Source of the DNA: Desulfovibrio sp.
Lineage (GTDB): Bacteria; Desulfobacterota; Desulfovibrionia; Desulfovibrionales; Desulfovibrionaceae
NCBI GenBank assembly: GCA_031287575.1
Contig: JAITSV010000035.1
Location: 1-41,585 of the forward strand
DNA length: 41,585 nucleotides
Reading direction: 5' to 3'
Both the position numbers and the translations under genes were made by a program. Each line of letters starts with the position of its first letter. Positions within the stretch are counted from its first letter, which is position 1. Below the pieces are notes generated by a model that had not been told where the DNA came from, did no database searches, and saw nothing but the letters and a program-made list of their open reading frames with translations. This document shows positions 1 to 41,585 of this stretch, piece after piece.

Positions 1-492
1 GTGGTGCCGGGCATCAGCTTTTCGCCCGACAAGATGTTGCAGGGCCGCCTGTTCTCCTACGGTGACGCGCACCGCTACCGCCTGGGCGTGAACCACCACC
101 TGATCCCGGTCAACGCCGCTCGCTGCCCGGTGCACAGCTACCACCGTGACGGAATGATGCGCGTGGACGGCAACCACGGCAGCACCCTGGCCTACGAACC
201 CAACAGCTACGGCGAATGGCGGGAACAGCCCGACTTCGCCGAGCCGCCCCTGGCCATCAAGGGCGACGCCGCGCACTGGAACTTCCGCGAGGACGACGCC
301 GACTACTACGACCAGCCGGGCCGCCTGTTCCGCCTGATGACCCCGCAACAGCAGGATGACCTGTTCCAGAACACCGCGCGGGCCATGGGCGATGCGCCGG
401 AAGAGATCAAGCGGCGCCACGTGGGCAATTGCGCCAGGGCCGACCCGGCCTACGGCGCGGGCGTGGCCAAGGCCCTGGGTCTGAAGATGTAG
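1..492 (+). CDS. Catalase, C-terminal part (5' truncated by window edge)
   Basis: The reading frame is open from base 1 and ends at TAG 490-492, so only the last ~163 residues are present. The segment [14 protein letters not shown] near residues 17-30 is the conserved stretch of monofunctional haem catalases that carries the proximal haem-ligand tyrosine, and the preceding [12 protein letters not shown] and following [11 protein letters not shown] are also typical. The family disproportionates hydrogen peroxide in the cytoplasm. The C-terminus ends soon after the catalase fold, so this is a small-subunit (KatA-like) rather than a large-subunit enzyme. It converges on the molybdopterin gene and shares a terminator hairpin with it at 679-706. 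The true start lies outside the window. Confidence 0.93.
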
Positions 493-678
493 CGTGGCAT
501 ACGGCGGGCGCCCCTCGCGGAAGCACCCGCCGCGTCCGCGCCGGCGCTCTGGCGCACTGGCACTCTGCGGCACGGGCTGCATCCCGTGCCCGGCCGAATG
601 CCCGACGGAGCACCCGTGATGCATCCGTTCCTTGATGCATCCTCCTGTCCGCGGGCCCCCCCTGCACGGCCACGCGGA

Positions 679-706
679 AAGGCCCCCGGCGTCAGCCGGG
701 GGCCTT
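679..706. terminator. Hairpin terminator between convergent genes
   Basis: A perfect 12-bp stem (AAGGCCCCCGGC at 679-690 and its complement at 695-706) has a 4-nt loop, GTCA. It sits between the catalase stop and the stop of the minus-strand molybdopterin/GATase gene. On the minus strand the stem is followed by TTT, and on the plus strand only by TT. It therefore probably terminates the long minus-strand cluster and may act in both directions. Confidence 0.7.
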
Positions 707-772
707 GTACGTCATGCGCGCACGACTCCAACACCACGGCATCGGGCCGTATGTCGCTGTCCGTGTGCCGGT

Positions 773-3517
773 TCAGTCCGCCTGCCGCCGGGCAAGGGCC
801 AGCCACGCCGCCACCACCTTGCGGCAGAACGCTTCCGAGGCTTCCACCAGCAGGGGCATGTCGCGGGCCAGGTCGTCGAAGTACACGTCGTCGAACTTTT
901 CCCGATAGGCGGCGTATTCGCGCATGCGCCCCTTGCGGAATATGTCCACCCAGTCCTGCACGATGGCGGAATCCACCTCCAGGTGGAACTGGAACCCGTA
1001 CGAGGCGTTGCCCACGCGAAAGCACTGGTTGCGGCACTGGGTGCCCCGCACCAGCAGGGTGGCCTCTGGCGGCAGGTCGAAGGTGTCTTCGTGAAAAGAC
1101 ATCAGGCGCGGCAGGGGCAGCGCCCCGGACAATACGGGATCGGCCAGCCCGGCATCGGTGGGGATGAAGGCCACGAAGCCGAACTCCAGCGCATCCATGG
1201 TCCACGGCCTGCCGCCGTGGGCGCGGGCCAGCAGCTGCGCCCCCAGGCAGATGCCCGCCACCGGCCTGCCCGCCGCGTCGAAGGCGCGCAGCAGGTCCAT
1301 CAGGTGCGGGAAATGGGACGAACCCTGGTCGTCCCAGCAGTGCTGCGGCCCGCCCAGGGCCACCAGCGCGTCGTACCCGGCCAGGGCATCGTCGAGGGTC
1401 GGCAGCACATCTCCGTGGCCGGGGCGCAGGGTGGTCAGCGCCGCGCCGCAGCGCGCCAGTTCCTTGCAGAAGTTGCCGCCGGGGGCGTCGTCGCTGTGCC
1501 GCACCACCAGCACGCGCAGCCCGGTGACGCCGTCGTCGGGCCACGGGGCCACCCGCACGCAGGTCTCGTAGTACGGCGTGCCGCGCCCCACCAGGCTGGA
1601 CAGGGCGCGGGTGAGCAGGTTCAGCCCGTGCCCGGCCTTGTTCCAGCCGCCCCGCTCGGCCACCAGGATGTCCCTGCGCTGGCCGTCCGAGGTGCGCAGG
1701 ATGGCCTTCACCGCGCCCACCCTGCTTTCCACCCGCACCACCGCGCCGTCGGACAGGCCCAGCCGGGCGGCCTCTTCCGTGGACAGCACCACCTCGGTCA
1801 GGGCGTCGTGCTCGGCCATGGTGCGTTCGGAGCAGATGTACCCGTGCGGGGCGATGGTCAGCAGGCGGTAGGGATAGTCCGGCTCCACCGCGCCCAGCCC
1901 GGCGGGGTCGAAGTCGGTCATGAACCGGAACTTGCCGGACGGCGTGGGAAAGGTCTTGTCCGCGTAGGGCACCATGGGCGCGTCCAGCCGGTAGGCCCCG
2001 GCGCGCAGCCGCTCCAGCGTGCAGCCCTGCGCCCACATGGGCCCGCACAGGTCGCGCAGCCACTCGTCCACGCCCCGCCGGAAGCGTTCCGCGAAGGGAA
2101 AGCGTGCCGCGAGGTCGTGGAACATCATGAATTCCGAACGACACTCGCCCACCGGCTCGATGGCCTTGTTCACCGGCCCCACGTAGTTGTGGCCGTAGCT
2201 GGCCATGGCGTCGTCTTCTTCCAGGAAGGTGGTGGCGGGCAGAAAGACATGGGCCAGGTCCGCCGTGTCGTCCATGAAGTGGCCGGAATAGACCACGAAC
2301 TCCGCCTTGCGGAAGGCGCGGGTAACGGCCCCGGCATCCGCCGCCATGCAGGCAGGGTTGCCCGCCGTGACCATGATCATGCGGATTTCCGGGTCGCGCG
2401 CGTCCAGTATCTCGCGGCCAATTTCCGGCAGCAGCAGGGTGCGCCGGGGCGGATTCAGCCCGTCGCCCCAGTACTGCTGGTCGTAGGGGCCGTATTCCTC
2501 GAAGCCCTGGCTCACGCCGCCGCCCGGCACGCCGATGTTGCCGCTGATGGCCCCCAGCGCATCCACGGCGCGGATGGACAGGTGCGCCGCCTCGTGCCGG
2601 TGCATGCCCCAGCCCAGCAGGATGGACGTGGGCCGCTGGCGCAGCATCATGTCCGCCAGAAATTCCGCGTCGGCCACGTCCACGCCGCAGCGGGCGCACA
2701 GGTCGTCCACCGTGTACCGGTCAAGGATGCGCAGGTATTCCGCCGCGCCCTCGGCGTGGCGTTCCATGAATGCGCGGTCCTCCCCCCCGGCGCGCACAAT
2801 GAGCCTGGCCACGGCCATGGCCAGAAAGGCATCCGTGCCCGCGCGCGGGGCGATGTGCCGGTCGGCCAGCGGGGCCGAACGGTTGCGGGCCGGGTCCACC
2901 AGCACCACCGTGGCCCCCCGCTTGCGTATCTCGCGCAGGATGGGCACCAGGCTGATCTGGGTGGACGCGGGATTCCTGCCCCACAGGATGAGCGAGTTGC
3001 TGTTGTAGTGGTCCAGCGGGTCGTGCGAGACGCGCTCGCCGAAGTCGAGGTTCTGCGAACCCTGCCCCGCCCCGCCGCACAGCGAGCCGCGCGGGGTGGT
3101 CACCCCGCCGAACAGGTTGAAGAAATAGCGGTTCAGCAGCTTCAGCGCGGTGCGTTCGCCGTAGCCCTGATAGTACAGGATGGCTTCCGTGCCGGATGCG
3201 TCGCGGATGGCGGTCATGCGCGCGGCGATGCGGTCCAGCGCCTCGTCCCAGGTGGCGCGCCGCCACGGCTGGGTGCGGTGGTCGCGCACCAGCGGGTGCG
3301 TGATGCGTTCCGGGCTGTACACCCGCTTCACGTAGCGCTGCGCCTTGACGCAGGCCTTGCCGCGCGTCAGCGGGTGGTCCGGGTCGCCCGCCAGCCGCAC
3401 CAGGCGGCCATCGCGCACGGTGGCCACAAGGCCGCAACTGTTGGGGCAGTCGCGGGTGCAACTGGTGATGATGCGTTGTTCGGCCACGGCGGCGCCCCCC
3501 AAGTCTTGCATGGTCAT
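773..3517 (-). CDS. Molybdopterin oxidoreductase fused to a class I glutamine amidotransferase domain
   Basis: The protein has 914 aa from the ATG at 3517, which overlaps the radical SAM stop as ATGA. The N-terminus has a [4Fe-4S] motif, Cys20-x3-Cys24-x3-Cys28 with Cys56, then a DMSO-reductase-family body (GGVTTPRGSLCGG around Cys147, a candidate Mo ligand; GRNPAS; LGWGMHRHE; GNIGVPGGG). The dinucleotide-binding C-terminal domain follows (PHGYICSERTMAEHDALTEV). From about residue 700 the chain continues into a GATase-1 fold with nucleophile Cys757 in GICLGAQLL and His845/Glu847 in FQFHLEVD, so the triad looks intact. There is no Tat signal, so it is predicted to be cytoplasmic. The fusion suggests one protein both oxidises a substrate and hydrolyses a gamma-glutamyl or glutamine amide. 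Substrate and electron partner are unknown. It is the last gene of the cluster. Confidence 0.9.
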   Translation of the reverse strand: MTMQDLGGAAVAEQRIITSCTRDCPNSCGLVATVRDGRLVRLAGDPDHPLTRGKACVKAQRYVKRVYSPERITHPLVRDHRTQPWRRATWDEALDRIAARMTAIRDASGTEAILYYQGYGERTALKLLNRYFFNLFGGVTTPRGSLCGGAGQGSQNLDFGERVSHDPLDHYNSNSLILWGRNPASTQISLVPILREIRKRGATVVLVDPARNRSAPLADRHIAPRAGTDAFLAMAVARLIVRAGGEDRAFMERHAEGAAEYLRILDRYTVDDLCARCGVDVADAEFLADMMLRQRPTSILLGWGMHRHEAAHLSIRAVDALGAISGNIGVPGGGVSQGFEEYGPYDQQYWGDGLNPPRRTLLLPEIGREILDARDPEIRMIMVTAGNPACMAADAGAVTRAFRKAEFVVYSGHFMDDTADLAHVFLPATTFLEEDDAMASYGHNYVGPVNKAIEPVGECRSEFMMFHDLAARFPFAERFRRGVDEWLRDLCGPMWAQGCTLERLRAGAYRLDAPMVPYADKTFPTPSGKFRFMTDFDPAGLGAVEPDYPYRLLTIAPHGYICSERTMAEHDALTEVVLSTEEAARLGLSDGAVVRVESRVGAVKAILRTSDGQRRDILVAERGGWNKAGHGLNLLTRALSSLVGRGTPYYETCVRVAPWPDDGVTGLRVLVVRHSDDAPGGNFCKELARCGAALTTLRPGHGDVLPTLDDALAGYDALVALGGPQHCWDDQGSSHFPHLMDLLRAFDAAGRPVAGICLGAQLLARAHGGRPWTMDALEFGFVAFIPTDAGLADPVLSGALPLPRLMSFHEDTFDLPPEATLLVRGTQCRNQCFRVGNASYGFQFHLEVDSAIVQDWVDIFRKGRMREYAAYREKFDDVYFDDLARDMPLLVEASEAFCRKVVAAWLALARRQAD

Positions 3518-4587
3518 GAACATTCCGTGGGGCATTCCGTGGCGCGGGACGCGGCGTCCCGCCCGTTCGTCGTGTCGTTCGTCGAATCTTCCGCCGAATC
3601 GGCGGACGATTCTTTTACCGCGCAGTCCTTCGCGCGGACCTTCGCACCATCCCCTGAGCAGTCCGTGCCCTGCCGCAGGGCCAGGCAGCCGCCCTGGCAG
3701 CGGCGCATGAAGTCCTTGCAGTCCAGGCACGCGGCGGAGACGTTCTCCTGCCGCAGGGGCCGCACCGCCTGCGCGAAGTGCCAGCGCAGCGCGTCCTGGT
3801 CGGTGAAGCGCGTCACGTCGGGTACCCGCAGCCCGCTGAGGGGCAGACAGTACGAGGCCGACAGGTCCGGGTGCACGTCGATGGACGGGTGGCACACCCC
3901 GGTGAACTTGGTGGAGACGCGCTCCAGGTAACGCCGGTCGTCATCCCTGAGGTCGCACAGCCGGACGCTGCAATCAAGCCCCGTGCGCACCCCCCGCCGC
4001 TCGCACTCCTTCACGAAGCCCACCACGTGGGCCATCATGGCCCCGGTGTCGTCGAAGGTGCAATGGTCGTTGCCCCCCCTGCCGCTGGGGCGCGAGATGT
4101 CGTAGCGCACCGAGGTCACGCCGTAGCGGTCGATACCCTGCAGCAGGTACCCGTAGTCCGCGTGGCCGGGCGCGAAGTTCTTGGAAAAGGTGATCCGCGC
4201 CGAAAGGTCGCGCAGGCGGTCCAGGTTTTCGTGCAGCAGGGTCCACTGCGCCGGGGTGTACACCCCCTGCGCGTTGTAGTTGATGACGAAGTTGGACACC
4301 CGCCCCGCCAGCCGGGCGGCCAGTTCGTGCGGGAACAGGCCGTTGGTGAACAGCACGGCGGCTACGCCCGCGTCGGTGGCGCGTTCCACCATGTCCGCCA
4401 GGCGCGGGTGCAGGGTGGGTTCGCCCCCGATGAACGCCGCCACCGGCACCCCGGCCCGCACCAGCCAGGCCAGCAGGGTGTCGAAGCTGTGGTCCGTCAT
4501 GTCTTGCGGGAATTCACCGTGCAACTCGCGCGCGAAACAGTAGGAACAGGCCAGGTTGCAGCGGTAGGTCACGAAGATGTTGATCAT
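3514..4587 (-). CDS. Radical SAM/SPASM protein
   Basis: The protein has 357 aa from the ATG at 4587; an in-frame GTG at 4626 would add 13 residues, and neither start has a strong ribosome site. The start MINIFVTYRCNLACSYC carries the radical SAM [4Fe-4S] motif Cys10-x3-Cys14-x2-Cys17, followed by GGEPTLHP and a TIM-barrel-like body. The C-terminal part has a SPASM-type cysteine cluster (Cx2Cx6Cx3Cx8C beginning CLDCKDFMRRC) preceded by CHPSIDVHP and SYCLPLSG, which should hold auxiliary Fe-S clusters. The family modifies peptides and proteins or matures enzymes. Its stop overlaps the start of the molybdopterin/GATase gene, so it may mature that enzyme; this is inference. The last ~45 residues form a Ser/Thr/Asp/Glu-rich tail unlike the family core. 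Confidence 0.88.
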   Translation of the reverse strand: MINIFVTYRCNLACSYCFARELHGEFPQDMTDHSFDTLLAWLVRAGVPVAAFIGGEPTLHPRLADMVERATDAGVAAVLFTNGLFPHELAARLAGRVSNFVINYNAQGVYTPAQWTLLHENLDRLRDLSARITFSKNFAPGHADYGYLLQGIDRYGVTSVRYDISRPSGRGGNDHCTFDDTGAMMAHVVGFVKECERRGVRTGLDCSVRLCDLRDDDRRYLERVSTKFTGVCHPSIDVHPDLSASYCLPLSGLRVPDVTRFTDQDALRWHFAQAVRPLRQENVSAACLDCKDFMRRCQGGCLALRQGTDCSGDGAKVRAKDCAVKESSADSAEDSTNDTTNGRDAASRATECPTECS

Positions 4588-4642
4588 GCGCGTCTCTGGA
4601 ATGGGCGGATGAACGGATGCGCACACGCGCGGGCGAAACGCC

Positions 4643-5866
4643 TCAGCCGTGCAGCAGGCTGCGCCCGCCGTCCGGGTCGAAGGCCAGCATGCGCGGCGTG
4701 TTCACCGCCTCCAGTTCCACCGGCTGGCCCAGGCGCAATGGCCGGGCCTCCGCGCTGTCCACCAGCACCCGCAGCCGCGCCGCCGGGTTGGCCACCGTGA
4801 GCACCGACTTCAGCCCCAGGGCTTCGATGTCGGCCAGCTCGCCGGTAATGGCGCCCGATGTCGTGCCCGCCCCCGGTTCCGTCAGGCGCAGGTTTTCGGG
4901 CCGGATGCCCAGTTCGAAGCGCCGCGCCACCCCGCCGAAGGCCAGCGCCAGATGCGCGGGCGCGGCCTGTTGCGTGCCCGCCGCCACCATGTGCCCGCCG
5001 TCCTCGCCGGGCACGTACGCCGCCTCCAGCAGGTTGATCTGCGGCGACCCCACGAACAGGGCCGCCTCGCGGTCCACCGGGGCGTCGTACAGTCGCTGCG
5101 GCGCATCCACCTGCACCACCCGGCCCTGCCGCAGCAGCACCACCGTGTCGCCGATGGCCATGGCCTCGTTGAAGTCGGGGGTGGCCATCAGGAAGGTGCA
5201 GCCCCGCTCGCGCTGCAAACGCTTCAGTTCCGCCCGCAGTTCGATGCGCAGCTTGGCGTCCAGGCTGGAGAGCGGCTCGTCCAGCAGGAACAGCGCGGGG
5301 GTGCGCACCAGCGCACGGCCCAGGGCCACGCGCTGGCGTTCGCCGCCGCTCATGGTCTTGGGCAGGCGGTGCAGCACGTGGGTGATCTGCAACGTGGCGG
5401 CCACCTCGGCCACGCGCGCCTCCATCTCGTCCCTGGCCATCCTGCGGATGACCAGCGGATTGGCGATGTTCTGGAACCCGGTCTTGTCCGGGTACAGGGC
5501 CAGGTTGTCGAAGATCATGGCGATGTCGCGCTCGCGGGGCTCCAGCCCGGCGGCATCGCGCCCGGCCAGTTCCACCGTGCCCGCATCGGGCGTGTCCAGC
5601 CCGGCCACCAGGCGCAGGGTGGTGGTCTTGCCCGCGCCCGCCGGGCCAAGGATGACCGTCAGCGCACCTTGGGGAACATCGAAGCCCACCCCGTCCAGCG
5701 CCGCGTTGCCGCCAAACCGCTTGCTCAGGCCGTCCACGACCAGGGCGGGGGGCAACCCCGCGCCGGGCATGGCGCATTCCGCGCCCGTGGACGCACCGGT
5801 TGCCATGCCCTCCGCGTATGTCGCATATGTCGTCGTCATGTGTGCCGTCGTCATGGTCATGCTCAT
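4643..5866 (-). CDS. ABC transporter ATPase, carbohydrate/glycerol-type importer, degenerate Q- and H-loops
   Basis: The protein has 407 aa and starts 3 nt after the upstream ATPase stop, with GGAAAGGG upstream. The N-terminal 40 residues are Thr/Met/Ala-rich. Walker A is GPAGAGKTT (74-82), the signature is MSGGE (172-176) and Walker B is LFLLDE (192-197). A TOBE-like domain with GIRPENLRLTEPG fills the C-terminus, as in MalK/UgpC ATPases. Two catalytic positions differ from the norm: the Q-loop glutamine is Asp120 (IFDNLALYP), and the H-loop histidine is Pro230 (ATPDFNEAM in place of THDQxEA). The partner ATPase has complementary defects, so the two probably form a heterodimer with one working ATP site. 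Two ATPases per system recalls the rhizobial glycerol importer GlpSTPQV. The substrate is not determined. Confidence 0.9.
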   Translation of the reverse strand: MSMTMTTAHMTTTYATYAEGMATGASTGAECAMPGAGLPPALVVDGLSKRFGGNAALDGVGFDVPQGALTVILGPAGAGKTTTLRLVAGLDTPDAGTVELAGRDAAGLEPRERDIAMIFDNLALYPDKTGFQNIANPLVIRRMARDEMEARVAEVAATLQITHVLHRLPKTMSGGERQRVALGRALVRTPALFLLDEPLSSLDAKLRIELRAELKRLQRERGCTFLMATPDFNEAMAIGDTVVLLRQGRVVQVDAPQRLYDAPVDREAALFVGSPQINLLEAAYVPGEDGGHMVAAGTQQAAPAHLALAFGGVARRFELGIRPENLRLTEPGAGTTSGAITGELADIEALGLKSVLTVANPAARLRVLVDSAEARPLRLGQPVELEAVNTPRMLAFDPDGGRSLLHG

Positions 5867-5869
5867 GGC

Positions 5870-7000
5870 CTAGGCCCTTTCCCTGGGGCAGAACGCGGTT
5901 CTGCGGTTGGTGTCGCCGTCGAACAGGCACAGCGCCTCGGCGGGCACGCAAAGCCCCACTTCCTGCCCTTCGCAGGGCGCCTCGGCGGCAGGCGTCACCA
6001 CCTTCAGCACCTCGCGGCCCACCACCACGGACAGCACGCTGTCCGCGCCGCGCGGCTCCACCAGGGCCACGCGCCCGGTGACGCCCGCATCACCCACCCG
6101 CGTCAGGCGCAGGGCCTCGGCCCGGATGCCCAGGGTGTACGCCCCCTCGGGCACGCCCTGCCCCGCCGTTTCCGGCATGGGCAACACGAAGCCGGGCGCG
6201 CGGAAAGACATGCCCCCGCCTTCCTGCCCCGTGCCAGATTCTGCCGCGCACAGGTTGCCGCGCACCAGGTTCATGGGGGGCGACCCCAGAAAGCCCGCCA
6301 CCAGCACGTGCCCCGGCTGCTCGCAGATCACCTGGGTGCGTTCCGCCTGCAAGATGCGTCCGGCGTGCATCACCGCGATGCGGTCTGCCAGCGACAGCGC
6401 CTCCACCTGGTCGTGGGTCACGTAGATGATGGTCAGGCCGATCTCGTGCTGCAAGCGCCGCAATTCCTGGCGCATGGCCAGGCGGGCCGCCGTCTCCAGG
6501 TTGGAGAGCGGCTCGTCCAGCAGCAGGATGGAGGGCCGGGTGACCAGGGTACGCCCGATGGCCACCCGTTGCAGCTCGGACCCGCCAAGGTCGCGCGCGC
6601 GGGCGTCCAGCCGGTCGGCCATGCCCAGCAGTTCGGCCACCTCGGACACGGCCCGGTCGATCTCGGCCCGGGGCGTCCTGCGCACTTCCAGCCCGAAGGC
6701 CAGGTTGCCGCGCACGGTCATGGAGGTGAACACCGCGTAGTCCTGGAACACCAGGCCCACGTTGCGCCGCCCGGCGGGCACGCCCACCACCGACACGCCG
6801 TCGATGCGGATGTCGCCGGAGCTGGGTTCTTCCAGCCCCACGATCATGTTCAGGGTGGTGGACTTGCCGCAGCCCGAGGGGCCCAGCAACGCGATGGTTT
6901 CGCCGGGGGCCACGGACAGGTCGATGCCGTCCACGGCCACCACGTCGCCGCCGTCGTATTCCTTGCGCAGGGAAACCAGTTCCAGCTTGGGGGTACTCAT
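5870..7000 (-). CDS. ABC transporter ATPase, carbohydrate/glycerol-type importer, degenerate signature motif
   Basis: The protein has 376 aa, and its ATG at 7000-6998 overlaps the permease stop as ATGA. Walker A is GPSGCGKST (40-48), the Q-loop is intact (VFQDYAV, Gln86), Walker B is SILLLDEP (157-164) and the H-loop is intact (YVTHDQVEA, His196). The ABC signature, normally LSGGQ, reads LGGSE (138-142). The C-terminal TOBE-like region includes LGIRAEALRLTRVG. In a dimer with the downstream ATPase, its own Walker A/Q/H would face the partner's good MSGGE signature, while its poor signature would face the partner's poor Q/H site. It should energise the two adjacent permeases. Confidence 0.92.
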   Translation of the reverse strand: MSTPKLELVSLRKEYDGGDVVAVDGIDLSVAPGETIALLGPSGCGKSTTLNMIVGLEEPSSGDIRIDGVSVVGVPAGRRNVGLVFQDYAVFTSMTVRGNLAFGLEVRRTPRAEIDRAVSEVAELLGMADRLDARARDLGGSELQRVAIGRTLVTRPSILLLDEPLSNLETAARLAMRQELRRLQHEIGLTIIYVTHDQVEALSLADRIAVMHAGRILQAERTQVICEQPGHVLVAGFLGSPPMNLVRGNLCAAESGTGQEGGGMSFRAPGFVLPMPETAGQGVPEGAYTLGIRAEALRLTRVGDAGVTGRVALVEPRGADSVLSVVVGREVLKVVTPAAEAPCEGQEVGLCVPAEALCLFDGDTNRRTAFCPRERA

Positions 7001-7857
7001 TGCTTGATCGCTCCAAAGGTCATGCCCCGCGCGAGGTGGGACTGGATGCGGTACCCCACGATGACCAGCGGCACCATGGCCAGCACGGCCAGGGCGGCCT
7101 GCACGCCGTACAGGGTGCCCGCGGTGGCCGTGACGTACTTGGCGAGCTGGACGGGGATGGTGCTCACGTTGCTGTAGGACAGCACCAGGGCGAACATGAA
7201 TTCCGACCAGTTCAGGATGAACACGAACATGGTGGTGGCGAACAGCCCGCCCTTGATCAGCGGGATGGTCACCGTAAGGTGGGCCATCATGCGCGACTGG
7301 CCGTCGATCATGGCGGCTTCCTCGATCTCGCGCGGCAGGTCCTCGACGAAGCTCTTCAGCATCCACGTGGAGAACGGCAGGGTCACCGCCGCGTAGATGG
7401 CGATGAGGCCGGGGTAGCTGTCGATGAGCCCGATGGTCGAGAACATGATGACGAAGGGCACGGCGATGGCCGCCGGGGGAAACATGCGCCCCGAAAGGAT
7501 GACCAGCGGCGTGGACTTGCCGCCGTTGCCGTAGCGGGAGATGCCGATGGCCGAGAACAGCCCGATGACCACCGAGATGGCCGTGGCCGACACCGAGGCC
7601 AGCAGCGACCCGATCACCGCGTCCGTGGCCGCCTGGCTGACCCCGCCCACGCCGTATTCGCGGATGGCGTCGGGGTTGAACAGGGTCTGGAAGTTGATCA
7701 GCGTGGGCTTGGACGGCACCCAGATGGCGGGCGAGGCGTTCCAGTCCGTGGGCGGCTTGATGGCCGTCATGACGATCCAGAACACCGGAAACAGCACCAC
7801 GATCAGCGCCAGGCCCATCAGCAGGGCCTGCAACGGGGTAAGCTTGCGGGGCATCAT
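6997..7857 (-). CDS. ABC transporter permease, MalG/UgpE type
   Basis: The protein has 286 aa. The start at 7857 has an excellent AGGAGGT five bases upstream, overlapping the stop of the preceding permease as ATGA. It has about six membrane helices, beginning LLMGLALIVVLFPVFWIVMT. The cytoplasmic EAA loop reads EEAAMIDGQSRMMAHLTVTI, which contacts the ATPases in this family. The family forms the inner-membrane channel together with a MalF/UgpA-type partner, here the gene immediately upstream. Its stop overlaps the start of the intact-Q/H ATPase gene, so subunit synthesis is coupled. Confidence 0.93.
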   Translation of the reverse strand: MMPRKLTPLQALLMGLALIVVLFPVFWIVMTAIKPPTDWNASPAIWVPSKPTLINFQTLFNPDAIREYGVGGVSQAATDAVIGSLLASVSATAISVVIGLFSAIGISRYGNGGKSTPLVILSGRMFPPAAIAVPFVIMFSTIGLIDSYPGLIAIYAAVTLPFSTWMLKSFVEDLPREIEEAAMIDGQSRMMAHLTVTIPLIKGGLFATTMFVFILNWSEFMFALVLSYSNVSTIPVQLAKYVTATAGTLYGVQAALAVLAMVPLVIVGYRIQSHLARGMTFGAIKQ

Positions 7858-8933
7858 TTGCGACCTCCTTCCAGAAGCTGGTCGCGCACGGGGGCCAGCA
7901 GCAGGTGCACCAGCACCAGCGAGCCGATCAGCACGATGAACGCCGCCGCCGCGCCGTAGGCCAGTTGAAAGTCGTTGAAGGCCAGCTTGTAGATGTACAG
8001 GCTGATGGTTTCCGTGGACGAGCCGGGCCCGCCGCGCGTCAGCATGAACACCTCGTCGAACAGCTTGATGATCTCCATGGACCGGATGACGAAGGCCACG
8101 ATGATCACCGGCTTCAGCATGGGCATGATCACCCGCCAGAACACCTGCCGGGGCGATGCGCCAAGGATGACCGCCGCGCGTACCGGGTTTTCCGGCACCG
8201 AGTTCAGGCCGGAAAGCAGGATGAGGAAGAACAGCGGCGTCCAGTGCCACACCTCGGTGATGATCACCGCCAGCACGGCAAAGGGCGCGCCGCGGAACCA
8301 TTCCACGCTGGCCCCGGCGCCAAAGGCCAGTTCCAGCACCTGGTTCACCGGGCCGTTGGACTGGAAGAGCATCCAGAAGATGTAGCCCACCACCACGGGC
8401 AGGATCATCATGGGGGTGAGAAAGGCGGAAAAGAGCAGCGACTTGCCCCGGAATTCGCGCATGAACAGCACCGCGAGGCCAAGCCCGAAGGTGAATTCCA
8501 GCGCCAGGCAGACCACCGAGATGCACAGGGTGCGCAGCACGGCGTAGATGAACCGGGTGTCGTAGACCAAGAGTTCGCCGTAGTTCTCGAAGCCCACGAA
8601 TTCGGCGTCGAACAGCGAGCCGCGCGTGGGCGACCAGTCGGTGAAGCTCATGTACAGGGCCACCAGCAGCGGCAGCACCAGCACCAGCAGCGACACCACC
8701 TGCCCCGGCACCGTCAGGGCCAGGGCCACGGCGCGGGCGCCATTGCGAGGGGGGCGAGGGGTGTCCGGCGCGGGGGAGGCGCCCGCCGTGCCGGATGCGG
8801 CAGCCTGTGGTGCGGCAGCCTGTGGTGCGGCGGCTGCCCGTGAGGACGGAGGCGCGGACGAAGGTGCGACCACGCCCGTTCCGGAATCCGTCCCGGCCTC
8901 GGCCGGGGTATGCGGCAATGCGGAATGATTCAA
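7854..8933 (-). CDS. ABC transporter permease, MalF/UgpA type
   Basis: The best start is TTG at 8933-8931, because GAGGTGA, a near-perfect Shine-Dalgarno sequence, lies five bases before it. A GTG at 8942 and an ATG at 8969 are in frame but poorly placed. That gives 359 aa. The first ~60 residues are Ala/Pro/Ser-rich and contain a duplicated AAAPQ unit encoded by a 15-bp tandem repeat near 8797-8833. About six helices follow (VALALTVPGQVVSLLVLVLPLL onward). The coupling loop reads VRAAVILGASPRQVFWRVIM, with Arg where the family EAA motif has Glu. It pairs with the MalG-type permease downstream. A 12-bp stem-loop separates it from the binding-protein gene. Confidence 0.9.
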   Translation of the reverse strand: MNHSALPHTPAEAGTDSGTGVVAPSSAPPSSRAAAAPQAAAPQAAASGTAGASPAPDTPRPPRNGARAVALALTVPGQVVSLLVLVLPLLVALYMSFTDWSPTRGSLFDAEFVGFENYGELLVYDTRFIYAVLRTLCISVVCLALEFTFGLGLAVLFMREFRGKSLLFSAFLTPMMILPVVVGYIFWMLFQSNGPVNQVLELAFGAGASVEWFRGAPFAVLAVIITEVWHWTPLFFLILLSGLNSVPENPVRAAVILGASPRQVFWRVIMPMLKPVIIVAFVIRSMEIIKLFDEVFMLTRGGPGSSTETISLYIYKLAFNDFQLAYGAAAAFIVLIGSLVLVHLLLAPVRDQLLEGGRK

Positions 8934-8951
8934 GACAGTCACCTCTCCGGC

Positions 8952-8990
8952 GGCCGCCCGCCCGCCCATGTCAATGCCGGGCGGGCGGCC
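8952..8990 (-). other. Stable intercistronic stem-loop between binding-protein and permease genes
   Basis: A perfect 12-bp GC stem (8952-8963 with 8979-8990) has a 15-nt loop and lies between the binding-protein stop (9020) and the permease start (8933). No T-run follows on the minus strand, so it is not a classical terminator. By analogy with the malE-malF spacer it could stall 3' exonucleases or attenuate transcription, giving more binding protein than permease. That role is inferred. Confidence 0.6.
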
Positions 8991-9019
8991 ATCGGTGGTT
9001 GATCGATGCGAGGGCGGGG

Positions 9020-10588
9020 CTAGCTCCACTTGTCCGCGCCGCTGGCCTTCCGGATGGGCTCGGCGAGGTTCCTGGTCAGGGCCAGCCACGACTTCTTCAC
9101 CTTGTCGCGGCCGATGCGGCGGGTGATGCGCTCGAAGGCGCGGGCCGCGTCGTCCAGGGCTTCCTTGGGTTTCTTGGCGCCGGTCATGCAGGCGTGCACC
9201 TGCTTGTCCAGGGCGTCCTGGTACTCGAAGCCGCCGGGCACGCAGAAGTCGGGCACGGTGTTCACCATGTTGTCGTACAGCGTCTTCAGGTACTCGGGGG
9301 TGTAGGTGTCCAGCAGGCGCTGGGTGGGCGCCAGCATGTGGTTGACGCGGTACGGGTCGGAGTAGCCGCCAAGGTACGGAATGGCGTCCGACGAGATGGT
9401 GGGCGAGGTCATCCACTGGGAGTACGCGTAGGCCAGTTCCGGGTTGGCCGAGTACTTGGACACGGCGTAGCCGTAGCCCCAGCAGAACATGCCCGCGTAC
9501 AGCAGGGTGCCGTCCTTCAGCTTGTCGGCGGGCATCACCGTCGCGGCGATCTTGCCGGTGGTGGCCGGGCCGGTGGAGGGGGCCTTGGAATACTTGAAGC
9601 CCGACGGCCACACGATGTTCATGAAACCTTCGCCACGGCCGAACGCGTTGTAGTTGGACGACCAGGTGAAGCTGAAGGCGTCGGGGTGCAGGTAGGCGTT
9701 CATGGCCAGCATGTCTTCCAGCGCTGCCACGCCCTCGTCCGAGTTGAAGGTGGGGTTCACTTCGCCGTCGAAGTACAGGCGGCCCTTGGAGACAAGGCGC
9801 TGCATGAACATCCACTTCACGTAGTAGGGCGAGCGGTATTCAAGGCTGCCGTAAAAGCCCTTGGCCGGGTCGTGCATGAACTTGGCAAGGGTGTGGTATT
9901 CGGCCCAGGTCTTGGGCACGCCCAGCCTGTAGCCGAACTTGTCCTCGAAAGCCTTGGCCTTGGCCGGGTCGGTCAGGTGGTCCGACCGGCACAGCAGGGT
10001 GATCTGGTCGCCGTCGTTCAGCAGGCCCGCCACGCGGCCATTGTACAACTGGGCATGGTGGCTGGCCGGAAAGACCACGCCCCATTCCTTGTTGAACAGT
10101 TCGGGGTCGTACTTTTCCACCCACTCGGTCAGGTCGTAGATGACGCCGGAATCGATCCAGTCCGGGTAGGACATGGCCGTGGGCATCATCACGTCGTAGC
10201 GGCCCGTCTTGGCCACGGCTTCCTGCATGCCCTTGGTGTGCACCACCTCGTCCGGTTCCTCGATGAATTCCAGGGTGATGCCGAGTTCGTTCTTCCACTT
10301 GTCGGCGTAGGGCTTCATGTTGCCGATGGAGCCGGTGGGAATGAGCAGGGTGAGGGTTTTCCTGGTGGCCTTGGCGGCGGCCACCTTGGCCAGTTCCCAG
10401 GCGCGCTGTTCCGCGCCCTGAATGGCCGCGTAGGCCTTCACCGCGCCCAGCGGCGAAATGCTGACCGCGTTGGCCACGAAGGTGGTCACGCCCAGCGCCG
10501 CAAGGCTCTTGAGGAATCCGCGGCGGTTCATCCTGCCCGCATCAAACGTGGCGAGCACCTTGTCGATCTTCCGTTCCCTGGTGTTCAT
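9020..10588 (-). CDS. Tat-exported ABC solute-binding protein, family 1
   Basis: The protein has 522 aa, with AGAGGTG a few bases before the ATG. The N-terminus has a Tat signal: NRRGFLKS at residues 21-28, then a mildly hydrophobic stretch ending near AYA, so it is exported folded to the periplasm. The mature part has the layout of UgpB/MalE-like binding proteins (KTLTLLIPTGS; GRYDVMMPTAMSYPDW; FCWGYGYAVSKYSANPELAYAYSQWM). It is longer than most sugar-binding members and close in size to the GlpV-type glycerol-binding proteins of two-ATPase systems. The neighbours (amide-forming and amide-cleaving enzymes) argue for a nitrogen-containing ligand, but the ligand cannot be read from sequence. 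Confidence 0.93.
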   Translation of the reverse strand: MNTRERKIDKVLATFDAGRMNRRGFLKSLAALGVTTFVANAVSISPLGAVKAYAAIQGAEQRAWELAKVAAAKATRKTLTLLIPTGSIGNMKPYADKWKNELGITLEFIEEPDEVVHTKGMQEAVAKTGRYDVMMPTAMSYPDWIDSGVIYDLTEWVEKYDPELFNKEWGVVFPASHHAQLYNGRVAGLLNDGDQITLLCRSDHLTDPAKAKAFEDKFGYRLGVPKTWAEYHTLAKFMHDPAKGFYGSLEYRSPYYVKWMFMQRLVSKGRLYFDGEVNPTFNSDEGVAALEDMLAMNAYLHPDAFSFTWSSNYNAFGRGEGFMNIVWPSGFKYSKAPSTGPATTGKIAATVMPADKLKDGTLLYAGMFCWGYGYAVSKYSANPELAYAYSQWMTSPTISSDAIPYLGGYSDPYRVNHMLAPTQRLLDTYTPEYLKTLYDNMVNTVPDFCVPGGFEYQDALDKQVHACMTGAKKPKEALDDAARAFERITRRIGRDKVKKSWLALTRNLAEPIRKASGADKWS

Positions 10589-10784
10589 GCTGCACCTCTG
10601 TGCGTTGAGTTGTCCTGCGGCCTTGCGCGGGGAACGCTGCCCCGCCAGCCGTGCCTGTGCGGCCTGTTTCCGCCCGTATCCCTGTATCTTGGAGCCGCCC
10701 GGCGTTGCCGGGGCGTTTCCTTGCGTCGTTCCGGCTGGCGTGCCGCCGTGGCTCCGCCCAGCCGGTCGCCTTGCGGCGCGAAGC

Positions 10785-11483
10785 TCAGTGCCCCTTCAGC
10801 ATGTTGCCCAGCAGCCGGTGCAGCAGCCCTTCCAGCACGCCGAAGTGCACGGTGGTTTCGCGCATCTGCTCCGGCGTCTGCACGAACGGCGCGGGCACGA
10901 GGTCGATGGGTTCGGCGTTCTCGACAAGCGCATGCATGCTGGCGGGGGTGGTTTCCAGGTGAAATTGCAACCCCACCAGCCGCGCGCCCACCGCAAAGGC
11001 CTGGTTGGCGCAGCCTTCACTGAAGGCCGTGCGGGCGGCCCCCGGCGGGGTGGAAAAGGTTTCGCCGTGCCAGTAAAAGGCGGGGAAGCGCGCGGGAAAC
11101 CCCGCGAACGCCGGGGAAACCTCGCCCGGCGCGGTCAGTTCCACCCGGTACCAGCCAATCTCGCGCACGGGATTGGCGGTCACCTGCCCGCCCAGCACCG
11201 TGGCCAGCAGTTGCGCGCCAAGGCACACGCCCAGCACGCGCACGCCCGCGTCCACGGCGGCGGCGATGTGGCGCTTTTCCGCAGCCAGCCAGGGGTAGGC
11301 GGCCTCCTCATGCACACTCATGGGGCCGCCCATCACCGCCAGCAGATCCATCTTGCCCGGCGCGGGCAGGGGCTCGCCCGCGTACATGCGGGTGCGGGTG
11401 AGGGTGTGGCCGTGCGCCTCGGCGTAATCCGCGATGGCCGCCGGGCCTTCGAAGGGCACGTGTTCGATGGTGTGGATGCGCAT
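10785..11483 (-). CDS. Stand-alone class I glutamine amidotransferase-like protein
   Basis: The protein has 232 aa and begins 12 bp after the C45-family stop. It has the GATase-1 fold of GMP-synthase-like proteins: oxyanion loop MGGPMSV (51-57), nucleophile Cys87 in GVCLGAQLL, and His175/Glu177 in LQFHLET. No synthetase domain is attached. Such proteins hydrolyse glutamine or gamma-glutamyl amides. Next to a glutamine synthetase-like gene this could be a PuuD-like hydrolase step, although PuuD belongs to a different GATase subfamily. The GATase domain at the end of the molybdopterin protein carries a similar GxCLGAQLLA/FHLE signature, so the cluster holds two such activities. Substrate unknown. 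Confidence 0.9.
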   Translation of the reverse strand: MRIHTIEHVPFEGPAAIADYAEAHGHTLTRTRMYAGEPLPAPGKMDLLAVMGGPMSVHEEAAYPWLAAEKRHIAAAVDAGVRVLGVCLGAQLLATVLGGQVTANPVREIGWYRVELTAPGEVSPAFAGFPARFPAFYWHGETFSTPPGAARTAFSEGCANQAFAVGARLVGLQFHLETTPASMHALVENAEPIDLVPAPFVQTPEQMRETTVHFGVLEGLLHRLLGNMLKGH

Positions 11484-11495
11484 GGAGGTGTCCCG

Positions 11496-12608
11496 TTAGA
11501 GCGTGATGCGCCGGTACGCGCCCGTGCAGGGGTTGCCCGCGCACAGGTCCAGCCACCCGGCGTCCGGGTCCATGACCACGGCGAAGCAGGTGTGGAAGGC
11601 CGTCTCGTCCGCCTCGCCGGGAAAGCCGTGCGCGCAGATGCACCGGGGGTGATTGGTGTGGTCGCGGGTCAGTTCCTTGAGCAGGTCGGGGGTCAGCGCC
11701 CCGCGATGCGCCTTCAGAAAGCGGTCGGCCACCTGCTTGCGCACCATGGAGCCGCCGTGGCTCAGCCAGTTGGGCGTCTCGTACCGGCGCATGGTGGAAC
11801 CGACGAAATGGTTGGTATGGGCGATGGCCCCGTCGATTTCCAGCAACTCGTAGCTGGCCGCCGACGTTTCCGCGCAGAAGGCCACGCCCGCCCCGGCCAG
11901 CTGGTAGTTGATGCCCGTGGCCCGGGGCGAAAAAATTACCGAGCCCAGCGCGTCGCCGATGCGCTCCGCCGCCAGGGCCTTGCGCATGATGAAGGGATAG
12001 ATGACGCCGGGGCGCGCGTCGGTGGCGGCCACCTTGTTGATGACGGCCCCCACCCCGGCCCCGTTCAGCCCGTTGAGGCCCAGTACCCCCGCGAAACTCA
12101 CCACCAGCATGGCCGGGCCCTGCTGTGGCCGGATGCGCAGCACGCACAGGAACCGCTCGTAGCAGCGTTCCATGTCGTAAGTCTGGCCGATGCAGGCCCT
12201 GCCGTCGGCGCTGGCCTCGGGCAGCACGTTGAAGGTGGTGCAGCCCCACAGCCCGTCCGGAAGAATGCGCGCGCCAAGGCCGGGGGCGCGCAGGTCTTCC
12301 AGTTCCAGGAACATGTTCAGGTGGACGATCTCGGCAAACTCCACGCCCGCGCCATCGGCGATGCCGCGCATTTCCTGCACCAGGTCCGGCGAGAACTTTT
12401 CCAGAAAGCCCAGGTTGCGCATGCAGAAATCCAGCAGTTGCCCGTGCCCGGCGCACAGCCACGGGTTGTTCAGCTGATGCACCCGCGCGATGGACCCGAT
12501 GAACTCGCGGATGGTTTCGCGCAAGGCGCTGCCGTGGGCGTGGCCGATCTCGTAGGGGGTGCCCGACAGGTCCAGGACGGGGATGGCGGCGGTGGTCGTG
12601 GGGGTCAT
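11496..12608 (-). CDS. Peptidase C45 / acyl-CoA:6-APA acyltransferase-like N-terminal nucleophile enzyme
   Basis: The protein has 370 aa, with CGGAGA just upstream of the ATG. It resembles the C45 (isopenicillin-N acyltransferase) Ntn-hydrolase family: an N-terminal helical part with GTPYEIGHAHGSALRE (16-31), then Gly122-Cys123 in WGCTTFN, then GQTYDME and SFAGVLGLNGLNGAGV. In this family the precursor cleaves itself before the cysteine, which becomes the nucleophile that hydrolyses or forms amide bonds. Cleavage here would give subunits of about 122 and 248 residues. Later family-like segments include AHTNHF and THFCFAVV-like FHTCFAVVMDP. No signal peptide is seen, so it probably acts in the cytoplasm. 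The context suggests it deacylates or transacylates the imported compound. Confidence 0.87.
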   Translation of the reverse strand: MTPTTTAAIPVLDLSGTPYEIGHAHGSALRETIREFIGSIARVHQLNNPWLCAGHGQLLDFCMRNLGFLEKFSPDLVQEMRGIADGAGVEFAEIVHLNMFLELEDLRAPGLGARILPDGLWGCTTFNVLPEASADGRACIGQTYDMERCYERFLCVLRIRPQQGPAMLVVSFAGVLGLNGLNGAGVGAVINKVAATDARPGVIYPFIMRKALAAERIGDALGSVIFSPRATGINYQLAGAGVAFCAETSAASYELLEIDGAIAHTNHFVGSTMRRYETPNWLSHGGSMVRKQVADRFLKAHRGALTPDLLKELTRDHTNHPRCICAHGFPGEADETAFHTCFAVVMDPDAGWLDLCAGNPCTGAYRRITL

Positions 12609-12690
12609 GCTGTCTCCGTGTGCGGTGAACGGGCCGGGCCGGATGGTCCGGTGATGTTCCGGCCCCGCTCCGGTAATGTCCCGGCATGGT

Positions 12691-12717
12691 GGCGAGGGGG
12701 TCGGTCACCCCCTCGCC
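12691..12717 (-). other. Stem-loop between synthetase and C45 genes
   Basis: A perfect 11-bp stem (12691-12701 with 12707-12717) with a 5-nt loop lies in the 214-bp gap between the glutamine synthetase-like gene and the C45 gene. No T-run follows on the minus strand. It is more likely an mRNA processing or attenuation element than a full terminator. A weaker 7-bp hairpin (CTCTGCC/GGCAGAG) lies nearer the synthetase stop at about 12783-12802, next to a run of A residues. Confidence 0.45.
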
Positions 12718-12822
12718 GGCAGGGAAGGGAAGCGGAAGCGTTTCGGATGGTACGTGCCATGCCGCGCAGGCAGGACTTCTGCTCTCTGCCGAGGAAGGCA
12801 GAGGGCAAAAAAACGCTTGCGT

Positions 12823-14205
12823 CTAAAGCAACTCCATAAAGTAGTCCCACTCCCACGGATCCACCCGATTGTTGAATTCGGGCGTGCCGTAGTCCGCGAA
12901 CTTCTCGCGGGCCATGTCGGCCTCGAATTTCTTCACCGCGATGACCAGCTTGACGAATTCGGGGTGCAGCACCGCGTGCAGGTCGGTGTCCTGCTCGAAG
13001 GCCGCGATGGCTTCGTCCAGGCTGAAGGGCAGGCGCGGCACGTCGTCCATCTCGTAGGCGATGCCGGTGATGGGGTCGGGCAGTATGGGCTTGGAGCGGA
13101 TGCCCTCCAGCCCGGCGGCCAGGGTGCTGAGCGCCAGCAGGTAGGGGTTGGCGCCGCCGCAGGCCAGGCGGTTTTCGAAGTGGGTGCTTTCGCCCCGGCA
13201 GCCCTTCAGGCGCACGCCGATGGTGCGGTTTTCCATGCCCCAGGTGGCGCTGTGGGGGGCAAAGGAATTCACGCGGTAGCGTTTGTAGCAGTTGATGGTG
13301 GGCGCGGTGAACAGCGTGTTGGCGCGGGCGTGCTGCAGCACGCCGGCCAGGAAGTCGCGGGCAAGTTCCGTCAGGCCGTACTGGCCATCGGGGTCGTTGA
13401 AGGCGTTCCTGCCGGTCTTCTTGTCGATGAGGCTGACGTGGAAGTGCGAGCCGGAGGCGCTGGATTCAATGAACGGCTTGGTCATCCACGAGGCGATGTA
13501 GCCGTGCTGCAACGCGATTTCCTTGGCGCCCGTCTTGTACAGGAAGGCGGTGTCGGCGGCGGCCAGGCCGTCCTTGTAGTACAGGTTCAGTTCCTGCTGG
13601 CCGGGACCGTGCTCGGAATTCTGGGTGATGATGCGCACCCCGGCCTGATCCATCTTGCGCATCAGGTCGTAGACGAAGTCGATGTCGAAGTTGTTCTTCA
13701 GGGTGACGAAGATGGGCTGGCCGGTGTAAGCGGGCTTTCGCGTTTCCTTGTCCAGCACGTAGAATTCGAATTCGTAGCCAAGGCGGCAAATGTAGCCCAT
13801 GGCGTCGAAGTCATCGATGATCTTCTTCAGCAGCAGCCGGGGCGACGCCATGGCGGGGGAACCATCGTACCAGTAGGGGTCCACGGTGATGTTGGCGGTG
13901 TTGGGCACCCACGGCAGCACCTTGAAGGTGGACAGGTCGGGCACGGTGCAGTGGTCGGCGTAGGCCACTTCTTCGGCGTAGCCGGTGCCGGTGGGCACCA
14001 TGGACTGGATGTCCAGCCCCAGCAGGCCGCCGTAGAAGTTCAGGCCGTTGTCGATGTAGTCCATGAAGCTGCCCACGGGCACCGTCTTGCTGCGCGAGAC
14101 GCCGTGCAGATCGGCCTGTTCGAACCGCACGAAGTGGATGTCGTGATCCCTGATGGTCTTCTTGATGGTATCGATGATGTGGGACTTGGCCGGAAACGCG
14201 CTCAT
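12823..14205 (-). CDS. Glutamine synthetase-like ligase (gamma-glutamyl amide ligase type)
   Basis: The protein has 460 aa, with GAGGGAAG before the ATG. Glutamine synthetase landmarks are present: the metal-site EFEFYVLD (Glu145, Glu147), the ATP/metal segment SGSHFHVSL, CYKRYRVNSFAPHSATW followed by ENRTIGVRL, and the C-terminal FENRLACGGANPYLLAL. The tyrosine adenylylation loop of classical GlnA is not apparent near the C-terminus, where LPFSLDEAIAAFEQD is found. This places it nearer the PuuA/GlnT/gamma-glutamylmethylamide synthetase branch, which couples glutamate to amines using ATP. It is the first gene of the minus-strand cluster behind a sigma-54-type promoter. Ordinary ammonia assimilation cannot be excluded from sequence alone. 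Confidence 0.9.
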   Translation of the reverse strand: MSAFPAKSHIIDTIKKTIRDHDIHFVRFEQADLHGVSRSKTVPVGSFMDYIDNGLNFYGGLLGLDIQSMVPTGTGYAEEVAYADHCTVPDLSTFKVLPWVPNTANITVDPYWYDGSPAMASPRLLLKKIIDDFDAMGYICRLGYEFEFYVLDKETRKPAYTGQPIFVTLKNNFDIDFVYDLMRKMDQAGVRIITQNSEHGPGQQELNLYYKDGLAAADTAFLYKTGAKEIALQHGYIASWMTKPFIESSASGSHFHVSLIDKKTGRNAFNDPDGQYGLTELARDFLAGVLQHARANTLFTAPTINCYKRYRVNSFAPHSATWGMENRTIGVRLKGCRGESTHFENRLACGGANPYLLALSTLAAGLEGIRSKPILPDPITGIAYEMDDVPRLPFSLDEAIAAFEQDTDLHAVLHPEFVKLVIAVKKFEADMAREKFADYGTPEFNNRVDPWEWDYFMELL

Positions 14206-14288
14206 AGGGCTTCCCTCGCTGATGTATTCGGACCCGTGACAGGGGCATGGACGCTACCCTTGCCAGCAATGTCATTTGACAGGACCTA

Positions 14289-14305
14289 ATCAATTCCCGT
14301 GCCAG
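14289..14305 (-). promoter_or_regulatory. Sigma-54 promoter for the synthetase/transport cluster
   Basis: On the minus strand the sequence is CTGGCACGGGAATTGAT. It matches the sigma-54 consensus YTGGCACGRNNNTTGCW at every defined position except the C of the -12 GC (here A). GG and the -12 pair are 10 nt apart as required. The predicted start is near 14278, leaving a ~73-nt leader before the synthetase ATG. A sigma-54 activator gene lies just beyond the divergent kinase gene. Confidence 0.6.
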
Positions 14306-14396
14306 GCCCCTTCTTTCTGAATTTATCCTTGTTTTTCAGATAATAAAGCAAAAAATTCCATGACCACGCCTTTCTTGCCATAGCTCACAAATCTCC

Positions 14397-14419
14397 AATT
14401 TCTTGTTTTCAAGAATTGT
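14397..14419. promoter_or_regulatory. Dyad, candidate activator-binding site
   Basis: Near-perfect inverted repeat: CAATTtCTTG on the left and CAAGAATTG on the right, with one extra T in the left arm. Its centre is about 130 bp upstream of the predicted synthetase transcript start and about 143 bp upstream of the predicted kinase transcript start. This is the usual range for sigma-54 enhancer sites. Assignment to the adjacent NtrC-type regulator is inferred from position. Confidence 0.4.
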
Positions 14420-14523
14420 TTTATCGAAAACGACACTGCGGTAAATTTCAAAAATATTCTATATATTTTAATATTTTCAATATGTTAATTTACAAATAAG
14501 CCGTCGTTGCCAAGTCGCACGAG

Positions 14524-14540
14524 TTGGTCTACATTTTGCG
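14524..14540 (+). promoter_or_regulatory. Possible sigma-54 promoter for the kinase/regulator pair
   Basis: TTGGTCTACATTTTGCG has GG and GC separated by exactly 10 nt and a good TTTTGC -12 box, but only TTGG is conserved in the -24 box. The predicted start is near 14551, between the alternative GTG (14547) and the preferred ATG (14625). It would make the two-component genes autoregulated. Confidence 0.3.
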
Positions 14541-14624
14541 AAAGGGGTGAATACCGAAAAATGTAATCTTTCATTCACCCCGCCTGCGCCCGCCAGTTGC
14601 CGCAGCGGGCCGGAGCGTTCCGCC

Positions 14625-16928
14625 ATGACCGCCCATCCGCATTCCACTCCCTTGGCCCCGCCCTTTTCCGCCTTCCTGCGCTACGCCGAAAACGCCCCCG
14701 GCGCGCTGGCCGTGTTCGACGCGGGCAATCGCCTGATCTACGCCAACCGGGTCTTCCGCGAAACGCTGCTGGCATTCCCGGCGGGCACGTGCGCCAGCGC
14801 CCCCCCTCACGTTTCCCCGGACGCGCCCCCCCTCGCTCCCCCAGCCGCTCCTGCTGGCACTTCCGATGTCACCCCCCTGCACAACCAAGCCCCGCGCCAC
14901 CTGCCGCTATCCCCCGCCTTTGCCACCGCCCTGGTGGGCGGGCTGGCCCTGGCCCGGCAGGAAGGGACGGAACAGCACTTCTCGTGGCAAGAGGCCGACG
15001 ACGAGGCCCCCGGCCACCGCTGGTGCCGGGTGGTACCCGCCGGGCCGGGTACCGCGCCTGTCTCCGGGCCGGGCGGAACGGGTTGCGGCCCGAACAGGGG
15101 CGGGCCGGGCAGAGCCATTCCGGGTGAGTTCCCGCCAAACGAATTCCCGCCCGGCGAGTTTCTCATCGTCGAAGTACACGATGCCCCCGCCCCGGAACGG
15201 CTGAAGGAGGCGCTGAAGACCGAGCGCATCGTGCGGCGCCAGGCGGAATACCTGAAGCGGCGCGGGCGCGAACTGTTCTTCCGGGTCATCGATCAGTTGC
15301 CGGTGTTCGTGTACATGCAGCGGCCCGACTACCGGGTGGCCTACGCCAACCGCAAGACCACCTCGTTCTACGGCGAGGCGGAAGGCCGCCTGTGCTACGA
15401 GGTGTTCTGCAACCGTACCTCGCCCTGCCCCACCTGCCCCACCTTCCGGGTGTTCGAGACCGGAGAGCCGGAAGACTGGCAGTTCACCGACGGCAAGGGC
15501 CGCACCTTCCACATCTACGACTACCCGTTCGAGGACGAGAACGGCGAACCCCTGGTGATGGAACTGGGCATCGACGTCACCGAATTGAAACGGGTGGAGC
15601 GCGAACTGTTCCAGGCCCAGAAGATGCGCGCCATCGGCGTGCTGGCCGGGGGCATTGCCCACGACCTGAACAACAACCTGGTGCCCATCATCTTCAACAT
15701 CGACCACGCGCTGGGAAAAACCGGCGAGCCCGGTCTGTCCGAACCGCTGGGCGAGGCCCTGCGCGCCGCCTATCGCGCCGCCGACCTGGTGGAACAGGTG
15801 CTGGACTACAGCCGCCAGCAGAACCTGAACCGCGCGCCGCTGCGGCTGATTCCCCTGGCGCAGGAAAATCTGGAGCTGTTGCAGGCGTCCCTGCCGCGCA
15901 CCGTGGAACTGCGGGTGGGCTTCGCCACGGACAAGGACTGCATCCAGGCCAACCCTTCGCAAATCCAGCAATTGTTGCTCAACCTGTGCCGCAACGGGGT
16001 GCAGGCCATGCCGGAGGGCGGCACCCTTACGGTCACCCTCAGCCATGCGCTCATCCAGCCCTTGCGCCACAACACCCACCCCGGCGTGCAGCCCGGCGAA
16101 TACGCGGTGCTGCGCGTGACCGACACCGGCCACGGCATCGAGCGCGAGCGGCTGGAACAGATCTTCGAGCCGTTCCACACCACCAAGCGCAACACCGGGG
16201 GCACGGGCATGGGCCTGGCCGTGGTGCATGCCATCGTCACCAGCAACGGCGGGCACATCTTCGTGGACAGCATGGTGCAGGTGGGCACCACCTTCACGGT
16301 GTACCTGCCGCTGTACCAGCCGGGCACCACCCCCTCGCGCCGGGCGGTGACCATGGGAGTGAGCCAGGATGCCCCGTACGGCATGGGCGGCATGCCCGAC
16401 GCCGGGATGGACGCCGGGATGGATGGCAGGATGGAAGTGTCCTCCGTCAATGAAACGGACGGACGGACCGGCGGCGGCATGGATGGAGCGGGCGCGACTG
16501 GCGCGACGGGGCCAACCGGCACGCACCGCAGCGCCGGACCGGGGCGCAACGCGCCCCGCCGCCTGCTGCTGGTGGACGACGACAAGGGCGCCTCGCAGGC
16601 CATGCAGCGCGTGCTGCGCGATGCCGGATTCCAGGTGGCCACCGCCGACAGCGGCGAGGCGGGCCTGCGTGCCTACCGCGACGGCGGCCCCGGCTACGAC
16701 CTGGTGGTGGCCGACCAGTCCATGCCCGGCATGACCGGCATCGCCATGGCCCGGCGCATCCTGCAACACGACCACGCGGCGCGCGTCGTCATCTGCACCG
16801 GGCACGTGGCCCCGGAACTGGAGGCAGAGGCGCAGGCCGCGGGCATCGCGGGCTTTCTGATGAAGCCCATGACGCCGGGCACGCTCATCGAGAACATCCG
16901 CCGCCTGTGCGGCGCGGCGCGGGGGTAG
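14625..16928 (+). CDS. Hybrid PAS sensor histidine kinase with C-terminal receiver
   Basis: The protein has 767 aa from the ATG at 14625 (GGAG about 9 bases upstream). There are no membrane segments, so it is a cytoplasmic sensor. Order: a PAS-like N-terminus (LAVFDAGNRLIYANRVF), an Ala/Pro-rich spacer, a second PAS (VFVYMQRPDYRVAYANRKT) with a cysteine cluster CYEVFCNRTSPCPTCP, and a HisKA-type H-box with His346 in GGIAHDLNNN. Then come the HATPase (N-box NLCRNGVQAM, DTGHGI, FEPFHTT, GGTGMGLAVV), a Gly/Thr/Met-rich linker, and a receiver with phospho-acceptor Asp697. The cysteines could sense redox state or bind a metal or Fe-S cluster. It is followed 3 nt later by its presumed partner regulator, and together they probably control the divergent transport cluster. 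Confidence 0.93.
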   Translation: MTAHPHSTPLAPPFSAFLRYAENAPGALAVFDAGNRLIYANRVFRETLLAFPAGTCASAPPHVSPDAPPLAPPAAPAGTSDVTPLHNQAPRHLPLSPAFATALVGGLALARQEGTEQHFSWQEADDEAPGHRWCRVVPAGPGTAPVSGPGGTGCGPNRGGPGRAIPGEFPPNEFPPGEFLIVEVHDAPAPERLKEALKTERIVRRQAEYLKRRGRELFFRVIDQLPVFVYMQRPDYRVAYANRKTTSFYGEAEGRLCYEVFCNRTSPCPTCPTFRVFETGEPEDWQFTDGKGRTFHIYDYPFEDENGEPLVMELGIDVTELKRVERELFQAQKMRAIGVLAGGIAHDLNNNLVPIIFNIDHALGKTGEPGLSEPLGEALRAAYRAADLVEQVLDYSRQQNLNRAPLRLIPLAQENLELLQASLPRTVELRVGFATDKDCIQANPSQIQQLLLNLCRNGVQAMPEGGTLTVTLSHALIQPLRHNTHPGVQPGEYAVLRVTDTGHGIERERLEQIFEPFHTTKRNTGGTGMGLAVVHAIVTSNGGHIFVDSMVQVGTTFTVYLPLYQPGTTPSRRAVTMGVSQDAPYGMGGMPDAGMDAGMDGRMEVSSVNETDGRTGGGMDGAGATGATGPTGTHRSAGPGRNAPRRLLLVDDDKGASQAMQRVLRDAGFQVATADSGEAGLRAYRDGGPGYDLVVADQSMPGMTGIAMARRILQHDHAARVVICTGHVAPELEAEAQAAGIAGFLMKPMTPGTLIENIRRLCGAARG

Positions 16929-16931
16929 CCC

Positions 16932-18926
16932 ATGGGACGCGTGCTGGTCATCGACGACGACATGCTCGTGCGCAACAGCCTGTCGCGCTGCATTGCCGAC
17001 ATGGGCCACCAGGTGCTGCTGGCGGGCAGCCTGGCCGAAGGGCTGGAGCACGCCGAAACCGGCGTGGACGTGGTGTACCTGGACCTGAACCTGCCCGACG
17101 GCGACGGCCAGCACGCCATCGACGCGCTGGCGGCCAGCGCCGGACGGCCCGAAATCGTGGTCATCACCGGCCTCGGCAACAATTACGGAGCGCGGGGCAC
17201 GCTGGCGCGCGGCGCGTGGGACTACATCACCAAACCCGCCTCACCCCGGCTGATCCGCGAATCGCTGGCCGCCGCGCTGGAATACCGGCGCGAACGGGCC
17301 GCCCCCGCCGCCACCCGCCCCTTCGACCCATGCGGCATCGTGGGCGACGGCCCGGCCATGCGCCGGGCGCGCCAGATGCTGGAACGCGCGGCGCGCACCG
17401 ACGCCGGGGTGCTGGTGCTGGGCGAAACGGGCGTGGGCAAGGAACTGGCGGCCAAGGCCATCCACGCCAACAGCAGGCGGGCGGACGGCCCCTTCGTGGT
17501 GGTGGATTGTTCCAACCTTACGGAAACGCTGGTCGAAAGCGTGCTGTACGGCCACGTGAAGGGAGCCTTCACCGGCGCCCATGCCGACCGGCGGGGACTG
17601 GTGGCCGAGGCCCACGGCGGCACGCTGTTCCTCGACGAGGTGGGCGAACTGCCACCCTCGCTCCAGAAGTCCTTTCTGCGGGTGTTGCAGGAACACCGCT
17701 TCCGCCCGGTGGGGGCCGGGCGCGAACAATCCAGCGACTTCCGGCTGGTGGCGGCCACCAATCGCGACCTGGCCACCATGGCCCAGGACGGTCGTTTCCG
17801 CCCCGACCTGCTGTTCCGCCTGCGCACGGTGGAAGTGCGCCTGCCCCCCCTGCGCGAACGCGGCGACGACATCCCCCTGTTGGCCGCGCATCTGGCCGGG
17901 CAGGCCTGCCACCGTTACGGCCTTGCGCCAAAGACGCTGTCGCCCCAGTTGGTGCGCGCGCTGGGCGCTTACCAGTGGCCGGGCAACGTACGCGAACTGG
18001 GCAACGTGATGGAGGCGGCGGTGATCGAGACCGGGGCCGACCCGGTGATCCACCCCAAGCATTTGCCGGGACAACTGCGCATGGCCGTGCTGGGGGGAGG
18101 AACCGGAGGCGGGCCTGGTGGCGGCATGATCGAGGATACGGGTGGAGAATGGCCGGGCGGCGATGCCATGCGCGCGTTCGATGTCGGAACCGCCCACGAT
18201 GACGGCTGGTCCGACGATGTCATTCCCGGCGCGCGGGTGTGGACGCCCCGCCGAGGCACGGAGGATGCGGGCCAGGCCTGGCCGGGGCACGACGGCATCT
18301 CCCCCATGGAGTACGGCCCGCACACACCGCAGGGGCTGCCCCATGGCCATGCGACATCCCCCGCGATGCCACCGGCGTGGGAACGGTACCCGCACCTTGA
18401 AAGCGATGGCCGTACTGCATCGGACGCACCGGGTGGACCCGGCATGCCCGACGTGCCCAATGCGCCCGATGCGCCCGATGCGCCCGATGTAGAGGACACG
18501 GGGGGCATCTTCGCGGCGGGCGATCAGCCCACGGCGGGGCAGCAGCCGGGTGGTCCGCATCCTCTTCCCACCGCGTCGGCCCCCGCCTTCCCGCAGGACA
18601 CGCCCGCGCGGCAGCGCGGCGCACGACGGCCTGTCATACATGGTGGGCATAGCGGGCGCGACGGGCTTGACGGGCGTGAAGGCCAGCCCCAGTCACGCCC
18701 CACCGCCCCCGCGCCCCGCGCGTCCCGGCAGGATGGGGCCACCTGGAACGGCATGCCCTACCACGACTACAAGGCCGTCCGCGACCGGGCCTACTTCCAG
18801 CATCTCATGGACGTGTGCGAGGGCGACGTGGTGCGGGCCAGCCAGCTTTCCGGCCTGAGCATCGCCAGCGTGTACCGGCATCTGGCGCTGGCGGGCATTG
18901 CCACGCGCACCCGCGCCAAACGCTGA
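16932..18926 (+). CDS. NtrC-family sigma-54 response regulator with a long disordered linker
   Basis: The protein has 664 aa. The receiver domain (1-120) has Asp51 in YLDLNLP, Thr79 and Lys101. The AAA+ domain has Walker A GETGVGK (164-170), GAFTGA (211-216), which contacts sigma-54, and Walker B GGTLFLDE (229-236). The AAA+ part ends near residue 386. About 215 residues of Gly/Pro/Asp/Met-rich sequence follow, including PDAP-type repeats encoded by a 9-bp repeat near 18463-18490. A Fis-like helix-turn-helix closes the protein (VVRASQLSGLSIASVYRHLALAGI). Typical NtrC proteins are about 450-480 aa, so the linker is the oddity. It probably activates the sigma-54 promoters in 14206-14624. Confidence 0.93.
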   Translation: MGRVLVIDDDMLVRNSLSRCIADMGHQVLLAGSLAEGLEHAETGVDVVYLDLNLPDGDGQHAIDALAASAGRPEIVVITGLGNNYGARGTLARGAWDYITKPASPRLIRESLAAALEYRRERAAPAATRPFDPCGIVGDGPAMRRARQMLERAARTDAGVLVLGETGVGKELAAKAIHANSRRADGPFVVVDCSNLTETLVESVLYGHVKGAFTGAHADRRGLVAEAHGGTLFLDEVGELPPSLQKSFLRVLQEHRFRPVGAGREQSSDFRLVAATNRDLATMAQDGRFRPDLLFRLRTVEVRLPPLRERGDDIPLLAAHLAGQACHRYGLAPKTLSPQLVRALGAYQWPGNVRELGNVMEAAVIETGADPVIHPKHLPGQLRMAVLGGGTGGGPGGGMIEDTGGEWPGGDAMRAFDVGTAHDDGWSDDVIPGARVWTPRRGTEDAGQAWPGHDGISPMEYGPHTPQGLPHGHATSPAMPPAWERYPHLESDGRTASDAPGGPGMPDVPNAPDAPDAPDVEDTGGIFAAGDQPTAGQQPGGPHPLPTASAPAFPQDTPARQRGARRPVIHGGHSGRDGLDGREGQPQSRPTAPAPRASRQDGATWNGMPYHDYKAVRDRAYFQHLMDVCEGDVVRASQLSGLSIASVYRHLALAGIATRTRAKR

Positions 18927-19318
18927 GGGGGTGTCACCTATCCTCCACGTGGTCGCGCCGTCCGAGCCCACTGCGATCCGTCCGGCTCACGCTGCACCCG
19001 TCCCGACTCGCTTTGCACCCAGTCCGGTCCACTCCGCACCGGCCCCTCCCCTTGTGCAGGGGGCGCCCCGGCGCTACAACCATGACGCACCGTCCGCGCG
19101 CCGGGCGCACCCGCGCCGCCCCCTGCCGATTGACACCTACGGCGATTGACACCCACGGCGCCATGGGGTAAGGGTGCCACAGGCTGGCACCCGCCGCGCG
19201 CCGTTTCCGCATTCCGGAAGGCCCGCGCCGCGCGGCACCGTCGCCACCGCCACCGCCACCGCCACACGGCGGGCCTCCCGGCCCCGCGCCGCGCCCGCAA
19301 ACCATACAGGAAGCCATC
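18927..19318. other. Intergenic region upstream of the ligase gene
   Basis: No supported gene lies in these 392 bp. It holds a two-copy 16-bp tandem repeat (CGATTGACACcTACGG, 19127-19158, one mismatch), each copy with a TTGACA -35-like hexamer. The second TTGACA (19146-19151) is followed after 17 bp by TAAGGG (19169-19174), a weak -10. Further on is a short CCACCG-type repeat (about 19240-19266). AGGAAG lies just upstream of the ligase ATG. Confidence 0.5.
19146..19174 (+). promoter_or_regulatory. Possible sigma-70 promoter for the ligase gene
   Basis: TTGACA and TAAGGG are separated by 17 bp. The -35 is perfect and the -10 is poor. It is supported mainly by the duplicated TTGACA context and its position about 145 bp upstream of the ligase start. 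Confidence 0.3.
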
Positions 19319-20548
19319 ATGTCCAACGGCAAAATCCGCGTCGCGGTCTTTTTCGGCGGGCGTTCGCCCGAGCATGACGTCAGCATCGTCACCGGCTTGC
19401 AGGTCATCCAGGCGCTGGACGCCGCGCGGTACGAACCCGTGCCCGTCTACGTGGACCGTTGCGGCGTCTGGCGCACCGGCGAAAAGCTGCTGGACCGCGC
19501 CACCTACATCCCCGCCCGCGACGCCGACGGCCTGCCCGCCGTCTCGCTGGAGATCGCCCCCGGCAAGGGCGGCATGCTGGTGGAGCAGACTTCCAAACTG
19601 TTCGGCAAGCCCAGGCGCATCCCCTTCGACGTGGCCATTCCCGCCTTCCACGGCCCCTACGGCGAAGACGGCGACATGCAGGGCCTGTTCGAGGCCGTGG
19701 GCATTCCCTACACCGGCATGCGCGTGCTGGCCTCCGCCATCTTCATGGACAAGGCGGCCACCAAGCAGGCCCTGGCCGGTAGCGGCATTCCCATGCTGCC
19801 CTGCGCGGTGCTGCGCAAGCCCGTGGGCGGCCTGCTGCCCCCGCGCGCCGACATCGAGGCCGCGCTGGCGGGCATCACCCTGCCCGGCTGCCTGAAGCCC
19901 GCGCACCTTGGCAGCAGCATCGGCGTGGCCAAGGTGGATTCCATCGAGGAAATAGAGGCGGTGCTGCCCGGCCTGTTCGGGAACGACACCGTGGCCATCG
20001 TGGAGCCGTATCTGGACGGCTGCGTGGAATACAACATTTCGGTGCGGCGCGACGGCGAGGGCCACGCCACCTCGGCCATCGAGCGGCCCAAGCGGGACAG
20101 CGAACTGCTGGACTTTCGCCAGAAGTATCTTTCGTCGGGCGGGAAAACCGGCGGCAAGACCGGCGGGACGGGCGGCGGCGCCAAGAGCGCGGGCGATTCC
20201 GGCAGCGCGGGCATGCTTTCGCTGACGCGAGAGATCAACCCCGACCTGCCCGAAAGCCTGGAAGGCCGCATCCGCGACTTTGCCGTGCGCACCTACGCGG
20301 CCTTTGGCGGCACCGGCGCGCCGCGCATGGACTTCATGTACGACGCCACCCGCGACGAGGTGTGGCTGAACGAGGTGAACCCCATCCCCGGTTCGTTCGC
20401 CTTCTTCCTGTGGGAAGCGGCGGAAACCCCGGTGCGCTTCACCCGGCTGCTCTCGCTGATGATCGACGAGGCGCGGGCCATGGCCCGGCACACCGCCTGC
20501 CCGGATGATCCGACCCCGGAGGCCGCCCGGCTGTTCCCCCGCCGCTAG
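19319..20548 (+). CDS. ddl: D-alanine--D-alanine ligase family ATP-grasp enzyme
   Basis: The protein has 409 aa, with AGGAAG before the ATG. The N-terminus has FFGGRSPEHDVSIVTGLQV, the classic Ddl GGxSxEHxVS motif, then AIPAFHGPYGEDGDMQGLFE, CLKPAHLGSSIGVAKV (ATP and Mg binding) and NEVNPIPGSFAFFLWE. Ddl joins two D-alanines with ATP in the cytoplasm for peptidoglycan. The lid loop after FRQKYLSS carries a ~25-residue Gly/Lys/Thr/Ser-rich insert, and the C-terminus is longer than the usual ~310-360 aa. It lies near a MurF-like gene, the next enzyme to use D-Ala-D-Ala, but outside a full cell-wall cluster. It may be an accessory ligase with an altered substrate. The family call is firm and the exact substrate is less so. 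Confidence 0.88.
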   Translation: MSNGKIRVAVFFGGRSPEHDVSIVTGLQVIQALDAARYEPVPVYVDRCGVWRTGEKLLDRATYIPARDADGLPAVSLEIAPGKGGMLVEQTSKLFGKPRRIPFDVAIPAFHGPYGEDGDMQGLFEAVGIPYTGMRVLASAIFMDKAATKQALAGSGIPMLPCAVLRKPVGGLLPPRADIEAALAGITLPGCLKPAHLGSSIGVAKVDSIEEIEAVLPGLFGNDTVAIVEPYLDGCVEYNISVRRDGEGHATSAIERPKRDSELLDFRQKYLSSGGKTGGKTGGTGGGAKSAGDSGSAGMLSLTREINPDLPESLEGRIRDFAVRTYAAFGGTGAPRMDFMYDATRDEVWLNEVNPIPGSFAFFLWEAAETPVRFTRLLSLMIDEARAMARHTACPDDPTPEAARLFPRR

Positions 20549-20899
20549 CCAGAGCATTCGGCGGGTGAGCGTCACGGGCGTTTCCGTCCGGACAGCCCCG
20601 CGACCTCGCCCGCCATGCCGTCATTCCACGACCAAAGGTCCGCCCGTACCCAACTGAGAGCGGGCCTTTCGGTTCTGGTGCCTCCCGCTCCATGCCCCGA
20701 CATCGGAGGATGCCCCACCTTGCATGCCGCGTGCCGCTGGCTCGCCGAAGAATGGAATCCGGGATTCCGCCCCACGGTCGCGCCGGTTCTCCCCCCTTGC
20801 GGGCGTGAGTAGCCGCCATCAAGAATTGTTTTCTTTTCTTGAAGGCCCGTATCGCATAGGCTGGTGCTCTAATGGGACATTAAACACGACGGACAAAGC
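20549..20899. other. Intergenic region before the AT-rich membrane protein gene
   Basis: No supported gene lies in these 351 bp; open frames here read as chance frames in GC-rich sequence. A weak hairpin (GCCCG/CGGGC, about 20642-20669, followed by CTTTC) could terminate the ligase transcript. From 20818 the sequence becomes AT-rich and contains the inverted repeat TCAAGAA-N10-TTCTTGA (20819-20842), whose first 14 bases (TCAAGAATTGTTTT) also occur in the 14397-14425 region. No convincing -35/-10 pair was found. Confidence 0.45.
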
Positions 20900-21403
20900 A
20901 TGACGAAGACAGCATCCATCTCCCTGCGATTCAAGCGAATCCTGAAAATTTTCCACATTTTTTCCGCTGGACTGTGGATTGGCGGAACGGCATCGCTAAC
21001 CCTGCTGATATGCCTGTACCACCCGCAGACCCCTGAAGAACTTCACGCGAAAAGCAATCTTCTCATGCTTATCGACTATTATATAATTGCACCCGGCGCA
21101 TTAGGCTGTTCAATGACAGGCCTTGTATACGGGTTTAAAACAAAATACGGGTTTTTTCGCTTCAAATGGATTACCGCGAAATGGATCATAAACATTTTAT
21201 TCATTGTTTTTGGAGCGCTTATAGTTGTGCCATGGCTTGAATATTCCATCACGACCAGCACATCCATACAAACAGTAGCGGACGAAAGCGCAAAAGTCAT
21301 ATTTACGCACATCTCCATAAATATCATTCAGTGGGCTGTAATATTGTTCATGCTGTATCTTTCGGTGTTCAAACCGTGGTCGACATCGGACATGCGCGAA
21401 TAG
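20900..21403 (+). CDS. Small integral membrane protein, about four helices
   Basis: The protein has 167 aa. Predicted helices lie around IFHIFSAGLWIGGTASLTLL, YYIIAPGALGCSMTGLVYG, WIINILFIVFGALIVVPWL and ISINIIQWAVILFMLYLSV. The first helix carries FHxxxAGLWIGG, a pattern seen in DUF2269/CopD-like membrane proteins where such a histidine may bind haem. That assignment is tentative. Codon use is clearly AT-rich (TATTATATAATT, AAAACAAAATACGG) against very GC-rich neighbours, which suggests recent acquisition. The ribosome site is weak (GGACAAAGC before ATG). It interrupts the ligase and hydrolase/MurF-like genes on the same strand. Confidence 0.8.
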   Translation: MTKTASISLRFKRILKIFHIFSAGLWIGGTASLTLLICLYHPQTPEELHAKSNLLMLIDYYIIAPGALGCSMTGLVYGFKTKYGFFRFKWITAKWIINILFIVFGALIVVPWLEYSITTSTSIQTVADESAKVIFTHISINIIQWAVILFMLYLSVFKPWSTSDMRE

Positions 21404-21651
21404 ACCGCCGTACGGAGCATGACGAAATCACGCCGCACGCCAGGCTGACGCATGATCCGGACGCATGCCTTCCGAAACGTCCACCCGGTCCCCGTCCGCT
21501 CCCCAATGGCCGCCCCTTGCCCCTTCGCGCGCCCCCGGTGTACACCACGGGGCGCGCCATGCCGTTGGCCCCGCCCTTATCATCGCCACCCGCGTGCCTT
21601 TACGCACGGGGGCAATGGCCGCCGCGCCGAACACACCATCTTGAGGCCAGC

Positions 21652-22494
21652 ATGGATTCCGCCCAGTTCACCGCCACGCCCGCAGCAGCAGACCCGGCAG
21701 GCCCCCACATGCATGTGGTGCACCTGCCGAACGCCGCGCCCGTCCGCCGGAAGCCGGGAAGCACCGGCGTCCCCCAAATCGTCCCACAAATCATCTGGGC
21801 GCACGGCTGGATGCACACCCACGCCAACCTGCTGCCGCTGGCCAACACCTGCACCCACGGGCGCGACAACTACCTGCTGGACATGCCCGGCTTTGGCCGC
21901 TCCGGCATGCCGCCCGCCACCTGGGGCACACAGGACTACGCCGACCACGCCGCCGCGTGGCTGCGCACCCTGCCGCGCGGCAGGCGGATCTGGGTGGGGC
22001 ATTCCTTCGGCTGCCGGGTGGGCCTGCAACTGGCGGCCCGCCACCCGGACCTGCTGGACGGGCTGTTCCTGATGGCCGCCGCCGGGCTGCCCCGCCGCCG
22101 CACGCCCATGGAAAGATTCACGCGCGGGTGCCGCATCGCCGCGTTCAAGACACTGAAGCACCTCAACTGGCTGGGCTTTGGCGCGGAGCGGGTGCGCCGC
22201 TTCTTCGGCAGCGCGGACTACGCCAACGCAGGCGCCCTGCGGCCCGTGTTCGTCAGCGTGGTCAACGAAAACCTGTCCGACGTGGCCGCCCGCGTGGCCT
22301 GCCCCGTGCACCTGCTGTACGGCGAAAACGACACGGAAACCCCGCCCTCCATGGGGCAGGACTTTGCCCGGCTGCTGGCGCACGCGCACCTGCAGGTGCT
22401 GCCGCGCTTCGGGCATCTGGATATTCTGACGGCGGGCGGCCATCAGGCCGTGTATGCCCTGGACACCTTCTGCGAGGAAATCTTCGGTGGCTAG
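21652..22494 (+). CDS. Alpha/beta hydrolase
   Basis: The protein has 280 aa from the ATG at 21652, with GAGG five bases upstream. Longer in-frame versions starting up to 21331 have no ribosome site and read as non-coding. The fold signatures are an oxyanion stretch IIWAHGWMHTHAN, nucleophile elbow GHSFG with Ser118, acid Asp227 in GENDTETPP, and His255 in RFGHLDIL, so the triad is complete. There is no signal peptide. Its stop lies 8 nt inside the next gene, which encodes a membrane-anchored MurF-like ligase, so the two are translationally coupled. The pairing suggests it acts on a substrate or product of that ligase, for example releasing or editing a peptidyl or amide bond. The substrate cannot be deduced. 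Confidence 0.88.
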   Translation: MDSAQFTATPAAADPAGPHMHVVHLPNAAPVRRKPGSTGVPQIVPQIIWAHGWMHTHANLLPLANTCTHGRDNYLLDMPGFGRSGMPPATWGTQDYADHAAAWLRTLPRGRRIWVGHSFGCRVGLQLAARHPDLLDGLFLMAAAGLPRRRTPMERFTRGCRIAAFKTLKHLNWLGFGAERVRRFFGSADYANAGALRPVFVSVVNENLSDVAARVACPVHLLYGENDTETPPSMGQDFARLLAHAHLQVLPRFGHLDILTAGGHQAVYALDTFCEEIFGG

Positions 22495-24166
22495 CTCTCT
22501 GTTTCTGGGCGCGGCGTTTCTTGCGTTCGCCGTGCGGCGCGGCCTGACCTGGCTGCACATCTTCCAGCAGGAAGAATACGACGGCCCGCGTTTTTTCCGC
22601 TGGATGGCCGCCGCCCGCGCCTTCGACAAGCGCGCCACCCTGCCCCTGCTGGCCTGCTGGGGCGCGGCGCTGGCCGCGCCGGATTTCGCAACGCACGCCA
22701 AATGGGCGGCGGGCCTTGTGCTGCTGGCCGTGGCCGCCGTGGAAGACAACCCCCTGAAGGCCGCCAAGAAAAAGCTGGTGCTGACCGCACGGGTCAAGCG
22801 CATCCTGTCCGTGGCGCTGGGGCTGACGGCGGTGTACGCCGTGGCACTGGCCCTGTGCCCCGCCGCGCCCGCGGCCCTGCTGCCGTTCTGGATTCTGGGA
22901 GTGCAGGCGCTGCCGCTGGCGCTGGTTGTGGCCAACGCATCGCTGGCCCCGGTGGAGGCGCGCATCCAGCAAGGCTTCTGGAACGAGGCGCACGACAAGC
23001 TGCTGCGCCTTGCGCCTACAGTGATCGCGGTCACCGGTTCGTACGGCAAAACCAGCGTGAAGCACATCCTGGCCCACGTGCTGGGCTGCTACCACCCCAC
23101 GCTGATGACGCCGGGCAGCATCAACACGCCCATGGGCATTTCGCGGATCATCCGGGAAAAGCTGACCGACGCGCACCGCTTCTTCATCGCGGAAATGGGC
23201 GCGTACGGCATCGGTTCCATCGAGCGGCTGTGCAGGCTGGCCCCGCCCGATTTCGCCATCATCACCAACGTGGGTCCGGCGCACTACGAACGCTTCAAGG
23301 ACCTGGCCACCGTGGTGCGGGCCAAGTTCGAACTGGCGCACGCCACCGTGGCCCGTGGGGGCCGGGTGGTGCTGCCATCCGCCCTGCTGGGTTACGACCA
23401 TGCGCGCGACTTTGCCGCCGCCAATGCGGGCGCGGTGCTGCTGTGCGCGGGTGCGGAGGGCGACGCGGGACCCGGTGCGGCGGATGCGACAGGTGCGACA
23501 GGTGCAACGGGCGCGGCAGGTGCGGCGGGCATGACAAAACCGTCCGTGCGCGTGCTGGAGGCCGGGCAGGACCTTTCCGGCATCCACGCCCGCCTGCTGT
23601 ACCAGGGGCAGGAATACGAGGTGCGCGCGCCCATCCACGGCATGCACCACGTGGACAACGTGGCCCTGGCCTTTGCCGCCGCCTGCGGGGTGGGCGTGGA
23701 GCCACAGCGGGTGGTCAGCGCCCTGCGCAGCCTGCCGCAGATCGCCCACCGGCTGGAGGTGAAGCCCCAGCCCGACGGATCCGTACTCATCGACGACGCC
23801 TACAATTCCAACCCCTCCGGCTTCGCCTCCGCCCTCGACCTGCTGGACCTGTACCGCACGTCCGGGCGGCGCGGCGTGCTGGTGACCCCCGGCATGGTGG
23901 AACTGGGCACCCTGCACGACAGCGCCCACGCCGAACTCGGCGCGCGCGCCGCCGCGTGCGCCGACGTGCTGCTGGCCGTGGCCCCGGCCCGCATCCCCAC
24001 CCTGGTGGAGGCCTTCCGCGCCGCCGCCGGGCCGGACCAACTGGTGGTGGAATGCGCGGACTTCGCCTCTGCCCGCGCCTGGCTGGCCGCCAACATCGGC
24101 CCCGGCGACGCCGTGCTGCTGGAAAACGACCTGCCCGACCTGTACGAGAAAAAAGTGCGGGTGTAG
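22487..24166 (+). CDS. Membrane-anchored MurF-like Mur ligase
   Basis: The protein has 559 aa from the GTG at 22487, with GAGGAAA six bases upstream, overlapping the hydrolase stop by 8 nt. The first ~165 residues contain about four hydrophobic helices (SSLFLGAAFLAFAV; LPLLACWGAALAA; WAAGLVLLAVAAV; LSVALGLTAVYAVALAL), which normal MurF lacks. The ligase part follows: P-loop VTGSYGKTSVKHIL with Lys188, GSINTPMGISRII, EMGAYGIGSIERL, TNVGPAHYERF, HHVDNVALAFAAA, and DDAYNSNPSG as in MurF. A short Gly/Ala/Thr repeat encoded by a 9-bp repeat interrupts the central domain. MurF adds D-Ala-D-Ala to the UDP-MurNAc tripeptide; a membrane-bound form may use a lipid-linked or different acceptor. Confidence 0.87.
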   Translation: MASSLFLGAAFLAFAVRRGLTWLHIFQQEEYDGPRFFRWMAAARAFDKRATLPLLACWGAALAAPDFATHAKWAAGLVLLAVAAVEDNPLKAAKKKLVLTARVKRILSVALGLTAVYAVALALCPAAPAALLPFWILGVQALPLALVVANASLAPVEARIQQGFWNEAHDKLLRLAPTVIAVTGSYGKTSVKHILAHVLGCYHPTLMTPGSINTPMGISRIIREKLTDAHRFFIAEMGAYGIGSIERLCRLAPPDFAIITNVGPAHYERFKDLATVVRAKFELAHATVARGGRVVLPSALLGYDHARDFAAANAGAVLLCAGAEGDAGPGAADATGATGATGAAGAAGMTKPSVRVLEAGQDLSGIHARLLYQGQEYEVRAPIHGMHHVDNVALAFAAACGVGVEPQRVVSALRSLPQIAHRLEVKPQPDGSVLIDDAYNSNPSGFASALDLLDLYRTSGRRGVLVTPGMVELGTLHDSAHAELGARAAACADVLLAVAPARIPTLVEAFRAAAGPDQLVVECADFASARAWLAANIGPGDAVLLENDLPDLYEKKVRV

Positions 24167-24209
24167 GGGCGCATTCCGGTCACCGCGCATTTCCCGTCAT
24201 CCCGCCCTC

Positions 24210-24238
24210 TTGACGGAACAGTTCCGGTGCGCTCTACT
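24210..24238 (+). promoter_or_regulatory. Sigma-70-type promoter with palindromic operator, upstream of GGDEF gene
   Basis: TTGACG (24210-24215) and TCTACT (24233-24238) are separated by 17 bp. A perfect 13-bp palindrome, CGGAAC-A-GTTCCG (24214-24226), overlaps the -35 and spacer, where a repressor would block polymerase. The predicted leader to the GGDEF ATG is about 127 nt. No regulator is assigned. Confidence 0.45.
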
Positions 24239-24371
24239 GTCGCGGACACGGTGACGGAGACGATACGACAGCGACACGGGTCCGTTTCCGCAAACGTGCT
24301 CCGGCATACCATGTCCGCGATATGCAACTGCAACAGCATGTGGCCTCGTACACACAGCAGACACACTTCCC

Positions 24372-25523
24372 ATGACGTATCTGTCCACGATCCACGTCGA
24401 TATTCTCATGTGTCTCGCGTTGCTGCCCGCCACCGGAGTGGCGGTCCTGAAGCTGGACAAGAGCATTCCCGCCCACCGGCTTCTCGTTGCCGTCATGGCG
24501 TGTGTCTTCATCCTGCTGGTGCTTGAAGCATGCAGCGTGGCGCTGGATACCAACTTCAACGCCACGGTCCACGACGACGCGCGGCTTGTCCCCTTCGGCA
24601 AGCTGGTGAACAGCATCGGCTTTCTGCTGGTGCCCGTGCCCGCCTTCCTGACGTGGATATTCCTGCACCATTGGACCGGCGTGCGCCTTTCCGCATCGTC
24701 CGTCCTGCCCTGGGCGTTTCCCCTGGCGTGCAACGCGGTACTGGCCATGCTCAGCTACAACGCGGGGCTGCTGTTCTCCATCGCGCCCGACAACACCTAT
24801 TCGCGCGGGCCGTGGTTCGTCGTATCCCCCGCCATGTTCTACGCCTATCAAGCCCTGGCGCTGAGCGTTCTGATCCGCCAGCGCAACAGGCTGAGGGCGG
24901 AAGAAACGGGCCTGTTCACCCTGGCGCTGCTCCTGCCCGCCGCAACGGCAGCCATTCAGCTGCACTACTTCACCTTTCTGACCATGTGGAGCAGTTGGGC
25001 CATTGCCTGCGTCATCCTGCTGGTGGCCGTCTTCATCCATTCGTCCGAGCGCGACGAACTGACCAAACTGGCCAACAGGACAGCGTACCGCAACGCCATC
25101 GCAAAGGCCCGGCGCATGCGCGAACTGAAGATGTGCGTGGCCCTGCTGGACATGGACGGCCTGAAAGCCATCAACGACAGGCACGGGCATGCGGCCGGAG
25201 ACCTGGCCCTGCTGACGCTGGCGGAAGGGCTGCGCGAGACCTTTGGCGAAGGGTTCAGCGTGATGCGCTTTGGCGGCGACGAATTCGCGGTGGTCCAGTT
25301 CGACAACGACCCCACCGCGCTCTACGAACGGCTCTGCACCCTTGAAAACACCCTGGCGGCGCAGGATGCTGCCTCCGGCAGGCCGTACCGCGTGGCCTTC
25401 AGCTACGGGCTGGCCTGCTCGCGCGACGGCGAAAGCGTTGACGCCCTGCTGCAGCGGTGCGACACGCTGATGTACGACCGCAAGCGGCAGAAGCACCTCA
25501 AGGCAGACGCGACCGCCCCCTGA
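24372..25523 (+). CDS. Membrane-bound GGDEF diguanylate cyclase
   Basis: The protein has 383 aa. The N-terminal ~225 residues form about seven membrane helices (ILMCLALLPATGVAVL; LLVAVMACVFILLVLEA; IGFLLVPVPAFLTWIF and others) with no recognisable periplasmic sensor. The GGDEF domain begins at RDELTKLANRTAYRNAI, contains LLDMDGLKAINDRHGHAAGDL and the catalytic RFGGDEFAVV, so it should make c-di-GMP from GTP at the membrane. The inhibitory I-site RxxD expected just before GGDEF is absent (FGEGFSVMRFGGDEF), so product inhibition may be missing. No clear ribosome site precedes the ATG. It converges on the response regulator gene. Confidence 0.9.
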   Translation: MTYLSTIHVDILMCLALLPATGVAVLKLDKSIPAHRLLVAVMACVFILLVLEACSVALDTNFNATVHDDARLVPFGKLVNSIGFLLVPVPAFLTWIFLHHWTGVRLSASSVLPWAFPLACNAVLAMLSYNAGLLFSIAPDNTYSRGPWFVVSPAMFYAYQALALSVLIRQRNRLRAEETGLFTLALLLPAATAAIQLHYFTFLTMWSSWAIACVILLVAVFIHSSERDELTKLANRTAYRNAIAKARRMRELKMCVALLDMDGLKAINDRHGHAAGDLALLTLAEGLRETFGEGFSVMRFGGDEFAVVQFDNDPTALYERLCTLENTLAAQDAASGRPYRVAFSYGLACSRDGESVDALLQRCDTLMYDRKRQKHLKADATAP

Positions 25524-25584
25524 GCATCGCCCGACCGTCACCTGCCCGCCGCCGGTACAGCCCCGCCCCTCCTTCCCGCCGCCC

Positions 25585-26931
25585 TTACTCCACGCCGTAC
25601 TCCTTCAGCTTGCGCCACAGGGTGGTGCGCGGCACGCCCAGCACCTGCGCGGCAAGGCGCTTGTTGTAGCCGGTCTTTTCCAGAATCCTGATCACGTAGC
25701 GGCGTTCCACCTCGGCCAGGGTGGGCAGGCCGTCGCCTTCCAGCGTGTCGAACTCCAGGTTGCGGATGTCCTCCGGCAGGTCCAGCAGGCCGATGGTCTG
25801 CCCGTCGGTCAGGGCCACGGCCCGCTCGATGATGTTTTCCAGTTCGCGCACGTTGCCGGGAAAGCTGTACCCCGTCAGCGCGCCCAGGGCCTGCTCGTCG
25901 ATGCCATGCACGGACTTGCGGAAGGCCAGCGCGTACTTGTCGATGAAGTGGCGCACCAGCAGGGGGATGTCCTCGCGCCGGTCGGCCAGGCGCGGCAGGG
26001 TGGTGCTGACCACGTTGAGCCGGAAAAACAGGTCCTCGCGGAAGGTGCCCTTTTCCACCTCCGCCTTCAGGTCGCGGTTGGTGGCGGCAATGACCCGGAT
26101 GTCCAGGTCCACCGGCTTTGTCCCGCCCACCCGCAGGATGCGCCGTTCCTGCAGCACGTGCAGCAGGCGCACCTGCATGGACAGGGGCATCTCGCCCACC
26201 TCGTCCAGAAACACCGTGCCCCCGCTGGCCGCTTCCAGCAGGCCCACCTTGCTGGCGCTGGCCCCGGTGAAGGCCCCCTTCTCGTACCCGAACAACTCGC
26301 TGCTGATGAGTTCCTCGGTGAAGCCGCCGCAGTTGAAGGTGACGAACGGCTGGTTCTTGCGCGGGGACAGGTGGTGCAGGGCCAGGGCCACCAGCGCCTT
26401 GCCGGTGCCGCTTTCGCCCTGGATCAGCACGTTGCAGTCCACCGGGGCCACCTTGCGGACAAGCGCGAACAAATCCTGGATGGCCGGGCTGTTGCCCACG
26501 ATGGACGACAGGCCGGAACTGCCCAGCAGAGCCTCGCGCAGGCGGGCGTTTTCCATGCGCATGCCGATCTTTTCCTGTGCCCGCTTGGCGATGGCCCGGA
26601 TCTCGGTGAAGTTCACCGGCTTGGTCACGTAGTGGAAAGCCCCCTCGCGCATGGCCTCTATGGCGGTCTGGATACTGCCGTACCCGGTGACGATGACCAC
26701 CTCGGTCTCGGGCCGCAGGGCCTTGATCCTGGGCAACAGTTCCAGCCCGTCCATGTCGGGCAGGCGCATGTCCGAGAACACCACGTCGAAGGGCCGGTCG
26801 ATCATGGCTTCCAGAAACGAGCGGGCGCTCATGAACGCCTCCACCTCGTAGCCTTCCTTGAACAGGGCGTGGCTGAGGCGTTTGCAGACCACGGGTTCGT
26901 CGTCGACGATGGCGACGCGCAACAACAGCAT
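25585..26931 (-). CDS. NtrC-family sigma-54 response regulator
   Basis: The protein has 448 aa, and its ATG overlaps the kinase stop by one base (TGATG). The receiver has Asp10/Asp11, phospho-acceptor Asp54 in FSDMRLP, Thr82 and Lys104. The AAA+ domain has Walker A GESGTGK (172-178), GAFTGA (219-224) and Walker B GGTVFLDE (237-244). The Fis-like helix-turn-helix is KRLAAQVLGVPRTTLWRKLKEYG. Length and order are standard for the family, which opens sigma-54 promoters when phosphorylated. The presumed kinase is the upstream gene. A strong sigma-54 promoter for the divergent cluster lies at 28774-28790, the likeliest target. Its receiver N-terminus (DDEPVVCKRL) resembles the stand-alone receiver at 33847-34275. 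Confidence 0.95.
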   Translation of the reverse strand: MLLLRVAIVDDEPVVCKRLSHALFKEGYEVEAFMSARSFLEAMIDRPFDVVFSDMRLPDMDGLELLPRIKALRPETEVVIVTGYGSIQTAIEAMREGAFHYVTKPVNFTEIRAIAKRAQEKIGMRMENARLREALLGSSGLSSIVGNSPAIQDLFALVRKVAPVDCNVLIQGESGTGKALVALALHHLSPRKNQPFVTFNCGGFTEELISSELFGYEKGAFTGASASKVGLLEAASGGTVFLDEVGEMPLSMQVRLLHVLQERRILRVGGTKPVDLDIRVIAATNRDLKAEVEKGTFREDLFFRLNVVSTTLPRLADRREDIPLLVRHFIDKYALAFRKSVHGIDEQALGALTGYSFPGNVRELENIIERAVALTDGQTIGLLDLPEDIRNLEFDTLEGDGLPTLAEVERRYVIRILEKTGYNKRLAAQVLGVPRTTLWRKLKEYGVE

Positions 26932-28568
26932 CAGATATCCCCCTCTTCGGACGCGGCGGCATCCGTCATTCCGGCATCCCTGCCGTCCCCGGCGGGCCGG
27001 GCCACGGGCAACAGCACCGTGAACGTGGCGCCCCGGCCTTCGCCGCCGTGCACCTCTATGCGGCCCTCGTGCCGGTGCACCAGCGCGTAGGTGACGGCAA
27101 GGCCGAGGCCGGTGCCCTTGCCCACTTCCTTGGTCGAAAAGAACGGCTCGAAGATATGCTCGCGAATGGCCTGCGGTATGCCGGGCCCGGAATCGCGCAC
27201 CTCGAAGGCCACGTGCCCCGGCGGCACGCCCATGGCCACCACGGCCACGCTGCCCCCGCGCGGCGTGGCCTGGATGCCGTTGAGCAGCAGGTTCATGAAC
27301 ACCTGTTGCAGGCTGCGCAGGTCGCCGCGCACCATGGGCAGGTCTGCGGGCACGTGCACCGAAAGGCCGATGCCGGACAGCATCACCTGGTTCTTCAGCA
27401 GGTTGACCGTGGACCCGATGATGTCCGCCGGGCGCAGCGTCACGAAGGTGGGGTGCTCGGTACGCGAAAAGTCCAGCAGGTTGCGCACGATGTCCGACGC
27501 CCGCTCCGCCTGCTGCATGATGTCGCCGATCATCTCCTGCCCGTCGGCGTCAATGGCCTTGCCGGCTTCGCCGTAGTCCTCGCGCAGTCCTTCGGCGCTC
27601 AACAGCACGTTGTTGATGGGGTTGTTCAGCTCGTGCGCGATGCCCGCCGTGAAGGTGCCCAGCGCCGCCATCTTGCGGGCCTGCAACAGGTGCTCCTGGT
27701 TCACGGCCAGTTCGTGCGCCATGCGGTTGAAGGCGTGGATGAAGCTGGCGATCTCGCTCAGCTGTTCCGCCCCGGTGGCGATGGGGCTGAAGTCGCCGCG
27801 CCCCACCCGGCCCGTGGTGGCGGCCACCATGCCCAGGGGGCGCAGCAGACCGGTGGAGATGAGCTTGATGACCAGCACCATCAGCAGCAGGAACACCGCC
27901 AGGAAGGCCAGAGGCAGCACCAGCGTGCGCGCCAGCGCCTTGTGCGCGCGCTCGCGCTTCTGCCCGCGCAGGGCATCTGCGGCATCGATGAGCGACTTGC
28001 CGAGGGTGCGCAGTTCTTCCTGGTTGGCCGTGCCGCCCCGCACCAGGGTGCGCACCGACCGTCCGTAGCGCGAAAGCACATTGCGGAAGCTGTCCAGTTC
28101 CGCCTGCCCCGCCACCATTGCCATGTCGTCGGCCAGTTCGGCGGTCAGGGCGTCGATGCGTTCCAGATAGGCCAGGCTTTCGGTCAGGCTGCCCGCGTCA
28201 CGGTAGAACAGGTAGTTCTTTTCGTAGCGACGCACCTCCAGGATGTTGTTCAGGAGGTCGTCGTAACTTTCGCCCAGCAGCAACCGCTGGCTCACCGTGG
28301 ACAGGCTCCAGTAGTTCAGCGCGGCCAGCGCGCCGATGGAGATGAACGTCACGGCGAACAGGATGAAGATCTTCCCCTTGATGGAACGAAAGAACTGCCG
28401 GGGGCAGCCGAAGACGCTGAAGACCTCCGCCCGGTCGGATGCGGCGGGGGGCGTTGGCGGGGTACCCACCGCACCGGATACGGTGGCCGTACCCGTGGTG
28501 CCCGTTACGGCAGTCGTGCCCGTGGAGAAAGACTGGTCGTCCCCTGAGAAATCCTGTTGGCTGTTCAT
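26931..28568 (-). CDS. Membrane sensor histidine kinase
   Basis: The protein has 545 aa. A Thr/Gly/Ala-rich N-terminus of ~60 residues precedes TM1 (about 66-85). A helical extracytoplasmic domain follows (about 86-213, with [12 protein letters not shown], as in four-helix-bundle sensors), then TM2 (about 214-236) and a HAMP linker ([20 protein letters not shown]). The H-box has His312 in [12 protein letters not shown]. The HATPase has N-box [26 protein letters not shown] and GTGLGLAV. It should autophosphorylate at His312 and pass phosphate to the downstream sigma-54 regulator, and possibly to the stand-alone receiver encoded among the dikinase-like genes. The signal is unknown; the neighbouring TauE/SafE permease hints at a sulfur compound or anion. 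Confidence 0.94.
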
Positions 28569-28654
28569 GCTGTATTCCTGGTGGGTTGCCGTCGACGGAC
28601 ACTGGTGGATACCCGCCCGCCGCGAGCGCCGACACCTGTCCTATTCCCATATTG

Positions 28655-28674
28655 AAACATTTTTCACGATGTTT
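28655..28674. promoter_or_regulatory. Dyad, candidate enhancer site for the sigma-54 regulator
   Basis: AAACAT-N8-ATGTTT is a perfect 6-bp inverted repeat. Its centre is about 137 bp upstream of the predicted UspA-like transcript start and about 96 bp upstream of the kinase ATG. The position suits a sigma-54 activator site that could also autoregulate the kinase operon. Assignment is inferred. Confidence 0.4.
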
Positions 28675-28773
28675 ACGCGCAGGCTGTTCAAAATGGAATA
28701 GCCCAGCCACCCCTCCTCCGCCCCTCATTTCGACAACCAACCGGAACAACTCATTAAAAAAATGCGTTCCCGC

Positions 28774-28790
28774 ATGGCATCGCGGTTGCT
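28774..28790 (+). promoter_or_regulatory. Sigma-54 promoter for the UspA/TauE/dikinase-like cluster
   Basis: ATGGCATCGCGGTTGCT matches the core TGGCA-N7-TTGCT, with GG and GC exactly 10 nt apart. The predicted start is near 28801, so the leader before the ATG at 28814 is only about 13 nt and contains the ribosome site GAGG (28804-28807). The divergent operon encodes a GAFTGA-type activator. Confidence 0.65.
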
Positions 28791-28813
28791 TAGGGCGCCG
28801 CACGAGGTCGTGC

Positions 28814-29206
28814 ATGGAACGCATTCTTGTTGGCATCGACGAACGCCGCGCCCACTGGGAGGCGCTGGCCCATGGCTGTTCGCTGGCCCGGCGCATCCGG
28901 GCCCGGCTGTACGTGCTGTTCGTGAACGGCACGCGGGCCGGGGCTTCCGGCGGCGCGGTGCGCCAGCGTCTGGAACTGCTGGTGGGCGCGGCCAAGGCCG
29001 AAGGAGTTCCCGTGGAATATTTCATCGCCGAAGGAGGATACGAGGACGCCATAGTTTCATTCGTGAACACCCACGGAATAACGCTGCTCATTCATGAAGC
29101 GGCTCCCATCGATCATGCTGCCACCGGCCATGCCGTATCCGCGTTGCAGGCGCTGCGCCACCGGATTTCGTGCCGGGTCGAGATCGTGAATCCCAAACGT
29201 GCATAA
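28814..29206 (+). CDS. UspA-like small protein
   Basis: The protein has 130 aa from the ATG at 28814, with GAGG six bases upstream. The start MERILVGIDE and the layout (ALAHGCSLARRIRARLYVLFV, then a second alpha/beta half ending CRVEIVNP) match the universal stress protein fold. The ATP-binding G-x2-G-x9-G(S/T) motif expected near the C-terminus is not visible (LLIHEAAPIDHAATGHAVS instead), so it may not bind ATP. It is the first gene behind the sigma-54 promoter, 32 bp before the TauE/SafE permease, which suggests an accessory or sensing role for the cluster. Confidence 0.8.
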   Translation: MERILVGIDERRAHWEALAHGCSLARRIRARLYVLFVNGTRAGASGGAVRQRLELLVGAAKAEGVPVEYFIAEGGYEDAIVSFVNTHGITLLIHEAAPIDHAATGHAVSALQALRHRISCRVEIVNPKRA

Positions 29207-29238
29207 CGTGCGCTGATGCACCACAACGAGGCTGACGT

Positions 29239-30189
29239 ATGAACATACCGCTGCACATGTACCTGCCCATAGCAGGAAACAGCGTGAACATCGCCGCCAT
29301 CCTGGGCCTTGGCGGGGCCGTCGGGCTGCTTTCGGGCATCTTCGGCGTGGGCGGGGGCTTTCTGATGACCCCCCTGCTGATCATGCTGGGCATTCCGCCC
29401 ACGGTTGCCGCCGCATCCGATTCCAACCAGATCGTGGGGGCCTCCACCTCCGGCACGCTGGCCCATTTCCGCCTGGGCAACGTCGATTTCAAAATGGGAC
29501 TGCTGCTGCTGGTGGGCGGCGTGGCAGGCGGCAGCGTGGGCGTGCGCATCATCAAGCTGCTGCGCGCCATGGGCAACGCCGACTTCCTGATCAACGTCAC
29601 CTACGTGCTCATGCTGGGGCTGGTGGGCGGCTACATGTTCTTCGAAAGCCTGCAGGCGCTGCGCGCGCCGCGCGCCGGGGCAACCCCCACGGCCGCGTCC
29701 GGCGCGGCTCCTGCCCGTGAATCCCTGTACGAACGCTGCATCCGCAGCATGCCGTGGCAGACGGACTTTCCCCGTTCCGGGGTGCGCCTTTCGCTGCTCA
29801 TGCCGCTGGGGCTGGGCGCGCTGGTGGGCGTGCTGGCCGCCATCATGGGCGTGGGCGGCGGGTTCATCATGGTGCCGGTGATGGTCTACCTGCTGCGCAT
29901 GCCCATGCACGTGGTGGTGGGCACCAGCCTGTTCCAGATCCTGTTCACCTGCGTCAACGTGACCATCATGCAATCCATCGAAAACCACACCGTGGACTTC
30001 ATCCTGGCCCTCTTGCTGCTCATCGGCTCGTCCGTGGGCGCGCAGGTGGGCACGCGCATCGGCAAGAAGCTGCAGGGCGACCAGCTGAAGATCCTGCTGG
30101 CAACGCTGGTGCTTGCCGTCATGGGCAAGATGCTCTTCGATCTGCTGGCGCGCCCCGACGTGCTGCTGGCCTACGCGGGAGGGCATTAG
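29239..30189 (+). CDS. TauE/SafE (DUF81) family membrane permease
   Basis: The protein has 316 aa, with GAGG upstream of the ATG. The two halves each carry the family repeat: SGIFGVGGGFLMTPLLIML near residues 35-53, and AIMGVGGGFIMVPVMVYLL in the second half. About eight membrane helices are split by a cytoplasmic Ala/Pro-rich loop (LRAPRAGATPTAASGAAPA). Conserved SNQIVGASTSG also fits. The family exports or imports sulfite, sulfoacetate and other small organosulfur or carboxylate anions. In a sulfate reducer, sulfite or a sulfonate is a reasonable guess, not shown. It is followed 2 bp later by the TIGR02186-like gene. Confidence 0.93.
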   Translation: MNIPLHMYLPIAGNSVNIAAILGLGGAVGLLSGIFGVGGGFLMTPLLIMLGIPPTVAAASDSNQIVGASTSGTLAHFRLGNVDFKMGLLLLVGGVAGGSVGVRIIKLLRAMGNADFLINVTYVLMLGLVGGYMFFESLQALRAPRAGATPTAASGAAPARESLYERCIRSMPWQTDFPRSGVRLSLLMPLGLGALVGVLAAIMGVGGGFIMVPVMVYLLRMPMHVVVGTSLFQILFTCVNVTIMQSIENHTVDFILALLLLIGSSVGAQVGTRIGKKLQGDQLKILLATLVLAVMGKMLFDLLARPDVLLAYAGGH

Positions 30190-30191
30190 CC

Positions 30192-30965
30192 ATGCGTCGC
30201 ACGCATCCGTTGCACATCGTTTCCGGCCTGCTCCTGTGTCTGTGCCTGCTGGCCGCCACGGCCCGCGCCGATGACGGCGGCGTGGCCCTGGCCGTGAAGC
30301 CCGGCGACATCGTCATCGGCACCGCGTACACCGGCACCACCCTGCATTTCTCGGGCGAGGCGCCGCGCGGCAGCGCCATCGTGGCCCGGTTCACCGGGGC
30401 TTCCGGCGACCTGGCCCTGCGGCAGAAAGGCAAGGCCTTCGGCCTGTTGTGGATGAACATGGGCACCGTGCACCTGCACGACGTGCCGTCGGTGTACCTG
30501 GTGGCCTCGTCGCGTCCGCTGGCGGACATCGGCGGCACCGGCCTTGGCCTCGACGCCGTGCGCGCCGGGGTGCAGCAGGAAGGGGGCGCGGCAGCCCAGG
30601 GCCCCGACGGGCTGGACGCGCTGGACGTGCCCGCCGAACTGGTGCGCCTGAAGCAGCACGACGGCCTGTACCGCGAAGGCGTGGGCGGCATCACCGTCAC
30701 CGACGACGGGACCTTCTCCGCCGAGTTGGCCATCCCCTCGCGCATGTCTCCCGGCACCTACACGGTGGAAGTGTTCGCCCTGCGCGACGGGCAGGTGGCG
30801 GGTTCCACCTCCGCGCCGGTGCGGGCCGAACTGGTGGGCGCGCCCGCGTGGCTCGCGCACATGGCCTTCGACCGGGGGCTGCTGTACGGCGTGCTGGCCA
30901 CGCTGGTGGCCATCCTGGCCGGGTTGGCCGTGGGGTTGGTGTTTCAGAGCAAGGGCGCCCATTAG
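30192..30965 (+). CDS. TIGR02186-like (Alph_Pro_TM) exported protein with C-terminal membrane helix
   Basis: The protein has 257 aa, with GGGAGG before the ATG. A signal peptide occupies the first ~25 residues (HIVSGLLLCLCLLAATARA). A beta-rich domain follows (VKPGDIVIGTAYTGTTLHFSGEAPRGSAIVARFTG in two halves), ending in one C-terminal helix (LLYGVLATLVAILAGLAVGLVF). This is the layout of the Alph_Pro_TM/TIGR02186 family, which I recall occurring next to TauE/SafE permeases. The bulk should face the periplasm, tethered to the inner membrane. It probably works with the permease as a periplasmic partner, but no biochemical function is established that I can name. Confidence 0.75.
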   Translation: MRRTHPLHIVSGLLLCLCLLAATARADDGGVALAVKPGDIVIGTAYTGTTLHFSGEAPRGSAIVARFTGASGDLALRQKGKAFGLLWMNMGTVHLHDVPSVYLVASSRPLADIGGTGLGLDAVRAGVQQEGGAAAQGPDGLDALDVPAELVRLKQHDGLYREGVGGITVTDDGTFSAELAIPSRMSPGTYTVEVFALRDGQVAGSTSAPVRAELVGAPAWLAHMAFDRGLLYGVLATLVAILAGLAVGLVFQSKGAH

Positions 30966-31017
30966 GGGCCAAATTGGCCTTTTGCCCGTTGGCATCCGAC
31001 CCGAAGGGCGCAAAGCG

Positions 31018-31056
31018 TGCCCGTTAGGGGAGCGCGTAGCGCGAGTCTTACGGGCA
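31018..31056 (+). other. Inverted repeat in the spacer before the dikinase-like genes
   Basis: TGCCCGT (31018-31024) and ACGGGCA (31050-31056) form a perfect 7-bp outer stem around 25 nt that can fold further (GCGC-GTA-GCGC). Just upstream is GGCCAA-A-TTGGCC (30967-30979) followed by TTTT, and downstream GGTCAAA occurs twice, 23 bp apart (31070-31076 and 31093-31099), before a TATACT (31111-31116). The segment looks regulatory, but no specific class is recognised. Confidence 0.35.
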
Positions 31057-31181
31057 TCGTGCGCAACGCGGTCAAACTTCACCCGCCATCTCGGTCAAAT
31101 ACGATAAGAGTATACTCCCTCATGGCAGTTTCGTTTTCCTTGCCAACGGACAAAAATCCTCATTTGGCCTGCTAAATATCA

Positions 31182-31230
31182 GGGGATTCAATCCCCCCGC
31201 CACTACCGGGGGGCGGTCCGCCGCCCCCCG
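31182..31230 (+). promoter_or_regulatory. Competing hairpins in the leader of paralogue A
   Basis: Three overlapping stems can form: GGGGAT/ATCCCC (31182-31187 with 31191-31196), CCCCCCG/CGGGGGG (31193-31199 with 31207-31213), and CGGGGGGCGG/CCGCCCCCCG (31207-31216 with 31221-31230, loop TCCG). The last two exclude each other, as do the first two. The strongest ends 5 nt before the GGAG ribosome site (31236-31239) of the GTG start at 31245. The architecture resembles a translational attenuator; no ligand is known. Confidence 0.4.
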
Positions 31231-31244
31231 CACCCGGAGCAGCC

Positions 31245-33878
31245 GTGGAAATCCTCTCGCACATGGCCGACCTTCTCGCCCGCTGGCGCGGTTCGCGGGG
31301 GCTGCCGTTCGCGCTGCTCTTCAAGAAATTCAAGAGCATCCTCGAACGCAACAACCGCATCCTCGAACTGATGGCCGACATGGGCGACAAGCTGGGCGGC
31401 GAATACGTGTTCGACCGCCAGTACATCGTCGATGCCTGCGAACAGCTGGACGACCACGTCTTCAAGCTCATCTCGGACATGAGCGTGCTGGGCCAGCGCA
31501 AGAACGTGGAGCTGTTCCTGGCCTTCGAGCGCATCCAGCACCAGTTGCAGGAGGAAATCGCCGGGCGCCACCATTTCGAGGGGGGACGGCTGGTGCTGCC
31601 GTTCCGCGACATCGGCCCGGACGCCGAGGACGAGGTGGGCGGCAAGCTGACCCAACTGGGCGACCTGTCCAACCGCCTGCACCTGCGCACGCCCGACGGC
31701 TTCGCCATCACCACCGCCGCCTTCTTCGCCTTCATGACCCGCAACGGCCTGCTGGCGCAGGCCCAGCGCGGCATGCAGGACTGGGACGGCACCGACAAGG
31801 GCCTGCGCGAACTTTCCGACCGCATGCAGCGCGGCATCCACGATGCCCCGCTGCCGTGGGGGCTGGTGGCCCAGATCAACGCCATGGTGGACGTGCTGGG
31901 CATGCGCCGCAAGCAGCCCCTGCGTCTGGCCCTGCGCAGCAGCGCCTGGGGCGAGGATGGCGACGCCAGCTTTGCCGGGCAGTACGCCACGGAACTGAAC
32001 GTGCCGCCCGACCGGGTGGTGGAGGCGTACAAGAACGTCATCGCCAGCGTCTATTCCGTGGAAGCATGGCGCTACCGGCTGGACAGGGGCTTTCACGAAA
32101 GCGAAGTGGCCATGGCCGTGGGCTGCCAGCTGATGGCCCACAGCCGGGCAAGCGGGGTGCTGTACACCTGCGCCCTGCACGCGGGCGACAACTGCGAGGC
32201 CATGGTCGTCAGCGCCGCGTGGGGCGGCGGCGCCGCCGTGGTGGGCGGCGAGACGGCGACGGACACCTTTCTGATGGAACGCACCCCGCCCTACCGCATC
32301 ATCACCCGCGAAATCGCCCACAAGGCGCGGCGCATGGTGCCCGCGCCCAAGGGCGACATGACCTGGGAAGACGTGCCCCCCGACGGGCAGGACGCCCCCT
32401 GCCTGACCGACGCCCAGTTGGAGCAGCTGGCGCGCGCGGGCATGTCGCTGGAGCGGTATCACAAACGTCCGCAGGACGTGGAATGGACCTTCGACGCCGA
32501 GGGCGAACTGCACGTGCTGCAATCGCGCCCGCTGTGCACCACGGCGGAGGCGGGCCTGTGCGTGCCGGTGCAGGACGCCACCAGCCGGGCGGAGGTCATC
32601 CTGTCCGGCCGGGGCATGGTGGCCCAGCGCGGGGTGGCCGTGGGCCGGGTGGTGCTGGTGGACCACGCCACGGACCTGGACACCTTTCCCGACGGCGGCA
32701 TCCTGGTATCCAAGTACACCTCGCCACGCTATGCGCGGGTCATGCGGCGGGCGCAGGGCATCATCACCGACGTGGGTTCGCCCACGGGGCACATGGCCAC
32801 CATTGCCCGCGAGCAGCGCGTGCCCGCCGTGGTGAACACCGAAGTGGCCACGGAACTCTTGCGCGACGGCGAGGAAATCACCCTCGACGCCACCCAGAAC
32901 GTGATCTACCGGGGGCGCATCGCGGAGCTGGACCGCTTCGAGCGCACCGAGACCGACGTGTTCGAGGAATCGTACGAATACCGGCTGCTGCGGCGCCTGC
33001 TGAAGCGCATCTCGCCGCTGAACCTGGTGGACCCGCATTCCGACGACTTCAAGCCCAGGGCCTGCCGCACCTACCACGACATCACCCGGTACATTCACGA
33101 AAAGGCCGTGGAAACGCTGGTGGACCTCAGCCAGCGGCACGAGGCGCTGCACCATGCCCCGGCCCGCCGCCTGCTGGACGGTCCGCCGCTGGGGCTTACC
33201 GTCATCGACGCGGGCGGCGGCACCGAATGCCTGCCCGAAGAGGCCGGGCTGGTCACCGGGCAGGTCTGCTCCGTGCCGCTGCGCGCCTTTCTGGACGGGC
33301 TGACCGAATCGGGCATGTGGGACACGGCGCCGGTGCCGGTGGACCTTGGCAGCTTCATGTCCAGCTTCACGCGCACCTTCAGCGCCTCGCAGGCGGGCCC
33401 GCGCGAGGTGGGCCGCAACCTGGCCGTGGTGCTGCGCGAATACATGAACGTGAACATGCGCCTGGGCTACCATTTCAACATCATCGACGCCTACATAGGC
33501 AGCACCATCAACGACAACTACATCTACTTCCGGTTCCTTGGCGGGGTCACGGAACTGGTGCGGCGCTCGCGCCGGGCGCGCTTCGTGGCCGAGGTGCTGG
33601 AACGCTTCGACTTTCGCGTGGAGGTTCACGGCGACCTCGTGGTAGGCCGTATCAAGAAGCTGTCGGAGCCGCGCATGCTGCTGCGCATGCGCATGCTGGG
33701 CGGACTGGTGGGCTATGCCCGCCAGCTCGACGCCCGCATGCACAGCGACGAGCAGGTGACGGACCACGTGCGGACCTTCATGGAGGCCATTTCCAACGTC
33801 GTCGCCACACACCACGACGACCGGACCGAACGCAAGGGAGGCGGACATGCCGTCACGACTGCGCATCCTGGTGCTTGA
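31245..33878 (+). CDS. Dikinase-like protein, paralogue A: ATP-grasp, swivelling His domain, unknown C-terminal domain
   Basis: The protein has 877 aa from the GTG with GGAG upstream. Residues ~25-105 form a helical N-terminal domain shared with paralogues B and C. ATP-grasp (PPDK_N-type) follows: VGGKLTQLGDLSNR (131-144), ALRSSAWGEDGDASFAGQYAT (from 229) and QDVEWTFDAEGELHVLQSRPL. The swivelling PEP-utiliser domain has ITDVGSPTGHMATIARE with phospho-acceptor His516. The PEP/pyruvate barrel that normally follows is missing. Instead a ~280-residue domain carries CRTYHDI (Cys607), VIDAGGG and MRLGYHF (His743), followed by YFRFLGG. By analogy with PEP synthase and rifampicin phosphotransferase, ATP should phosphorylate His516, and the last domain should choose the acceptor. 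The acceptor is unknown. Its 3' end overlaps the receiver gene by 32 nt. Confidence 0.85.
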   Translation: MEILSHMADLLARWRGSRGLPFALLFKKFKSILERNNRILELMADMGDKLGGEYVFDRQYIVDACEQLDDHVFKLISDMSVLGQRKNVELFLAFERIQHQLQEEIAGRHHFEGGRLVLPFRDIGPDAEDEVGGKLTQLGDLSNRLHLRTPDGFAITTAAFFAFMTRNGLLAQAQRGMQDWDGTDKGLRELSDRMQRGIHDAPLPWGLVAQINAMVDVLGMRRKQPLRLALRSSAWGEDGDASFAGQYATELNVPPDRVVEAYKNVIASVYSVEAWRYRLDRGFHESEVAMAVGCQLMAHSRASGVLYTCALHAGDNCEAMVVSAAWGGGAAVVGGETATDTFLMERTPPYRIITREIAHKARRMVPAPKGDMTWEDVPPDGQDAPCLTDAQLEQLARAGMSLERYHKRPQDVEWTFDAEGELHVLQSRPLCTTAEAGLCVPVQDATSRAEVILSGRGMVAQRGVAVGRVVLVDHATDLDTFPDGGILVSKYTSPRYARVMRRAQGIITDVGSPTGHMATIAREQRVPAVVNTEVATELLRDGEEITLDATQNVIYRGRIAELDRFERTETDVFEESYEYRLLRRLLKRISPLNLVDPHSDDFKPRACRTYHDITRYIHEKAVETLVDLSQRHEALHHAPARRLLDGPPLGLTVIDAGGGTECLPEEAGLVTGQVCSVPLRAFLDGLTESGMWDTAPVPVDLGSFMSSFTRTFSASQAGPREVGRNLAVVLREYMNVNMRLGYHFNIIDAYIGSTINDNYIYFRFLGGVTELVRRSRRARFVAEVLERFDFRVEVHGDLVVGRIKKLSEPRMLLRMRMLGGLVGYARQLDARMHSDEQVTDHVRTFMEAISNVVATHHDDRTERKGGGHAVTTAHPGA

Positions 33879-34275
33879 CGACGAACCCATCGTCTGCAAG
33901 CGGCTGAAACCCGCCTTCCAGAAGGCGGGGTACGAGGTGGAAACCTGCACCGACAGCGCCACCGCGCTGCAACGCATAGAAGAAACCGCGTTCGACGTGG
34001 TGGTCACGGACCTGAAGATGGAAGGGGCCGACGGCCTGCAGGTGGTGGAGCGCACCCACCAGGTACTTCCCCGGGCGCGCATCGTGGTCATCACCGGGTT
34101 CGCCACGCTGGACACGGCCAAGGAATCGTTCCGCAAGGGCGCGTTCGACTTCGTGGCCAAGCCGTTCAAGCTGGGCGACATCCTGGACTGCGTGCGGCGC
34201 ATCGAGGCGGAACTGCGCGAGGGCGCGGAACGGGGCGATGCGGACGGCGGGGCCGGAAAGGATACGAGCAGCTAG
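33847..34275 (+). CDS. Stand-alone CheY-like receiver protein
   Basis: The protein has 142 aa from the ATG at 33847 with an excellent GGGAGGC upstream; it overlaps the end of paralogue A. It has a complete receiver domain: Asp11/Asp12 (VLDDEP), phospho-acceptor Asp55 (VVTDLKM), Thr83 and Lys105 (AKPF). A charged, disordered tail replaces any output domain. The N-terminus DDEPIVCKRLKPAFQKAGYEV closely resembles the start of the sigma-54 regulator at 25585-26931 (DDEPVVCKRLSHALFKEGYEV), which suggests a common kinase, probably the one at 26931-28568. Placed between two phosphotransfer-domain proteins, it could regulate them allosterically or act as a phosphate shuttle. Confidence 0.9.
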   Translation: MPSRLRILVLDDEPIVCKRLKPAFQKAGYEVETCTDSATALQRIEETAFDVVVTDLKMEGADGLQVVERTHQVLPRARIVVITGFATLDTAKESFRKGAFDFVAKPFKLGDILDCVRRIEAELREGAERGDADGGAGKDTSS

Positions 34276-34284
34276 GGGGCGCGC

Positions 34285-36855
34285 ATGTGGTGGCCGTTTT
34301 CCGCGCGCGGGGGCGCGCATCCTCCGGCGGATACCCGCTGGCGCATCCGGGCGCTGTTCCAGAACTTCCGGCGCATCCTGGCCTGCAACACCCAGGCGCT
34401 GGAGCGCATGGCGGAAATGGACCAGGCCCTCGGCGGGGCCTACATCTTCGACCGGGCCTTTCTGGAGGCTTCGGTGCACGAACTGGCGCGGCTGGTGCAC
34501 CACGTGGTCTACAACCTCAACGCGCTGACCGGGAACGGCTACGTGGCGCTGTACGACCGCTACGAGGAACTGCGCGGTGCGCTGGGGGGCGTGCTGGCGG
34601 GAGGCATGCTGGCGGGAGGCATGGACGGCACGGGGCCGGGTTCGGACACGGACGCGGGAGCGGCTGCGGGCGGCCTGGCCGACCTGGTCGCGGACGTGCG
34701 CGACGTGGATTGGGAGCAGGAACCGACGGCGGGATTCGAGGCGGCATGCCTGGCCCGGCTGGCCCGCCACCACGGGGCGCGCATCGCGGATGCGCTGGTG
34801 GTGGGCACGGCCGGGTGCGCGGTGCTTGCGGACGGTGGCGCCAACGCCGACGCCATGGAGCGGGATCTGCGCGACCGGGCCGTACGGATGGGCGGCGACA
34901 TCGCATCCTTCACCCTGCGCGCCTGCCCCGTGGATGAAACCGGGCGACCGGCGGGCCCCGAAACGGAACGCACCGGGGTGGCCCCCGACATGCTGTCCCA
35001 TGCGTTGCGGGATATGTTGCGGGACGTGACGGGGGATGCAGACGCGCCGGGTACGACGGGCAGCGCCCACGGCGTGGTGGCCCTGATCCAGCCGGAATCC
35101 CCCCTGTCCGTCTCCGGCTGGCTGCACAGCCATGCGCCCATGGGGCCGGTGCGCCATGCCGTGCTGGTGGAGGCCCGGTTTGCCTCCGGGGACGGGACGA
35201 AGCACGCCCCCCGCGTGTCCACCGACCGCTACGCCTTGTCGCGGGTACATCCCTTCGACCTGCTGTGTTGCGAAATTCCCCAGCGCGCCGCCAGTGCCAC
35301 CCTGCCGGACGGCCGCGAACCGCTGGCGCCCTCAGACGCGCTGCGCGGCCTGCTGCGCGGGTCCGCCCTGCTGGAACCGCCCTTCCCGCAGGGGCTGGCC
35401 GGTCTGGCCATGGCGGCGGAACGCCTGGCCGGGCAACCGGTGGAACTGCGCTGGGGCATGGACCCGGAGGGACGCTGCGTGCTGCTGGGGGTACGCCCGT
35501 CCACGGTGCGGTTGGCGGAAGATGCGCCGGACGGATCGGATGACACTCCCGCCCCGGACGCCAGCGCGGACGACGTCCCCGCCATGCACGTGCTGCGGCG
35601 CGGCGGGCAGACCGTGCAGATGGGCGTGGCCGCAGGCGGCGTGGTCCGCCTGACGGAAGCCACCCGGCCGGAGGACTGTCCGCTGGGCGGCATCGGCGTG
35701 GCGCGCGCCGCCTCGCCCAATCTGGCCCCCCTGCTGGGCAGGCTGGCCGGGCTGGTCACCGAATTCGGCACCACGGCGGGGCACCTGGCCACCGTGGCAC
35801 GCGAGTTGCGCGTGCCCGCCGTGTTCGGCATGCCCGGCGTCCGCGACGCGGCCAACCCCGGCGACATCGTCACCCTGGACGCAGGCGGGACCACCCTCTA
35901 CCGGGGCGCGGTGGAAGGGCTGCTGCACACCACGGACGCGGATGAAGACCTGCACCCCGCCGCGCCGGAATACCGTACCCTGCGCCGCCTGCTGCGCCTG
36001 GTGGCCCCGCTGGACCTGGTGGACCCCGACGCACCCGACTTTTCTCCGGCGGGCTGCCGCACCTACCACGACATCCTGCACTTCTGCCACGAAATGTCCG
36101 TGGAGGCGCTGATCAACCTGCGCGACACCCGCCCGGAACTGGCCGCCCCGCGCGTGCACAGGGTACGGCTGGACCTGCCGCTGGATCTGCGCCTGCTGGA
36201 CGTGGGCGACGGCGTGGCCCTTCCCCCCGGCATGGCGGGCGAGCCCACGGGCCGCGACCCGTGGCTGGACCTGTCCGCCGTGCGCAGCGCCCCCCTGCTG
36301 GCCTTTCTGGACGGACTGCGCGCGGAGGGCGCGTGGTCCCACCGCCCTGCGCGGCTGCGCGCGGGCGACATCCTGTCCGGCATGGGCGACGCATCCGGCA
36401 CTGCCGCGAACGGAGCCGGACCGGATGCGGGCTGGGCCGCCACCGGGGCCAACCTGGCCATCGCCGGGCGCGACTACCTCAACCTCACCCTGCGCCTCGG
36501 TTACCATTTCACCGTGCTGGACGTGCTGCTGCACGACAACCCCAACCGCAACCACGCCTATTTCCGCTTCGCGGGGGGCATGGCCGATCCGGCCCGGCGG
36601 GTGCGCCGCGCCCACCTTGTGCGCAACGTGCTGGAGGAACTTGGCTTTGCCGTCCGCATGCGCGGCGACATGGTCACCGGCAGGCTGCGCGCCATGGAAC
36701 ACGCCGCCCTGCGCGACATCGTGGCCGCGCTGGGCATGCTGACGGCCTTCACCCGGCAGGTGGACACCACCCTGAACGACGACGCCGACATGGTGCGCGC
36801 GGCCACGGAGTTCCGCCTGCTGCGCGAAAACCCGCAACGGCAAGCGCGGGGCTGA
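34285..36855 (+). CDS. Dikinase-like paralogue B: degenerate ATP-grasp, intact swivelling His domain
   Basis: The protein has 856 aa, starting 9 bp after the receiver stop with GGGGG upstream. It shares the helical N-terminal domain (FRRILACNTQALERMAEMDQ). The expected ATP-grasp region is poorly conserved: the RSSxxxED and SFAGQ motifs of A and C are absent, and only a trace of the final motif remains (PVELRWGMDPEGRCVLLGVRPS). The swivelling domain is retained with TEFGTTAGHLATVARELRVP (His500). The shared C-terminal domain is intact: CRTYHDI (Cys591), LLDVGDGV, and LRLGYHF (His741) followed by YFRFAGG. B is likely a pseudokinase or a phospho-acceptor served by A or C. It contains several Gly/Ala/Asp-rich inserts. 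Divergence rather than a frameshift explains the loss, since the frame is open throughout. Confidence 0.82.
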   Translation: MWWPFSARGGAHPPADTRWRIRALFQNFRRILACNTQALERMAEMDQALGGAYIFDRAFLEASVHELARLVHHVVYNLNALTGNGYVALYDRYEELRGALGGVLAGGMLAGGMDGTGPGSDTDAGAAAGGLADLVADVRDVDWEQEPTAGFEAACLARLARHHGARIADALVVGTAGCAVLADGGANADAMERDLRDRAVRMGGDIASFTLRACPVDETGRPAGPETERTGVAPDMLSHALRDMLRDVTGDADAPGTTGSAHGVVALIQPESPLSVSGWLHSHAPMGPVRHAVLVEARFASGDGTKHAPRVSTDRYALSRVHPFDLLCCEIPQRAASATLPDGREPLAPSDALRGLLRGSALLEPPFPQGLAGLAMAAERLAGQPVELRWGMDPEGRCVLLGVRPSTVRLAEDAPDGSDDTPAPDASADDVPAMHVLRRGGQTVQMGVAAGGVVRLTEATRPEDCPLGGIGVARAASPNLAPLLGRLAGLVTEFGTTAGHLATVARELRVPAVFGMPGVRDAANPGDIVTLDAGGTTLYRGAVEGLLHTTDADEDLHPAAPEYRTLRRLLRLVAPLDLVDPDAPDFSPAGCRTYHDILHFCHEMSVEALINLRDTRPELAAPRVHRVRLDLPLDLRLLDVGDGVALPPGMAGEPTGRDPWLDLSAVRSAPLLAFLDGLRAEGAWSHRPARLRAGDILSGMGDASGTAANGAGPDAGWAATGANLAIAGRDYLNLTLRLGYHFTVLDVLLHDNPNRNHAYFRFAGGMADPARRVRRAHLVRNVLEELGFAVRMRGDMVTGRLRAMEHAALRDIVAALGMLTAFTRQVDTTLNDDADMVRAATEFRLLRENPQRQARG

Positions 36856-36857
36856 CC

Positions 36858-39626
36858 ATGCTGCACCATCTTCTGGAACGCTGGCGCGCACGCGGGGCCG
36901 CGCGGCAGGCGGCGGCGCTGGACACGCTGAAGGCGCGCTACCACGCCTTCCGCATCCTGCTGGAAAACAACGGGCGGGCGCTGGAATGCCTGGCCGGTTT
37001 CGACGGGACATCCGGCACTACCCGGCGCGAACTGGTGGAGGAACTGGTCTCGCTGACCGGCGAACTGGTGGACGGCCTGGACCTGCTGTCCGACGGGGCG
37101 CATCCCGGCCTGTTCGCTGCCTACGGGCGCATCGCGGGGCGGGTGGAGCAGCTGGGCGCGGACACGGATCCCGTACGGGAGAAGGATATCCCGTGCCTTT
37201 CCCTGGACGGCCTGCGCCCGGAGCAGGCCGGACTGGCGGGCACCAAGGCCGCCACGCTGGCCCGGCTGCGCGGTTACGGGCTGCCGGTGCCGCCGGGATT
37301 CGTGGTTACCGCCACGGCGGTGGCCCGCCTGCTGGCCGCGCCGGGGCTGGAGGCGCAACTGCGTCGCCTGCTGGACGTGGCCGAGGCCGACCCCGGCAGC
37401 CTTGCGGTGACCACCGCGCGCATCCGCGAAGCCATCCTGGCCGTTCCCATGCCCGCCGAGGTGGAACATGCGGTGCGCCGGGCATGGGCCGACCTGGCGG
37501 CGGACCTGCCCCCCGGCCACGGTCCCCTGCTGCTGGCCGCGCGCAGCAGCGGCACGGCGGAGGACAGGGCGGAACATTCCTTTGCCGGGCAGTACGCCAC
37601 GGTGCTGGGCATCCGCACGCCGGATGCGCTGCTGGACGCCCTGCGCGAGGTGGCGGCCAGCGCCTTCGGCCAGCGCGCGCTGGCCTACCGGCGGCACATG
37701 GGCCTGCCGCGCGGCGAGGCGGACATGGCCGTGCTGTGTCAGGCCATGGTGCCCGCCCGCACCGCCGGGGTGCTGTTCACGCGCGATCCGGCCCGTGCGC
37801 CGGGCAGCTATCGGGCCGACGACGAACGCATGCTGGTGGTGGCGGTTCCCGGTCTGGGCACGCTGGCCGTGGACGGCGCCGCCCCGGCGGACGTCTACCT
37901 GCCCGCGCGCGACCCGGCGGCGGTGCGCGCGGGCGACGTGGAAACCCGCATCGCCCGCAAGACCCTGCGCGAAGTGCTGGCGCCGGACGGCACGCTGGTC
38001 CGGCGTCCCGTGCCCCCCGAAGACGCCGAGGCCCCCACCCTGTCGCCGCGGGAACTGGCCACGCTGGTGCGGCTGGCCCGCATGGTGGAGGGCGTGGAGG
38101 ACGGCCCGCAGGACATCGAATGGGCGGTGCACGAGGCCACCGGCGCGGTGCTCCTGTTGCAGGCCCGCCCCCTGCGCATGGCCGGTACCCGGCCCCCTTC
38201 CGCCGCGCATCAGGACGGCATGGACGGCGCGCCGCTGCTGCGCGGGGCGTGCGCCTCGCCGGGGGTTGCCGTGGGGCGGGTACACCTGGCCCACAGGCCC
38301 CGCGAATTCGCGCCGCCGAACGGTAACGCGGCGGCAGGACACAATGGGACTGGCGGAACTGGCAGAGCTGGCAGAGCTGGCGGAACTGGCGGAACTGGCG
38401 GAACTGGCGCCATCGGCAATGACGCCGCAACAGCGACGGATGCCCCCGCCGTGCTGGTGCTGCCGCACAGCATTCCCGACGCGGCCTCCCATCTGGACGG
38501 TTACGCGGCCATTCTGGTGGAGGCCGGAAACCCGGCGGACCATCTTTCGTGCGTGGCCCGCGAGCGCGCCATCCCCATGCTGGTGGGCGTGGCCGGGGCC
38601 ATGGCCCTTGCCGAGGGCACGGGCGTGCTGGTGGATGCCGGGCGCGGCGCCGTGCTGGACGTGCCCGACGCCCTGTGGGACGGCATGCTGGCCGCCACCC
38701 GGCGCGAGGCCGCGCGCAGGCGCGCCCCGCAGGACAGGGAGACGCCCGGCGAACGGGAACTGCGCTCGCTGATCGTGCCGCTGCACCTTACCGACGCCTA
38801 CGGCCCCACGTTCAACGAACGGGAATGCCGCTCGCTGCACGACATCGTGCGCTACGTGCACGAAAAGGCCGTGCTGGCCATGTTCCGGGCCGGGGACGAG
38901 GTGATGGAGACGGCGGGCACCCTGCTGCGGCGCGTGGAACTGGGCGTGCCCTTCCACGTGCTGGCCATCGACGTGGGCGGCGGTTTTCACGGCGGGACGC
39001 CGGGCGGAAGCGCGCGGCGCCGCGCGCTGCATGGCCCCGTCCTGCCTGCGGTGCCGGAAGACGTGGCCTCGGTGCCGTTCGCGGCGCTGTGCGAGGGCCT
39101 GACCACGCCGGGGCTGGCCTGGGGGCCGCCCGAGGGCGGCGTGCCCGCCGGGCTGCTGTCGCGCGCGCTGCTGGACGGGCGCGGCGAGCGGCCCGTGGGG
39201 GAATTCAACTATGCGCTGGTCTCGCGCGACTACTGCAATCTCAACGCGCGGGTGGAATACCACTTCGCCATGCTGGACGCGCTGTGCACCGGCAACCCGC
39301 GCGAAAACCACATCCGTTTCCGGTTCAAGGGCGGCGGCACGGGCGGGGCGCGGCGGGCGCGACGCATCGCCTTCATGCGCGAGGTGCTGGCCGGATCCGG
39401 GTTCTTCACGGCGGCGGTGGACGACCTGCTCACGGCCACCCTGGCCGGGGAACCCGCCGGGGTGATGCGGCAACGGCTGGTGCTGCTGGGGCGGCTGCTG
39501 GGCTACACCCGCCTGCTGGATGCGGCCATGACCGATGACGACGCACCGGCGCTGTTCGCGCGGGCCTTCCTGTCCGGCCGGTACGACACCAAGGACGCGC
39601 GGACGTTGCGGGGCGAACGGGACTGA
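36858..39626 (+). CDS. Dikinase-like paralogue C: PPDK-type ATP-grasp, swivelling His domain, unknown C-terminal domain
   Basis: The protein has 922 aa, with its ATG 2 bp after the stop of B. It has a helical N-terminus, then the best-conserved ATP-grasp of the three: GTKAATLARLRGYGLPVPPGF, LLAARSSGTAEDRAEHSFAG (Arg229 onward), VLFTRDPARAPG and QDIEWAVHEATGAVLLLQARP. The swivelling domain has NPADHLSCVARERAIP with His562. The C-terminal domain shared with A and B carries CRSLHDI (Cys657), AIDVGGGF, ARVEYHF (His802) and RFRFKGGG. A Gly/Thr-rich stretch encoded by seven 9-bp repeats (38347-38409) lies between the ATP-grasp and His domains. No PEP/pyruvate-binding barrel is present, so a PEP synthase annotation would be misleading. 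It is the last gene of the cluster. Confidence 0.85.
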   Translation: MLHHLLERWRARGAARQAAALDTLKARYHAFRILLENNGRALECLAGFDGTSGTTRRELVEELVSLTGELVDGLDLLSDGAHPGLFAAYGRIAGRVEQLGADTDPVREKDIPCLSLDGLRPEQAGLAGTKAATLARLRGYGLPVPPGFVVTATAVARLLAAPGLEAQLRRLLDVAEADPGSLAVTTARIREAILAVPMPAEVEHAVRRAWADLAADLPPGHGPLLLAARSSGTAEDRAEHSFAGQYATVLGIRTPDALLDALREVAASAFGQRALAYRRHMGLPRGEADMAVLCQAMVPARTAGVLFTRDPARAPGSYRADDERMLVVAVPGLGTLAVDGAAPADVYLPARDPAAVRAGDVETRIARKTLREVLAPDGTLVRRPVPPEDAEAPTLSPRELATLVRLARMVEGVEDGPQDIEWAVHEATGAVLLLQARPLRMAGTRPPSAAHQDGMDGAPLLRGACASPGVAVGRVHLAHRPREFAPPNGNAAAGHNGTGGTGRAGRAGGTGGTGGTGAIGNDAATATDAPAVLVLPHSIPDAASHLDGYAAILVEAGNPADHLSCVARERAIPMLVGVAGAMALAEGTGVLVDAGRGAVLDVPDALWDGMLAATRREAARRRAPQDRETPGERELRSLIVPLHLTDAYGPTFNERECRSLHDIVRYVHEKAVLAMFRAGDEVMETAGTLLRRVELGVPFHVLAIDVGGGFHGGTPGGSARRRALHGPVLPAVPEDVASVPFAALCEGLTTPGLAWGPPEGGVPAGLLSRALLDGRGERPVGEFNYALVSRDYCNLNARVEYHFAMLDALCTGNPRENHIRFRFKGGGTGGARRARRIAFMREVLAGSGFFTAAVDDLLTATLAGEPAGVMRQRLVLLGRLLGYTRLLDAAMTDDDAPALFARAFLSGRYDTKDARTLRGERD
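38347..38409 (+). repeat. In-frame 9-bp tandem repeat inside paralogue C
   Basis: Seven copies of a GGAACTGGC-type unit (variants GGACTGGC, AGAGCTGGC) encode Gly-Thr-Gly/Arg-Ala-Gly triplets in an interdomain linker. The period is a multiple of three, so copy-number changes would keep the frame. The same unit recurs just after the gene. Confidence 0.8.
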
Positions 39627-39688
39627 CGGAACTGGCGGGACTGACGAAACTGGCGGAACTGGCGGGACTGACGAAACTGGCGGGACGG
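39627..39688 (+). repeat. 9-bp tandem repeat downstream of paralogue C
   Basis: About seven copies of a 9-bp unit (ACTGGCGGA, ACTGGCGGG, ACTGACGAA) begin at the stop codon of paralogue C. They are non-coding but match the repeat embedded in that gene. The rest of the spacer to 39818 shows no clear terminator or gene. Confidence 0.8.
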
Positions 39689-39818
39689 GACGGCCAGCCC
39701 CCCCGGTCCCGACACGGACGCGCGCGGGAACGGGCGGCGGTGGGGCCAGCGCCCCCCGGTTGCGGAAACGATGCGTGCCGCCGGGCACTGCGCGCGCTGC
39801 AGGGCGTTGCGCCGCCCT

Positions 39819-40505
39819 TCAGGCGTGGTGGAAACGCAGGGCGGGCAGTTCCAGCGCGGTGAGCATGTGCCCGCCGCCCGCGCCGGTGTCGATGCCGATG
39901 CGTCCGGGGGCCACCAGCGGCGTGGCGAACGAGGTGTGCCCGAAGACCACGGTGCGGTTTCCGATATGATCGTGCGGGGCCACGTCCCGCCGGACCAGAC
40001 GGCGGCTGTCCAGCCGCTGGGGTTCACTGCGCGGATCGTCGGCCAGGCCCGGATCGGCATGCACGAAGACGTGGGTGGGCGTTTCGTGCGCAAAGGCCAG
40101 CCCGCGCAGAAAGGCCGCGTGCTCCGGCGGCAGGCAGGCCAGTCCGGCCAGTTGGTGCGGGGCGTCGGCGCCATAGCTGCGCAGGGTGGCTTCCACCCCC
40201 AGAAAGCGCAACAGCGGCAGCAGGTCCGCATCGCCCGTATCCGCGTAGTCCAGCAGGGTCTGTTCGTGATTGCCGCGCAGGAACACCGCGCCCGGACAGG
40301 TGCGTTGCAACGCCAGCAGCAGATCGATGACGCCCCTGCTGTCCGGCCCACGGTTCAGGTAATCGCCCAGGAACACCACGGTGTCCCGCTCGCGGTCCAG
40401 CGGCAGGCGGCGCAGCAGCGCCTCCAGCCGGTGGCGCTGGCCGTGGATGTCGCCCACGGCAAAGGTGCGGGGCGTGCGGGTGTGGTCGGAGCGGGTGCGG
40501 GGCAT
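39819..40505 (-). CDS. Metallophosphoesterase, Ser/Thr phosphatase or diadenosine-tetraphosphatase type
   Basis: The protein has 228 aa from the ATG at 40505. An in-frame GTG at 40553 would add 16 residues, and neither start has a strong ribosome site. The PPP-type metal-binding motifs are GDIHG (18-22), GDYLNRGPDS (47-56) and GNHE (78-81), with later histidines in VFVHADPG and VFGHTSF. The motifs bind two metal ions and hydrolyse phosphoesters. Bacterial relatives include PrpA/PrpB-like protein phosphatases and ApaH. It converges on the dikinase-like cluster. Reversal of a phosphorylation made there is possible, but proximity is the only evidence. Confidence 0.9.
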   Translation of the reverse strand: MPRTRSDHTRTPRTFAVGDIHGQRHRLEALLRRLPLDRERDTVVFLGDYLNRGPDSRGVIDLLLALQRTCPGAVFLRGNHEQTLLDYADTGDADLLPLLRFLGVEATLRSYGADAPHQLAGLACLPPEHAAFLRGLAFAHETPTHVFVHADPGLADDPRSEPQRLDSRRLVRRDVAPHDHIGNRTVVFGHTSFATPLVAPGRIGIDTGAGGGHMLTALELPALRFHHA

Positions 40506-40738
40506 GGCGCGACGGGGTTGCGGGAACAGCCACGGACGCTGGAAAACGCCCACGGCGAAAGGAACATTCTTGTCCTACCGCAAGCCTTGCACGGGCTCAA
40601 GCGGGCATCGACAACCAGCCGGCACGCCTGCATTGCCGGGCAAACCGTGCCGTCACGAGGCCCGGTTTGCGTCCGGTTTGCGGCGCGCCCGGAAGGATTC
40701 GCCCCCCGGCCAGGAACATGGAAACCCCGTAACGAAGC

Positions 40739-40767
40739 ACAAAGGGGGGCTTGCAGCCCCCCTTTGT
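40739..40767 (-). terminator. Terminator of the MucR-family gene
   Basis: A perfect 13-bp stem (ACAAAGGGGGGCT at 40739-40751 with its complement at 40755-40767) and a 3-nt loop lies 25 bp after the minus-strand regulator stop. Its 3' arm ends in TTTGT on either strand, so it can work in both directions, though the U-tract is short. Confidence 0.75.
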
Positions 40768-40792
40768 CATCGCACGGGCCATTGCCCGCGTG

Positions 40793-41296
40793 TCATGCCT
40801 TCTTCGGTCTGCCCTTTGCCTTGGGCTTGCCCGGAGTCGACGTGGCGGCCGTGTCCGTGGCCGGTGCCGCTTCGGCAGCCTTGGCCTTCGAACCTGCCAC
40901 GGCACGGCGGCGCTCCCAGAGCTGCATTTCCTTCATCTTCTTGCGACGGGCCCGCACAAGCGCCTTGCAGGCAAGCGGGGTGCCCTTCTTCAGCCCCCAC
41001 TTCTCGCGGTAGGCATCGGCATCCAGACCGTGCAAGGCAAGATGCTTGGCCGTAATGATCTTGAACACCTTGCCGCATTCAAGACAGGTGACGCCTGTTT
41101 CCCTGATGGACTTCGCGGCGTCCGCCTTCGCAGCGGCGGCCGTGGCCCCCCCTGCGGGCTCCGTAGCGGGCTGCGACAGGGCCTGAAGGCTTCTGGCAAG
41201 AGCATTCACCATACTGGTCATTTCATCGGCAGTCATCGCGCGGACGGTTGCCTGCGCCTTCACCAGCTCCAGTGCCTGCTTGAACATGTCATCCAT
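40793..41296 (-). CDS. MucR/Ros-family zinc-finger transcriptional regulator
   Basis: The protein has 167 aa, with GAGG five bases before the ATG. The centre matches the Ros/MucR zinc finger: Cys71-x2-Cys74 (TCLECGKVFK), then His85 and His89 (ITAKHLALHG), followed by LDADAYREKWGLKKGTPL, the family signature after the finger. The N-terminal ~45 residues are helical and may oligomerise as in MucR. The C-terminal ~45 residues are Ala/Lys/Pro-rich and basic (GKPKAKGRPKKA) with an AT-hook-like GRPKK, which would help bind AT-rich DNA. Such regulators act as H-NS-like silencers of AT-rich DNA in proteobacteria. It has its own promoter and terminator, so it is a single-gene unit. The target genes are unknown. 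Confidence 0.92.
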   Translation of the reverse strand: MDDMFKQALELVKAQATVRAMTADEMTSMVNALARSLQALSQPATEPAGGATAAAAKADAAKSIRETGVTCLECGKVFKIITAKHLALHGLDADAYREKWGLKKGTPLACKALVRARRKKMKEMQLWERRRAVAGSKAKAAEAAPATDTAATSTPGKPKAKGRPKKA

Positions 41297-41340
41297 ATCA
41301 ACCTCGATATTTTATTGGCAGGTTGTACAACTTACTGATG

Positions 41341-41368
41341 CACATACATTGTTATGCGCGCCTGTCAA
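41341..41368 (-). promoter_or_regulatory. Sigma-70 promoter of the MucR-family gene
   Basis: On the minus strand a perfect TTGACA (41368-41363) is followed after 16 bp by TATGTG (41346-41341). The surrounding sequence is AT-rich. A palindrome GTGAA-ACA-TTCAC lies just upstream (about 41376-41388) and could be an operator, perhaps for autoregulation. Confidence 0.5.
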
Positions 41369-41388
41369 TATTTTGCGTGAATGTTTCA

Positions 41389-41585
41389 CAATATGACCGT
41401 AACGACGTGTTCCCGGGCATGCAGTCCGCATGCCTGGCCGTGAGGCCATGGATGTCGTCCACGGTAACGATGCGCGGCGCATTGGGGCGACGGAACGAGT
41501 GCGGCAGGACGGCGTGGGGCCCGGGCGGGGGGGCGGTGGCCCCGGCGGGCCGGGGCCCCCCCGGGCAGCCCCCAGCCCCCCAGGC
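41389..41585. other. Window end: no supported gene, G/C-only tail
   Basis: A minus-strand frame is open from the window edge to TAA at 41352-41354 (about 77 codons), but it runs through the regulator's promoter and has no recognisable motif. A 7-bp hairpin GGCATGC/GCATGCC lies at 41416-41434. From about 41513 to 41585 the sequence is almost pure G and C with long homopolymers, which may be a poor-quality contig end. Confidence 0.4.

Follow-up and report, generated by a model that had tools for sequence, protein, structure and literature searches.

PEP synthase (pyruvate, water dikinase; PF01326 + PF00391 + PF02896) carries an ATP-grasp domain followed by a domain with a swivelling histidine, and the same order is found in three proteins, here called A, B and C, that are encoded in a 41,585-nucleotide stretch of Desulfovibrio sp. 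DNA (the window), with the residues of the ATP site kept in A and C. Unlike PEP synthase, these proteins lack the PEP/pyruvate barrel, and have an extra N-terminal region, another C-terminal domain (CTD), and a transporter and signalling proteins as genomic partners. Rifampicin phosphotransferase (RPH; NF041857) and the split dikinase HpeHI share the ATP-grasp and swivel parts with A, B and C, but have a different acceptor domain. HpeHI further demonstrates that the ATP-grasp and swivel domains can work on separate proteins (PMC12167813).

Three genes and their domains

The genes for A, B and C are all real and lie in one orientation. The earlier note on this DNA described them as a tandem triplet, which is correct as to the strand, but they are not strictly contiguous, as a gene for a 142-aa receiver lies between A and B. 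An NtrC-type regulator and a kinase on the reverse strand are followed by Usp, TauE, Alph_Pro_TM, A, the receiver, B and C, with a convergent metallophosphatase gene thereafter.

25585-26931, reverse: NtrC-type response regulator (receiver, sigma-54 AAA+, HTH_8), matched in many of the 80 loci compared for synteny
26931-28568, reverse: histidine kinase (HAMP, HisKA, HATPase_c), divergent from the operon
28439-29206, forward: gene resembling universal stress proteins (open frame, whose true start probably lies further downstream; Pfam Usp 3.3e-5, and synteny)
29239-30189, forward: TauE/SafE (TSUP) transporter (Pfam TauE 1.6e-47)
30189-30965, forward: Alph_Pro_TM/TIGR02186 transmembrane protein (approximate start inside a longer open frame)
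31245-33878, forward: A, full dikinase-like protein with the new C-terminal domain (877 aa, GTG start)
31629-32549, forward: A ATP-grasp (PPDK_N), residues 129-435, ATP-site residues intact
32685-32897, forward: A swivel phosphohistidine domain, residues 481-551 (His516 at 32790-32792)
32967-33794, forward: A CTD, approximately residues 575-850
33847-34275, forward: stand-alone CheY-like receiver, 142 aa (Pfam 5.1e-26), phosphorylation residues intact
34285-36855, forward: B, predicted pseudo-dikinase (856 aa; ATP site lost, His500 and CTD kept)
34678-35505, forward: B degenerate ATP-grasp region, approximately residues 132-407
35689-35883, forward: B swivel domain, residues 469-533 (His500 at 35782-35784)
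35968-36819, forward: B CTD, approximate bounds
36858-39626, forward: C, second full dikinase-like protein (922 aa from ATG)
37233-38210, forward: C ATP-grasp (PPDK_N, Pfam), residues 126-451
38442-38648, forward: C swivel domain, residues 529-597 (His562 at 38541-38543)
38730-39572, forward: C CTD, approximate bounds
39819-40553, reverse: calcineurin-like metallophosphatase, convergent with C (Pfam 5.9e-15)

The open frame of C begins at 36261, which was judged too long as a start. The sigma-54 promoter pattern was found 55 times in the window against 69 expected, and since this does not exceed chance, no promoter is claimed. A hybrid histidine kinase and sigma-54 response regulator gene further upstream form a separate signalling pair (14547-18926), and a ROS/MucR-type transcriptional regulator lies at the window end (40793-41296, reverse).

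In all three proteins, the N-terminal region is followed by the ATP-grasp, the swivel domain and the CTD. Pfam PPDK_N matches A (6.5e-75) and C (1.4e-71) with no match in B, and PEP-utilizers matches A (2.1e-20), B (2.1e-13) and C (3.6e-10); in six long open frames, these two were the only fused domains found. The swivel histidines, His516, His500 and His562, are located where the earlier note had placed them. The helical N-terminal domain that it described is indeed a region common to A, B and C, but three long helices are seen in the predicted model of B only, A and C being assigned by alignment.

The further idea that all three are dikinase-like applies to A and C, which have PPDK_N, but not to B, which has no recognisable ATP site and does not look like a self-contained dikinase. 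None of the five ATP-site residues is kept in 20 of 27 B proteins and at most two are kept in any of the 27, the B of the window being the sole member to keep two of the five letters (R and E) in the alignment. The RSS motif occurs in 0/27 B proteins, and the swivel histidine in 27/27. Despite the lack of a Pfam match, the predicted model of the ATP-grasp region of B resembles the PPDK_N fold. Judged by these residues, B is a pseudo-dikinase, predicted to be unable to use ATP itself.

Such losses raise the alternative that these proteins are ATP/AMP-sensing scaffolds in which the CTD binds the receiver or the transporter, phosphohistidine chemistry being secondary or vestigial in several members. 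Consistent with this idea, the ATP site is mostly or wholly lost in all 27 B proteins, and a 951-aa paralogue at the L150 locus of the same genome (C68:143500-163000, 11770-14625) has lost the ATP-site residues and has Gln in place of the swivel histidine, yet keeps the CTD, so a role of the CTD need not depend on phosphohistidine chemistry. The L150 locus also holds an intact family member, a solo receiver and a kinase. All five ATP-site residues are, however, kept in 108/117 A-like and 28/29 C proteins, and the swivel histidine in 115/117 and 28/29, respectively, which implies selection for catalysis and makes a non-catalytic role improbable.

The C-terminal domain

The CTD of about 280 residues is shared, as the earlier note had claimed: the A CTD matches that of B at 6.7e-53 and that of C at 1.2e-33, far beyond chance. 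The common motifs are present as well, CR(T/S)xHDI at A607/B591/C657, (I/L)D(V/A)GxG at A654/B638/C704, and YHF at A742/B740/C801 with FRFxGG 20 residues further on. Residues H743, R777 and D829 are invariant in 173/173 aligned family members. In the alignment, the domain has His, Asp, Asn and Arg residues that are invariant or nearly so, as expected of an active site that handles an anion.

The domain was also rightly called unrecognised, as it has no credible sequence match in Pfam, NCBIfam or PDB. A Pfam search with 15 CTD rows gave six families with one row each, and all of these other than PEP-utilizers were at 0.005 or weaker; the PEP-utilizers match (7.4e-13) most likely reflects one row still holding swivel sequence. 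PDB sequence profiles returned a single row against the CTD, Dad3, with E of 0.99 and 0.48, and tblastn of the A CTD against plasmids gave no match. At E<=0.001, the predicted CTD fold had no match in PDB, nor did a Foldseek search find one in BFVD. No relationship to the CTD was read into weak fold matches such as those to RecJ, the alanyl-tRNA synthetase C-Ala domain, arginine kinase and red chlorophyll catabolite reductase.

The best NCBIfam matches of the proteins are PEP synthase models, covering the first two domains only and far below the cut-offs, which might suggest PEP synthase paralogues of the usual gluconeogenic kind whose C-terminal barrel has diverged. Against this, alignment by hhalign of a CTD profile of 72 sequences with the C-terminal part of the PEP-synthase-like protein encoded in this genome, where its barrel lies, gave a probability of 0.1 %, and the predicted CTD model does not have a (beta/alpha)8 fold. 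The PEP-synthase-like protein, in which PPDK_N and PEP-utilizers are joined by PEP-utilizers_C (1.4e-43), is encoded by a separate gene at C67, whereas Pfam finds no PEP-utilizers_C in any of the three window proteins with E up to 1. The hhalign result, the model and the lack of a PDB match at E<=0.001 therefore indicate that none of the three is an ordinary gluconeogenic PEP synthase, bearing out the earlier note on this point and leaving the diverged-barrel alternative next to no credence, and that the CTD is uncharted in the libraries searched.

The CTD is matched in 48/59 relatives, with 1 to 9 matches per positive genome and 7 in this genome, and in 146/395 genomes of the phylum, a survey that gives no copy numbers, because at most six candidates per genome were scored. 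This family of sulfate-reducing bacteria is thus common in the relatives searched, where it sits with TSUP transporters. Two members of 690 and 716 aa (L152 8309-10378 and L163 17653-19800, the latter at the locus edge) seemingly lack the N-terminal region.

Neighbourhood and the nitrate cluster

A search of all genome contigs for A-type patterns confirmed 238 of 270 stretches, of which the best 80 were kept, the closest named loci among them belonging to Nitratidesulfovibrio, Desulfovibrio, Desulfomicrobium, Desulfobulbus and the like. Within these best 80 of 238, TauE lies upstream of A in 64/64 loci with enough sequence (16 being too short), Alph_Pro_TM upstream of A in 69/69 (11 too short), and a receiver no more than 900 bases downstream of A in 80/80. 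The receiver residues D, D, D, T and K are present in 74/74 aligned sequences (the window and 73 loci), in an alignment that took the best match per locus without adjacency to A as a criterion, and to which 7 loci contributed none within the size limits. In the same best 80 of 238, a second family gene is present in 26/62 loci, the three-gene order in 23/52 loci with enough sequence, and a phosphatase match in 20 of these 23 three-gene loci.

As adjacent genes of one family, A, B and C could have arisen by recent tandem duplication with no division of labour. This is contradicted by the tree, in which the B proteins and the C proteins of many loci each group in a clade of their own (27/27, support 0.98, and 28/29, support 1.0, respectively), and by the recurrence of the three-gene order, and we consider it very improbable.

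Because the 80-locus set came from A-type patterns, a second sample was taken, comprising 20 family loci from 20 genomes, hand-picked from the matches in the 395 genomes (three of 12-14 kb, the rest of about 20 kb), along with 20 control regions, each 19.8 kb long and placed at round coordinates, from five of those 20 genomes. TauE was found in 18 family loci versus 1 control, a solo receiver in 18 versus 1, and a histidine kinase in 19 versus 3. Alph_Pro_TM accompanies 12 of the 20 hand-picked loci, and TauE is present in 6 of the 8 others. There are exceptions: 2/20 have no TauE nearby and 1/20 is without any partner, and a family member without any partner turned up in one of the control regions, L183. 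The other family loci of this genome, L149, L150 and L151, each have TauE and histidine kinase genes. Since the family genes adjoin an anion transporter and two-component signalling genes, their role may well be to control this transporter and not to produce precursors of sugars; judged by its neighbours, the locus looks more like a signalling system in charge of anion transport than like an enzyme acting on its own.

Such loci have already been noticed in print. The earlier note spoke of an undescribed phosphotransfer system, but the locus type is not wholly undescribed, as L151 matches the published Desulfovibrio nitrate cluster (DVU0251-DVU0245 / Dde_0597-0605; PMC4001038). L151 runs DUF169, TauE, hypothetical, phosphonate-binding protein, histidine kinase, receiver, family member, dual-specificity phosphatase, and so shares with the cluster (DUF169, TauE, hypothetical, PtxB-like, HK, RR, PPDK-like, phosphatase) its gene order and domain set, including a member with PPDK_N and PEP-utilizers; this assignment is by gene order and domains and not by the DVU0246 sequence. 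The window locus does not have that order, and is a paralogue of L151 that differs from the nitrate cluster in having Alph_Pro_TM, an NtrC-type activator, B, C and a different phosphatase. The dual-specificity phosphatase of L151 is unrelated to the metallophosphatase of the window. The DVU2956-DVU2964 operon was also considered for the window locus, but DVU2956 is described in PMC4641369 as lacking an N-terminal domain, whereas the activator of the window bears a receiver.

Mutants of D. vulgaris with insertions in the cluster's transporter, receiver or dikinase-like gene were all nitrate-resistant, with polar effects possible (Korte et al. 2014, PMC4001038). The isolated DVU0251, DVU0250, DVU0247 and DVU0246 mutants grew equally with and without nitrate, but the DVU0245 mutant did not, and pooled DVU0250 mutants had a fitness of −5.82 although the isolated mutant is resistant (PMC4001038). 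The phosphatase mutant of D. alaskensis, in Dde_0605, the homologue of DVU0245, had a fitness of 2.08 in nitrate, versus −6.04 for DVU0245, and the kinase DVU0248 is a pseudogene (PMC4001038). These transposon mutants, published for genes of DvH and G20 and not for those of the window, suggest that the nitrate-cluster member and its neighbours are needed for the nitrate-sensitive state, with polarity possible (PMC4001038). As the insertions in DVU0251, DVU0250 and DVU0247 are on the upstream side and could be polar on DVU0246, they do not by themselves establish that the transporter acts directly. Korte et al. suggested a leaky thiosulfate transporter, citing unpublished mild sickness on thiosulfate (PMC4001038). 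Substrate specificity of TSUP proteins in D. vulgaris has been stated to lack data (PMC4641369), and their function in sulfate reducers has been called not predictable (PMC5840216). The main text of an RB-TnSeq paper (PMC10102598) does not mention DVU0251, TSUP or thiosulfate. The available part of PMC4001038 holds no description of the CTD or of a mechanism, and we recognised no paper in the open-licence literature on the domain or on a dikinase role at such loci. The phenotype of the matching locus bears on the nitrate treatment of oil-field souring (PMC4001038).

It has to be considered whether A and C, like RPH and HpeHI, phosphorylate a small molecule with ATP, the CTD binding a compound imported by TauE/SafE, for example an organosulfonate or another oxyanion-bearing metabolite. 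The characterised dikinases that we met act on small molecules (PDB names; PMC4844700; PMC12167813), and the invariant or nearly invariant residues of the CTD would fit an active site for an anion. The recurring partners are, however, regulators and a transporter, these being the gene types looked for, and an enzyme that acts after import should not, when lost, give the protection from nitrate seen on loss of its neighbours (PMC4001038, subject to the caveat of polarity). In addition, the conservation of B with its histidine but with no ATP site points rather to a protein partner. A small-molecule dikinase is a serious alternative, though a less probable one than the relay described below.

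A proposed phosphohistidine relay compared with known systems

The best reading of the locus, to which we assign somewhat less than an even chance (about 0.45), is an ATP-driven phosphohistidine relay that controls an anion transporter. A and C would be ATP-dependent histidine phosphotransferases of the PEP synthase/PPDK/RPH superfamily, in which a lineage-specific CTD replaces the pyruvate barrel. From their intact sites, we infer that ATP charges the swivel histidine of A and C, and the swivel would then swing to the CTD, by analogy with RPH and PPDK. Because B is predicted to lack the ability to use ATP, A or C would have to charge its conserved His500 in trans, a step for which HpeHI offers a precedent (PMC12167813), and B would then be a relay or regulatory partner. 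Judged by linkage, the receiver or the transporter is the likeliest target; the relay of A and C would turn on the TauE/SafE (TSUP) anion transporter, together with the histidine kinase, the sigma-54 activator and the stand-alone receiver. The phosphatases of the window locus and of L151 would reverse the step and thereby reset the system. A more specific version, a protein phosphorelay running from ATP to the swivel histidine of A and C, on to the new CTD and the pseudo-dikinase B, and from there to the receiver or TSUP transporter, is tentative and, taken as a whole, doubtful; it would mean that the machinery of a PEP synthase now serves to control transport or to signal, with up to 9 copies per genome in the relatives searched.

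Of the described systems, RPH has its swivel domain last, C-terminal to the acceptor domain (His825; PMC4844700, profile positions), whereas here the CTD follows the swivel. The whole-protein NCBIfam scores for RPH, 226.9 for A and 169.3 for C, are below the cut-off of 999, the CTD has no match to RPH, and no catabolic or resistance context was seen at the locus. Enzyme I of the PEP:sugar phosphotransferase system is driven by PEP and does not use an ATP-grasp domain, unlike A and C. If the proposed relay is correct, the link between dikinase, pseudo-dikinase and receiver would constitute an ATP-driven counterpart of this phosphotransferase system.
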